NCBI GenBank assembly: GCA_949987705.1
Contig: OX465283.1
Coordinates: 73,479,720 to 73,543,719, forward strand
Source of the DNA: Thereva unica
Taxonomy: Eukaryota; Arthropoda; Insecta; Diptera; Therevidae
Direction: 5' to 3'
DNA: 64,000 bases
Position numbers and translations under genes: made by a program. Positions 1 through 64,000 of this stretch are shown piece after piece (positions within the stretch are counted from its first letter, which is position 1; each line of letters begins with the position of its first letter). Below the pieces are notes generated by a model. It did no database searches. It was not told where the DNA came from and saw only the letters and a program-made list of their open reading frames with translations.

Positions 1-79
1 TTTTAAAAAAATTTTTTAACCATTTATTTTTTTATAATTGAGATCAGTAATTTCAAAAAATATCAGAGGTGAAAGTTTC

Positions 80-1175
80 CATTGGGCTTTGGTTTGCTAT
101 GTTATAACTACTGCCTGCCAACTTTTTGGCTCTCAATCCATTTTCGGGCCCTTTCTGACCTGGGTCTGAACCTATTAACAAACCCTGATAGGATAAAAGA
201 AAGGTGGAGAGATTATTTTCAGAACCTATTGAATTCTGCTCCCATAATAAACGAGGATCCACAAACAGCGGCATTTGTAATTCCACAAGATAATATCTCA
301 ATAGAACCAACATCTGATGAAGAAGACAAAAAATGCAACAAACCAGGCATCGATGGAATAGCAGCTGAGCTGCTAAAGGAAGGAGCACCGCAACTTCTAG
401 CTACCTTACACCCAAAGCGTTTATATGTCCAATATACAAGAAAAGAGATAAGTTAACCTGTAAAAACTACAGAGGCATCTCACTCCTCAGTACCAGCTAC
501 AAAACTTCACAAACCCTTCTTGATTTGCTGTTACATCCCACCAGATATGTTTAGCACTCTTGACGATAAAGGTCAAAACCTTAGGGTTTCCCGATAGAGG
601 TTGAGGGCGGTGATAAAACAGTTTACCTTAGGTCTACAATAACAAAATGATACGAAGAAAAAGAAAAAATAAACAGACGAATGCGACCAAACAAATACTG
701 CACTCAAGATTTGTGTTTGGAAAACGAAACTCTCACTTTACAAAACAATAATACGACCAGTACTGTATTATGCTAGCGAGACCTGGACTATTACGATTAC
801 CCACGAATTAGAGGAAGGATCCAACACGCTTGAGAGAAAAATTCTGAGATGTATAATAGGCCCACCCAGAAAGGATAGAATATGGCGGAGATACAATAAC
901 GAGTTGTATGAAATTTTTGACGACCAACAACTCTCAACTTTAATAATAATTTAACAGACTAAGACGAGCCGGCTAGCTAATCAGGATGGAGGACAACCGT
1001 AGAGCTAAACGGCTTATGGCATCAAAAATTTCGGGAAATACGTCAATAGATAGGCCGGAGATGGATAGACTTTGTGACGACTGACGCAGAGGCAATGTTC
1101 AACATCCCGAACTGAAAACATGCCCCAAAGGAGACCAAGGCTCGAATTGGGTTGTAGCGCTATTGGATAGATGGA
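80..1175 (+). mobile_element. RTE-type non-LTR retrotransposon remnant
   Basis: Degenerate RTE-clade ORF2. Around 175-480 the reading gives the linker and RT N-terminus, with motifs like ERWRDYFQNLLN, PGIDGIAAELLKEG and KNYRGISLLST. From about 700-960 it resumes in the RT C-terminal region, with IIRPVLYYASETW and ERKILR...GPPRKDR. The catalytic centre between these blocks is missing, and frameshifts and stops occur, so it is a dead, internally deleted copy. The same blocks recur in the relic at 43640-51340, which places both in one family. Clade assignment rests on recalled RTE motifs, not on an alignment. Confidence 0.8.
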
Positions 1176-1179
1176 GATG

Positions 1180-2230
1180 GATTCATCAAAATGTTTTTCA
1201 TCAAGAGGGCGAAGTTTATGTATATTGCGAATTTATCTATATTTATCCTTTATTAACTAGTAACTCTGAGATAACTCTAAAGTGTTATTATTAAACCTCT
1301 TTTTGTTTTGGCTATACTAGGCAAGACAACGCGGTTTCTTTCTTTAGATTTAGTTGGATTAACAAGCTGCATCTACACAAGCGATTTAGCCTTATTTTTG
1401 TTTGCTTTGTTTTCACATTACATATTTTCAAGCCTTTTTTTTACACACCTTATTACATTCGCATTTTATATACCTTATTAAATTCGATAGGCAACCTATT
1501 TCTGCTGCGCAGGTAGACGACTGCGCAAGTAATCAAGTCTATAGCGCAGGTTTTTGCTATGCTAATAATTTTCATCCTCATGCACAGATTTCAATTAAGA
1601 TTAGCCGAGTTGTTCTAAAGAGATCCTAATTGGAGATAATTTCCGTCGATAAGCATTAACAACGTCGTTGGAGTGCTTTGCCTCAATACGATATCCACTT
1701 ACAAGAATAAAATTGCCCAAGTTAATAGGCTCAGCGAATATACTCGTATTATAAGCATTTGTGCCAGTTATCAGTTTGCCATCATTTCAATTTGTCGCAT
1801 GTAGGTAATACTCGGTTTTATGTGCAGAGAAACTGGAGGTTTATTGCATTTATTCAGGTAGGTAGCAACGTAAGGAATATAAAACTTTGAATTTTATTTT
1901 ATTTTTTACAATCCTCAATTTTTGTTTATTTTTTATTGGTAATGTATTCAGGATTTTATTATCAGTAATAGCGATTTATACATACATCGGATGGAATTTC
2001 ATAACGATGAAGAATACGAAGGTATACTTTGGCGAATAATGGTAGTGTAGAATAAGTATATATATTAATTATTTTCTTGTCGATGTCATTTCAGACCACA
2101 ATTTTTTTGCTTTTCCACTCGTAGCGTTTATGATTCATACAGGTCTTACAAACAGCAGCCAGAAGTGCCTAGCTGTTTCGAGAAAATCAAAATCCTTCGA
2201 AAATTTTTGTAACTATGCGCCATCTAGACC
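1180..2230. other. No gene recognised
   Basis: AT-rich sequence with only short ORFs (for example 1402-1629 on +) lacking recognisable domains. I see no clear repeat boundary or RNA gene. Confidence 0.5.
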
Positions 2231-2231
2231 A

Positions 2232-2455
2232 GGGCTGGCCAACACAACAGTTGTCCTCCTTGCTGTGGCCTCTTTTGGTAGCGTTCTCCTCCACATTGTT
2301 CTAGGTTTTTCCAATTCGACGGGTTCCTTGCGAATCCCAGTTAAAGTTCGTTTTGGCTAGATTCTCGTTTGCACCTCGCAAGCTGTGGTCAGTCCAATTC
2401 CATTTTCATTGCATGATTTCGTCATCTATTCTCCCTGCGCCAAGAGGTGAAATAT
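2232..2455 (-). mobile_element. Diverged RTE 3'-end fragment
   Basis: The minus strand matches, with many substitutions, the last ~220 nt of the RTE ORF2 that is complete at 39333-42308 (the segment encoding WNWVGHTLRR and GRPRTTWRR). The + strand ORF at 2130-2360 is a shadow of this fragment. Confidence 0.7.
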
Positions 2456-4152
2456 GTACATATGTATGTGTGTGAAGAAGCTTGCTGTTGACTTGCGTCT
2501 TGTATCCTACATTGGATTTGCTGCAGCTAAACCTTTTGAATTGTCCTGCTCGGATCACATTAGTTTCATTGTTAGTAAAAACTTCGTTATCATTGTGGCT
2601 TGTTGAAAAGGGCTGTGTGAATGAATTTGTTTAAAGCTTTACTTCTACGTCTTCTAAGGCATGGCATTTCCATCTTCTTCTTGCGCCCATAAACCTCAAG
2701 TAGCGTTGAACGACTGTGTACGTTTTGTTTATAAGTTACGCCATTTTGACCACATTTTAGCTTACTCAAAATCCGTTTTGAGCTGCTCTCTACGTAATTA
2801 TCGTGAGTATAGGGCTCTGCGACTGTTTCACCATATCTTACACGGTCGTAAACCTGCATACCTCAACTAGCCCAGTCAATGCACAATTTCGCTGGATACT
2901 ACCAAACAGCACCGATTTGCACCAAAATTTGACTGTAGGTTCTACTTACCCTCTTTTTCGAAGTTGTCAATATGCCGGGGGTTGCTTTTACCCTGGGGGT
3001 GGGCGCCACCCCTTCTCGGGGTGAAATTTTTTTTATTAAAAATAACAATGGGAATGGATAGATTGACTAATTCTAAGCAACTGTTGTTATATAAAGTTTT
3101 TAATGAAAGTCAATACTTTTCGACTTATTCGAGAGTGGAAATATCAATTTTTTAACAAAAAAAACCCGTTTTCAGACTTTTTTCATGAATAACTCTGAAA
3201 ATAAGTATTTTATGAAAAAATCATTCAGAGTAGAAATGTAGCTTATAAAAAAACAAAAAAGAATACTGGGTTAAAAATATCACTAGACCCAATACTAACG
3301 GAGTAATAGCTTGTTAAAGGTTGGTTCTTCTTCGTCAAACGCCAAAAACGTAAGTTTCAACGTGAAATATCCCAAAAACAATGCATTTTACGAGGAGAAC
3401 TCATGGAACTTTTTTGAAATGCTTAGAAAAACCTTTATTTTGTTTTTTTTTATGGAAGTTCCTAGTATCGAAATTAAGCGAGTTATGACAAAAACAAAAT
3501 TGGTTCCTAATTTTTTGGCGGCAAAAAATTGTGAAAATCACCCCCTAATTATCACCCCAATTGAAAATGATTGTAACCACTTTAAAATTTACTTTATTTG
3601 TGCACTTGTGCTCTATAAGTTTGGCCGGTTTACAGTGCTTAGTTTTTGAAAAATTTGAGCTTGAAGTGAAGAGAGCTTTTTTGCTAGTTTGCAAAAAGTT
3701 GTCTTTCTTTAAAAATAATTTAAAAACTATGAAAGATACGCAAAATTTGGTAGAGTGAAAAAAAGGTAGGATGTTTTCTAAAACTTTTGGTATCTTTTAC
3801 TTTTTCTGTACGATGCAAATTGAGTAAGATATGGCCGTTTCAAGTTTACTTCGTTCGGAAATAGTAACGTTTTCAAGCTGTTTGAGCTCCAACCTTTTAA
3901 AAAATAAGAGCTTAAAAAAAATTTTTTTTGCATCACCTTATAGCTCTTGAAAAAACCTACAAAATGGTTTTTTATTGAACTTGATAGCTGAAAAATGATA
4001 TGGTAAAAATACCAATTTTTACAGTTATCAAAACACGTGTATTCTAGAAGATTTCTTCATCTTTTCACATATTGTGAGACACACACGCATGCGCACACAA
4101 AAATGATTTTTTGCAGCTGCAAAAAGGGTTGTGGTTCAACCTGCGTTTGGCG

Positions 4153-4315
4153 TAGTGATGAGTAAAAATGGTTTTGTTCTTGCAGTCTTGTCTTGTTCTT
4201 GCAAGACCAAAAACAAGAACAAGACTTAGTTATGCTTGCAAGAACAAGAACAAGCATACTGAACAAGAACAAGACAAGATTAATCTTGTTTTGTTCTTGC
4301 GTTTGCTCATCACTA
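4153..4315. mobile_element. hAT-type MITE, 163 bp
   Basis: TIRs TAGTGATGAGTAAA and TAGTGATGAGCAAA flanked by a perfect 8-bp target duplication GTTTGGCG (4145-4152 and 4316-4323). The related copy near 49838-49862 lacks it and reads CTGCGGTTGCCGAAGAG across the site, so it is an empty site. The interior is made of CAAGAACAAGAC-type simple motifs in both orientations. The 8-bp duplication and TAG terminus fit hAT. ORFs across it (4057-4411) are artefacts. Confidence 0.9.
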
Positions 4316-4485
4316 GTTTGGCGAAGAGTAGGACTCTTCTGCAATTCAACTTGTTTAAGTAGCGGAGACAATTGTCCGAATATTTATTTATTTATTTATT
4401 TACATCTGTGAAAGTACATAAAGATAATTATAATCTTATCACGCTTAACACGCATGTACATTAAAAAATTGGAATAACAAACACA

Positions 4486-6382
4486 CTATATGTATATAAC
4501 AATAAGTTTGCAATCCTTAACACAATTACAGATGTCATTAATGTAGATGCTGAACAGTAACGGCCCTACGATCGAGCCCTGCGGAACCCCACATGTGATA
4601 GGTGATGGATCGGAGATAGAATCTTGCAACCACACATTTTGGAAACGGTTACTTAAGTAATTCCGAATTAAGGAGATGGCTGAGAGGGAGAAACCCAGAC
4701 AGTATGATAGTTTAGTTTCAAGAAGCTTATGACTAACACTATCAAAAGCCTTACTGAAGTCTAAAAGCACCAGAAATGCAATCTCATCACGATCAAGAGC
4801 AATTCGAAGGTCAGTAGTTACCTTTAGCAGCGCAGTTTCGCAGCTAATGCTTTTCCTGAAGCCGGACTGTGTACACGACAACAGAGATCACATTTCACAA
4901 TAGGCCTGAATTTGCCATGACATTAATTTCTCTAATACTTTGCCTAAGAAACATAGGATACTGATGGGGCGATAATCAGAGGGATTGTTCGGGGATTTGC
5001 ATTTAGGTAAGGCAATTACTTTCGCTTTTTTCCACTGAAGTGGAAAGTATGATTTTGTGAGGCAGTTATTAACAATGTACGTAATATAGGGGGTGATTAC
5101 AGGAAAAATGCACTTAAGGAAGATAGGCGGCAGATTATCAAGTCCAACAGATTCTGAGTTAATAGAGTAAAAAGCTTTATGAACTTCAGAGTAATCCACA
5201 TTGCGAAAACTGAACTGCCTAAAGTTACCTTCAATTGGTCTCGATCGGGGATAGGTACCGGTATTGTTGGCAATCGTGGTAAAATAGTTATTTAGTTCGT
5301 TAGCCCAAAAATTCTTCGAGCGTAGGGTGGGACTAAGTTTAGCCAAAAAGAACTTCAGTTTTGATTGGCGGATAGTCGAGGTAACTACATTCCTGATAGC
5401 TTTGTAGGCCCTGAGATTCGCTTCAGTTTTATTTTTCTTATATCTTTTAAACAGGTATTCTCTCTCAGATATGAGACGTTTTATTTGAGGGGAGAACCAG
5501 AGTGAGGTAGAGGGAAGTATACGCTTAACTTTTATTGGAGCAAATGACTCGAGCAGGTGCTTGCACAGAAGGCTAAAGTGTGCTACTTGGTCGTCAATGT
5601 CATGAATGCGAAAAACATTGTCCCAGGATAGTGCGGAACACTCTTGTAACAGCTCAGGAGTGTTAATGGCCTTATAGTCACGGTAGGAGAGGTTTTTTTC
5701 CACGCTGCTCTCGACTGCGAAGTTCAGGGAAAGATATAGGATGTCGTGATCAAGATAACTTGGTGGGCTGATCTGGTTATGGAACAAAACATTTCCTATG
5801 TCTGACACGAAGAAGATGTCCAACAAGGATGGATTAGTAGTATTACAGTACGGGCTTCAGGGCAAAAGTTTTGAAAAAAGTTAGGAAGTTATTGCACAAA
5901 GAGTTGTAGGATAAAATATTTACGTTAAAGTCTCCTCCGACAATGATGCTGTCATAATTGTGGGTCGCTTCGGAGAGCCACACTTCCAACTCACTGGCTT
6001 CAGATAGCGAGAATGAGCGAGGAGGGCAGTAAACCACGGTCGCGAGGCATTTCCTAACACCGCACATAATTTCAACGCTAAGGAATTCCAAGTCGTTGGA
6101 TATGGAGTGTTTTATCTTGGAACACCGGAGACCGTTTCTAACATAAACAGCGACGCCGCCGCCAGGGCGATCCTTACGATAGTTTCTAAACAGACTGTAG
6201 CCATCCAGTGACACAGATATTGAAGGAACATGATCGCGTAGTGAGGCCTCAGATACCAGTAAGACATGAATGTTGGACCCATGAAAGATTTCCCGCAGTT
6301 CGTCCATTTTATTACGCAAGCTTCTTGCATTGATGTGGCAGAAATTTAATCCACGAGCCCTACTTTGGAAAATATTGAGCAA
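4486..6382 (-). pseudogene. ORF2 (endonuclease-reverse transcriptase) of CR1/Jockey copy 1, broken
   Basis: The N-terminal APE endonuclease is visible: FCHINARSLRNK, LLVSEASLRD, GGGVAVYVRNG and GGDFNVN. A frame change lies near 5830, then a linker, then RT motifs NPSDYRPISILCFLGK, TQSGFRKS, LLDFSKAFDSVSHK and CGVPQGSIVGPLLFSIYINDI. A TGA near 4885 interrupts the RT where copy 2 reads Leu. The YADD box is absent because the sequence diverges after VKDCKL. The initiator Met is lost compared with copy 2. Enzymatically dead. Confidence 0.85.
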
Positions 6383-6775
6383 AGTTATAATCTTGTTCTT
6401 GCCAAGAAGGTAAAAATTAACTACCTAGATCACCAGTGCAAGATAACAGAACGTGTACGGGATGCGCGATGGTTGAAAAATCATTTTTTAATATTAAGCA
6501 ATAATATTCCATCATTATAAGACAGAAAAAGACTAAATAAATATAGAAAAACGTAAAAAATAAAAATAATAAATAAAAAAACAAAAACAAAAGAACGAAA
6601 TAAAATAAACAATAAAAAAAAAAAAATAAAAAGAACAAAAGAATGAAATAAAAAAAAAACTATAAAGACAAATTAAAGAACAGATAGGACGAAAATGAAA
6701 ATTTGCCGAATGCTCTTTAGCAACGTTCCCGGTGTTTGAATGGGATGCTCCAAAATCCGTATTGCTTCTCTTGAG

Positions 6776-8027
6776 CTAAGGCTTGGCAGAAACGGCTTCA
6801 TTCAGGTCAATGACTGATCTAAATATTTGAGGTCGTTGATTTTTATCCAACTGAACAAAAACCCGGCCTTGACGTCTAAAAACTGCAGTGACGAGATTCT
6901 TCATATGCAGTTTTCTAGCTGAACGATAAATGTCGGCGTTTTTTGGTGACAGGCTTTCGCTCAAGCGAACAACGCTGTCAGATGAGAATCCCAGATTCAA
7001 TTTGTTAAGTGTGAGAGTGCCGTGCCGCCGAGCTTTTCTCAGGAACTCCTGCTGCTCGCTGGCCGACGGAAATTTAACAATCAGTAACCAGCTAGGGGTC
7101 GCAGCACTGCCAGTCGGGGAGTTCATGCGTTTTCGTGGATGCGGGCGGAACACGTTCACGTACGGAGACAGATCATGCCCGATGATGGAAGCAAGTGAAT
7201 CTAAGATGTGCCTCGGGTTCTCATTATCATACACCGGAACGCCGCGAACGACCAGGTCCTGGAGTCGTAACTGCCGGCGCAGATCCTCAAGTTCGTTGGA
7301 AACTACAGCGATGTCGTGTTGCACAAGCTTTGTTCCAGTACTTTTCCTGCAAAAACTTGTTGGGCAAAAAGTTACTTCAATGGTGGGGATAATTTTGTCA
7401 AAAATTCAGAAAGTAAAGAAACACTTTTTGGGCAATTTCCTGCAAATCAAGAAAAAGATAACATAAATATCGATTGTCTATGTGTATGCCGCTTTGTTAA
7501 GATACCCACACACATACAAAAAATTGTCAATTGACAACTTGCAAGAAATCGCAGGACCGAAAACCTTCGGCTAATTCCTGCACGAGGGGAAGTGAAAATT
7601 TCCCCGCTTTTTCTTGCATGAGAAAGTAAATAAACACAAATTGGGAAAATTTTTGACCCGCGGGATCCCACATTCGAGTTCTGGAACAAAGCTACAGTCT
7701 CCACATCGTTTCTCAGCCCTGTGATTTGATTATTTCAAGTTTCACAAACCTCATCCATGCGAGCACCAAGGCGAGTCTCGAGCGAGTTCAGACGGTCCTC
7801 GAAGATTGCAAATTGATCATTGAGCATGCGATTGAAGCTTAATAAAAGCTTTTTTCCAGAAGCTCAAAGCTGTCTTCAGGGCCTGACACTGATGTCGATC
7901 TGGGCGTTCTGCTGGTGCTACTGGTGTGCCTGCTACTGCTGGCGGGCGTGCTGTCCCTAGCGGAATTAACGTTTGCACTTTCGGCACATTTTCTGGTTTT
8001 CGGTCTTGTTTGGGTCGATTTCGACAT
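6776..8027 (-). pseudogene. ORF1 of CR1/Jockey copy 1, interrupted by a MITE
   Basis: Starts at ATG 8027 (MSKSTQTRPK...), with a Ser/Thr-rich N-terminus (SSSRHTSSTSRTPRSTS), then a predicted coiled coil (ETLNNQIAGL...NELEDLRRQLRLQ) and a C-terminal RNA-binding-like module ending ...NEAVSAKP at 6776. Such ORF1 proteins bind element RNA. It is interrupted by the 368-bp MITE at 7326-7693. It also has a frameshift in a run of six A residues after FELLE, where copy 2 has eight. Confidence 0.8.
7326..7693. mobile_element. Unclassified MITE with AGCTTTGTTCCAG TIRs
   Basis: A 13-bp perfect TIR AGCTTTGTTCCAG at both ends, flanked by the 3-bp direct repeat ACA (7323-7325 and 7694-7696). The second CR1/Jockey copy reads straight through the same position (near 45028) with one ACA, so this is an empty-site-verified insertion of 368 bp. 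The interior has no coding signal. The superfamily is not clear; 3-bp duplications occur in Harbinger and CMC groups. Confidence 0.88.
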
Positions 8028-8277
8028 TTTGAAGGCAGGAAAAATACGGAAACAAGGAAGGAAAAAGCACAATTGCGCTCCGGTTTTAACACAAATGTGG
8101 CAATAAAAGTGGTAATAAATACTAGGCCACCAGAAATACGGGTTCGGATTAAGGATCTAAGCGGATAATTTAAAATAACCGGGAGCTCTACGCAAGCACG
8201 TCTACTCTGTGGACATCATCTCCGAAATGAATAGTGCCCCAATTGTAGATCAAAAGGAAAACGAGGAGGAAGGATAA

Positions 8278-9301
8278 GGGTCTGTTTATGTTGGAGCTGC
8301 GATAAACGAGTAGAGAGCTGCGACAAGAGCTGTGACAAAAGCTGTGAGTAGTGCTGTGCAGATGGGGTGTTCACGTTGGAGCTGAGAATAAAGCAGTTCT
8401 AACCAGTATCTGACCAAAGCGCAAACAGAAAGGTGAAAATATGAGTGATTCCGACGAAGAAGTCTTACGTTTTTCAAGTGCTACAAATTATCATTTGCTT
8501 GAAATTGGGGAGCGCGAATACAGTGTCCATCCTATCAATAAAGAATAAAGAAAGGAATATATTCGGTGAATACCATCACCTTTATAAAGATTTAAGACAT
8601 CATCCCACAAAATTTGCACTAGATTTTCGTGGGGTGAATTGATCCTTTAAAAAAAGAGCTTTTTGAAGTGGCTCTATTCAGCTTTGTAGTCACTGACTTT
8701 TGCAGCATCACCAGATTTATGCTTTGGAAGAGATGCTAAGGTAGTCCTAAATTTGTCTCGTAAATTTTTCCATTTACTCCGCACTATACTTGCTGGAAAA
8801 ATTAAAATAAATAAAATGAAAATACCTTGTACCACACACACAATAAAATATCTAGAGACTTGGCAAAAATTATTAGAGAAATAACAACATCCATTATAAA
8901 ATTAGTACATATGTATATGCCTTTTCCAACAATAAATAAAAAGTTTTATTACTTATAATCTTACGTTTGCTTTCAAATTGTTTTGCAACTTCAATCCATA
9001 GCTTGCCCAACACATATCTGTTATGATGGTTGTTGTCGAGTTTGTCCCACAATGAGGGCCTCAAAAAAACTTGACTTATTAACGAGTCAACATCCATCTT
9101 AAATCTTGCTTGCATACTAAAGATACTAGCGGAGAAAATTGACCAAAGCTTTATCGCAGCTCTTGTCGTTGGTCGACCAAAGCGTGAGTCACCGCTTTGC
9201 TCCAATATAAACAGCCCTATTGAAAACCTCTTTCGCATTATCTCCGCTCCGCTAGTATCGCCGCTCTACTCGTTTATCGCAGCTCCAACATAAACAGACC
9301 C
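8278..9301. mobile_element. PIF/Harbinger-type element carrying a MADF gene
   Basis: TIRs begin GGGTCTGTTTATGTTGGAG and match over ~38 bp. Target duplication is TAA (8275-8277 and 9302-9304). The related TIR copy near 49945-49957 lacks the element. A GGG-type terminus and a TWA duplication are the PIF/Harbinger signature. At 1,024 bp it carries only the accessory DNA-binding-protein gene on the minus strand and no DDE transposase, so it needs a helper. Confidence 0.9.
8655..9097 (-). pseudogene. MADF-domain DNA-binding protein of Harbinger element (two exons, nonsense codon)
   Basis: ATG at 9097 opens exon 1, with MADF hallmarks: MDVDSLISQVFLRPSLWD, then GKLWIEVAKQFESK. A GT donor follows position 8965, the acceptor AG is at 8793-8794, and the frame is restored across the 172-bp intron into SIVRSKWKNLRDKF. 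An in-frame TAG follows VSDYKAE where MADF proteins carry Trp (before SHFKKLFF). Harbinger elements typically need such a Myb/SANT- or MADF-like partner for transposase recruitment. The splice prediction is mine and untested. Confidence 0.75.
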
Positions 9302-9899
9302 TAAGGCAGACTTAGAAAGGAGTGAAAATGAAGAAGAAAATTATTTTTAATTATGTTTTTTGATTGTCTAAACTATCTGTAATATATAAAATTTTTATTT
9401 TTCCTATTTTTTAATCAGATTTTAATCAGTAGGGGTTGTTTTTATATGGGTTGTTTTCATAAGGGTTGCAACTAATAATTCATGATGCAATGATAATTTA
9501 CATCGATTAAACGCTATAATCTTCAATTCTACAACTATTTTCGAATAGGGGTAGTTTGCACCCCCAAAAAATAAAAAGTAACCCTAGGCACGTTGGCAAC
9601 TTTGAAGTAGAGTGTAAGTAAAACCCAAATCCAAATTTTGGTGCAAATTGGAGCTGTTTGGCAGGATTTCCAGGTTTAGACGTTTTTTCCGTGCATTGAC
9701 TGGACTAAACCAATTTTTGCAGCTTTCGCAATTTCTCAGATAAAATAATTTAATAATCCTTTTTCTTCGCAGCATAGCTTTCGAACTCTCTCCCTAAATT
9801 ATATTAAACTAAATTTGAATCAAACTATATATCACCTTGGCCCGCGTGATCATTATGCATTTTCAACGTGGCCCGCGATACCATTTGGGTTGGTCACTC

Positions 9900-10435
9900 A
9901 TGATCTAGACCTTCAGTATTTCAACATTGAATAAATTTGACATTTTTTAGCCGACAAATGAGCAACATATACATATTTAAGATATTTTCTATCATTTATT
10001 TCAAATCAGTTTTTGAATACAATGTCGATTAAATGACCAACTCTATTCGATACGCAAAAAGCAGCTCTTTTTCGGCCATCCTGTAGAGCACTAGCCAGCT
10101 TTTCGGGCGTTACAGCAGCTATTTCGGCTCATATGCTGGTTTTGAGGTCGTCAATGGTGTTCGGCTTGCTGGCATAAATTTTACTCTTTAAATAACACCA
10201 CAGAAAAAGTCTGGTGCCGTTAAATTCGGAGAACGAAAGAGTTTTGTTCATCGACTCCGCTAGAAAGTGCAAAGTGAGCTTCGTTCTTCATCAAATTTTG
10301 CCCCAAGAAATCAGGCTCGGCATCGATCATTCTAGAGACCGCATTTCTTTCTGCAGGTCTAACCTCATATCGGCTAAAAGATGTCAGAGTTTTCAATACT
10401 GAAGGTCTAAATGGCGCAACTGTGCACATAAGCCC
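9900..10435 (-). pseudogene. Tc1/mariner-like DDE transposase relic
   Basis: On the minus strand, MIDAEPDFLGQNLMKNEAHF resembles the region around the second catalytic Asp (DEAHF is usual; here NEAHF, so the Asp is lost). After a deletion, LFLWCYLKSKIYASKPNTID and EIAAVTPEKLASALQDGR match the block just before and after the third catalytic position. Ends and TIRs are not identifiable. Recognition is from recalled family motifs. Confidence 0.65.
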
Positions 10436-11179
10436 TTTTGGCAGTCCAATATCTCAGCAACCATAGCTCAACTGAAGACAAGAGTATAACTAGTTGGGAT
10501 GTGGGTTTGACCCCTTCGGTCCACACGATTAACTTCCCAGTATGATGAACGAAGACGGAATAAACTGACTTTTTACAAAATAGTTATACGTTTACCACTG
10601 GTAGAAAAGCTAGTTCAAATAACTATAATAGTTGTAAATCCACAAGATTTTTTTAGATAATTTGTTTTTTCTGAACGTTAGCAAACAAAAATTTCCTCCG
10701 TATTTCGTTCGCTACACTAAAGCGGGTGTTCGAATTCGTATTGAGAGTGTTGAAGCGCTGCCGCCGTTGATAAACTGGGAAGCGAATGACTTCATTTGGA
10801 AATTCCAAAACTTTCCGGAGATATTAGCAAAACTAGTCAAAGTAAAGTACTTCTCAGACTTTACCAAAAAAACAAATATTGTCTTAACTACTGCAAATCC
10901 CGGGATAAACCGCATTTTTATGAAAATGTATCATGCGTAGAAAACAATTCCCCGTCAAAAAGTACTGATCCAAGGTTTGTAAAATTGTGATGTTTGTAAA
11001 GGGTAACGAAATTTTTACACGATTTTTAAAGGTTGTCGGATTTTGACAAGTGATGTTTTGATGGCAGGCTATCGCTGTGTAGAACCTAACAAAGATCACT
11101 TCGTTTAGAACATGTCTCATTCCATCGAGTTTATTAGATATTAGCAAAACTTATCTATTTAAGGTCTTTCTAACACTGA

Positions 11180-11997
11180 GGGCCGTTTTCACAATCTCCG
11201 GTTAAACTGTCAGTAAACTTCCAGTTTCTAAACTGATAGTTAATTTAACTGTGACCGTAAAGTGCCAGTAAAAAAATTTCATTTTCACCAACTATGAGTT
11301 AATAAACTTGAAGTTAAAGTAAAAAGTTACTAGTTTTCATATATTTACAGTTAGTACAGTCAATCTGTAAGTGAGCCTCCGAAAAATGACATACCGAAAT
11401 TTAACTTGATGAATCGTTAGGGGGCATTTAACAAACACGTTTTTGATGCTTCAGCGCCACCTACTTTTTGCATTTCAAGTCGGATGACGTCACTTCAATA
11501 ACATAAAATGTAGTTAACAATGTCCTCTACATTTTTTGTTAAATAAACTTTTCACCAAAAACCAGATTCTGAGAAAAACGCGTTTCAAAATTTGGACCCA
11601 CTTTTTGGATTTTCTCAAAAACAGGGGGAGGGGGGACTTCGGAAATTTGACATTAACTTCATTACATGCCCTCCTAACGATTCATCAAGTCAAATTTCGG
11701 TATGTCATTTTTCGGAGACTCCCTATTTTTTCGTGACAGATTGACTGTACTAAGTACATCAAATATCAAAAGTGTTCCTTTTCATTAAAATACACTTGTA
11801 AAGTGCAAAAATGTCAACGCCAATGTGAAACTTTCAGTTAAATTAGTTAGCCAGGAGAAATTCACCCGGTTAAATTAACTTCCAGTTGTAAATTAACTGA
11901 CAGATTGACTCTAACTAGAGATTGTGAAAGGGCATTTTTAACTAACTGCTGGTTATTGTTACAGTTAAAGTTTAACCGGAGATTGTGAAAACGGCCC
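11180..11997. mobile_element. PIF/Harbinger-type MITE, 818 bp
   Basis: TIRs start GGGCCGTTTTCACAATCTCC and match perfectly for about 28 bp. The 3-bp duplication TGA is at 11177-11179 and 11998-12000. Repeat E copy 2 near 29430 lacks it. The interior contains the 391-bp Tc1/mariner MITE at 11357-11747. The TGA duplication departs slightly from the canonical TWA. ORF 11536-11736 is chance. Confidence 0.88.
11357..11747. mobile_element. Tc1/mariner-type MITE, 391 bp
   Basis: TIRs start CAGTCAATCTGT with TA on both sides (11355-11356, 11748-11749). Longer inverted similarity (CTCCGAAAAATGACATACCG) extends to ~80 bp, with a deletion in the left arm. Nested within the Harbinger MITE. Confidence 0.85.
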
Positions 11998-12576
11998 TGA
12001 GCCGAAGTTTTTCCATTTAAACCAAATAAGGCTCGACCGAATGTTATGACATTTTTTTCCGGACTTTTTTTCGTTAATATTCTGCTCTCGGCCCCTCAGA
12101 GAAGTCTATATAGTTTTTGGTTCGCGCGATATCGTGCATGTACAAAATTCACTTACGCCGCTTAAACAAAAAAACGGCCTGACCGAATTTTATGAAAATC
12201 TTTTCAGATCATATTTCGGTTAATACGATTCGAACGACACCTCAACGAAGTCGATATCGTTTTTGGTTCGCGCGATATCGTGCAGGAAAAAATGACCACA
12301 TCCGTACGCACACACACACACATATACTTCCACCCAATTTTTTGCTTAAAATGGCTCTGGGACCTTGAAAGATGAAAATACATACATACATACGTCGAAA
12401 ATTTCGATTTCGATTTTCGGACCGATTACAATAACTTCCTATACTGGGAAGTTAACAATGTTTAAGAAAAAAATACGGAATTAAAAAATGCAATAAACTC
12501 AAAATAATCGAATGTGCAATTAAGCAAAAATACTTAAAGCCGGCCCTGTATATAACCTGCCAACATCATATCCTAA

Positions 12577-12731
12577 AGGCCCCCATACACGGTCCAATTG
12601 GTTGTACAGCGAAGTGCGGTTGTACAACCAAAACTATCGATTGTGGGCCGGTTGGCCGATCAAAATACATTGCGCTTATAGGTTTGATGAAAATCTGGTT
12701 GTACAGCCAATTTGACCGTGTATGGGGGCCT
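12577..12731. mobile_element. Short MITE with AGGCCCCCATACACGG TIRs
   Basis: About 35-bp TIRs (AGGCCCCCATACACGGTC...). Flanks are TAA on the left and TAC on the right, consistent with a decayed TWA duplication of Harbinger type, but not proven. Confidence 0.7.
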
Positions 12732-12734
12732 TAC

Positions 12735-14575
12735 TCGTCTGGAATCAAGTCTAAATTAAATATTACAGATCAATAAATTGGTTAGAGAACTGAAAATAGC
12801 GCGGGCACTCCTATTCCGGACAACAACTTCCTCCAACAGGCACAAATTCAATTTTTATTAAACCACAAACTAAATTCATTTAAAGTAATTTTGCCGTCAT
12901 TTTACATAAAAATTTTGCACCTTACCATTGAATGCATCCTTCGAGAAAACTAAGTTATTTTCATTCCCTTAGACACAGCTCTCTCTGGCTTTTTATTATT
13001 TATCAAGATGGTGAATTTTCCACATTATTGTCCATAGGAGTATTCCAATATGCAAGTTCCGCCTCTGCAGATAGCTCAGTCCTGGCAGTCTTTTTCATAG
13101 AGATCGTCAGGTGCAAAATTTGTTTATGTCTTTCTGGGTGTGTGTGTGTTGGTTTCAGCTATTTTAACTAAGGAAAAGGAAAACTTTTACATTCCCAGCT
13201 TGTTAAGAGCCCATCAGGAAAATTCCATCATTCTCCTTCACGCAAGAAGGAAAATTAAAAATGCATTAAAAGAACCTTTGTTAGTGTTACCAAAAGGGCG
13301 TATTTCATGCTGTGCTAGAAGGAAAAATATAAAACATATTTTCTAAAGATAAGTTCTCCGTTTTTAATGCTTTGCAGGTTGCACAAGTGGTATTCTTCCA
13401 GCTCGGCGAATTCAATTTGAAATCCTTCAAACCCACTTCTAACAAATTGCGGTAAGTTTTTTCATCTGTAAGTTTGTGTGCAATGCGGATAAAAAGAAGT
13501 GCCTAATTCACTACTGTGTAAACACCTTTTTAATTGCTTTATTTCTATTTTAAGAGGAATGCTCAAGAGGCTCCAAGTAATGAAATTCTTATCACACAAT
13601 TCCCTTTCACACGGCGTGCTTTTGAAATATTACTAAGTGTTCTTAAGTGCTACTTAGCATATATTCCCTTTCTGCTGAAAGGGATACATTTTTGAAAGGC
13701 CTTCTTGGCAACACTGGTCTTCTGATTCTGAGATCCTGTTTTCCTGTTCCATATGCGGGGAAATTTCCTTTAGTTTATGGGCCGATTCTGCCAAGAGCCT
13801 GCCCATAAGAGCTACTGGTATGTACTTCTCGTATGTTAAAGACCGTTTGTGCTAGTTCGTAGCTGCTAAATGAGGCTATTGCAGCAGCTTTAAATGAATG
13901 GAAGTTTTTCCTGCACTGGTAATTCCCTATGCAAATAGCTTTGTCGTCTAGCAGCTTATTCTCATTGGCGGTGACTTTTCGCATTATGATTGGCGGAAAG
14001 TGTTTTATCATTGAGTAAGCACAATATAGCATAACAGAAAATATGGTTGAATTTTTTTATGTGAAACATCTTTGTGCGCGTTGAGAGTAATTCTTCAAGG
14101 TCGGGGATTATTTGGGACGATTCGTTCCAACCCATTTTGATTCCGGCAAACGTAATACTAAAAATTACCCACAAAGATACGACGCTCTCAAAATTTCCCA
14201 TAAGCTCCCTTGCGAGTGAATATATCAATCGACACGGTGCAAGCGAGACAAAATTCAATTTAAAAACAAAACAAAAATCGAAGAAAGAGAGGGTAAATAA
14301 AGAAATGTTATTTCACGAAATGCGAAAGAGACGCACTGATTTCTCTTCTCCGCAATTTTTTGTGCCGTCTGGACTTTTATTTTGCTTGTGTGAATTCATG
14401 TACCATCTTCGTGTACTTCCTGCTCTGCATGTGTTTGTGTAGTTTGCCGTTGCTCCGCCCTCTCGCCATTCCGGAGCGCGTATATGAATAGATTAGAATG
14501 AATAGATTTTTACTTTCCTTTTTCTTCGCACAGAAAGGATTACATTGTCGTATCTTTCTGAGTAATTTTTGGTAA
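12735..14575. other. No gene recognised
   Basis: AT-rich sequence with short ORFs (12932-13171, 13775-14032, 14074-14442) that have no recognisable domain, no plausible splice context and no repeat partner in this window. A host exon cannot be excluded from sequence alone. Confidence 0.45.
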
Positions 14576-14577
14576 TA

Positions 14578-14718
14578 CCCTCGACACACCAGCCAGCACT
14601 CTTAAACTTGATTATGACGTCAGAATGACGTAGATTGCATTTTATTTCCATATCTTTTGTATGGGTCTACGTCATTTTGACGTCATAATCAAGATTAAGA
14701 GTGCTGGTGTGTCGAGGG
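14578..14718. mobile_element. 141-bp MITE with TIRs carrying TGACGTCA
   Basis: Nearly complete palindrome. TIRs of about 58 bp begin CCCTCGACACACCAGC, flanked by TA (14576-14577, 14719-14720), fitting a Tc1/mariner-like MITE. Each arm holds a perfect TGACGTCA palindrome, the CRE/ATF consensus. Confidence 0.85.
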
Positions 14719-14724
14719 TATAAG

Positions 14725-15256
14725 CAGCGAGCAATAATAACAAGAGTGATTAGGTGGAGCTCAAGGACAAGTAAAAGAGTTAAACATATGAAAGAAGAAA
14801 TACGCAATAACATTAAGGGACACTTCCGAAAAAATATTAACAAACGCGCGATGCAGATACATTTCATGCAAAAAGCACAAAAGTATGAATGAAACAGAAA
14901 TTTCCTCCCTATTGCAATGTTTACATTTAAGTGGTGGCAGCATTAGAACAGAGCACGTGTCAGTATAGAATTTGAGTATGTATACGTAAAAATTTCGTGT
15001 TGATACAGAACTCGCGTTACTTGATTACACTTGTATTGTCCCTTGTTGTCCATTCGTACTTCCCCTTCATTTTTTATCTTTCTTTCACACACATTGCGTG
15101 TAGTGTGAAAGTAATGCTGCCTTCTTTTGTCATAGATATTACTTCTGTGATATTTTGACTTTTTCACTCACTCACTTTTATCAGCTGATCTCAAGGACAA
15201 TGAAACATTTTTGAAAATTTGTTCTAGCTCATCACTCTTATTATTATTGCTCGCTG
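14725..15256. mobile_element. hAT-like MITE, 532 bp
   Basis: TIRs begin CAGCGAGCAATAATAA. Direct repeat GTATAAG flanks it (14718-14724, 15257-15263); only 7 bp are preserved and an eighth G may have been lost on the left. The left duplication overlaps the last base of the 14578-14718 MITE, so this element inserted later. Internal ORFs are not coding-like. Confidence 0.8.
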
Positions 15257-15847
15257 GTATAAGGAAGATCTGCATTCAGCAAGTTAGTTATAGAAAAAAA
15301 GCGTAGGACCAAAGAAAAGTTTTTATAATGACACGAGCCAGATATAATGAGACAGACATGTGGAATGGAAGAAATGATTGAGTTGTCGTCTCACGACGTT
15401 TATATTTCAAAGCTTTTATTGAAAATTACTTTCAAAAATCTAATATGTACAAATGTAATTCCTTCGGGGTGAGACTCGATGACGTTATAACTCGATTACC
15501 GCTGGGCCGATTTGCATGATTCTTTTTTATTTCTTCGTGTGGCTGTATTTCAGGTTTAGATCCGGAAAATCCACCGGAAAAGTCGGAAAAACGGAAAAAT
15601 GCATTTATTCGCATTTTTCGGAGTTTACGATAGGAGGCGTTGGGGGTGTCAACGTCTGACAATTGATTTGTATGCGCCGTATTATTTTGTTTTACAAAAG
15701 CGAATTGAGTTAATCGAGAATTTCAGGCTAATGTATCAGGGCCGAAACACATCCAGGCTGGCTTTAAAGCACACCTCTCAAAGCTGACCTTGAGGCGAGC
15801 TGCAGAGCCGACCGCGGAATTCGCAAAACACAATCAGTCCAGCTGAT

Positions 15848-17607
15848 CAGTGGCGAAGCGTGGGGGGTGCCGAGGGGGCCATTGCCCCGGGCGGCGTAGA
15901 TGTTGGTGGCGGCGGCCAAACTGGACAGAGCTAGAGATGCTGCTGGTAACATCAGGCCCTAACCATTGCCACATCCAGCACGATGTCCTGGCTGATGGTG
16001 TCTACAGGCCAAACCTAAATGGGAAGGGAAGTGAAGTGAGGTGAAGTTAGATACCATTCCATATAAATTTATGAGAGCAAGGGCGGCGCTTTCATAGGTG
16101 AAAATGGTGCATTTGCACTGGGCGTAATTGGACAGGGCGCAGTTTCAAAAAAAAAAGTGAAAGAAAAACTCCGTGCTTTCATTTTCAATGAGTGTTTGTG
16201 CCTTCTTTCATTTTCCTTTACTGCCATCAGAAAATGAACAAAAATGAAGAGGGCACAATATGTATATGGCATGCTGCACCGGGTGCAAAAAAGCCAAACG
16301 CCGGCCCTCTATGAGAGTGACCAATATGGAAGTAAGTGGATGTTACATCTACTTCAGTGGAAGTTACATCTACTTTACTTATATTCCTTATGATTAGAGT
16401 CCGTGCCATAAAAGAAGGGAAATGAGCGCGCATATGAAACACGATAGGTGTCCATTGGCATCTGACAGCGAATTGCCAAATTGTGAATAAATCAGTCGGT
16501 TAGATTGTGATGAAAAAATGATTCACTTGTTTATTTTCAGTTGAATTGTAGTTTTGTTGTAAGTTCGTTCGCAATTATCTCAAGCAATAAAGCAAGTTTC
16601 GCCAAAAAAATTAATCTCGTATATTAAATTTCTCATTGGTGTACTTCTGAATGGACAAACAGAGTAACGTTGCTCTCTTGTATGAGACTCTCAATGTGCA
16701 TGGAAACAGCGATTTCAAGATTCCCTTCTTTTATGACGCGGGCTGTAAATGCTGGAGTTTGAGAAGGGCTCCAACAGCTGCCGCATTTGTCGGTAAAATC
16801 CCCTGTAATAGTATTGGGCTACGATGATGGGAAATGAAAACTCCAGATATTGGACAGAGAAGAGTTTAGCTTAAGCTCGTGCGTTTACGAGGCTTTCTAT
16901 CTAAAGACATACTAAAATAAATTACAGAGATAATAAATTACTCATTCCAGCTCTCTGGGTTTGGTAAAGTTTATAATTTAGGCCAACCTTGAAGCATGAA
17001 TATAGCCTGCGCCAAAACAATTGGAAATCTCAAAATCGATTTTTTGATGCGCAGTGAAAGTCTCAAATCCTCACCACGAAAGTAGATTCGAAAAGAAAAG
17101 TGCACCTCGTCATTCCGTTCGTTTAAACCCCAAATCACCTGCTCATTTATATTTTCAATCGCAATTTAATCCGTCTCACTGCGATTCTTGTCCTGGTCAG
17201 ATGCTATGGCGGAGTGTTGTTCCCGGTAAACGATAGTTTCAAAAGGGAAATTAAAATGCATGTGCGCTTTTTTCCATACACGGAATGTTAATGTATGTGG
17301 AGTTGTCATTTCCTCGCCTGCGCGTAAAATTCCCATTTATTTTGGCGCGCCCTATACCGAACATTCATTGCGTTTACATGATGCCTTGAATTCTTGTATT
17401 GAAAATTACTTGAATTCAAGTAGGGTTTTCGATTCATTGATTAAAAATTATTGAAAATCTACAATGTCCACGTTGATATTAATCTAGCTCTACAGATCTA
17501 ATCTAGCTATCTTACCAATAGAACAAGTGGTACCAATTCAATTCGAAAGTAGGGGGCAGCAAATTTATGGTTCGCCCCGGGTGGCAGAAATCCACGCTAC
17601 GCCACTG
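15848..17607. mobile_element. hAT-type non-autonomous element, 1.76 kb
   Basis: Terminal CAGTGGCGAAGCGTGG and, inverted at the right, CAGTGGCGTAGCGTGG. A perfect 8-bp duplication CAGCTGAT lies at 15840-15847 and 17608-17615. No transposase is visible. A second hAT (16078-16309) is nested in it. The CAGNG terminus and 8-bp duplication are the hAT signature. Confidence 0.9.
16078..16309. mobile_element. hAT-type MITE nested in a hAT element, 232 bp
   Basis: Termini CAAGGGCGGCG and, inverted, GAGGGCCGGCG are imperfect TIRs. A perfect 8-bp duplication TATGAGAG lies at 16070-16077 and 16310-16317. Confidence 0.82.
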
Positions 17608-17615
17608 CAGCTGAT

Positions 17616-18225
17616 GACAACTGTCAAATTTGCTAACGAATTGTGATTCGTAAAAAGTGTAAAATTTAAAAATCATTTAAATAAAATAAAATTAGTTGGT
17701 CAGTTTTCATTGTTATTTTAAATATGACATATGTAAATGTGGTAAATAAAATAAAATTTGACTTTTTTTAATTTTTATTTGTTCAAAGTGAAATTTTATA
17801 GCATTTTTTATTTAATTCCTTTAATTTTTTTTAATATGAATTCGCAAACAAAATGCCAACCTCAAAGTTCAACTGTCAAAAGCAAACTAGAGCCTCGGCC
17901 GAATTCAAATTCCAACATTGTCGGAATTCCGACAGAGGCGAGCCTTGCGGCCATCTTTGCCAAGGCCTGAATTTGCGAGATAAGCTTTAAAGTGTTTAAT
18001 CCCATTTGAACGCATAGGTTGGATATCCTTGCAGCCAGGTTTGGGCTTGGATGTGTTCAAAGCACGCCTGGATGTGTTTCGGCCTTTACAGTGCTGGTTT
18101 TTTGATTTTGTGCATCTCTTTAACCGTTTCACCGCTTTTATACAGTTCATTAAAGGTAAAAATTAAATATAAAAAGTTAAAACGCAGACAAAATACATAT
18201 TTATTGCATAGTAAATTTTAGTGAG
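17616..18225. other. AT-rich spacer with a short shared repeat
   Basis: No coding region recognised. The block GGCCGAAACACATCCAGGC occurs at ~15731 on + and again inverted at ~18061-18093, so both flanks of the hAT element carry parts of an unidentified repeat. Confidence 0.45.
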
Positions 18226-18229
18226 TTTT

Positions 18230-18740
18230 TGAAAACACCGAAAGCAATGCGCGCAACCATTGGCAGACGAACAAGACAAGCAAGACGACAACAACCACGA
18301 AGCCAAACTGAAGAAGTACGCGAAGCACATATTGAGCTCACGTTGCACTAGCTCTCTGGTTCTTCCGGAATAGAAGCGACGCTATTAGAAAGAGGACGTA
18401 CTGTACAATCCACACTTAACATGCAACATCAGTCACCCGCGTTTAGAAGAACTGTTGATTGAATGCAAGCAAACTGATTGTTTGGGACGAGTATACAATG
18501 GCGAACAAGAAATCAATTGAGGCACTAAACATCCCACTACATGATATTCATCATCATATCCAACGCCGTTGGCGGTCTAATCAACATCTTTGGCCAATAA
18601 CATGGCAGGAGACTTCAGACAAACGTTACCAGTTATTCCCTGTGGGACTGCTGCATCAGCGTTGTGGAAGCACATAACAATATTGTTGTTGACCACGAAT
18701 ATGAGAGTTCAGCTTAAACACGATCAAAGTGAAATTGTTA
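18230..18740 (+). pseudogene. Helitron Pif1-like helicase relic, 5' part
   Basis: Conceptual translation gives LIVWDEYTMANKKSIEALN, then in a shifted frame AGDFRQTLPVIP and LTTNMRVQL. These are the Walker B and downstream helicase motifs of Helitron Rep-Hel proteins (WDE, GDFRQ, TTNMR). Arg/Gln-rich sequence at 18235-18330 may be the N-terminal leader of such a protein. Frameshifts and the insertion at 18741-21205 destroy it. LEIKGKL, resembling the next helicase block, continues at 21206. Confidence 0.8.
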
Positions 18741-21205
18741 TAGAGGAAGAGCCAGCGACATATTTTGGGTTGTCATTTCATTAGTCATGAAAATTTCCAC
18801 ACTGAATCTTATACACCTGCTGAACAATAAAAGCCAATTCTGGCAGCCCCCAGTGGCCGGAATGTAGTACCCTAAAATTACAAAGGGGGTAGGAAATAAA
18901 GTTCAATTTTGTTATAGTATTAGTCATGAATTTTCAGGAGATTGTTTTTGATGGTATTCTCTATTTATAAAAATTATTGCCAGAACATTTCCCCTTCACC
19001 AAAGTGCCGCCAGAACGCTGTAAATATTCATTTAATAAAACGCTATTTTTGTTATTTCATTATAGTTGAGTCGTCAGAGTCAGACTAAATGTTAACTGAC
19101 GAAACTTTTTCTAAAAATATAGTTTTTCGTGAGTAGAATATGTTAAAAAGAGTTTCGGAAAATTGGTTGTACGCTACCCCTAAAAAACCCCCTAAAAACA
19201 GAAAATTTCGTTTTTGGCTAATATCTCTTAAACGGTAAGTCCTATCCTAAAATATTGTTTACAAAGTTTGTAGATCATGCAATTATCTACAAAAAATGAT
19301 AGTATACATTTTCCCGTGCGAATCGCCGTTCATGAGATATCGCCGTTTTAAAGATTTAAAATACTCATCCCCTAATTCGCAACTTGTATAGGTCGCCAGA
19401 CGTTCAATAAATCCTCTGTTGCACTACGTGGCTAATATTTTCAGGGATGATTCCAGGGTGGTTTTGGAGAGAAAAATTGTTCTACAGAGGGGGAATTAAA
19501 AAGTGTGATCTAAATCCCAAAATTCTTCGTTTTTTCAGAAAAATTCCAATATTTTAGCATTTTGGTCATATTTTGAACCTACATAACTTGTGAACGGAGT
19601 CACTCAAGTTCCTTTTCTAAATATCATATAAAATAATACACATTTACCTAAAAGATGAACCTAATTACATTCATCATTGCGCTCCTTTAATCCCTCATGG
19701 GACATAGGGCGGAAACAGTTGCCCTCCAGCGGACTCTGTTTTGCGCGACAGCTCTCAGCTCCGACCAGGATCTCGCAGTTGTTGCGGCTTCTGCTAGTAG
19801 GGTTCTCCTCCACGTTGTTCTAGGTCTTCCGACTCGACGGGATCCTTGCGGATTCCAGTCGAGGGCCTGTTTGGATAGATTTTCGTTTTGGCGTCGCAAG
19901 GTGTGGCCAACCCAATTCCATTTCCTTCGTCTTATTTGGTCATCTATCCTTTCTTGGCCGGCACGGCGCCATAGTTCTTTGTTTGAAATTCTATCCTGCC
20001 AGCGGATTTTTAGGATTCGACGCAGGCATCTGTTGATGAAGACTTGTAGGCGCCCTGTGATGAATTGGGTGACTTCCCATGTTTCGCAACCGTATAAAAG
20101 TACTGCCTTAACGTTGGAGTTGAACAGCCGCAATTTGGTGTTAGTTGAGATCTCCGTTGATCTCCATATGCGGAACAGGCATGCATATGCGCCTCGTGCT
20201 TTATTTATTCTGGAACTGACATCTTCTTCTGCACCACCATTTTCGGTAATAATACTACCGAGGTAGCAGAATTTATCGACCAGTTCCACGTCACGGTTAT
20301 TCAGCGCAGTCCGTTCAATGGTGTTTGCATTTATCCGCATTACATTGCTCTGCGATAATTCGTCTAGGAGTTATTCAACTTTAAGTAAATATTAAAAAAA
20401 TACATTTTTTTCTTTCGTAAACACCCTGTATCGTAGTGGATAGTGGGGATAGCCCCCTCTGTAGAACAATTTTTCTCTCCAAAACCACCCTGGAATCATC
20501 CCTGAAAATATTAGCCACGTAGTGCAACAGAGGATTTATTGAACGTCTGGCGACCTATACAAGTTGCGAATTAGGGGATGAGTATTTTAAATCTTTAAAA
20601 CGGCGATATCTCATGAACGGCGATTCGCACGGGAAAATGTATAATATCATTTTTTGTAGATAATTGCATGATCTACAAACTTTGTAAACAATATTTTAGG
20701 ATAGGACTTACCGTTTAAGAGATATTAGCCAAAAACGAAATTTTCTGTTTTTAGGGGGTTTGTTAGGGGTAGCGTTCAACCAATTTTCCGAAACTCTTTT
20801 TAACATATTCTACTCACGAAAAACTATATTTTTAGAAAAAGTTTCGTCAGTTAACATTTAGTCTGACTCTGACGACTCAACTATAATGAAATAACAAAAA
20901 TAGCGTTTTATTAAATGAATATTTACAGCGTTCTGGCGGCACTTTGGTGAAGGGGAAATGTTCTGGCAATAATTTTTATAAATAGAGAATACCATCAAAA
21001 ACAATCTCCTGAAAATTCATGACTAATACTATAACAAAATTGAACTTTATTTCCTACCCCCTTTGTAATTTTAGGGTACTACATTCCGGCCACTGGGGGC
21101 TGCCAGAATTGGCTTTTATTGCTCAGCAGGTGTATAAGATTCAGTGTGGAAATTTTCATGACTAATGAAATGACAACCCGAAAAACGTTGCTGGCTCTTG
21201 GTCTA
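18741..21205. mobile_element. TAG...CTA element with ~750-bp inverted arms
   Basis: Arms 18741-~19495 and ~20450-21205 are inverted copies of high identity. Termini are TAGAGGAAGAGCCAGC and, inverted, TAGACCAAGAGCCAGC. A 3-bp duplication TTA is at 18738-18740 and 21206-21208. It interrupts a Helitron helicase relic, whose reading resumes beyond the right end. The loop contains an RTE 3' fragment. Arm sequence (CTTAAACGGTAAG, GTAGATCATG, TATCTACAAAAAATG) resembles the subterminal arms of 28393-34468. No transposase. Confidence 0.85.
19672..20338 (-). mobile_element. 5'-truncated RTE insertion (ORF2 C-terminus)
   Basis: The minus ORF at 19687-20340 encodes the RTE C-terminal region: KFCYLGSIIT, LYGCETW, RRILKIRWQDRISN, WNWVGHTLRR and GRPRTTWRR. 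It is flanked by a perfect 8-bp duplication ATTACATT (19664-19671, 20339-20346). It is very similar to 41650-42308 of the full-length copy, implying fairly recent activity. Confidence 0.9.
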
Positions 21206-21208
21206 TTA

Positions 21209-22165
21209 GAAATCAAAGGCAAATTATAGATAAAAGATGCAATTTTGGCCAATGGGTTCAATATTTTGGCACCAACTGTTCAGGGTCTTTTTGTAAGTTT
21301 GATGCTAATTGGCCTAGTTGACGGCCTTGGGCACTCAAAAGAAAAAAGTACTGTTTTTTCTCGGTGGTTGATTATGCACGTACGTACCTTTTTATACGGG
21401 TCAGCATTAACCATATCTACTTGTTATATTTACTTTAGAAAAATCACTTTTGCATATCTAAAAGTATTTTAAAAATAATGAATGGCTCACGATGTAAAAA
21501 CGTTTTTCACAATGAGATGTTTCTTGTTTCGTATAAAAAGGCAGTTGCGTAGAAAACATCATAAAATTGACCAAAATGGCGATCTTTCAAAAATTCCAAC
21601 GGGATTTCATTTACAATTGTTTCTTAAGTTTTCTAAATGAGTTTCCCAATTATAAAAAGATCTTACAAAAAATGGCAGCAATGTTAAAAACAAAAGAAGA
21701 TCGTTTATTACTCAAAAAGGATGAGCCGATCTTGTTGAATATTTTTGTATGTTTCCGGGACTACAGAAACACCATCTTCAAGAATTTCCAGCCCGCTATG
21801 TGTAGTTGTTTTCTAGTAAACAAACAGTGAAAGTAACATGAGTTGAAAACTTTGGAATCTATTTACAAGATCAGGCTTGCACCTAGAGACTTCTAATAGG
21901 GCCTATTTTTTAGATAATTTCATAACGAAGAGCTTCCCCAATGCATATCTATAGTATACTTAAACTTAGCAAGAATGGAGATATTAAAAGAAATGTAAAA
22001 AAGGGGCCTATTTTATTCACAATACGGTAATTAAAAAGTTATGCGGTCATCCAAATTGTGGGCAAACTTAGTATGTTAGACTACACCCTAAAACGAATCG
22101 ATTCCAATAATAATCTAGCCTATGGGCTAAAAATGCACTTTTGAGAGTTTTTTCCTTCTCGCCGA
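21209..22165. other. Helitron downstream remnant, then unassigned AT-rich DNA
   Basis: The first ~80 bp read LEIKGKL in the helicase frame and then decay. ORFs 21245-21472 and 21567-21830 show no domain that I recognise. Confidence 0.4.
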
Positions 22166-22169
22166 CTAG

Positions 22170-23177
22170 CCTATTAGAAGAAGCCAATAAAGCTCTGTTC
22201 AGCAACGACAACATATTGGTCTTAGGAGATTTCAACCGTCCTAATATTTCTATTATCCGCACACAACAACCGATGTAACTGAAGAATTGAAACTGGAATA
22301 CAATAGGTTAGCCTCAGAATTTATTCTTACGTCACTTGAAGCCTACACCGCACACTTCAATTCCGAAGGAGATAATATTATAATATACCCCAAACAATTT
22401 TTCGATTTCGTTAATTTAAAACGAAAAACCTCAGTCTATCCCTCAACAATGACAAATGGTAGAATACACTCCTCATGCCTCAAGCAATTTGCAACATGTT
22501 TGCTGATAGGTTCAGCGAAATTTATTGTCCCAACTCTGTTCCAAGGCACACTGATCCAACTGATACGCACACTTCAGTTCTCATAGATGATCCATCCTTG
22601 TCGATTGGGGTCTACTGACCAGTTTAAACAATCTTGACCTGAAAAAAGGTCATGGACCTGACAATCTGCTCCCTAGTTTTTTGCAACGATGTTCAAATCA
22701 TATCTCATTAACTCTGCATCTCATTTTTAACAGATCATTATCATTAGGAAAGTTTCCTACGTTGTGGAATACCATTACATAAGGCGTCTGATAAGCATTC
22801 AGTGGATAACTACAGAGGCGTTGCCATTTTATCATCCCCAAACTATTTTAAAAACCCATTTCCCCTTTAATTGACCCACACAACAACACGGCTTCAGAGA
22901 AGGGATTCACCCCTTCAAACCTTATGGTCTTACTCTCCGAACTCCTCTGTAGTATGAAGAAGGGCCATCAAATCGATGCTATTTATGCTGACTTCAGCAA
23001 GGCCTTTGATAAGAAAGACCTTCATATTTTACTTCTTAAGCTCTCAAGATTTGGAATAACAGGTTCGGCCCTTAAATGGTTAAGATCATATCTCAACGGA
23101 AGAACACAAGTTATTAGATTTCAAGGATTCCTTTCAAATGAAATCGAAGTAACTTCCGGTGTTCCTCAGCGCCGTCA
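22170..23177 (+). mobile_element. CR1/Jockey-type retrotransposon relic (endonuclease to RT)
   Basis: Fragments in order: EEANKALFSNDNILVLGDFN (APE endonuclease), LDLKKGHGPDNLLPSFLQRCSNHISLTL and SLSLGKFPTLWN (RT N-terminus), then 22924-23199 with DAIYADFSKAFD, GITGSALKWLRSYLNGRTQ and EVTSGVPQ. It stops abruptly at VPQ, where an RTE fragment is inserted. Stops and gaps show it is dead. It is a different family from 4381-8220. Confidence 0.8.
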
Positions 23178-24385
23178 TCTCTTCTTTACGCTCCTTTAAT
23201 CACTCATGGGAAACAGTTGCCCTCCAGCGGACTCTGTTTTGCGCGACAGCTCTCAGCTCCAACCAGGACCTCCCAGTTGTTGCGGCTTCTTCTAGTAGGG
23301 TTCTCCTCCACGTTGTTCTAGGTCTTGCTACTCGACGGGATCCTGGAGGATTTCAGTCAAGGGCCTGTTTGGCTAGATTTTAGTTTTCTCGTCGCAAGGT
23401 GTGGCCAACCCAATTCCATTTCCTTCGCCTGATTTGGTCGTCTATCCTTTCTTGGCCGGCACGGCGCCATAGTTCTTCGTTTAAAATTTTATCTTGCCAG
23501 CGGATTTTTATGGTAGGACGCAGGCGCATCTGTTGACGAAGACTTGTAGGCACCCTGTGATGGATTGGGTGAATTTCCATGTTTCGCAACCGTACAAAAT
23601 AACTGCCTTAATGTTGGAGTTGAAGAGCCGCAATTTGGTGTTAGTTGAGACCAGTGTTGATCTCCATATGCGGAACAAGATGCATATGCGCTTCACGCTT
23701 CATTTATTCTGGAACTGACATCTTCTGCCCCGCCAATTTCGGTAATAATACCAACGAGGTATCAGAATTTATCAACCAGTTCCACGTCACGGTTATTTAT
23801 CCCTGTCCGTCCGGTGGTGTCTGTATTGATCCGCATTTCTTTAGTTTTAGTCAGATTAGCCTTAAGCCTGCTGGACTACTTTGCCAAATTGCTTAACATG
23901 TTTTTGATGTCCTGATGTCTGTGGGCCAGCAAACAGATGTCATCCCCGTAGTTGAGATCCTTAAGGCGGTCTAGCAAACCCCATTGTATGCCGCCTATTC
24001 TACTATCTGGAGCGCTGACAAGGATGTGTTTTTTTCCATACGAAATAGAAATAGCGAAAGTAGGCATCCTTGTCTTACTCCTGAACTCACCTCAAAGCTG
24101 TCGGATTATTTTCCATTGTGGAGAACTCTGCATTTGGAATTGTTGTATAGAGCTTTCATTAGTTCAATTATTTTGACAAGCATTCCCCGTTGCCACAATG
24201 CCTGTTATAGTCTAGGAAAGCAAAGTAAAGGGGGGATCGGAATTCAGAAGACTGCTCCACTATGATTCTCAAGGTTTTAATATGGTCTATGCAGGAACGG
24301 CCTTTTCTAAATCCAGGTTGCTGTCTTCTAAGCGTTCTACTGCCTTTCTTATCCTAGATAGTATTGTATGGGACAAAATTACTAC
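23178..24385 (-). mobile_element. 5'-truncated RTE copy (RT core to C-terminus)
   Basis: Minus-strand homologue of about 41050-42308, 3' end at ~23180, 5' truncation near 24385. It contains the RT block around LRIIVEQSSEFRSP and the YGDDICLLA box (Ala to Gly), the latter encoded near 23925-23950. Many indels. It retains CAG at the position where the full-length copy has a TAG stop. It sits immediately after the CR1/Jockey VPQ motif. Confidence 0.85.
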
Positions 24386-24389
24386 ATCA

Positions 24390-26630
24390 TATACTTAACA
24401 TTATCTTTTTCCAATACCAAGGATTTCCATATCCACATTCCATTTTATTTCTGTTGAAAATATTTGGCTTGTACTGGATTCATTGTTTTCGGAGTGACGC
24501 TGGGACGAAGTAAAGCGAGTGTGAGTACGTGGATTGCCATTCCTATAAAATTATTTGACTGGACCCAGACTGGCACACGTTAGTGTGAATCGGGCCTAAT
24601 ACTCGCTGTTCGCAGATTAAACCTTAATATGATAGGGGAGTTTTTTGTACATCATGATTTTCCTTACAGCGTTGGATGATGGTGATCCTGACTTGATTTC
24701 ACTATCGCGCATTTCAATTAATTTTCAATTGTCGTTTTTCTATTGCTATTGATTCTTTTGTGGTTGCACACTAAGCATAACTGATGACAGCACACGTCCG
24801 CACTCAATGCTGGTCCACTTCGAACTTTTACTAAAAATTATGTTGCATGAACAAGCACAGAAGTAATTGTACTGATTCCTGACTCCATTTATCCAAATAT
24901 ATATCGACAACTAGTTGAAATCCTCTCAGTCGTTCAGAGACTATTTGGAAATGCTGCTATAATAGAAATTACCATTTCATATTGGAAATCACTTTGGCAT
25001 GTTTATGGTTTAATTAAATTGAAAATTGCAGATCAGAAGATAAATTGCATTCTCAATCCGCATTCTGGTTGGGAATGTCATTTTCATTAATATGTACCTC
25101 ATATAACTATTACGGACACTCTGATCGGAATTATATAATTAAGTTCAACATATCGACATGCCCCGATCGGAGGTCCCTTGTAATGCATCAAAAAGATACA
25201 AGAAAATTTGTTCCCCGTGAAAGGCATTAAATTTCAGGCGAAAATTGCCACTTTAATAGCAGCCTCTGAAACCTGTTTACAGGTTGATAAATGTCTTAAA
25301 ATAATGAGATTTTTGCCTAGGGATAAGATGTGAATTCCTGGTCATTTCATGATTTATCTGCACATCAACCTCCGGGTCAATTACTGAAAAATGTAAAAGA
25401 AAACTTTAAAATTTGCATTAAGCTCCCGTAGGGCAACAGTCTAATTTCATTTAAGACGATTTTTTGTTGAGCATTTTTGTCACAAAATTAAGAACACAGT
25501 CTCTTGCCCGCAGCAACAGATCCGACTAAGACCTCCGCGAACACACCTGGATTTTTGCTCGTGTCGGATCCCTCTGCTGGGGCTGCACTGTCATCGGCAT
25601 GTTTTTATGTAATTTTTAAAAATGTTTCCTAATGTCGCGTGATATTTATGCCATGAATCCAGAGATACGATGAGGCATGGTGAGCCGCGGAACAAAGTGA
25701 AAGACAACCGCCTCTTGGGCCGAAGAGTTAGTGGCACCCAATTTGTATGCGAAATTTTATGCTCGCAAATTGATGCTGTTCCGCCTCTTGCCATATCCGA
25801 TGAAGTTCTATCCATGCTCCAGGGCCCGATCTTTCTGGGTTGACGGAGACTCCGGCCCCTGTGGCACTATCCTCAGCCCGAGTTTGATGCCTCCAGATAT
25901 GCAGATTCAGGACAGTGCATCCCAGACCTCGGGTGCCGGATCTGCTCCGATGACGGCCGCATGGATATGCAAATCAAGCTCATAAAAGACATTTTTAACA
26001 CCTCATAAGCATAAAGGGGCACACACTTTAATCCGAGGTTTACTTAAGGTCACTGCGATGGGTGACGTCGCCTCATGAAAATTTTATCAAGGCTCGAAAC
26101 GAAATTACAAGAGGCGGAAGATGATGGCTGCTGGTGATATGATGTTGAGGACGCTTCGCTATATCGCTCAATTAGTGTAAAATGAGTTTGGAGATGAAAA
26201 AGAATGCTTAGAATGATATTATTACTCCGCGAATGGCATTATTATAATGCGAACTCCTTTTCAGTCAAGGGAGTTATCATAATTCTGGTCAGAGTCCCAT
26301 TTATGGGAATCACTTCGTGATATGGTTGGGAATGAAATTTCGTTATTATACATTTCTTGGTAAAGGTTCTCTCGTCCCAAAGGAGGCTACAGAAATATGC
26401 AGAGCGGTATAGGGTTGGAGTGGTAATTTTGCAAATTCATTCTTTTAATATTTTCGCTTTTTTCGCAGTTAACAATGCCAAGAGGAGGAGATGACAGTAA
26501 TCGAATATTGCTATTAGGAAATTTATTACCGTAGTTAGCCAGAGAATATTATAAGTACACCCTTTCGAAAATAACTAATAATAATGTAATTACGAACTTA
26601 GTTAATAACGGTGAAGATTTTGGTTTGTTC
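24390..26630. other. No gene recognised
   Basis: Mostly AT-rich, with a patch of higher GC at 25500-25990 containing small ORFs on both strands (25591-25815 minus, 25731-25985 plus). None shows a recognisable domain. Confidence 0.4.
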
Positions 26631-26634
26631 ACTT

Positions 26635-27800
26635 GGCTAGGTAGGTAGGTAGGTGAATGGCTGCCTCCAGTCCGTTCGGAGGCCCAATTAGCGCTGGGTG
26701 CACTGTTTTGTTGCCACAACTCGTGCACCTTGATTGTGGTGTGGTTACCTGTTCGGGTGTGACGGATGCTTAGAGCCAACTTCTGGAATTTAGGAAGCTA
26801 AACAGTGATCTGCTCTACAGTCTGGAGTTCTCTTTTAAGTCTTCCAAAACGTAAATGGCTAGAGTGCGCTGCCTGGCTTAAGCGAAAACCGGGCACTTAC
26901 ACAGGAAGTGAACAAGTGTTTCTCTCGATCTTCTCCCCGCAGCTACGTCATCAGACGTTGAACGGAATGCCCAACTTGGAAGCATGGTCTCCTATGGCCC
27001 ATTGTCCTGCGATGATTGCCTTGATTGTTGTTACAATATATCGTCGGGGTCTGTTTAAGAGGCCCATTGTTTTTTCTTTGTTATATGTCAGCCAAGAGAT
27101 AGTGCAGGTCTCCAGTGCTCTCCACTTTTGTTTGGATAGCAGCAAGTGGTAGTTTTGACTCCAATTGGGCTGCTAACCATTTTGGTCTCCTAGCTCCGGA
27201 GAGAGACTCCCTGCTTGCCTAGGTAGTCGGCTTTCTCGTTTCTATGACCGGGGGTCTAGACGAGAGTCATGCTGTGCTTTCTAGCAAGCCTATCTAGCTA
27301 AGATCTACACCGCTCCACTAAGTTCGAGCGCGTCATTACCGAATCCAGCGGTATAGAGGCCTAGCTGTCTATGGAAATTCCAATACTACATCCTTGTGTA
27401 AGTTCTAAGTTCATTGTCTGGTAGGCCTTTAGGATCGCCAGCACATCAGCTTGAAAGACACTAGCGTACACCGGGAGTTGCCAGGGCACTACACTAGGCT
27501 GGATAGAGGGCGGGGGTAGTTGGGGCTAGAGAACGTCGAGAGATTTCATTGCCGTTCACTGGACCCTTCCCAACCTTATGATGTTATAGGCCCTGCTCAG
27601 CGCTGGCTACCATACTAGCGACCCATACGTGAGAGTTGGGCGTACCACAGCTGTGTACATCCACAGGACTATCTTTGGCTTGAAACCCATCTTTTGCCAA
27701 AAGTCTTTTTACAGGTTTAGAAAGCTTTACAGACTTTATTTATCTTCTCGTCGATTTTCGACTTCCAGTTGAGTGTAGGATCAAGTGTTAGTCCCAAAAA
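26635..27800 (-). mobile_element. LOA/I-type non-LTR retrotransposon relic with RNase H
   Basis: On the minus strand: LDPTLNWKSKIDEKINKVCKAF, then a thumb-like WMYTAVVRPTLTYGSLVWW region, then an RNase H domain with VFQADVLAI, IGISIDS and TPGHRNEKADYL. The 3' end lies in a short CCTA tandem run (26637-26655 on +), a typical 3' tail. Several stops and frameshifts are present. The RNase H domain separates it from RTE and CR1 and suits the I/LOA/R1 groups. Fine clade unknown. Confidence 0.75.
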
Positions 27801-27823
27801 ATTTCACTCTGGAGGACAAGGAG

Positions 27824-28229
27824 TAGTGAGAGCAAGACTAATCTTGCAGATTTACCTTTGCTTGCACATTTAGCAAAACCAAAGCGAGACCAAGACAAGA
27901 CAGGACCAACGAAGAGTGCAAGATCAAGATTGCAAATCTTTTGGCTCATCACTAATTGCCAAAAGTCTTGAAGTGATGAGCAAAAGGTCCTACAAAAAGT
28001 TTCGCAAAAACTCTTGCAAAAAGTCTTGCAGAAAGTGTTCCAGTCTTTTCTTGGTCTTGCTAAACGTGAAAGACAAGACTTTTAGCTCATCCCTGGAAGA
28101 CTTTTGGTACTTAGTGATGAGCAAAAAGTCTTGCTATCTTGATTGTGCAGTCTTGTCTTGTCCTTGTCCTGTATTATCTTGGTCTTGCTTTTCCTGCTAA
28201 ATGTGCAAGACCAGTCGTGCTCATCACTA
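27824..28229. mobile_element. Nested cluster of TAGTGATGAGC hAT MITEs
   Basis: Outer ends TAGTGAGAGCAAGAC (27824) and CTCATCACTA (28229), with flanks ACAAGGAG and ATAAGGAT as a possible decayed 8-bp duplication. Further internal ends CTCATCACTA (~27954), AAGTGATGAGC (~27975) and TAGTGATGAGC (28112) show at least two nested copies of the family found at 4153-4315. Interior sequence is rich in AAGTCTTGC-like motifs. Confidence 0.7.
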
Positions 28230-28711
28230 ATAAGGATAGAGTATGCCCCGAAACCTAGGGAGATCGGAGGTGAGGATTTTCGTTTTGCATGTAAAATAAA
28301 TAGTTCAAAATAAACTAAAATATACGCTCGTATATTAAAATGAACCAAAAAGTAAAAGTAATTTTGAATGTAGCAGTGGCTGCAGCCACTTATAGTCCAG
28401 TCAAATTAGTCCTTAAAATAGAGGTAAGGTTACAATAATTCCCATAGAGCTAAAAATTGGTATGAATGTTCAGAATACCATTCTAAATGAATTGTGAAAA
28501 GTCCCCATCAATCCCCCTTGGGCAAAAAATTTTATCGATGGTGAAAGTTTGCAAAAATAGGTTTTTCGCGTTTTTCAGCTAAACGGTGAGTTTTACAGCA
28601 AAAATAGTTCAGACAAAAATTGTAGATCATCCGATTCTCTACAAAAAATGTATCAACACTTTTTTCCATAAGTATTGCCATTTCCGTGATATAGCGGTTG
28701 AAAGAATTGAA

Positions 28712-30175
28712 AACTAGTTGGGATGTGGGTTTGACCCCTTCGGTCCACACGATTAACTTCCCAGTATGATGAACGAAGATGGAATAAACTGACTTATTAC
28801 AAAATAGTTATACGTTTAGCACTAGTGGACAATTGGCTAGTATCAGAACTGATGACAAAGCAATCCCGAGAGAAGCTAGTTCAAATAACTATAATAGTAG
28901 TAAATCCACAAGCTTTTTCTAGAAAATTTGTTTTTCCTGAACGTTAGCAAACAAACATTTCCTCCGTATTTCGTTCGCTGCACTAAAGCTGGTGTTCAAA
29001 TTCGTATTGAGCGTGCTGAAGCGCCGTTGACGAGCTGAGAAGCGAATGACTTCATTTGGAAATTCCAAAGCTTTCCGGAGATATTATCAAAACTGTAACT
29101 GTTAAGTACTTGTCAGACTTGACCAAAAAGAACAAATTTTACGGTAACTACTGGAAATCCCGGGATGAACCGCAATTTCCTGAAACTGTGTCACGCGTAG
29201 AAAACAATTCCCCGTCAAAAAGTGCTAATCCAAGGTTTGAAAATTCACGCTGTTTGTAAAGGGTAACGAAATTTTTGCAAGATTTTGAAAGGTTGTCGGA
29301 TTTTGACAAGTGATGTTTTGTTCGAAAGCTATCTCTGTGCAGAACCCAAAAAAGATCACTTCGTTTAGAACGGGTCCCATTCCATCGAGTTTATTAGATA
29401 TGTATTAGCAAAACTTGTCTTTCTGACAATTAGCCGAAGTTTTTCTATTTAAACAAAAAAAGGCCCGACCGAATATTATGAAATTTTTTTCAGAGCATTT
29501 CTTCGTTAATATTATTTTTTCGGCACCTCAATGAAGTCGATATAGTTTTTAGTTCGTGCGGTATCGTGCAGGTACAAAAATCATAAACGTCGTTTAAACA
29601 AAAACTAAAACGGTTCCACCGAATTTTATGAAAATCTTTTCAGATCATATTTTGGTTAATACGCTTCGAACGACACCTCAACGAAGTCGATATCCTTTTT
29701 GGTTCGCGCGATAACGTGCAGGTACATAAATCACTTATGTCATTTAAACCAAAAAACCCCTCTACCAAATATTATAAAAATCTTTTCAGATTATATTGTC
29801 GCTAATACGCTTCGAACGGCGCCTCAAGTAAGTCAATATCTTTCGTGGTTCGGGCGATATCGTGCAGGTACAAAAATCACTTACGCCGCTTAAACAAAAA
29901 AACGGCTGGACCGAATTTTATGAAAAGCTTTTCAGATCATATTTCGGTTAATACGCTTCGAACGACACCTCAACGAAGTCGATATCTTTTTTGGTTCGCG
30001 CGGTATCGTGCAGGAAAAAATGACCACATCCGTACGCACATACACACACACACACATAGTTCCTCCCAATTTTTTGCTTAAAATGCTCTTGGGACCTTGA
30101 AACATGAAAATACGTTGAAATTTTCGATTTCGATTTTCGGACCGATTACAATAACTTCCTATACTGGGAAGTTAA
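28712..30175. mobile_element. Repeat E, copy 2
   Basis: Colinear with 10488-12455 but lacking its nested MITEs. The opposite arm of the host element (34140-34170, inverted) is an exact empty site: GAATTG, seven A, TATTTTATT, whereas here the element splits it with 4 A on the left and 5 A on the right. Boundaries are therefore known to within the A run. About four ~146-bp tandem units lie at 29450-30010. The 3' end is the hairpin AACTTCC...GGAAGTT. Confidence 0.88.
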
Positions 30176-30302
30176 AAATATTTTATTCGTAATATGCACG
30201 TTAATGTACTTTTATATACATTTTTGAACCGTTATATGAGTAAATACATGAGTCCCTATGTCTTATACATACAAATTATAAAATTCTTAGAATATAAATG
30301 AA

Positions 30303-31488
30303 CGTCAAAAACTCCTCCCCTATTTTCATTTAGTCGTCATTTAGTAAAAATTCATGTGCAGTGTCGAAAAAATTATACTCGAAAAAGTAGCATTGATGCC
30401 GTGAAAAGACGGCGCTAAGAAGAAGAAGCTGGTTCATCAAAAATAAGTCCTCCTCGTACTAGAGCACGAGTAAGTGAAACTACATTTTGCTTCAACCAGT
30501 GTTGTTTATTTTGCGGCAATGAATTAAATGAAGAGTTGGAGAAGAAAAAAGCACTGCAGTACCGACGTAAGATTTTTAAAGTGACTACACTTTCGTTCAA
30601 AGACAGTATTCTAACTATAGCTAAAACTCGTTGTGGTGATGTAGCCAAAGCTGTTGCTGCTCGAATTGAATTTGAATATGATTTAGTCGCTGCCGAGGCT
30701 AAGTATCATAACGACTGCTACAATTCTTTTCTGAAACCGACCACTATATTGAAAATAGCGATGATTGTCAATTCACATTAGACGAATTGAAAAGTATTTG
30801 TAAAAAATCAACAATAGATAACAGAACCATTAAAATGCGATTGAAGTTGGAGTATGGTGATAGAATTATTATTACAGAAAAATCAGGATCATCAACATTC
30901 GTATGTTTTATTGATAGTCACCATGATATTTTAAATCAAGTTTTTAAAGATAGTAACTCTACTCCAGAAGTTATAATCACTAATGGAATTCGCTTTCTTA
31001 TTTCTATGTACGGAGCTCCAAAAAAAATTACCTGCTTGGATAAGCTCCGATACTTATCTTTTGCAAAAAAAACTTATAATAAAAAACAAGTGCAATTAGC
31101 TTGTCTTCCCCCAACCTCTGCTGCTGCTCAACAACATCTATTCCGGGTATATTATCAAGTTCAAGTGTGGCTTGGTAATAAAATGGATCCAGAAGACTGG
31201 GGTTGGAAGTTAGTTGACAATGCATTGGAACCAATTCATACGTTACTCCCACCTGCACCAGAAAAACTCCTTAACACCATCTTTTGCAATTGCAAAAAAG
31301 GTTGCAATGCTAAATGCGGCTGTAAAAAGGTTGGACTGTTTTGTTCTTTAGCATGCACCAATTGTCAAGGACAGTCGTGCTCCAATGTTGAATCGATACT
31401 AGATGAGGATAATTACGATATCAGTGATGAGACCAGTGGCGGTTCCTCTTTGGAAGCAAAGGAAGCACTGCTTCCCTTGACCAAATAG
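30303..31488 (+). pseudogene. Cysteine-rich CxC-family protein relic, internally deleted
   Basis: Readable blocks in order: HLVKIHVQCRKNYTRKSSID, a CCLFCG zinc-type pair, LVAAEAKYHNDCYNSFL, after a frame change SICKKSTIDNRTIKMRLKLEYGD, then ISMYGAPKKITCLDKLRY, ACLPPTSAAAQQHLFRVYYQ, VWLGNKMDPEDWGWK and the C-terminal cluster CNCKKGCNAKCGCKK...GLFCSLACTNCQG. I recall these as an uncharacterised multicopy animal protein family in which a long central region lies between the LKLEYGD and YGAPKK blocks; that region is missing here. A TAA at ~30414 and a frameshift near 30745 also break it. Function unknown; the C-terminal cluster resembles tesmin/TSO1 CxC DNA-binding motifs. It lies wholly inside the TIR element. 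Confidence 0.7.
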
Positions 31489-31906
31489 ACAACTTCCTAA
31501 AAAAAAATTTAAATATATCAAGATTAATCACAAAAAAAAAACCTTAATATATTTCCTCCTCTGGAAACACTAAAGCTGGAGATATTACAGCTTCCCCATG
31601 TTGTGTTAGGCCATGGTCATGATATGAGCGGCGAGGCCCGGAGTGACAATACTAAAGTGCCTCTCTCAATTTTTCTGACGCTCTTATCGTGCCCGAGGCA
31701 AAGCCTTCTACATTTACAAGCCATGCTGTAGGTGTTAGTATGTCGTTGTATGAAGTCCCAACTTAAATTCCTGAAATGTCAAAATCCCAAGGGAAAGAAG
31801 TGTTTCGTGTCGCGAAAAGTGTTGTTTTTAGTGAGATTTTATTAATAATAATAGGTATTTTATCGAAAGAAAAAAACGTGCAAAAGTGCAAAAAGTGTCC
31901 AGTGTA

Positions 31907-31972
31907 TCTATTAACAACTTATAATTAAGGTGCTAATTTATATTAGCAACTTAATTATAAGTTGTTAATAGA
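31907..31972. repeat. Near-perfect 31-bp stem hairpin
   Basis: TCTATTAACAACTTATAATT at the start has its inverted complement at the end. The stem is ~31 bp with one mismatch and a TTAT loop. It lies ~420 bp downstream of the CxC relic, inside the 6-kb TIR element. No function assigned. Confidence 0.75.
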
Positions 31973-33749
31973 ATCCATTTGCGGAATAAATGTATATGTT
32001 GGTTATGGAGGACTGTCTTATTCTCAAGTTATATCAAAACGTTTTTTGAGATAATGAAGTTGCAGTTAGTTTAATTAATAGGAATACGTGCATTAAAAGA
32101 GACTTTACCTTAAAAAGGGATTAGCAAGTCATTTTTTCAGTGCTGTAATGATAAAGAACGTGCAGATTTTTCGGTTTCATAATAGAATATATACCGATAT
32201 ATTTTACAGTTTTAAGGTGGATTTTGTTAATTAAAGACAGAGAGGAATACAATATGTATTTTTAAGGTTAAACGGCTTGTCTTATCTCGTGAAGCACTGG
32301 AGAATCCAAACATCAGGATATTGTGTTTTTCTATGTAAGGTAATTTGTTTTTCTGTTATATTAAAAACTATTTCTGAGTATAATAATACTTGAAACAGGT
32401 GCAGAACACATTACAGACATCAAGGAACTAAAACGGATTTGAAGCGAACATCACCAAAATGAAATCAAAATTAGTTTTATAATGTTTTTAATATTGTTCT
32501 GTCCCATCTAAGTAATTTTTTAGTGCGTTTGTTTAAATAAGATTCCTTGTATTTATTTTGTTTGTTATTGAAACGAAATAAGAAAGAACATTTGTGTACA
32601 TTTTGAAAGATGTGTTCGAGATTTCGTTTAAGTTCCTAATAAAATTCTTTCAAGAAAATTTTGTTTTAATTAATTCTATTTTACAATTATCAACGTAATA
32701 AAAGTCAACAATCCGGTAAAAAGGTGATGGCAGAAGTAATTTTCCGAATTTATTCCCAAAAAAACCAAATAACCACACTTCGAAGTCCCATGAATCTTTG
32801 AAATTGAAATAATCTGATACATTTGTAGTTTCCTTTATAACTTTTATGATTCTCTTTAATGGTGAGTTAAAGGGATAGAGAATATTTTTTGAATTGTATT
32901 TTTGAGTACGGGCTACCAGAAATGTTATTTTTTTGCAAGGAGAATGTAATGATTGTTGTCGTGGGTGTAGGGGATGTATGCGAGGTATACAATTTTTTTT
33001 TAGTTTTTGAGCCAAAATTATGCATTTGAATGACAAATTAAATTAGTTGAAAGAAGTAGTTGCAGTTTTTCAACGGCTTTTCTTTGGAGGCTTTAATTAT
33101 AATTAAAGCGTGATAATTATAACAGAATCTGAAAAAAGGCGCAAAATTTTGAAAATATTAACGAAAAAATTCGATTTTTTCACTTTTTGAAGTTTTCTTA
33201 TTCATCATCATAAAATAATACTACATTTTAAAAGAGAAAAATCCTCATACGATGCTATGCACAATAATTAAAGCGCAATTAATTTTCAAAATTGAAGTCA
33301 ATTTTTGGGATTTGTATAAGATATTTTGACACAAAATTCTAACCAGTTAGTGTTTATATAGTATAAGTGGACTGAAAAATCCGAAGTTATAAACAAAAAA
33401 CTAAAATTTATGTGTACAAATAAAAATTTCATATTGTAACCGCTGATAGCCAATTTCATAACGAACAGCCTCTTTTTTTGCTTTTTTCGGATCTACACTG
33501 ACCGAGATAAACGCATCTTAATATTTAAATAGAACGACCAAAATGATAAAATTTTCGCAAATTCCAATTCACAAAATCCGATAACTTACGGGATTGGTTG
33601 CTAGAGCTAGAAAATGGCCATTTCGTATAGTATTCGATGTAACTATAACATGTTCCAAACAAAATTTTTTAGACTGCAAACAATTCTTTATGTTTTGCCT
33701 ATCTGACTCCACTATATGTTATTTTTCAGTTTTTTTTATTTAAAGGTTT

Positions 33750-33959
33750 CGATACTTTTACTTTTATCGTTCGCCTTGCGCATTGCTTCCCTTATCCTCA
33801 ATCTTATCAACCGCCACTGGATGAGACATATGATGCATCACTTTTAGAACATATTTGTATCCAGCAGGAAGAGGAGGAAAAAGATGAAGAAAAAGAAGAA
33901 GAAGAAAACGAAGACAATATACTAGAAGTTCCATTGGATTATTATGAATCCGATGAATA
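33750..33959 (+). pseudogene. Acidic C-terminal reading frame (possible terminal exon)
   Basis: An open frame preceded by a polypyrimidine-AG (TTTATTTAAAG) reads HCFPYPQSYQPPLDETYD, then a Glu-rich stretch, then ILEVPLDYYESDE and stop at 33957-33959. The bias looks coding but I recognise no domain. It may be the last exon of a second gene of the TIR element, or chance. Confidence 0.35.
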
Positions 33960-34689
33960 ATTTTTCCAAATTATTTTTTCATTTATATATTACATAATTT
34001 ACGCAGCTTTCATCATTTTCAATACTCCATTTGCATTCAATAGGATCATAATAGCTCGTGGAATAGGCCTACCGGGGAAATCAAGTTAAAAAAAAGCGCC
34101 AAGCACACTACCTCATAGGTGGTGAGGAAACGTGTGCATATTACGAATAAAATATTTTTTTCAATTCTTTCAACCGCTATATCACGGAAATGGTAATACT
34201 TATGAAAAAAAGTGTGGATACATTTTTTGTAGAGAATCGGATGATCTACAATTTTTGTCTGAACTATTTTTGCTGTAAAACTCACCGTTTAGCTGAAAAA
34301 CGCGAAAAACCTATTTTTGCAAACTTTCACCATCGATAAAATTTTTTGCACAAGGGGGATTGATGGGGACTTTTCACAATTCATTTATAATGGTATTCTG
34401 AACATTCATACCAATTTTTAGCTCTATGGGAATTATTGTAACCTTCAAAGTCTTATTTGACTGGACTATTACTTAAATGTAAAAAAGCGTGAGGCGCTAA
34501 CGAAAAGTTCCAGGTAGACCGCCCCATGCTTTTTAACATTCAAAATTATTTTTTACTTTTTGATTCATTTTGATATAAAAGCGTATTTTTTAGTTTTTTT
34601 AAACCATTTATTTTTATTTTCTACTTTTTAGTCTATTACACATTTCAACACTAGTTTTGGTGCCGAGTAGTTGTGTTTTTTATTTAACT

Positions 34690-35285
34690 TAGGACATTAT
34701 ACTGAAATGATATCAAGCGAAAATATTGAAATCCTACGTGCAGTTTTCTAGATTTTGTCTTGTACATAAAAAAAGCAAAATTACATAAAAATAGCATTTG
34801 TTACTCAAAAAATAAAAACTTTCTTTTTCACAACTTTCGTGAATGAGGTGCAGTGGTCCTACTCGTTGCATCCCCCAGCAATAGTCAGCCATCCTATGTC
34901 AATTCCATCGGCCTTTGTACCTTTGTTCCATGATTTTTAGGTCCTGGTGAAACCGCTCTCCATGTTCTTCACTACAGGACCCAAGATTTAGTCAAGATGA
35001 TTGGAAAGGTATCGTCCTTTGATGGACATATTACAACCTAAGTTTTTAAAGTTGTCTAGCATGTCCTCTATAATTTCATATTAGTTAATTGACTTGTTAT
35101 TTCCGAGAAAGTTCTTAGTGACTTCAACAAATGAAGTCAACGAGGGTCGTCCCAAATTGTTCATTGAACTTAAGAAATCAGTATCTTTTATTAACAATCT
35201 TATTTATCGATCATTAAAAATTTCCGCTTTTATCTTTTCTATTCTCAATAGCCCATTTTAATCCAGCGTTTAAAAAAATTACTTC
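34690..35285 (-). pseudogene. Relic of an uncharacterised HGERFHQDL / DYCW protein family
   Basis: Minus-strand blocks: LKWAIENRKDKSGNF, TSFVEVTKNFLGNNKS, EIIEDMLDNFKNLGCNMSIK, then after a frame shift HGERFHQDLKIMEQRYKGRW, RMADYCWGMQRV and CEKESFYFLSNK. The order matches a multicopy arthropod protein family that I recall only as uncharacterised. At least three stops and one frameshift make it a pseudogene. It lies just outside the 6-kb TIR element and repeat D. Confidence 0.7.
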
Positions 35286-35514
35286 ATAAGGCCTAGCATT
35301 ATTTTGGGTCGTGTGGAAGGCCAACTGCACGAAGGAAAAAAATTTAAAAATATTTTTAGTGCTGCCAATGTACACCTACCTAATACAAAACCACTAACGA
35401 TATCTCGGCACCAATTTTTTTTAATTTTTTGAATACTTCCGGATATCCTATCATTCTGAAATTTTGCACACAGCTTTAGATCCGACAACAATGAAATATG
35501 GTATATACCTTTAG

Positions 35515-35775
35515 ATCCTTGAAGGCCGTCTCAGGAGGGTGGATTGAAATATTCTTCACAACTCCTTCGACATGGGTATCAAATGAAATGGTATGATAAG
35601 TAGTACACCATAAGCAATATAGTACACTCAATTTATCCTTTGGTCCATGGCGGCAAACTCAAGAGGGCGGATTACCATTTACTTCACAACACCCGAAACA
35701 TGGGTATCAAATGAAATGGTATGATAAGTAGAACACAATAATCAATATAGTATACTCAATTTATCGTCAATTTAT
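35515..35775. repeat. Two tandem ~128-bp satellite-like units
   Basis: The block GGGTATCAAATGAAATGG recurs at 35574 and 35702 (128 bp apart), with the surrounding GGCGG...TTCTTCACAACxCC frame. Diverged relatives occur at 36660-37080 and across 58980-60550. Confidence 0.75.
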
Positions 35776-36659
35776 TGCACGTATGATGATCTTTACAAGT
35801 CTCAAATAAGAGGATACGAGTATTTTAAATCTTTAAAACGGAAAATTCAGAACATTTTTTTGCAAATAATAGTATAATATACAAATTTTTCAAACACTAT
35901 TTTATGATAACACTTACCATTTAACATGTATTTGCAAAAAAACTGATATTTTGACCCTAAAACTCCTAGAAGAAGGGTAGAAAATCGGTAGACTTTATAA
36001 CCCCTTATAATAACCCTAAAAGGAAGCTCTCTGCCACATTCATTTTAGGCTGTACCCAATCATTTCCGCTATTTCGCTTTTTTCGACTTAATTTACCTAT
36101 ACTGTTTCCGAACTCAACAAATATAAAGAACATTCCGAAAAATTTTATCCAGCAGTTTATAAAAACAATATTTATATAAATATATTATATAATACATACA
36201 TAACATACGTAATATGAATACATAAAAAGGTTATTTATACACAAATAAGGGAAGGGAATAAACCATAAAATGATGCACTTCTTAAATACAAACGTCCACC
36301 GACTAAAAGATCGCAAAAAGTCTCAATTTTTGTTGTTTGAATTTTGTGTAGAAATGATTAAGGAACATATTAAAAAAAATTTAAACCGGGACCTAGCGAG
36401 ACTTTTTTTGTTGGGCTTCTTTAACAAAAGATTTTCTAGCAAAAATAATAAAAATTTTACAATATTTTATTAATTAATTAATTACACAGGTATAAAAATA
36501 GACAATATTGCTTATAGAAATGTTTTCTAGATACCTTGAGGAGAAGAATCCATTTTTTGTTAATTAAATAACTTTTACCACTGTAAAATAATAAGCAAAA
36601 CAAATAGCTGCTTCGACAAGGGCTTAAAAATTATCACAATCACTTGCTGCAACGGTCAC

Positions 36660-37080
36660 TAGTATACTTAATATAGTTAGGTCAATGGCGGCCGTCTCAC
36701 GAGGGCGGATTACCATTGTTTTGAAAATCCCCTGACGTTGGTATCAAATGAAAGGGTAGTATAAGTAGAATGCAATGATATAGTATACTTAATATACAGT
36801 TAGATACATGGCGGACGTTTCAGGGGCGCGGCTTGCCATTTTCTTCACAACACCCGCGACGTGGGTACTACAGGAAAGGGTGTGATAAGTAGAATACAAT
36901 AAGCTATATGGCGTCATTGTAAATTTAGCTTGGCGGCTAACATAAACTGGTGGATTGCCTAACTTTACAACAACCTCGAAATAGGAATCAAATGAAAGGA
37001 CTAGCCAGGTAGAATAAAATAAGCTATGTGACGTAATTCAAAATTTAATAGGCACACCAGTTACATAATGGAAATTAATA
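36660..37080. repeat. Three diverged ~125-bp satellite-like units
   Basis: Repeats of ATGGCGGCCGTCTC...ACCATT...GGTATCAAATGAAAGGG...AAGTAGAATRCAAT. Same family as 35515-35775. Confidence 0.7.
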
Positions 37081-37449
37081 CGGTAAATTATTTAAAGTAA
37101 AATGAAAGATAAAAGTTTCAGATAATTACGACTGAAATTTAAGTTATAGATGTTTTTATATGAAGAAAGCAGCTTAAATATAATCAAAAGTTATCTAAAA
37201 GTTTTGCAGTAAAAGAGTAGTTGCGAGTACTCTCGAGTGGAAAGAGTAAAAATGATCAAAAAAGAGACGCAGCTGTTATTGAAATAAAAATCATATAAAA
37301 TTAATTTACTTACTTCTTCAGTTTAATTTTCAGGAATTTCAAAATTAAACAGAATGGTATATTAGTAGTAGATTTATATAACAATTTTCCACATGTATCC
37401 GTCATAATATCATGAACATGTTATAAAGTCATTGCAAAATGTAACACAC

Positions 37450-37959
37450 AAGACTAAAAAGCAGATAATAATTATTAGATAAAAAAAACTTTTTAATATA
37501 GCACGTTTTTATAACGAACTAAAAAGAATAAAATAATTCTTCCTAGCCCCATACAGATTTAGAACCTCAAACTTATTCCTAACCCCATACAGATAGTCCT
37601 GAAAATTTGTGATTGTGAATTTGTAATAGCTTTGAAAATATTTGTAAGATTTTAAACGAAAAAACGTGCAGGTCATGCTATAGACTATAGTAGGAGAATA
37701 GAGTAGCTGGGTTGAGAAGTCATTCGCATCAATCATGTATGCGCCCCAAGTTTTTTGGTTTAAAATCTTACAAATATTTTCAAAGCTATTACAAATTCAC
37801 AATCACAAATTTTCAGGACTATCTGTATGGGGTTAGGAATAAGTTTGAGGTTCTAAATCTGTATGGGGCTAGGAAGAATTATTCTTTTTAGTTCGTTATA
37901 AAAACGTGCTATATTAAAAAGTTTTTTTATCTAATAATTATTTTTTACTTTTTAGTCTA
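37450..37959. repeat. ~510-bp palindrome with ~210-bp arms
   Basis: Left arm 37450-37666 and right arm 37749-37959 are nearly perfect inverted copies around an ~80-bp loop. The right terminus reads, inverted, TAGACTAAAAAGTA, the same end as repeat D, and is followed by TTA. The arms contain CCCCATACAGAT twice each. ORF 37509-37736 is a by-product of the palindrome. Confidence 0.85.
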
Positions 37960-37962
37960 TTA

Positions 37963-39032
37963 TAAGTCTTCCGCAGTTTTGTGCTGGCCGCCATTTTGAA
38001 TTTGGAATGACGTCACACAGCTAATTCTATTTTACTTGTCATATCCACTCATTTGAAACCCATGTCATTGGGCGCGGAGCACAATTGCAAAAATTGATCG
38101 CCAATTTGAAACCACCATCTGTTTTTTTTTAAATTGTCAGATTACATTGTCATCCAAACTAAACCTGTATGCAAAATTTTAGCTCAATTTGAAACCGTCA
38201 AGTGAGGCAAATTTAATTTTTAATTTCTATGTTTTTATTACATAATTACAAGTCAAGCTAATAAAAGCCTATTACGAGAGCTCAGTGTAACCCCCGACTA
38301 CCGAAAAATAATAATTTGACTACATAGCTAGAAATTAATAATTTTTCGATAATAATTTTTGTTCTGTGCCGCATACAGGACTTTTTAGGAAGCGGCCAGC
38401 AGCTCCGTTCAGCGTGACCTGAGTTGTCAAAAATAATGAGATGTAAACAGTACGTCAAGGCTTTTTATGAGCTTTAAAATACCCGAAGAAGATAACCCAA
38501 AAACCGCATGGGAAAAGAGAAACAGAAATTACCATATTTTTAGCAAGACCACGTGGTCGCGACGAAAATTAATTTAAGGACCATTTCTTTGCTCCAAATT
38601 AACAAGTATTTGTAGCCAAAACAAGTTTCAGAAGCGCACCCATCATAAGAAAAGAATCAAAAGAAGAATTGATATCTAAACCAAACTTCAAATTAATAAA
38701 TGTTTTGCAAGAAGAATATATTTGGAATATCCATTATTTGCCTCCTTTTATTTGCAAATGTGGCTCTTTCTTCTTTTGTTAAATTGCAATTGCTTACTTT
38801 CAAAAAATCGAATTAATATGCTAACCCTCTTGACAAGCGTCTCTTGTTCACTGCTGATTAAATAAAAAACAAAAATAGAAATTGTTCCTTTTGAAAAACA
38901 ATTGAAATGTATATAATATCTTTACAAAACACCTGTGTAATGAACTGAATGAATTGTCTTCACAAAACACTTGTGCAATGAAACTAATTTGAACAATCAC
39001 AACCGCGACGTTGTTAGATACAAATTAATTCA
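37963..39032. other. Repeat-derived and unassigned AT-rich DNA
   Basis: 37980-38200 carries an inverted version of the GATGGCGGCC/GACGTCA satellite-like repeat (GCCGCCATTTTGAATT, TGACGTCACACAGCT). The remainder has no recognisable gene. Confidence 0.45.
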
Positions 39033-39040
39033 AGGCAATA

Positions 39041-42000
39041 ATAACGGGGGGGGGCGAACGGCTAACAAAGACCTCGGAAAGTGGTGGCACCCGATTTGTC
39101 ACTGCTGTCAAGATTCGAGGAAAGTCACTGCAGACGAACACCTAGCAGACCTGTTAGCAAGTCCTAATCCCACCTCCCCGCGGTGCCCTCTGGGGTACTT
39201 CTTCGGAAGGAGCTAACGGGAGACGGGCGAATGGCGAGCTCTCTGCGCCACAAAACAGAGTTTTAAGTCGGTTGGGCTGAGGGTTAGCAACCCGCTCCCA
39301 TAAAAAACACCATTGCTACGAATCGGCAAACAATGCCTCGGAACCGGACGGACAACACGACGACGACCTTTGCTTTTCGAACAAGGACACGAATCGGATC
39401 ATGGAATGTGAGAACACTGCTGGCTGAGGGACGGCTGGATGAAGTCCTCAACGAGATGAATCGATATAAAATCAAGATCATGGGACTTAGCGAGACCAGA
39501 TGGCCCGATGCGGGAGAACATATCTGCCCAAACGGTGAGTCCTTCTTATATTCTGGGAGAAACGAAACTGAAAGCCGTAGGAGTGGCGTTGGCGTAATAC
39601 TCACCATAGAAGCCAGGTCCAGCCTCATTAGCTGGTCACCGGTTTCTGAGAGGATTATTACCGTGCGCCTGCGTACCAGACTAAGAAGTACTACGGTAGT
39701 CCAATGCTATGCTCCAACTGAAGACGCAGAAGATGACATCAAGGCCGAGTTCTATATGCGACTGAATGAGGTTTTTCGCTCTATTCCAAGGGGAGACATC
39801 ATTGGTTTAATGGGTGACTTAAACGCTCAGATCGGCCGTGACAACACCGGCCTTGAACACACAATTGGAAACCAAGGCCTAAGCCAAGTTACCAATAACA
39901 ATGGTGAGCTTTTCGTTGACTTTTGTAGTTCCCACCAACTCATGGTAGGTGGAACTTACTTTTGTCACAAGAAGATACACAAAGAGACCTGGGTATCGCC
40001 CGATGGTAGAACGAGAAATCAGATAGATCACGTGGCCGTTAGCCGCAGATGGAGAACTATTCTTGAGGATGTCAGGAGTTTCAGGGGAGCGGATACTGGA
40101 AGCGACCACCATTTGATTGTAGCAACTATTCGCCTTAAAATCGCCGCAATCAGAAACGTGCAACATGATGCTATAACCCGTAGACGGTTTAACGTAGACC
40201 TTCTGCGGGAGAGCGTTAAAAAGCGGGAATTCGCTGGAAACTTTTTAGAATTATTAAACCAGCAAACCGTTTCTGACGACACAAATATTGAGGAATTGCG
40301 GAGTACCACAAAGGGCGCGATATTGACGGCTGCGGAAACAAGCATCGGTTATGTCCAAAGAAACCAGCAACACTGGATCTCAGACACAACCTGGCAAAAA
40401 ATAGAACGCAGAAGGGCCCTCAGGAATAGCGTAAACTCCACAAACGACCCGGAAAGACGTCACCAATTAGAACGGGAATACTCCCAATTACACCGGGAGG
40501 TTAAGAGAAGTGTCCGGCGTGATAAAAGGCAGCAGATAAACGAGCTCGCAGAAAAAGCGGAAAACGCGGCAAACACAGGCAACAGTAAGGTGCTGTACCA
40601 AATCACTAAACAGCTCTCGGGAAAGCACTCTACTAAAAAGCATGCCGTTAAGAGTGCGGATGGAAGGCTGCTGTGCAGCGACGAAGAGCAACTCCAAAGA
40701 TGGAGAGATTACTTCTTCGCCGCCCTGAATGGTACACTTACACAGGAACCTCAGGAAAACAGCAAAAATGCACAGCCAATAAGAATCACCACCCGGGCCC
40801 CATCCAAGACGGAAATAGTAACCGCAATTCATGCGATGGCCAATGGTATAGCAGCTGGGAAAGATGGCATCCCGCCAGAATTGTTGAAAGCCGACTCAAG
40901 CCTCATAGCAGATGCGCTTCAGCCAATCCTAGAAATAGCATTGAACACCTGTACCTTTCCGGAGGATTGGACGGAAGGTATCATAGTCAAAATACCAAAA
41001 AAGGGGGACCTAACAATATGCGACAACTGGAGAGGCATCTGTTTACTATCTACAGTGGGCAAAATTTTGTCCCATATATTACTATCTAGGATAAGTGAGG
41101 CAGTAGACCGAACGCTTAGGAGGCAGCAGGCCGGATTCAGGAAGGGCCGCTCCTGTATTGATCATATTAACACCTTGAGAATAATAGTGGAGTAGTCTAC
41201 TGAATTCCGATCCCCCCTTTACATTGCTTTCGTAGATTATGAGAAAGCGTTCGACTCGGTCAATAGGAGCTTTATATGGCAGGCACTACGGCGAGGTGGA
41301 TTGCCTGATAAAATAATAGAATTGATAAAAGCCCTATATAACAATTCCAAATGCAGAGTTCTCCATAATGGAAAATTATCCGACAGCTTTGAGGTGAGCT
41401 CAGGAGTACGACAAGGATGCCTACTTTCGCCATTACTATTTCTTATAGTAATAAATGATATCCTTGTCGGCGCTCTAGATAATCGAACAGGCGGCATACA
41501 ATGGGGTTTGGTAGACCGCCTTAAGGACCTCGACTACGCCGATGATATCTGTTTGCTGGCCCACAGACACCAGGACCTCAAAAACATGTTGAAGAATTTG
41601 GCAACAGAAAGTAGTCCAGCAGGCTTAAGGCTAAATCCGACTAAAACTAAAGAAATGCGGATAAATGCAAACACCATTGAACGGACTGCGCTGAATAACC
41701 GTGACGTGGAACTGGTAAATAAATTCTGCTACCTCGGTAGTGTTATTACCGAAAATGGTGGGGCAGAAGAAGACGTAAGTTCCAGAATAAACAAAGCACG
41801 AGGCGCATATGCATGCCTGTTCCGCATATGGAGATCAACGGAGATCTCAACTAACACCAAATTGCGGCTGTTCAACTCCAACGTTAGGGCAGTTCTTTTG
41901 TACGGTTGCGAAACATGGAAAGTCACCCAATTCATCACAGGGCGCCTACAAGTCTTCATCAACAGTTGCCTTCGTCGTATCCTAAAAATCCGCTGGCAAG

Positions 42001-42342
42001 ATAGAATTTCAAACGAAGAACTTTGGCGCCGTGCCGGCCAAGAAAGGATAGACGACCAAATCAGGCGAAGGAAATGGAATTGGGTTGGCCACACCTTGCG
42101 ACGCGAAAACGAAAATCTAGCCAAACAGGCCCTTGACTGGAATCCGCAAGGTTCCCGTCGAGTAGGAAGACCTAGAACAACGTGGAGGAGAACCCTACTA
42201 GAAGAAGCCGCAACAACTGGGAGATCCTGGTCGGAGCTGAGAGTTGTCGCGCAAACCAGAGTCCGCTGGAGGGCAACTGTTTCCGCCCTATGTCCCATGA
42301 GGGATTAAAGGAGTTTAAAGAAGAAAGAAGAAGAATAATAAT
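39041..42342 (+). mobile_element. Full-length RTE non-LTR retrotransposon
   Basis: A 3.3-kb element with a 292-bp GC-richer 5' leader opening with a run of G, a single ORF (39333-42308) and a short 3' tail of GAAGAA/ATA repeats. A perfect 8-bp duplication AGGCAATA flanks it (39033-39040, 42343-42350). Fragments of the same family lie at 2232-2455, 19672-20338 and 23178-24385. It is the youngest-looking retroelement in the window. Confidence 0.95.
39333..42308 (+). pseudogene. RTE ORF2 (endonuclease-reverse transcriptase), one in-frame nonsense codon
   Basis: 991 codons in one frame, interrupted only by TAG at 41193-41195 (codon 621). Domain order: APE endonuclease (IGSWNVRTL from residue 21, GLSETRW, MGDLNAQIG, SDHHL); linker; RT with GIPPELLK, NWRGICLLSTVGK, GFRKGRSCIDHI, VDYEKAFDSV (catalytic Asp), SGVRQGCLLSPLLF and YADD at 735-738; C-terminal FCYLGSVIT, GCETW and RWQDRISNEELWRRAGQERI. 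The protein nicks target DNA and copies element RNA at the nick. The stop falls just before motif A, so only an endonuclease-containing fragment would be made. The start follows the leader and is the first ATG in frame. Confidence 0.93.
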
Positions 42343-42502
42343 AGGCAATAGCCGAAATTATAAATTGGCGATGTTTTTATTTTATTGTAAATTCTGATTA
42401 ATTCTGTTTAATCTGATGTTAAAATAATTGCAATCATCGGGAAAAAGCAAAATAAACACGGAAGGCATAGAGGGATTTCTTCAGTAATACAAGTATTTTT
42501 AT

Positions 42503-42610
42503 TAGAGATGCGCCGAATATGGGCTCGTCCGAATATGAATATTCGGCCGAACATTCGGTCAAAAACGCATCAAACCGAACATTCGGCCGACTTATTCGGT
42601 TCATTTTTGC
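42503..42610. mobile_element. Solitary hAT-like terminus
   Basis: TAGAGATGCGCCGAATA followed by ATTCGG/CCGAAT motifs in both orientations resembles the terminus of a hAT MITE family. I found no matching opposite end, so boundaries beyond the left end are unknown. Confidence 0.5.
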
Positions 42611-42614
42611 CCAG

Positions 42615-43635
42615 TAAACAGGTTTATATATAGTACAGGATCCATAGAAGAACGGCCTTCACCGATCGAGTAACCGAATGAAATTTATTTCTATCATAAA
42701 AAACATGCTAACAAATGTAACGGTTGCCTAACTAGTCCAATCAATCTACGCAAATCCATCTAATAATTGCCATCAGGAAACAAAAAATATGGTCATATAG
42801 GAAAAAAAATTCTAAAAAAGATAGCGTTTTCTTTTTCTGATTTTGGAATGGCGAACCTAACCTAAAAATTCCGGAAAGTGTAAAAAACACTTTTTAGCGC
42901 ATAAAAGAAAAACGTGACCTCGGATCGAAAAAAATCAAATTATAAAGTTGTAGCTACATATTCAAATTATCTTTCGATTGATGTACATATACATATGTGT
43001 AGATAGATATTGCTAAAGTGAAATGGTTAGTGCAGTCGGTAGGATGGAGTGGAAATCTGCATAAAAATAATTATATTAATAACTAATTTTTTTTTAAACC
43101 CCACCAAATTGTTGAGGCAGGAGCCGCCACTGGCATTTTGACCTCTAGTTATGGGGAATAATTCATTTTTATGTGCAATAGGAGTGGAAGGGATTGATAA
43201 TATATTGATCGATCTCGCAAGCCCAAACTTAATGGTCGTAACCAACTGGGAAATTAATCAAGCGCTTCCAAAAGAAGCAAGAATGTAGCGGTACCAATTC
43301 ATATGTTATTGAAGCTCTCTGGAGGCACGCATTCTATACTCCATCATTGTCTCAAGCTATCTATAAATTCTTTTTACTTATGAAATACTATTTCTGGTGA
43401 AAACAGTAAGTGAAATTTTATTATTGAATTAATGGTGTTTAAAAAATTATTTCAATAAATGCATTTCTGCTATTTGTGAAAGTTTAATTATTGAAAATGA
43501 AAAATTATAAGGGGTTTGATTTCAGCAAAACATCATCAATATTAATATTGATAATATGGGTCACGAAAGCTTTCCAAGAGTTTCAATTTCTCAGCTTCAA
43601 TTGCGCTTCTTCACAACAAAATGTAGAGGCTTCGC
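42615..43635. other. No gene recognised
   Basis: AT-rich, with no domain-bearing ORF and no repeat partner in the window. Confidence 0.45.
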
Positions 43636-43639
43636 TCTG

Positions 43640-44530
43640 ATGACATGCTTGTGTTAAAAGGAATTAGGATAGGAATAAGAATCTCGTTGGCATTCCTTTT
43701 CAGCGCATCATAGTATGCTCAGAATATGTTCCCCGCTGGGAAATTCAACAATATTCCACACACAAAACTATCCATAACATGACGTGGCAATCACCAGACG
43801 GGGAACTAATAATCAAATTGACAACGTCCTAATTAAGAGAAGAGGGGCCGCGAGTATACTGGTTGTAAGAATAATGATAGAAGAGTGCTGTGATCGGACC
43901 ACTATATAGTCAAGGTGAAATTGAGACCCGGATAATAACCAAAACGCATAGAGGGAAAACTCAACCAAAATACGATATACATAAGCTAAAACTGGAAGAA
44001 ATAAGAGATGACTACCAGCATGCTGTCGTACAAAACTTGGGAGAGGCAGAAGACCGACCAACATCAACGACAAATGGAAGCAAATCAAAAGCAGCATAAA
44101 GGGGGCAACAGAAAAGGTACTAGACAGACTAGAATTGACTGGTTTGACCATTACTGTAGAGCCGCAATTGAAGAAACCAGAGCCACCGGGAGCACATGGC
44201 AAGGACCCCAAGAGCAAAGATGGAAGTCTTCGAGCAACAAAAAAAAAATAGCAGATAAGCTTTGCGGAAAGAAGAAGAGAGGATATCTAAACAGGTGGAT
44301 CTTACAGATACAGACTTTAATGAAGGGAGAATTAGGCAAGCGTACAAAGGGATTCGAACCCGGGACCTCTGGGACAGCAGTCAGGCGCCTTACCCCTAGA
44401 CTACCAAGGCCCCCTATTAGCAGATCCTGAAAAGATACAAGAAAGGTGGAGAGGGTAATATAGAAACCTATTGAATCCTACTCCCATACTAAACCAGCAG
44501 GCATTTGTAACTCCTCACGGTTTTTGGAGA
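43640..44530 (+). mobile_element. RTE relic, 5' section (continues at 50586)
   Basis: Blocks TWQSPDGEL and NQIDNVLIKRRGAAS (endonuclease end), KTHRGKTQPKYDIHKL, the linker with RIRQAYKGIRT, then DPEKIQERWRG and NLLNPTPILNQQAFVTP, many in different frames. The sequence stops at 44530, where CR1/Jockey copy 2 begins. The next RTE block (KSNKSPGADxIATELLREG) resumes at ~50600. Confidence 0.75.
44343..44415 (-). tRNA. tRNA-like pseudogene or SINE head
   Basis: On the minus strand GGTAGTCTAGGGGTAAGGC (box A-like) and GGGTTCGAATCCC (box B, perfect) are spaced as in a tRNA gene. The T stem and acceptor stem do not pair fully (5' GGGGCCT against a mismatched 3' side), so it is not a convincing functional tRNA. 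It replaces part of the RTE linker coding region. Confidence 0.4.
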
Positions 44531-44722
44531 GTGATGTCCACTGAGTAGACGTGCTTGCGTAGAGCTCCCGGTTATTTTAAATTATCCGCTTAGATCCTTA
44601 ATCCGAACCCGTATTTCTGGTCACCTAGTATTTATTACCACTTTTATTGCCACATTTGTGTTAAAACCGGAGTGCAATTGTGCTTTTTCCTTCCTTGTTT
44701 CCGTATTTCTCCTGTCTTCAAA

Positions 44723-45997
44723 ATGTCGAAATATGCCGAAAGTGCAAACGTTACTTCCGCTAGGGACAGCACGCCCGCCAGCAGTAGCAGGCACACCAGT
44801 AGCACCAGCAGAACGCCCAGATCGACATCAGTGTCAGGCCCTGAAGACAGCTTTGAGCTTCTGGAAAAAAAAGCTTTTATTAAGCTTCAATCGCATGCTC
44901 AATGATCAATTTGCAATCTTCGAGGACCGTCTGAACTCGCTCGAGACTCGCCTTTGTGCTCGCATGGATGAGGTTTATGAAACTTTAAATAATCAAATCG
45001 CAGGGCTGAGAAACGATGTGGAGACTGTGCAACACGACATCGCTGTAGTTTCCAACGAACTTGAGGATCTGCGCCGGCAGTTACGACTCCAGGACCTGGT
45101 CGTTTGCGGCGTTCCGGTGTGTGATAATGAGAACCCGAGGCACATCTTAGATTCACTTGCTTCCATCATCGAGCATGATCTGTCTCCGTACGTGAACGTG
45201 TTCCGGCCGCATCCACGAAAACGTATAAACTCCCCGACTGGCAGTGCTGCGACCCCTAGTCAAAGTCTAGTAATAACAAGTCTTTCATCTTCATACAAAA
45301 TTTTCACCCGGTTGGTTGTGTGCGTGCATATATGAACATCACTGCTGAGCAAAACTCAACGCATACTTCGTGAATTCAGCGAGACAAAGCCAGATTCTGT
45401 CTTTACGTTAAGTATGCAGAATAGAAAAGGAAAGAAAATCAAAATTGAAGTCATCAAAACAAACGAGCAAATATGCACCAATACATTAAGTTTATTCCCA
45501 TATAAACTCATAAAAGTTTAGCCTTTTAGTTGTATGCAAACGCGTATAAAAATGCTGCATTCTCTCTCCGATAGCGTAACATCGTCATTTGAAGAACTTA
45601 TGCATATAGCTGTTCGTCTTTCACTCATTAACCATATGAAGATGAAAGACTTGTTAATTTCTAGACTTTGCCCCTAGCTCGTTTCGTTACTGATTGTTAA
45701 ATTTCCGTCGGCCAACGAACAGCAGGAGTTCCTGAGAAAAGCTCGGCAGCACGGCACTCTCACACTTAACAAATTGAATCTGGGATTCTCATCTGACAGC
45801 GTTGTTCGCTTGAGCGAAGCCTGTCACCAAGAAAACGCCGACATTTATCGTTCAGCTAGAAAACTGCATATGAAGAATTTCTTCACCGCAATTTTACACT
45901 TCAAGGCCGAGTTTTTGTTCAGTTGGATAAAAATCAACGACCTCAAATATTTAGATCAGTCATTGACCTGAATGAAGCCGTTTCTGCCAAGCCTTAG
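44723..45997 (+). pseudogene. ORF1 of CR1/Jockey copy 2, interrupted
   Basis: MSKYAESANVTSARDST start, SSSRHTSSTSRTPRSTS, then a frameshift in a run of eight A residues (copy 1 has six; seven keeps frame). The coiled coil (RLNSLETRLCARMDEVYETL) and ...SPTGSAATPS follow, then a 410-bp insertion at 45261-45670. It resumes with NEQQEFLRKARQHGTLTLN-like sequence and ends ...EAVSAKP at 45997 after another frameshift. Confidence 0.8.
45261..45670. mobile_element. 410-bp MITE, 8-bp duplication (hAT or P type)
   Basis: TIRs of ~36 bp begin CAAAGTCTAG and share TAACAAGTCTTTCATCTTCA, with one indel and few mismatches. Flanks CCCCTAGT and CCCCTAGC form an 8-bp duplication with one substitution. CR1/Jockey copy 1 is uninterrupted at this site (near 7095). 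An 8-bp duplication fits hAT or P superfamilies. Confidence 0.88.
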
Positions 45998-46367
45998 CTC
46001 AGGAAAAGCAATACGGATTTTGGAGCATCCCATTCAAACACCGGGAACGTTGCTAAAGAGCATTCGGTAAATTTTCATTTTCGTCCTCTCTGTTCTTTAA
46101 TTTGTCTTTATAGTTTTTTTTTATTTCATTCTTTTATCCTTTTTATTTTTATTTATTTTTTTTTTTTATACTTTATTTTATTTCGTTCTTTTGTTTTTGT
46201 TTTTTTATTTATTATTTTTATTTTTTATGTTTTTCTATATTTATTAGTCTATTTCTGTCTTATAATGATGGAATATTATTGCTTAATAGTAAAAAATGAT
46301 TTTTCAACTGTACACGTTCTGTTACCTCGCACTGGTGATCTAGGTAGTTAATTTTTACCTTCTTGGC

Positions 46368-48430
46368 ATGAACCAGATTAGAACTTTGCTCAATATTTTC
46401 CAAAGTACGGCTCGTGGATTAAATTTCTGCCACATCAATGCAAGAAGCTTGCGTAATAAAATCGACGAACTGCGGGAAATCTTTCATGGGTCCAACATTC
46501 ATGTCTTACTGGTATCTGAGGCCTCACTACGCGATCATGTTCCTTCAATATCTGTGTCACTGGATGGCTACAGTCTGTTTAGAAACGATCGCAAGGATCG
46601 CCCTGGCGGCGGCGTCGCTGTTTATGTTAGAAACGGTCCCCGGTGTTCCAAGATAAAACACTCCATATCCACCTCTCCTCCACCACACTCCTAATCCATC
46701 CTTATTGGACATCTTCTTCGTGTCAGACATAGGAAATGTTTTGTTCCATAACCAGATCAACCCACCAAGTTATCTTGATCACGACTTCCTATATCTTTCC
46801 CTGAACTTCGCAATCGAGAGCAGCGTGGAAAAACCCCTCTCCTACCGTGACTATAAGGCCATTAACACTCCTGGGCTGTTACAAGAGTGTTCCGCACTAT
46901 CCTGGGACAATGTTTTTCGCATTCGTGACATTGACGACCAAGTAGCACACTTTAGCCTTCTGTGCAAGCACCTGCTCGAGTCATTTGCTCCAATAAAAGT
47001 TAAGAGTATACTTCCCTCTACCTCACCCTGGTTCTCCTCTCAAATAAAACGTCTGAGAGAGAATACCTGATTAGAAGATATAAGAAAAATAAAACTGAAG
47101 CGAATCTCAGGGCCTACAAAGCTATCAGGAATGTAGTTACCTCGACTATCCGCCAAGCAAAACTGAAGTTCTTTTCGGCTAAACTTAGTCCCGCCCTACC
47201 CTCGAAGAAATTTTGGGGTAACGTAAAGAAACTTGGTATCCATGGTGACGTCTGTATACCTCAGAGCAGCCTTACTGCTAACGAACTAAATAACTATTTT
47301 ATCACGATTGCCAACAATACCGGTACCTATCCCCGATCGAGACCAATTGAAAGTAACTTTATCCAGTTCAGTTTTCGCAATGTGGATTACTCTGAAGTTC
47401 ACAAAGCTTTTTACTCTATTAAGTCAGAATCTGTTGGACTTGATAATCTGCCGCCTATCTTCCTTAAGTGCATTTTTCCTGTAATCACCCCCTATATTAC
47501 GTACATTTTTAATAACTGCCTCACAAAATCATACTTTCCACTTCAGTGGAAAAAAGCGAAAGTAATTGCCTTACCTAAATGCAAATCCCCGAACAATGCC
47601 TCTGATTATCGCCCCATCAGTATCCTATGTTTCTTAGGCAAAGTATTAAAGAAATTAATCTCATGGCAAATTCAGGCCTATTGTGAAATGTTGTCTCTGT
47701 TATCGTGTACACAGTCCGGCTTCAGGAAAAGCAGTAGCTGCGAAACTGCGCTGCTAAAGGTAACTACTGACCTTCGAATTGCTCTTGATCGTGTTGAGAT
47801 TACATTTCTGGTGCTTTTAGACTTCAGTAAGGCTTTTGATAGTGTTAGTCATAAGCTTCTTGAAACTAAACTATCAGACTGTCTGGGTTTCTCCCCCTCA
47901 GCCATCTCCTTAATTCGGAATTACTTAAGTAACCGTTTCCAAAATGTGTGGTTTCAAGATTCTATTTCCGATCCATCACCAATTACATGTGGGGTTCCGC
48001 AGGTCTCGATCCTAGGGCCATTACTGTTCAGCATCTACATTAATGACATCTGTAATTCTGTTAAGGATTGCAAACTTCACATGTATGCGGATGACGTTCA
48101 GATTTATTTAAATAGTCCTATGGGATTGGTAGAAAACTGTGTCTATTACATCAACGAGTTGTGAGTTGCACCTAAATGCCTCTAAGTCTTGTTTCATCGC
48201 AATGCGAAGGAGTATGTTAGACCTTACCCTACCAACTGCGAGTCAAGAACCTAGGTGTTTACCTAAACACACAACTAACCTGCTGTGATCAAACCGATCA
48301 TACCTTATCCAAAATTTACAGTAATTTGGGCTGCCTCTGGTTGTTTGCGTCCATTTTGCCTGTAGGTGTCGGTCAAAGCTTATCAAAACCTTAGTTCTCC
48401 CTCACTTCACCTACGCAAACTCAGTTTTCC
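46368..48430 (+). pseudogene. ORF2 (endonuclease-RT) of CR1/Jockey copy 2, broken
   Basis: ATG 46368 (MNQIRTLLNIFQS) precedes FCHINARSLRNKIDEL and GGGVAVYVRNG. About 190 nt of endonuclease present in copy 1 are deleted after KIKHSIS. Then LDIFFVSDIGNVLFHNQI, a frameshift after KRLRENT, and an RT in 47382-48164: DYRPISILCFLGK, TQSGFRKSSSC, LLDFSKAFDSVSHK, CGVPQVSILGPLLF (the usual Gly of PQGS is Val) and YADDVQIYLN. C-terminal KLIKTLVLPHFTYAN is readable near 48375-48420. Dead. Confidence 0.85.
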
Positions 48431-48441
48431 CGTCCCCTGAC

Positions 48442-50585
48442 GTCAGTCAATGCACGGTTTCCCTAGCAATTTTACCAAACAGCACCGATTAGAACCAAGA
48501 TTTGGGTGTAGGTTCTATTTACCCTCTGCTACAAATTTGTCAATGTGCCGAGGGTTGCTTTGGTGGACGCCGCCTCTTCTCGGGGGTGAATTTATTTAAT
48601 TAAAAATAGGTATGGGAATGGATAGATTTACTAATTCAGACGGTTATTCATGAATAGTTGAAAATAGGTATTTTATGAAAAAATCATTAGGAGTAAAAAT
48701 GTAGCAACAACAGTAAACAAAAAAATACTGAAAATTACTGGGTTCAAAACATCACTAGACCCAATACTAACGGAGTAATAACTTGTTTAAGGTTGGTTCC
48801 TCTTCGTCAAACGCCAAAATCGAAAGTCTTCTACATGAAATATCCAAAAAAAAACATTGAATTTTTCGGGAAAGACTCATAAAACTTTTTTGAAGTGCTT
48901 GAAAAAACCTTTATTTTGATTTTGATGAAGTATCAAAATTATGTGAGTTATGACAAAAATAAAATTGGTTCCTAATTTTTAGGCCCTAAAAAAAGTGAAA
49001 ACATCTCCTAATTACCGCCCCAATTGAAAATGATCGTTGCCACTTTACAATTTACTTTATTTGTGTACTTGTAAAGCCCTTATGACACTCACTTTTTTTC
49101 GGCTGAAAAATCTGCTAATTAGAGTGAGCCGTGATGTTAACATAGGAAATTTAAATTGGAGTGAGTGAAAAACAAATTTGACAAAATTGGAATGGAAAAA
49201 TGGAATTGCCATATATATTCTAGCAGTTCAGCTGGAAAATATGAAGAAAATTTTCAATATTTTTTGACAGTTCTTGATTTTTTAAGTGTGTATGGGTGTG
49301 TGAGCGTGTATTATAAGGTGATAACAGAACACAATTGAGATGGAACTGTCAAAGCTTATTTCAAAAATTATTAAGCTTATGTTATCCTTTTCTCGCAAAC
49401 TCTTTCTACCTTTCTCGTATAATTGGTTTTTCTAGCAGATTTATCAGCCGAAAAAAAAGCGAGTGTCATAAGGGCATAATATGCCCTCAAAATTTGACCG
49501 GTTTAAAGTGCTTAGTTTTGGATAAATTTGAGCTTGAAGTGAAGAGAGCTTTTTGCAAGTTTGCAAAAAATTGCCTTTCTTTAAAAATAACTCAAAAACT
49601 ATGAAAGATACGCTAGAAGTTGTAGGATTTTGGTTCTTTCTGTTTCTGTACGATAAAAATTGAGTAAGATATGGCCGTTTCAAGTTGGCTATGTTCGCAA
49701 ATAGTAACGTTTTCAAGCTGTATCAGCTTAAACCTCTTAAAAAATAAGAGCTTCAACAAAATATGTTTACATCAGCTTATATGTAGCTCTTGAAAAAAAC
49801 CTACAAAATGTATTTTGCAGCTGCAAAAAGGGTTGTTGTTCAACCTGCGGTTGCCGAAGAGTTCTGCAATTCAACTTTTTCAACATGCAGCGGAGACAAT
49901 TGACCGAATAGTTCTCCAATTATTGATCAAGAGAAAACCGAGGAGGAAGAAAAGGATGAGGCAGACTTGGAAAGGAGTGAGGATGAAGAAGAAAACGATT
50001 TTCAATTATGTTTCTTGATTTTTTAAATCAAAAATATATTTATTTTTTTAATAAAAAACTTAAGATCCATAAAAAATAAAATTTTTATTTTTCCTATTTT
50101 TTAAATCAAATTTTAATCAGTAGGGGTTGTTTTTATAGGGCTTGCTTTCATAATGGTTGCAACTAATGTGATGTAATGATAATTAACGCTTGAATCTACA
50201 ATTCTACAATTAGTTTACACCCCTAAAAATAAAAAGCAACCCTCAGCAGATTACAATTTTGAAATAGAGAGTGAGCAGAACCCAAAGAAAAAAAAATTAA
50301 TGGTCTTGGATGTGAAGTATCACGTCCGTATTTTAACGTGACAAAGTCTATTAATTGAACGTGACAACGTCTGTTATTACGTTTTGTATTAATAAATTAT
50401 ATATTTCGAAGCAAATTTTTTTTTGTGTGCGGGACATTTTCACACACGCGTCCTATCTTAAACCGATTTAATAGACGTTGTCACGTCAAAAAAAAGAAGA
50501 AGAAGAAGAAATCCAAATGTTGGTGCAAATTGGTGCTGTTTGGCAGAATTGCTCGGCTTGGCCCTTTTTTCCGTGTACTGGACTA
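48442..50585. mobile_element. TAG...CTA TIR element, copy 2
   Basis: The right end inverted reads TAGTCCAGTACACGG. The left end is decayed (GTCAGTCAATGCACGG). The interior is colinear with 2868-9707 and lacks that copy's hAT and Harbinger insertions, giving empty sites for both. It carries its own 227-bp insertion at 50287-50513. Inverted subterminal blocks CCAAACAGCACC and TTTGTCAATGTGCCGAGGGT / AACCCTCAGCA are visible. Confidence 0.8.
50287..50513. mobile_element. SINE-like 227-bp insertion
   Basis: Absent from the other copy of the host element (9621-9640 region reads ACCCAAATCCAAATTTTGG without a break). The end has a (GAA)n tail like the RTE 3' ends here. Internally GTGACAACGTCTRTTA-type motifs occur in both orientations. 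No target duplication resolved. Confidence 0.6.
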
Positions 50586-51340
50586 CAATAGAAAAGCCAA
50601 AAAAGCAACAAATCGCCTGGCGCTGATTGAATAGCAACTGAGCTGCTAAGGGAAGGATGACCACAACTATAACAAACTTTTCACGAACTTCTATGCAGAA
50701 TTTGCGAGGAAGAAGTTATACCAGATAACTATGCTATAGAGGCATCTCACTTTTCAGCACCAGCTACAAAACCTTCACAATCCTTGTGAAATAAAACCTA
50801 GAACCTGTACTGGAAATCCACCCTTATAGAAGAATACCAAACCAAGTTTTAGGACAAACAGGTCAACTTCAGACCAGCTGCTGACCTTAAAGCAAATTCT
50901 GGAGAAAGAAGATATATACCTACCAGATATTTGTTCGACAAGGGCTTAGTCAAAGGGACGGCTGACCCCAATGCTCTTCAACCTTTCCCCAGAATGGATG
51001 ATAAGGAAAGCGTCAGTCCAGAGAAGTGTATGAATAGCTCCGGTATAATTACTTGGTTATACGGATGACGTGAAGATCGTGGGAAGGTCCTTTTTGACAG
51101 CAAAATAAACTTATGTCGAATTAAAAGAGGGGGCAAAAGGCATAGGTCTGAAGGTAAACGAAGCAAAAACGAAGGGAATGCAACAATCCACAGCAAGAAG
51201 ATTTAGAATGAGAAGAAATATAACTATCATTGGGTCTACAATTACAAAAAGAAACGAAGAAAAAGAAGAAATAACTAGACGAATACTACTAGCTAATAGA
51301 GCCTTTTATGTCCAACTAGCAAAAACCCGCGTGCGTTGCC
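50586..51340 (+). mobile_element. RTE relic, 3' section (continuation of 43640-44530)
   Basis: Frameshifted blocks KSNKSPGADxIATELLREG, DQLLTLKQILEKEDIY-like (near 50870-50925), LSQRDG...PMLFNL-like, a YADDVKIVGR-like region near 51057-51085, GAKGIGLKVNEAKTK and GSTITKRNEEKEEITRRILLANRAFY. These are in order for RTE RT. It joins the following RTE directly near 51340. Confidence 0.7.
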
Positions 51341-53620
51341 TTTCAATAAAAAAAAGGTTATGTGTGTACAGTTTGCGCTATATGATACGGCCCCTTCCAA
51401 TAACATCAAGATGGTGAAAGGAGACCTCAACGCCAAAATTGGAAGAGAGAACTGGTACAGACCGACCATTGGAAAGGAAAGTCTTCACGAAACATCAAAC
51501 GATAACGGACAACGTGTTATCGATTTCGCAATGAGTAAAAATATGATCGTCAGCTCAACATATTTCCCGAGAAAGGACATTCACAAATACACATGGCAAT
51601 CTCCCAGCGAAAGATACTACTGATCAAATAGACCATATTCTAATAGACAGAAGGGCAGCTTCCAGTATCCTGCAAGTAAGAACCTGTAGGGGTGCAAATT
51701 GTGAATCGGACCACTTTCTAGTTAAAGCTAGATTCAGATGTCGGCTGTCTACTCAAGAAAGAAGAAACAGCAAACAAAAGAAATTCGACGTCGATCGCCT
51801 CCAAGAACAGCCCATGTTGGAGAGATATCAGGAAACTCTAGCAGAAAGAATAGGTAGAAATAATGAAGATACAGTCGAGGGAAAATGGAAGAGATTGGAA
51901 ACGGTACTGACAGATGTCAGAAGGAAACTGTAGGGTATAAACGCACAGCCAGAGCCAGTGACTAGTACGACGAGGAATGCAAAGCAGCTATAGAGGCCAG
52001 AAATAAAAATAGGAAAATATACATAGAGAGACCGACGAGGAGTAAGAAATTGAAATACGAGGAAACAAGAAGAACCGCAAAAAACATCTGCAGGAAGAAG
52101 AAAAGGCAATTTTTCAACAATCACATCCTGAGAGCAGAGGAAAACTTTGCCAAAAACAAAACACGGGAAGCATACAGGGAAGTAAACTTCTTCAAGAAAG
52201 GCTTCAACCCCTCCTCAGGTATATGCAGAACAAAAGAAGGCACTATAGTCACAGGCAGCGAAGATGTAAAGAAAAGATGGAAGGCATTTTTTAGCGAGCT
52301 GCTGAACACATACGAGAGCATCAGACATGTACCAGAACCCCGTCTACAACATAACGATGACACCAGAGAAACAAATGTACCCACTCTGGAAGAAGCACAA
52401 AGTGCCATACGATCATTAAAAAACTATAAATCTCCAGGAATTGATAATATCCCAGCAGAGTTGATCAAACAAGGAGGCGAATCGCTCTCAGCAGCAATAC
52501 ACGAATTACCATGCTGCATATGGAGGAATGAAAAAATGCCTGAAGAATGTGATCAAAGCATTATCTGCCCAATACACAAGAAAGGGGAAAATACAAGATG
52601 TGCAGTCAGAATACAAGGAGAATTGACGGAATCCTTCCCAGTCATGCAAGGTTTAAAGCAGGGCGATGGGTTGGCACCCATGCTATTTAATCTCTGCCTA
52701 GAAGGAGTAATTCGCAAGGTTAACATTGATGCGAACGCAACCCTGCTTAACAAATCCAAACAGTTGGAAGGATATGCCGACGATATAAACTGCCTTGCAA
52801 GATCACTGTCATATCTTAGAGAAAGATTTACAGAATTAGAAGATGGAGGAAAACATATAGGGCTGCAAATAAACGCAGAGAAGAGTAAGATTCTAATTCA
52901 GTAGAGGGTGGAAAGAAGAAGAAGAAACCGCAATACCACCTGGGGGGAATATAACTTTGAACGGGTAAACCAATTTAACTACCTGGGGTCCACAGTCAGC
53001 GAAGACAACGATGAAACGATAGACGTACAAAGAAGAATAAACGCCGCGAGCAGAACATACTTCTCACTACTGCCAGTAATGAAATCAAGAGACATCCACA
53101 TAAAAACTAAAATAAGAATCTACAAAACCACCATACGTACAGTAGCCACGTATGCTTGGAGTATCTCCCAGAAATTCGCAGACAAGCTGGATATACATAT
53201 TTGAGAGGAAGGTTCTCCGAAGGATATACGGCCCAATCAATGAAGACAGTGCATGGAGAATACGCTACAATCACGAATTGTAAGACTTATACAAAGAATG
53301 TAAACTTTCGACCCATGCCAAACTACTACGTTTACGTTGGGCCGGCCATTCCAAAGAATGGATGACTCAAGGATACAAAAAAAGCCCTGTATCTACTACC
53401 AGATGGCAAAAGACCAGTTGGCAAACCACGGTTAAGGTGGGAAGATAATGTTAAGGCCGACGCCGCAAAACTGCTCAACACAAGAAACTGGAGACAAGCT
53501 GCGGAGTAGAGAGACGTCTGGAAGAAGAAGCTGATGGAGGCCAAGGCTCGAATTGGGCTGTAGAGCCATCGAAGAAGAAGTTTGCAGTAGGAAAAATGTA
53601 TAATGACAAAATTCAAATCT
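51340..53620 (+). mobile_element. Second RTE family, 5'-truncated copy
   Basis: 51336-51623: MVKGDLNAKIGRENW, HETSNDNGQRVIDFA and SSTYFPRKDIHKYTWQSP (endonuclease). Frameshift, then TDQIDHILIDRRAASS and ESDHFLVKARFR. 52050-52904: KRRWKAFFSELLN-like linker, PGIDNIPAELIKQGGESL, IICPIHKKG, deletion of NYRGI-type blocks, QGLKQGDGLAPMLFNLCLE and GYADDINCLAR. 52908-53204: FNYLGSTVSEDNDETIDVQRRI. 3' end near 53570 (ARIGL, then AAGAAGAAG). A TAG near 51930 and several frame breaks. Distinct from the 39-kb family. Confidence 0.85.
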
Positions 53621-53844
53621 GCAAAAATTGATTTTGGATATCGAAAAATTTTGAATTAATGATATAACCGAATAGTGACTATTCCTTCTCGTTATTCTCG
53701 TTGCTTCTCCAGAGCATATGCCAACACCGATTTTAGTGGTGTTGTCATCTGCGTGAACTCCCCTGGGCATGCAGGCAGGCCATGAGCCGTATAAGCTGAG
53801 GCTAAGTAAAGACCCTTCCTCCCTCCAAACTCCAATCTAACTAC

Positions 53845-54550
53845 CTTTAGGTCCGTTCGACAGAGGAAGACTTTGATGGATCTTGGCTAGTCTTGATCCG
53901 AGCGGTGGAAAAAGGTGTGGAACTGCCTGTCTGAGAGCCTTGTATGCTTCCTCGCGTTGTTCCTCCCTTACCAGAGAGGATGTGATCCAATACTATTTCC
54001 GAGAGTTTGGCTTCCACTCTCCAGACCCAGGTCTCGGAGCTAATGCGTCCCCCAAAGCCATTTCGTCCATCGAAGCTACTTGCAGGTGAAATCTGATCAC
54101 CTGAGCAGCCTTTCTGGATCCGGCTGTGATCCACCGGCCGTTGCTGTGCTCGTTGCAGCAGGCTTGGTTTGGATTTAGTGCCAGCCGTTTGTTGTAATTT
54201 TCAACAATCGACTGGAACTTTATTTTGTTCAACTGCTTCCGCTCATGCATCATACCGGCCGGACCTCCCAGTTATAGCAACCTTGTCAAGATAGAAAGGT
54301 GTTTTGGATTTGGTTTCCGGGCCGATACAAAACGGATGTGCGACGGCTTCCACTCACTGCAGGTCTTCGCAGTTACCGTTTCAAGGCTGGAGGCGTATAA
54401 CTTTCCCTCTGACGAGGTTAAGGGTGGTTTTTGTGCAGGTGCACTATGGCTGGTACTAGTTGGTACTAGGCAAGCAAATTCTCGTTTTTTAGCTTTTTTT
54501 TTGTCTTCCATAAAGATCCCACGAGTACGAGTACTTAATAAACTAGCCAT
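53845..54550 (-). pseudogene. Unidentified ~235-codon reading frame with two stops
   Basis: A single minus-strand frame from ATG 54550 (MASLLSTRTRGIFMEDKKKA) runs to about 53850, broken only by TAA at ~54272 and TAG at ~53993. Readable segments include MHERKQLNKIKFQSIVENYN, NGRWITAGSRKAAQVIRFHL and LVREEQREEAYKALRQAV. It is GC-richer than its surroundings. I do not recognise the family; it could be a decayed host gene or a transposon ORF. The interrupted but otherwise open frame argues against chance. Confidence 0.45.
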
Positions 54551-55345
54551 ATTCTGTTTTTCGTTTTACTATTTAGTTTTTTTGAGACAAGCTCTTGGAC
54601 ATACAGCTACGCACAACTAATTAGAAAGCGCCTCATACAAATTATACTGTAATTATACACTTATACTGTTTTTTAGGCTTTCATGTAGCGAGGTTTTATT
54701 ATGTCATTGCTATTGCTGTCCCTTAAATAATCCCACCATTAAATATTCCCAATTTATTGTAAGATGAGGGGGCACGTATTTCGATTTGGTGTCAAAATTT
54801 AACAGGGCAACTTACCTCGGGAAGACATAATATTATAAATCGTTAGACAGAGTGAGGGATCAAGATGAAAATGTGAACTTTCCAACTGAATTTTCATATT
54901 CATTAAATTTTACTATTGATTCACCGACCCGAATTGGTTCAAACTGGCAGAGTGAATAAATACAAAGAAAGTTTTATTTACAAACTGCTCTGCAAACGGC
55001 GACAGAATTGGTGGTTCTTTCATGCATCAATATGTATAAGTAGGTAGTAGTAGGGGTACCAACTGTGCATGTAGTTAGAAAACAACTATTTATTTACTCA
55101 CTTCCAAATGAAGTAGTCGACTAAAACGTCACAAATGAGTAAATTCTCTAAAACGGGAGCACCCTTTAAGGATCTGCCTATCCTGAAAATATCAAAACAT
55201 TATCAGGTCCAAGCAAAAAGTGATTTCCTATTGCGTTGTATTCCTATTTTTATAGCAAAATGTGTTTTAAGCATTATCTGGTTTCGATTTTTGTCAAAAC
55301 ACATTTCTACTCGAATACCCAGAAACGTTTCAATAACAAAACATG
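54551..55345. other. No gene recognised
   Basis: AT-rich intergenic DNA upstream of the 55.6-kb gene. The small ORF 55135-55374 has no support. Confidence 0.45.
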
Positions 55346-55350
55346 CTTCA

Positions 55351-55506
55351 TTACGCAAAACACGAACTTTATAGATAGTTAGCTTTTAATCCAGCTGCTC
55401 CTATTTGACTTTGGGAGAATGAGCTAAATTTAGCAGCCTTGAAATCTTGTTGAGAATTCCGCAAAAAAACACTCGTCAATATTTGTTCCAGCAAAATTGC
55501 ACATAT
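55351..55506 (+). promoter_or_regulatory. Conserved upstream modules of the 413-aa secreted-protein gene
   Basis: Blocks shared in the same order with the paralogue's upstream region: TTACGCAA (55351-55358, C/EBP-like), CAGCTG (55392-55397, E-box), CTATTTGACTTTGG (55401-55414), TCGTCAATATTTGTTC (55473-55488), AAAATTGCACATAT (55493-55506). Conservation between paralogues amid unrelated flanks suggests regulatory constraint or recent duplication. Confidence 0.65.
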
Positions 55507-55527
55507 TAACGAAGCAGCTGAAGTCAG

Positions 55528-55536
55528 TATATAATA
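55528..55536 (+). promoter_or_regulatory. TATA box
   Basis: TATATAATA 48 bp before the ATG. The paralogue has TATATAAG at the equivalent place. Confidence 0.75.
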
Positions 55537-55583
55537 AGCACCAATTCGCCCAATTGAACAATATTTTCGTCTTGCGCTGCAAA

Positions 55584-56825
55584 ATGAAGTTAACTGCTCT
55601 GCTATTTATTGCGTTGGTATCAACGACCACTGCTCGGCCGGAACCAGAGGCAGATTGGCTTGGCATTGGAGCCTGGTTCAACAAAGCTGCTGAAGATACA
55701 AAAAATTGGGTTGAAGGCGCTGCCAAAGATACCAAGAACTGGGTCGAAGGCGCTGCCAAAGACACTGAACAGTGGGTGAACAAAGCTGCCAAAGACACTG
55801 AACAGTGGGTGAACAAAGCTGCCGATGACACTAAAAACTGGGTTGAAGGAGCTGCAAAGGACACTAAAAACTGGTTTGAAGGAGCCGCTAAAGATACAGA
55901 AAACTGGTTTGTAACGGCAGGTAAAGATACCGAAAGATGGGTAACAGGTGCCTTTAAAGATACCAAAGACTGGTTTGAGGGCGCAGCTAAGGATACTAAG
56001 AACTGGTTTGAGAAGGCTTACAGCGATACAGAGCAATGGATCAAAGGCGCTATAAAAGACACCAAAGCATGGTTCAATAATATTAAGGACAAGCTAGTTA
56101 ACTTCTATGAAAAGAATATAAAACCCATCATCGATGATTTCGTTGACATCTTCAATAAGGCCAAGGAGATCTACGAATTTGTTAAGATAAGAATTGAACG
56201 TGGCTTCAGGGAGCAAGATCGGTTAGAAGTGAGAAACAAGATTAAGGAAGTTTTCGGTGAAATAACTGCTAAAGCAGACAAGCACTTCCACGAAATTATA
56301 CGCAAATTAGAAGAGGCCATTAAAGAAAAGATAAATCAAGTTGTTGAGTTTGGTTTGAAAATTACTGCCTCTATTACCTCTAAAGTATCAGAGGACTGCA
56401 AAAACAACATAAATACCGACATTCAAAATTACAAGGCCGCCTTCCTGCCAAAACTGCAAGTTTGCATAGATGACGCCAAAAAGGAGCTTACAAGGACCTA
56501 TAATCTTATCAAGGACCTTGTCCTTAATCTACCCGATAGTGTGTTCGATGTTGTCGAAGTAATCAGTGTATGTGTTGAGGAAATCCAAAAAACTGGCAAA
56601 TGGGGCTGTTTGATCGATGCTGGTGCACAGGTTGTTGGAGCTGTTGTCGAAGTTGTAACTGATGTCGGAACCTTCAAGAATTTACTTGTAAAGGCCGGAA
56701 AGAAAATTAAAAATTCAGGTCATTGTGTAGTAACTGCTGTTAAGGATACTGTTAAGGATAAGCAGCAACTAGTTGATCATCTTCAGGAGTGCGGATTGGA
56801 AGCATCCATGGATTTACTTATGTAA
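55584..56825 (+). CDS. Secreted 11-mer-repeat protein, 413 aa (long paralogue)
   Basis: Intronless. ATG 55584 is preferred over the upstream in-frame ATG (55497), which precedes the TATA box; it immediately opens a signal peptide MKLTALLFIALVSTTTA, probably cleaved before RPEPE. Residues ~30-165 are tandem 11-mers, W[VFI]xxAxxDT[KE]x, with Trp at 31 and every 11 residues to 163 (12 full units). An 11-residue period gives extended amphipathic helices, as in LEA proteins, synucleins and some apolipoproteins. Residues ~165-413 are helical with six Cys (272, 294, 330, 342, 381, 403), likely three disulphides. Two consecutive units are identical DNA (near 55760-55825), indicating recent expansion. 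Function unknown: lipid or membrane binding, stress protection or a salivary/gland product are guesses. Confidence 0.93.
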   Translation: MKLTALLFIALVSTTTARPEPEADWLGIGAWFNKAAEDTKNWVEGAAKDTKNWVEGAAKDTEQWVNKAAKDTEQWVNKAADDTKNWVEGAAKDTKNWFEGAAKDTENWFVTAGKDTERWVTGAFKDTKDWFEGAAKDTKNWFEKAYSDTEQWIKGAIKDTKAWFNNIKDKLVNFYEKNIKPIIDDFVDIFNKAKEIYEFVKIRIERGFREQDRLEVRNKIKEVFGEITAKADKHFHEIIRKLEEAIKEKINQVVEFGLKITASITSKVSEDCKNNINTDIQNYKAAFLPKLQVCIDDAKKELTRTYNLIKDLVLNLPDSVFDVVEVISVCVEEIQKTGKWGCLIDAGAQVVGAVVEVVTDVGTFKNLLVKAGKKIKNSGHCVVTAVKDTVKDKQQLVDHLQECGLEASMDLLM

Positions 56826-56850
56826 ATAAAATACTTAAAGTGTTAAATAT

Positions 56851-56876
56851 CTATTCTAGGAATAGATTGCAATAAA
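56851..56876 (+). terminator. 3'UTR hairpin plus poly(A) signal
   Basis: CTATTCTAGGAATAG (6-bp stem, 3-nt loop) at 56851-56865, five bases, then AATAAA at 56871-56876. The same arrangement, with identical spacing from the stop codon, follows the paralogue. Confidence 0.8.
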
Positions 56877-57233
56877 TGTTTTAAAGTATCTTATGAATTT
56901 AATTTTTTACTTTTTTTGTAATGCTTTTAACTTTCTAGCTGCTGAGCCCTTTAGTTTATTCACTTTTTTAGCGTGAAAGCATTGCCATTGCACATTCCAC
57001 TGATACTATGAGGCGGTCAGTCATCAGCGCAATAGGAGGAATAACATGTGGTATGTGAAAATATACACTTCCACCACGAGGCTACCCCGCTCGGTTCATT
57101 TTCACAGTTCCTTTTCACCCCATTCAAAAGATTGCTTCATGAATATTACAACAACTCGATTATGAAGCAACCTTCCACCGTTATTATTTCGGAACTTGTA
57201 GAAAATCGAAGCTCCAGGGTCCTTTAAAACTAT

Positions 57234-57809
57234 TAGGCCAGGCGACGAATGCTCAAAAAAAGTTATAGAGGGTAATGTTTAAAACACATTAAAACTTTGT
57301 TTGGACTAGTTAGAAAGTGAACATATCAAAATTGGACGAGATTGGATTAGGAGCACTTGATATGGCATTTCCTCGAATAAATAATATAAGATTCTCCTTC
57401 TCTAACTCTCTTATTAGCAAGTACTATAGTTTTTTGGGTGCATCGTTGAATAGCTATCCAGTCAAAAAGAGCAAAAACTGTGAGGCAAAAATATTTTTTA
57501 TCCAAAATTGCAGACTTTCAAGAGCAGATATCTCGAAAACTATATAAGATATCGAAAAACTAGGCTGAGTAAAACTAGTAACAAAGCTTTAATTTTGTAT
57601 AGAGTGGTCATGTCGTTACGACTCATAATTTCCGAGATATAAGCGAAAAATCGGAAAATTGAACCTTTAAACAACCCCTCCCCACGCGGCTTAAGGGCTA
57701 CAGGCGGGAGCTTTCGATATGTTCACCTCCTAACTAGTCCATACAGAGTGTCGAAGTCAAGAATTGTATTCGAAACATTTCCCTCTATACCTTTTCGTTG
57801 CCTGGCCTA
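57234..57809. mobile_element. Short TAG...CTA TIR element, 576 bp
   Basis: Termini TAGGCCAGGCGACGAA and, inverted, TAGGCCAGGCAACGAA. TIR similarity extends ~100 bp (TATAGAGGG, TGGACTAGTTAG, GTGAACATATC). A 3-bp duplication TAT lies at 57231-57233 and 57810-57812. ORF 57317-57547 lies inside and has no domain. Confidence 0.75.
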
Positions 57810-57812
57810 TAT

Positions 57813-58265
57813 GCTATATTCTTCCGATCTTTCGAATTAAGCTTACTATTGGACATGCACCATAACTTGTACGGCATGATGTACTGGTTATACAAAGGGT
57901 AACTCCTAAGCTAAATTCTAAGTCAACTAAAAATTAAGCATGTTTAATATTGATTCGACACGTATGGATTGGTCCATACAAGTACCTTTTACAAGGAACC
58001 TCTGGGTTATACACTAGGAGCTTGGACCACATACTAGTCAGCGCCAATTTCCCATACCCTAACCAAGAGAACTGTCTGACACTATGGGAAAGCCAACTAG
58101 TTGGGACTTTGCTTTTTTCAAGCCACTGATTGAAATTAGTGTTTCCGTGATGGCGGTGCGAACTATGCCGGTCTTTGTATCCCTAAAATTATTCTTGCAG
58201 AAATGTGTTTGTTAATTCCTCATTCTACCAAAACTATGAAGAGTAGGTTAAAGAGATAGTTTAAT
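57813..58265. other. No gene recognised
   Basis: AT-rich, no domain or repeat partner identified. Confidence 0.4.
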
Positions 58266-58269
58266 GAGT

Positions 58270-58735
58270 AATGTATGAAAGCAATTAAACCCAAAGAAGA
58301 CAACTATAGAGCGTACAGATTTTCTCCAAACGAGTCTCTCCGGCATGGGTATGTGGAATCTAGGAACTCCTGTATTTCCACCATCAGAAAGAACAAATCG
58401 GCATTTGACGACAAGTTGCTAAGTAAGATCCTCAACACAAGCGTAGGCAGCAAAAGCTTGTGTTCCTTGGTAATTTCCTTCAATAATAATTTTACCTTTT
58501 CCACACTCTTATTTATGAGAAGGGGGTGATAACAGCAAGCAAATCCAAAACTGACTTATTAGCATCTCTTTTCGTCTCAAATTCTTCTTTACCCGAAACT
58601 GATACGATACGATACTGTCAGGCCTTGGGAGGTGTTTAAATGTCTCAAAGAGCTTGACGTCAATAAATCCACTGACCCTAACAATATTCCCCCTATGTTA
58701 CTCAAGAAATGTGCCTCACCTCATAAACTGGAGAA
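58270..58735 (+). mobile_element. CR1/Jockey-type fragment (endonuclease-RT linker)
   Basis: 58275-58529 reads NYRAYRFSPNESLRHGYVES and STIRKNKSAFDDKLLSKILN, then SLCSLVISFNNNF. In other frames KTDLLASLFVSNSSLPETD and ELDVNKSTDPNNIPPMLLKK follow. These match the linker and RT start of CR1/Jockey elements (DVNKATGPDGIP-type motif). Truncated at both sides. Confidence 0.65.
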
Positions 58736-60560
58736 ATAAAAACTTTACAATCAAAATTATTTTTTACTTTTTAATTCATTTTAAAGTAAAGGCGTTTTTT
58801 AAGTCTTTTCAAACTACATTTTTTTTAATGGTTTTATTTTGCTTGACCTCGAATATTTGTTTGATTGTTTGTTTGTTTCTTTGGTTCAAATCTTGCGACA
58901 GCTTTTCCAACTACTACTACTCTACTTAACCGATACTTATGAAACCTTGCACACACATTGAGTTCCCGTGACAATGCAATCTGACAATTTTGTAAAAAAT
59001 TAAGAGGGCGATTCCGAGATGGCGGACATGTTATGGAAACAAAATACTTTTCGAAATGTAAAAAAAAACTTGGGACTCTCTATCTATATTCTTTATATAA
59101 CTTTTCGCATAAGTTTGTGGAAACAACTTACTTTTCGAAATGTAAAAAAGCGTGGGGCGCTAGCGAAAAGATCCGAAGTTAATAAAATAAGAATATAGAT
59201 AAAGAGTCGCAAGTTGCCAAAGCGTGGGGCGGTACTTTACATACAAAACTATTTTTTTATTTTTTAGTTCGTTTTAAAGTAAAAGCGTTGTTTTAGATTG
59301 TTGTAAACTGCATTCGCCGTGATATGAAAAAAAGGTTTCATAGCCTACAACAAAAAGATGAAAAATATAATTGTTTTAAAGCAAAGCAAAATAAATTGCT
59401 GTGGTCTTCTTCGCAATAAAGTATGAACATTGCTGCAGCAATTTAAACCCTGTTGTATCTTAATCAGTTAACGCTATATTGGATTTAAAATCCTGTCATA
59501 ACAAATTATATTCTACTTATCCCAACCCTTTATTTGATACATGTATCGATGGGTTGTACAGGGGTGGAAGCACGTAAGTTGTTTCAATCGACCTCTTCAT
59601 ACAAAAAATCAAGATTTTTATATGAAGAGGTCGATTGAAACAACTTACATGCTACCACCCCAGAAAAAGGTAATAATAGCCTACTGTATTAATGCAAGCG
59701 CAACAAAATTTCGATAGTAGATTAAGTTTTAATATTAAAAATAAATTTTGACAAAAAATAAATTTTTTTGACGTAAGGGGTTGACAGTTTTAGTTGGGTT
59801 AAGACGTTGTGGTCAAAAGACAGGGTAATAGCATTAAAAAAAAATTAAAAAACGTGGAAAAACAATTTCTTTAAGAAAAGCTTTTATTAGCTTCACTTGT
59901 AACTATGTAATAAAATCTTGAAAGTTAAATATGACCAACTTCCGGCTTTGGATGACAATGCAATCTGACCACTTGGTAAAAAAATCCATATGGCCGATTC
60001 AGAATGGCGGCCGTTTTAATGCAAATTTTGCTCTGCGACCCTTTACATCTGTATTAAATGAAAGGATATGACCGGTAGAATACAATTAGTTGTGTGGTGT
60101 CATTCCAAATTCAAAATGGGGGTCAACATAATAGACAACTGATAGAATAAGAAGTAAAAAATATAATCGACCAAATTCAAATTTTGCACACGTTTGTAGT
60201 TCGCGTGATAATTAGTATGTACACATGATGAGTTGAATAGTTGAGTTGACTCGAAAATAAAAAAGTACTACACGTTACAAAACTCAATTCAGGGGGTCAA
60301 CTCAATTCAACTATTACTGAATTCACGTCCGTATGCATGACTAGAGTTCAACCTGACTTCAGTTCGTAATGTCTAAGTACTAAATGCACTCTGACCATTT
60401 TGTAAAAAAAAAAATCAAGAAGACCGTTCCAAGATGGCGGCCGATTTTTGCAATTATGCTCCACCGAGCTCTCGACGTGGGTATCAAATGAAAAAGTACG
60501 ACAGGTAGAATACAGTCAGCTGTGTGACGTAATTTTAAATCTAATATGGCCGCCAATGGC
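58736..60560. repeat. Mosaic of repeat D pieces and GATGGCGG satellite-like repeat
   Basis: Repeat D segments at 58740-58810 and 59130-59310 (GCGTGGGGCGCTAGCG, TTAGTTCGTTTTAAAGTA). Units with GATGGCGGAC/GGCC, GTATCAAATGAAA and GTGTGACGTAATT lie at 58980-59040, 59985-60130 and 60425-60560. The hairpin 59561-59661 lies within. No gene. Confidence 0.6.
59561..59661. repeat. ~101-bp near-perfect hairpin
   Basis: The arm GGGGTGGAAGCACGTAAGTT...TCTTCATA pairs with its inverse over ~48 bp with three mismatches around a ~6-nt loop. Most like a minimal MITE or foldback; no clear target duplication. Confidence 0.8.
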
Positions 60561-60573
60561 GGAAGACGTATAA

Positions 60574-61605
60574 TAGACTAAAAAGTAGAAAATAAAAATA
60601 AATAGTTTAAAAAAACTAAAAAATACGCTTTTATTTAATTGAAAATGAACCAAAAAGTAAAAAATAATTTTGAATGTAAAGTTTTTATTGCTGCAGCCAC
60701 TTACATACTTAAATGTAACAAAAAGTTTTGCTAGCGTGGGGCGTTAACAAAAAGTCTCAGTATTAATAAAATAAGAATACAGGTAAAGAGCGCTCCACGC
60801 TTCTTTACATTTAAGTAAGAGGCTGCAGACGACATTGACATCATTGGAAGAACAACAACAGCTGTACAAGAAGCTTTCACTCAGATTGAGCAAGCGGCAG
60901 GAAATCTGGGACTGCACATTAACGAAAACCAAACAAAAGTAGGCATGGTGGCCTCGCCTGGAACACCAAACATTGGTCCCACAATCAAGGTAGCAGAACA
61001 CGAGTTTGACGTGGTAAAAGCATTTACCTACCTTGGGTCAATAGTAGCAACCGACAATAGCATGGAGCCAGAAATACATGCACGACTGCTAAAAGCCAAC
61101 AAAGCCTACTAATAGTCTGTCAAGGCTCTTTAAATCCACGCATCTAACTATAACGTCTAAACTTTTACATAAGACGATGGTCTTACCTCAAACCTCTTGG
61201 GCGTGTTTGAGAGGAAAATACTTCGGAGGATTGTTGGCCCCGTATGTGAGGAAGGACGATTCCGGAGACTCTACAATGACGAGATCTACGAGCGCTATCG
61301 CGACATAAATGTTGTGTCTAGTTCGTATGAATGAAGATGAGCCTGCTCGGAAGGTTCTCTGCGGTAAGACCTGTGGGGTGCGAAAGCGAGGAGGCGGCCC
61401 AACCTTCGCTGGAAGGATGGCGTAGACCAGGACGCCAAACTGGATGACATCGGCTCAGAATCGGGACCGTTAGAAAAGAAGAAGAAGAGGCTGCAGCAAT
61501 AAAAACTTTAAATTCAAAATTATTTTTACATTTTGGTTCATTTTTAATTAAATAAAAGCGTATTTTTTTAGTTTTTTTTTTTTAACTATTTTTTTTTTAT
61601 TAAAG
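60574..61605. repeat. Repeat D, inverted arms split by an RTE insertion
   Basis: Left arm from TAGACTAAAAAGTAGAAAAT (60574, preceded by TAA) to ~60745. The right arm resumes inverted at ~60790-60828 and 61497-61605 (CACGCTTCTTTACATTTAAG, CTGCAGCAATAAAAACTTT). The RTE fragment 60829-61485 interrupts the right arm. Confidence 0.7.
60829..61485 (+). mobile_element. 5'-truncated RTE fragment (RT YADD to 3' end)
   Basis: Begins within the YADD box (DIDIIGRTTTAVQEAF), then NLGLHINENQTK, VVKAFTYLGSIVATDN, EIHARLLKANKAYY, SRLFKSTHLTITSKLLHKTM and, frameshifted, a GRPNLRWKDGVDQD-like tail. It ends in GAAGAAG. Flanked by the 11-bp duplication AGAGGCTGCAG (60818-60828, 61486-61496). A third RTE lineage, distinct from 39.0-42.3 kb and 51.3-53.6 kb. 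Confidence 0.88.
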
Positions 61606-62700
61606 TTATAAAAACAAAACTAAACAATCAATTGCTTAAAAAATTGGGGCTTCGAAGCACAAAAATCTAGTGAAAAACATGAAAATCTAGTGAATTTCAT
61701 TAAAATCGGATCATTTTTTTGAAAGATAAAAAGGATAAACGAACAAATCGGTTTTTGACGTTTCTCTCCACTTTTTTTGAGGTTATGTTTAATTATCTAC
61801 AACTTTTACATTTAACATTTTTCGATAGGAGGTCTACTTATCTCAGAAATCGTCAAAAAACACGTTTAACCCCCCAAACTCAAAATGTTGACCCCCGCCC
61901 CCTTCCGGTCATCTGTTGCGGTGCTCTCGGATTTTCCTTGTTTATGTAACATTGCTCCTAAATTTTTCCGCCATCCATATACTGCTAAGAATTTTTCTAG
62001 TTTTTGGCTTTTAAAGACGCTTTTGCACTGGTCTAACTGGGCTAAGAGAGAATAAAACTATCCATTCTTATTTGATTACCACAGTGCACCAAGGTATTAT
62101 GGGAAAGCGTAATGAGCATTTGAAAATATAGAAACTCGCACGTTTTATAGTGAATAACGACTGGCATATCATTTTCTAAGAATTAAAATGGGGTACTGCT
62201 GAAATATGGTAGTTTCGATAAAAGAATATATAAAAACATCTTTGGAAAAAGTTAATATATTTTTGTGTCCTACAAGAACTACAAATTACAAATAACTTAA
62301 TAAACATAAAAAAATTTGTTCTGAATGCGAAGCAAATGCGGTATTGGAATTTTTACATTTACTAACTTCTAGACAGAAACCAGAAAATAAGAAATATTTC
62401 AGAGCGATTATGGATTCTAGCAAAAATTGACTTTGCATTGAACGAGTACGACTTGGTAACATTTTATATTTATCTTAGCTAGTGAATATCGAGCCAATCG
62501 TATAAAGTTTGCCACATTGGCGGTAAGTGTCGCTGTGTGCTCCACAGGGGTTTGGCCAATACCAACGCTTACCGTCAAATTTTAAAGCGATTTCGATATT
62601 GCGACTTAAGTCTATTTTGATCGCAAAGTATTTTTGCGGGTTCTGGTTTAGTTGATACAAATTTGCACCAAAAACCCACCTAAATTTATACACGAAAACA
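61606..62700. other. No gene recognised
   Basis: AT-rich intergenic DNA ahead of the 342-aa gene. ORFs 61719-61949 and 62475-62726 (minus) lack support. Confidence 0.45.
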
Positions 62701-62707
62701 TATTTTG

Positions 62708-62832
62708 TTACGCAAGACAATAACAAAGCTGCACCAGCTGTATCTATTTGACTTTGGTATCCTTCGTTTTTGGCAGCGACAATACGATGAAAACAGTCGT
62801 CAATATTTATTCAAAATTAAAATTGCACATAT
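62708..62832 (+). promoter_or_regulatory. Conserved upstream modules of the 342-aa secreted-protein gene
   Basis: TTACGCAA (62708-62715), CAGCTG (62735-62740), CTATTTGACTTTGG (62744-62757), TCGTCAATATTTATTC (62797-62812), AAAATTGCACATAT (62819-62832): same order as upstream of the 413-aa paralogue. Confidence 0.65.
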
Positions 62833-62858
62833 CTTCAAAACACTGTCGTGTCAGTTAG

Positions 62859-62866
62859 TATATAAG
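62859..62866 (+). promoter_or_regulatory. TATA box
   Basis: TATATAAG 48 bp before the ATG at 62915, the same distance as in the paralogue. Confidence 0.78.
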
Positions 62867-62914
62867 AAACTCCAGTGCCACAATCGATTAATAATTTTAA
62901 ACTTTCACTTCAAA

Positions 62915-63943
62915 ATGAAGTTTACTGCTCTACTGCTTCTCTCACTCGTAGCTGTAATTGCTGCCCGTCCAGAACCGGACATTGGTTCTTGGTTTAATGG
63001 TGCGATTAGAGATACAGGGGCGTGGTTCAACAAGGCTGCTGAAGATACTAAAAATTGGGTAGAAGGTGCCGTTTCTGATACTAAAAACTGGTTCGAGGGC
63101 GCAGCTGTAGATACCAAAAACTGGTTTAAGAATGCAGCTAAAGATACAGAGGCATGGATTAACGGTGCTATAAGAGATACCAAACAATGGTTCAATAGTA
63201 TTAAGGACAAAATTGTCAACTTCTACGAACAGCACATTAAACCATTCATCGATGACTTCATTGAAATATTCAACATGGCTAAGGAAGTCTACGAGTTTGT
63301 CAAGCAGAAGATTCAAAATGGGTTCAGGAAGGATGATCGTATGGCAGTTAGGAACAAGATTAAGGAATTGTTTGGCAAAGTTGCTGGTAAAGCAGATAAA
63401 TACTTCTACAAGATACTTAATGGCATTGAAGGACTCATTAAGGGCACCATTAACAAAGCAATTGATGCATTGACTAAACTATCTGACACTGTTACAGCAA
63501 AGGTATCCGCTGAATGTAGAGACAACATCAATGGCGATATTCAGAAATACCGTGCTGCATTTATTCCAAAATTGAACGCTTGCATTGCGACAGCCAAGAA
63601 AGAAATAACTGACACTTACGAACTTATCAAGGAACTGGTTCTTAGCTTGCCAGATATTGTCTTCGATGTTATTGAAGAAATCAGCACTTGCGTTGAAAAA
63701 ATCCAGGCAACAGGAAATTATGAGTGCTTGTTGGACGCTGTCGTGTCAGTTGTTGGTGCTGTAACCGAAGTAATAACCGATGTTATCAGCTTTAAGACAT
63801 TGCTTGTAAAGGCCGCTACAAAGGTAGCAAAATCAGGTAAATGTGTTATCGAAGCTGTTAAGGAAACTATTAAGGATAAGGAACAGCTTAAAAATCATCT
63901 CTCAGACTGCGGACAGGAAGCTGCTATAGACTTACTTATGTAA
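62915..63943 (+). CDS. Secreted 11-mer-repeat protein, 342 aa (short paralogue)
   Basis: Intronless. The start at 62915 is chosen because it opens the signal peptide MKFTALLLLSLVAVIAA (cleavage before RPEPD) downstream of the TATA box; the open frame upstream to 62705 is 5' flank. Trp at 26 and every 11 residues to 92 (six full 11-mers of the type WFNGAIRDTG / WVEGAVSDTK). From NSIKDKIVNFYEQHIKPFIDD on it is colinear with the long paralogue, with Cys at 201, 223, 259, 271, 310 and 332 matching all six. The 71-residue length difference equals six 11-mers plus five residues near the N-terminus. A weak analogy to insect secreted Cys-helical families such as DUF725 is possible but unverified. Role unknown. 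Confidence 0.93.
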   Translation: MKFTALLLLSLVAVIAARPEPDIGSWFNGAIRDTGAWFNKAAEDTKNWVEGAVSDTKNWFEGAAVDTKNWFKNAAKDTEAWINGAIRDTKQWFNSIKDKIVNFYEQHIKPFIDDFIEIFNMAKEVYEFVKQKIQNGFRKDDRMAVRNKIKELFGKVAGKADKYFYKILNGIEGLIKGTINKAIDALTKLSDTVTAKVSAECRDNINGDIQKYRAAFIPKLNACIATAKKEITDTYELIKELVLSLPDIVFDVIEEISTCVEKIQATGNYECLLDAVVSVVGAVTEVITDVISFKTLLVKAATKVAKSGKCVIEAVKETIKDKEQLKNHLSDCGQEAAIDLLM

Positions 63944-63968
63944 ATATACGACTTAATTTGCTATTGAT

Positions 63969-63994
63969 CTATTCTAGGAATAGTTCTGAATAAA
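63969..63994 (+). terminator. 3'UTR hairpin plus poly(A) signal
   Basis: CTATTCTAGGAATAG at 63969-63983, five bases, AATAAA at 63989-63994. The hairpin starts 26 nt after the stop codon's last base in both paralogues. Confidence 0.8.
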
Positions 63995-64000
63995 AGCAGA

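Follow-up and report, generated by a model that had tools for sequence, protein, structure and literature searches.

A TAG...CTA transposon of Thereva unica with the relic of a CxC-tailed gene, probably a transposase of the AcademX kind

The window analysed here, a stretch of 64,000 nucleotides from Thereva unica, contains the remnant of a gene for a multicopy, cysteine-rich protein (the CxC family) enclosed by long inverted repeats with TAG...CTA termini. This locus raises the question whether the CxC family is a host gene carried along by a mobile element or the protein that moves it. We conclude, with a probability of about 0.83, that the feature is an internally deleted, non-autonomous cut-and-paste transposon of the AcademX kind which was later hit by two mobile elements, and that the CxC family is its transposase. 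The features are compiled in Table 1.

Table 1. Positions of the outer element, its insertions and related elements in the window (TSD, target site duplication; TIR, terminal inverted repeat).
Feature	Position	Strand	Remarks
Older repeat, left half, hit by the outer element's insertion	28293-28392	+	matches ~60595-60703
TSD TTA, left copy	28390-28392	.	
Left TIR, outer part, first bases TAGTCCAGTCAAAT	28393-28712	+	302/320 columns identical to right arm
Dispersed repeat, four 146-bp units, splits left arm	28713-30173	.	second copy ~10488-12463
Left TIR, inner part	30174-30199	+	26/26 identical to 34134-34159
N-terminal relic of CxC-tailed transposase gene	30329-30954	+	tblastn P0118 38-187, P0117 48-186 + 208-277
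C-terminal relic with CxC domain	30937-31433	+	tblastn P0117 1287-1427 79%, P0119 656-826 77%
8-bp duplication GATGAGAC of hAT-like insertion, left copy	31426-31433	.	
hAT-like insertion inside CxC gene, 2386 bp, 11-bp TIR CAGTGGCGGTT	31434-33819	.	
8-bp duplication GATGAGAC, right copy	33820-33827	.	
Acidic C-terminal tail of CxC protein, to stop	33820-33960	+	resembles P0020 tail by eye
Right TIR, last bases ATTTGACTGGACTA	34134-34468	-	arm alignment
TSD TTA, right copy	34469-34471	.	
Older repeat, right half	34472-34614	+	with left half aligns through paralogue ~60595-60814
Second TAG...CTA element TAGCCCAGTCAATGCAC...GTGCATTGACTGGACTA, TSD AAC/AAC, nested LINE-like sequence	2868-9707	+	weak CxC-tail relic ~4100-4381
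MITE, 401 bp, ends TAGTACAGTCAATCTGT, TSD AGT/AGT	11352-11752	.	
Third related element, right end TAGTCCAGT	48444-50585	+	CxC-tail relic ~49777-49930

The outer element extends from 28393 to 34468 (6,076 bp). Its arms, previously estimated at ~340 bp, are identical in 328 of 346 columns when the outer and inner parts are taken together, and gaps of 9 and 1 account for 10 of the 18 mismatch columns of the outer part. The arm alignment scored 554 compared to a maximum of 35 obtained for 384 pairs taken at random within the window (400 drawn, those less than 1 kb apart dropped). Joining the flanks with a single TTA yielded an uninterrupted alignment through a paralogous repeat at ~60595-60814 with a score of 188, the best of 300 single-base shuffles reaching 69. 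Since the paralogue carries four additional bases (CATA) at the junction, this alignment demonstrates continuity of the flanks without the element but not the exact limits of the TSD. The 6-kb TIR element that the preliminary description had proposed was thus confirmed by its arms, by TTA on both sides and by the element-free paralogue.

The 6-kb size is inflated by two younger insertions, the dispersed repeat and the hAT-like element (Table 1). Members of the hAT group are recognized by an 8-bp TSD and a short CAGTGGCG-type TIR, and both hallmarks are present in the nested element, which has the termini CAGTGGCGGTT and AACCGCCACTG and is flanked twice by GATGAGAC; it was assigned by termini and TSD. 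The outer element differs from hAT in duplicating 3 bp. Subtracting both insertions and one 8-bp duplication leaves ~2.2 kb, showing that the outer copy, internally deleted, was already short before it was hit. Within the second copy of the dispersed repeat, a ~840-bp insertion with ~33-bp inverted ends (11157-12001) was additionally observed, which encloses the 401-bp MITE.

The gene between the arms had been placed at 30303-31488. A CxC relic is indeed located there, but its limits had to be revised, as coding similarity starts at ~30329 and the proposed end lies inside the hAT-like element. Position 31488 was rejected as the end of the gene because the last 17 codons of the open reading frame fall within the insertion and the C-terminus resumes behind it (33820-33960). 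The tblastn match of P0119 likewise extends to 31452, beyond the start of the hAT-like element at 31434. Residues 1287-1427 of P0117 map to 30937-31359 and residues 278-1286 have no counterpart in the relic; the N- and C-terminal pieces adjoin owing to the loss of ~1,010 codons. The gene is damaged by a stop codon within its first piece, by a shift of frame near 30745, by this internal deletion near 30937-30954 and by the hAT-like insertion. Judged from longer relatives, the deleted segment is the catalytic part.

These longer relatives are mostly 1,382-1,533 amino acids (aa) in length and combine zinc-finger-like motifs, a core with a predicted RNase H-like fold, a nuclease whose predicted fold is of the XPG/FEN1/EXO1 type, and the CxC tail. 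A first protein search yielded 116 matches (90% clusters), 19 of them named Araneus ventricosus, the search for longer relatives gave 16 matches, and a profile search found 33 among the 7,990 scored candidates, which were those with the most words in common. The named sources include insects and spiders, the soft coral Dendronephthya, the clam Mya, the sea spider Nymphon (whose model is fused and partial) and one sequence listed under a bacterial MAG; scanning confirmed no relatives in viral and prokaryotic contig collections. Most public names are hypothetical, uncharacterized, unnamed or Tesmin/TSO1-like, and two JGI entries carry the name 5'-3' exonuclease. All six tested cysteines are retained in 29 of 39 family proteins. 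Precomputed Pfam domains are absent from 31 of the 33 long members, and those recorded for P0133 and P0162 are not descriptive of the CxC family. Direct scans of family proteins against Pfam and NCBIfam gave weak matches only (best E 0.0035), including NYN_YacP (0.0046, 2/12 nuclease pieces), DUF6589 (0.0062, 2/5), 5_3_exonuc_N (0.027) and XPG_I (0.054; 1/12 nuclease pieces each); none reached the model cut-off where cut-offs were shown, and they were excluded from the evidence.

For the region corresponding to the missing centre of the relic, an RNase H-like fold had been suggested beforehand as a feature to look for, and such a fold was predicted for P0157 with a mean pLDDT of 85.3. The 13 best PDB re-alignments of this core model are P element, Hermes, ISCth4 and RAG1, all of them DDE transposases or RAG1, and the Foldseek search of the model returned nothing at E ≤0.001. 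The full-length family profile matched nothing in the PDB at E ≤1; the nuclease part alone gave an XPG/FEN1/EXO1-type match. Three carboxylates (D, D, E) are conserved wherever the column is covered, namely in 36, 38 and 36 of 39 aligned proteins.

The terminal sequence TAGTCCAGTCAA (up to 2 mismatches) occurs at 16 sites within the window versus 4.6 expected, a number reached by none of 100 shuffles. Among nine inward-facing end pairs tested, three are true pairs with exactly 3 bp duplicated (2868-9707, AAC; 11352-11752, AGT; 28393-34468, TTA), the other six showing 0 or 1. The third related element in Table 1 has a decayed left end, position 48444 being the first base that aligns to the second element, and no TSD was seen for it. 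Its CxC-tail relic was found with a best E of 2e-8 (tblastn, 39 query proteins); that of the second element is weak (E 2e-5), as a single one of the 39 queries detected it at E 1e-4. The relics at ~4100-4381 and ~49.8 kb share 89% DNA identity over 56 columns. No DNA similarity of either element to 28393-34468 was detected below E 0.03, and thus two terminal subfamilies bear the CxC gene; all copies of it within the window are decayed. As both elements contain CxC-tail relics and the MITE has the same ends, the CxC gene and the TAG...CTA termini probably belong together.

These findings bear on the view that CxC is a host gene which an unrelated TIR element took up in a single event and which multiplied through amplification of this carrier. 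The relic lacks the catalytic region, transposons sometimes carry host fragments, and the public names of the relatives would suit such an origin. We nevertheless disfavour this view and regard it as highly improbable, since the second subfamily in the window bears the same tail, the long members show a predicted DDE-transposase fold with conserved D, D and E next to a nuclease domain, and the matches combine 19 of 116 from A. ventricosus with a range from insects and spider to soft coral, clam and sea spider. The proposed role of the CxC family as transposase of the TAG...CTA elements is supported by the predicted DDE core, the conserved D/D/E and the further CxC-bearing elements. The protein is better described as a transposase to which an XPG-type nuclease and a CxC tail are fused than as an essential accessory protein, the alternative offered beforehand.

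Further repeats were observed in the window. A lone end resembling the TAG terminus (TAGTCCAATCAATCTACG, 42733-42757) follows AAC and has no partner with a matching TSD among the tested sites. An element-like structure at 18740-21206 has 754-bp inverted arms that are 98.7% identical, and ~135 bp of its arm show ~70% similarity to the inner arm of the studied element; it was left out of the set of related elements. Two LINE-like copies in opposite orientation (4504-8227 and 44522-48077; 91-97% identical in matching pieces) contain frames that by eye resemble endonuclease and reverse transcriptase, one copy being nested in the second TAG...CTA element. Nearly intact non-LTR reverse-transcriptase-like frames of 635 and 370 aa, in the same frame with one stop between them, are located at 39288-42308, with further pieces of this family at 19671-20341 and 23180-24380. 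A self-complementary stretch of ~500 bp (37451-37958, 88%) resembles a foldback repeat. Finally, two related open reading frames at 55443-56825 and 62684-63943, which measure 460 and 419 aa from stop to stop, contain AAKDTKNWVEG-type tandem repeats and a stretch similar to a signal peptide, and resemble a secreted repeat protein that has been duplicated.

PIF/Harbinger, CACTA or Zator, superfamilies that likewise have 3-bp TSDs, might be considered instead of Academ. TTA taken alone is a duplication of the Harbinger type, and PIF/Harbinger elements prefer TWA targets. The remaining copies, however, duplicate AAC and AGT and thus indicate no TWA preference; as this applies to two of the three TSD-bearing elements, an assignment to Harbinger by TTA was rejected. 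Seven long relatives gave no Pfam transposase match of those groups, the sole transposase-named match being OrfB_IS605 (0.038). According to Kojima and Bao (PMC10045372), Zator also generates 3-bp TSDs, so that TSD length does not by itself separate it from Academ. The fused nuclease agrees with the AcademX description given there. Overall, we consider membership in one of these other groups improbable.

Taking the CxC family as an AcademX-type transposase, its parts may act as follows. Zinc-finger-like motifs at the N-terminus and the CxC domain at the C-terminus would probably bind transposon ends or chromatin. The RNase H-like DDE core, whose fold and residues are predicted in the relatives, would cut at TAG...CTA and join the ends to a staggered 3-bp target, and the fused XPG/FEN1-type nuclease would probably trim flapped or nicked intermediates that arise in excision or when gaps are repaired. 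As both catalytic domains are lost in 28393-34468, any movement after the deletion required an intact relative in trans. A more speculative reading, which we consider less likely than not, is that one polypeptide unites a P-element/hAT-like DDE transposase, a flap endonuclease and CxC, and that the nuclease acts in transposition itself, for instance by removing the 5' flap at the ends after excision or insertion, which would set the 3-bp duplication. If true, this would be a transposase carrying its own gap-repair enzyme.

A large animal family listed as uncharacterized, hypothetical or Tesmin/TSO1-like thus very probably consists of transposases, and its recognition as such would clear false host genes from arthropod annotations. 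The signature of TAG...CTA termini, a 3-bp TSD and DDE plus XPG plus CxC provides a clear guide to active copies, which would permit testing what a nuclease does inside a transposase.

Among known systems, P element and hAT (Hermes) transposases gave the best structural matches of the P0157 model, sharing an RNase H-like core whose last E is preceded by a long helical stretch. They generate 8-bp TSDs and are not known to carry an XPG domain, and the CxC family showed no sequence-profile match to them in the PDB and none by Pfam. Known XPG/FEN1/EXO1 enzymes work in DNA repair and replication, whereas here the nuclease is fused inside a transposase. A CxC-type cysteine cluster joined to a DDE transposase occurs in fungal KDZ transposons, which have other fused domains and another TSD length; KDZ-group Pfam models were absent from the matches of the relatives. 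The family shares the CxC cysteine cluster with Tesmin/TSO1-like CXC proteins, and several members bear that name in UniRef, yet direct scans of family proteins gave no Pfam match to a Tesmin/TSO1-type CXC model.

The nuclease of AcademX elements is of the XPG type. Common to AcademX and the CxC elements with their relatives are a DDE transposase with an RNase H-like fold (predicted), a nuclease and a 3-bp TSD, and relatives of ~1,450 aa are compatible with elements of ~5.5 kb; the studied copy differs in being deleted and broken. Kojima and Bao (PMC10045372) give TSDs of 3 or 4 bp for AcademX and of 9 or 10 bp for AcademH, a difference that seems tied to the helicase and nuclease encoded. In the window, TTA, AAC and AGT in three of four elements fall within the AcademX range, the fourth having a decayed end and no TSD. 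AcademH, placed in the same superfamily in the published scheme (PMC10045372), has a helicase and 9-10 bp TSDs as opposed to the nuclease and 3 bp found here, and helicase models were absent from the Pfam matches of the relatives.

Gene and termini might also be united in a superfamily of their own, so far undescribed, whose likeness to AcademX is limited to the nuclease and the 3-bp TSD. Full-text literature searches listed no paper whose title and abstract link Academ or XPG with Tesmin/CXC transposons, no description of a C-terminal CxC domain in Academ was found in those searches, and Academ was compared by its published description. Finding a DDE core together with an XPG-type nuclease and a 3-bp TSD is nevertheless unusual and agrees with the published AcademX outline (PMC10045372), which makes a separate superfamily unlikely. 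By this outline of DDE core, nuclease and 3-bp TSD, the studied element is best filed as a deleted transposon of the AcademX type, and it fits into this already named lineage.
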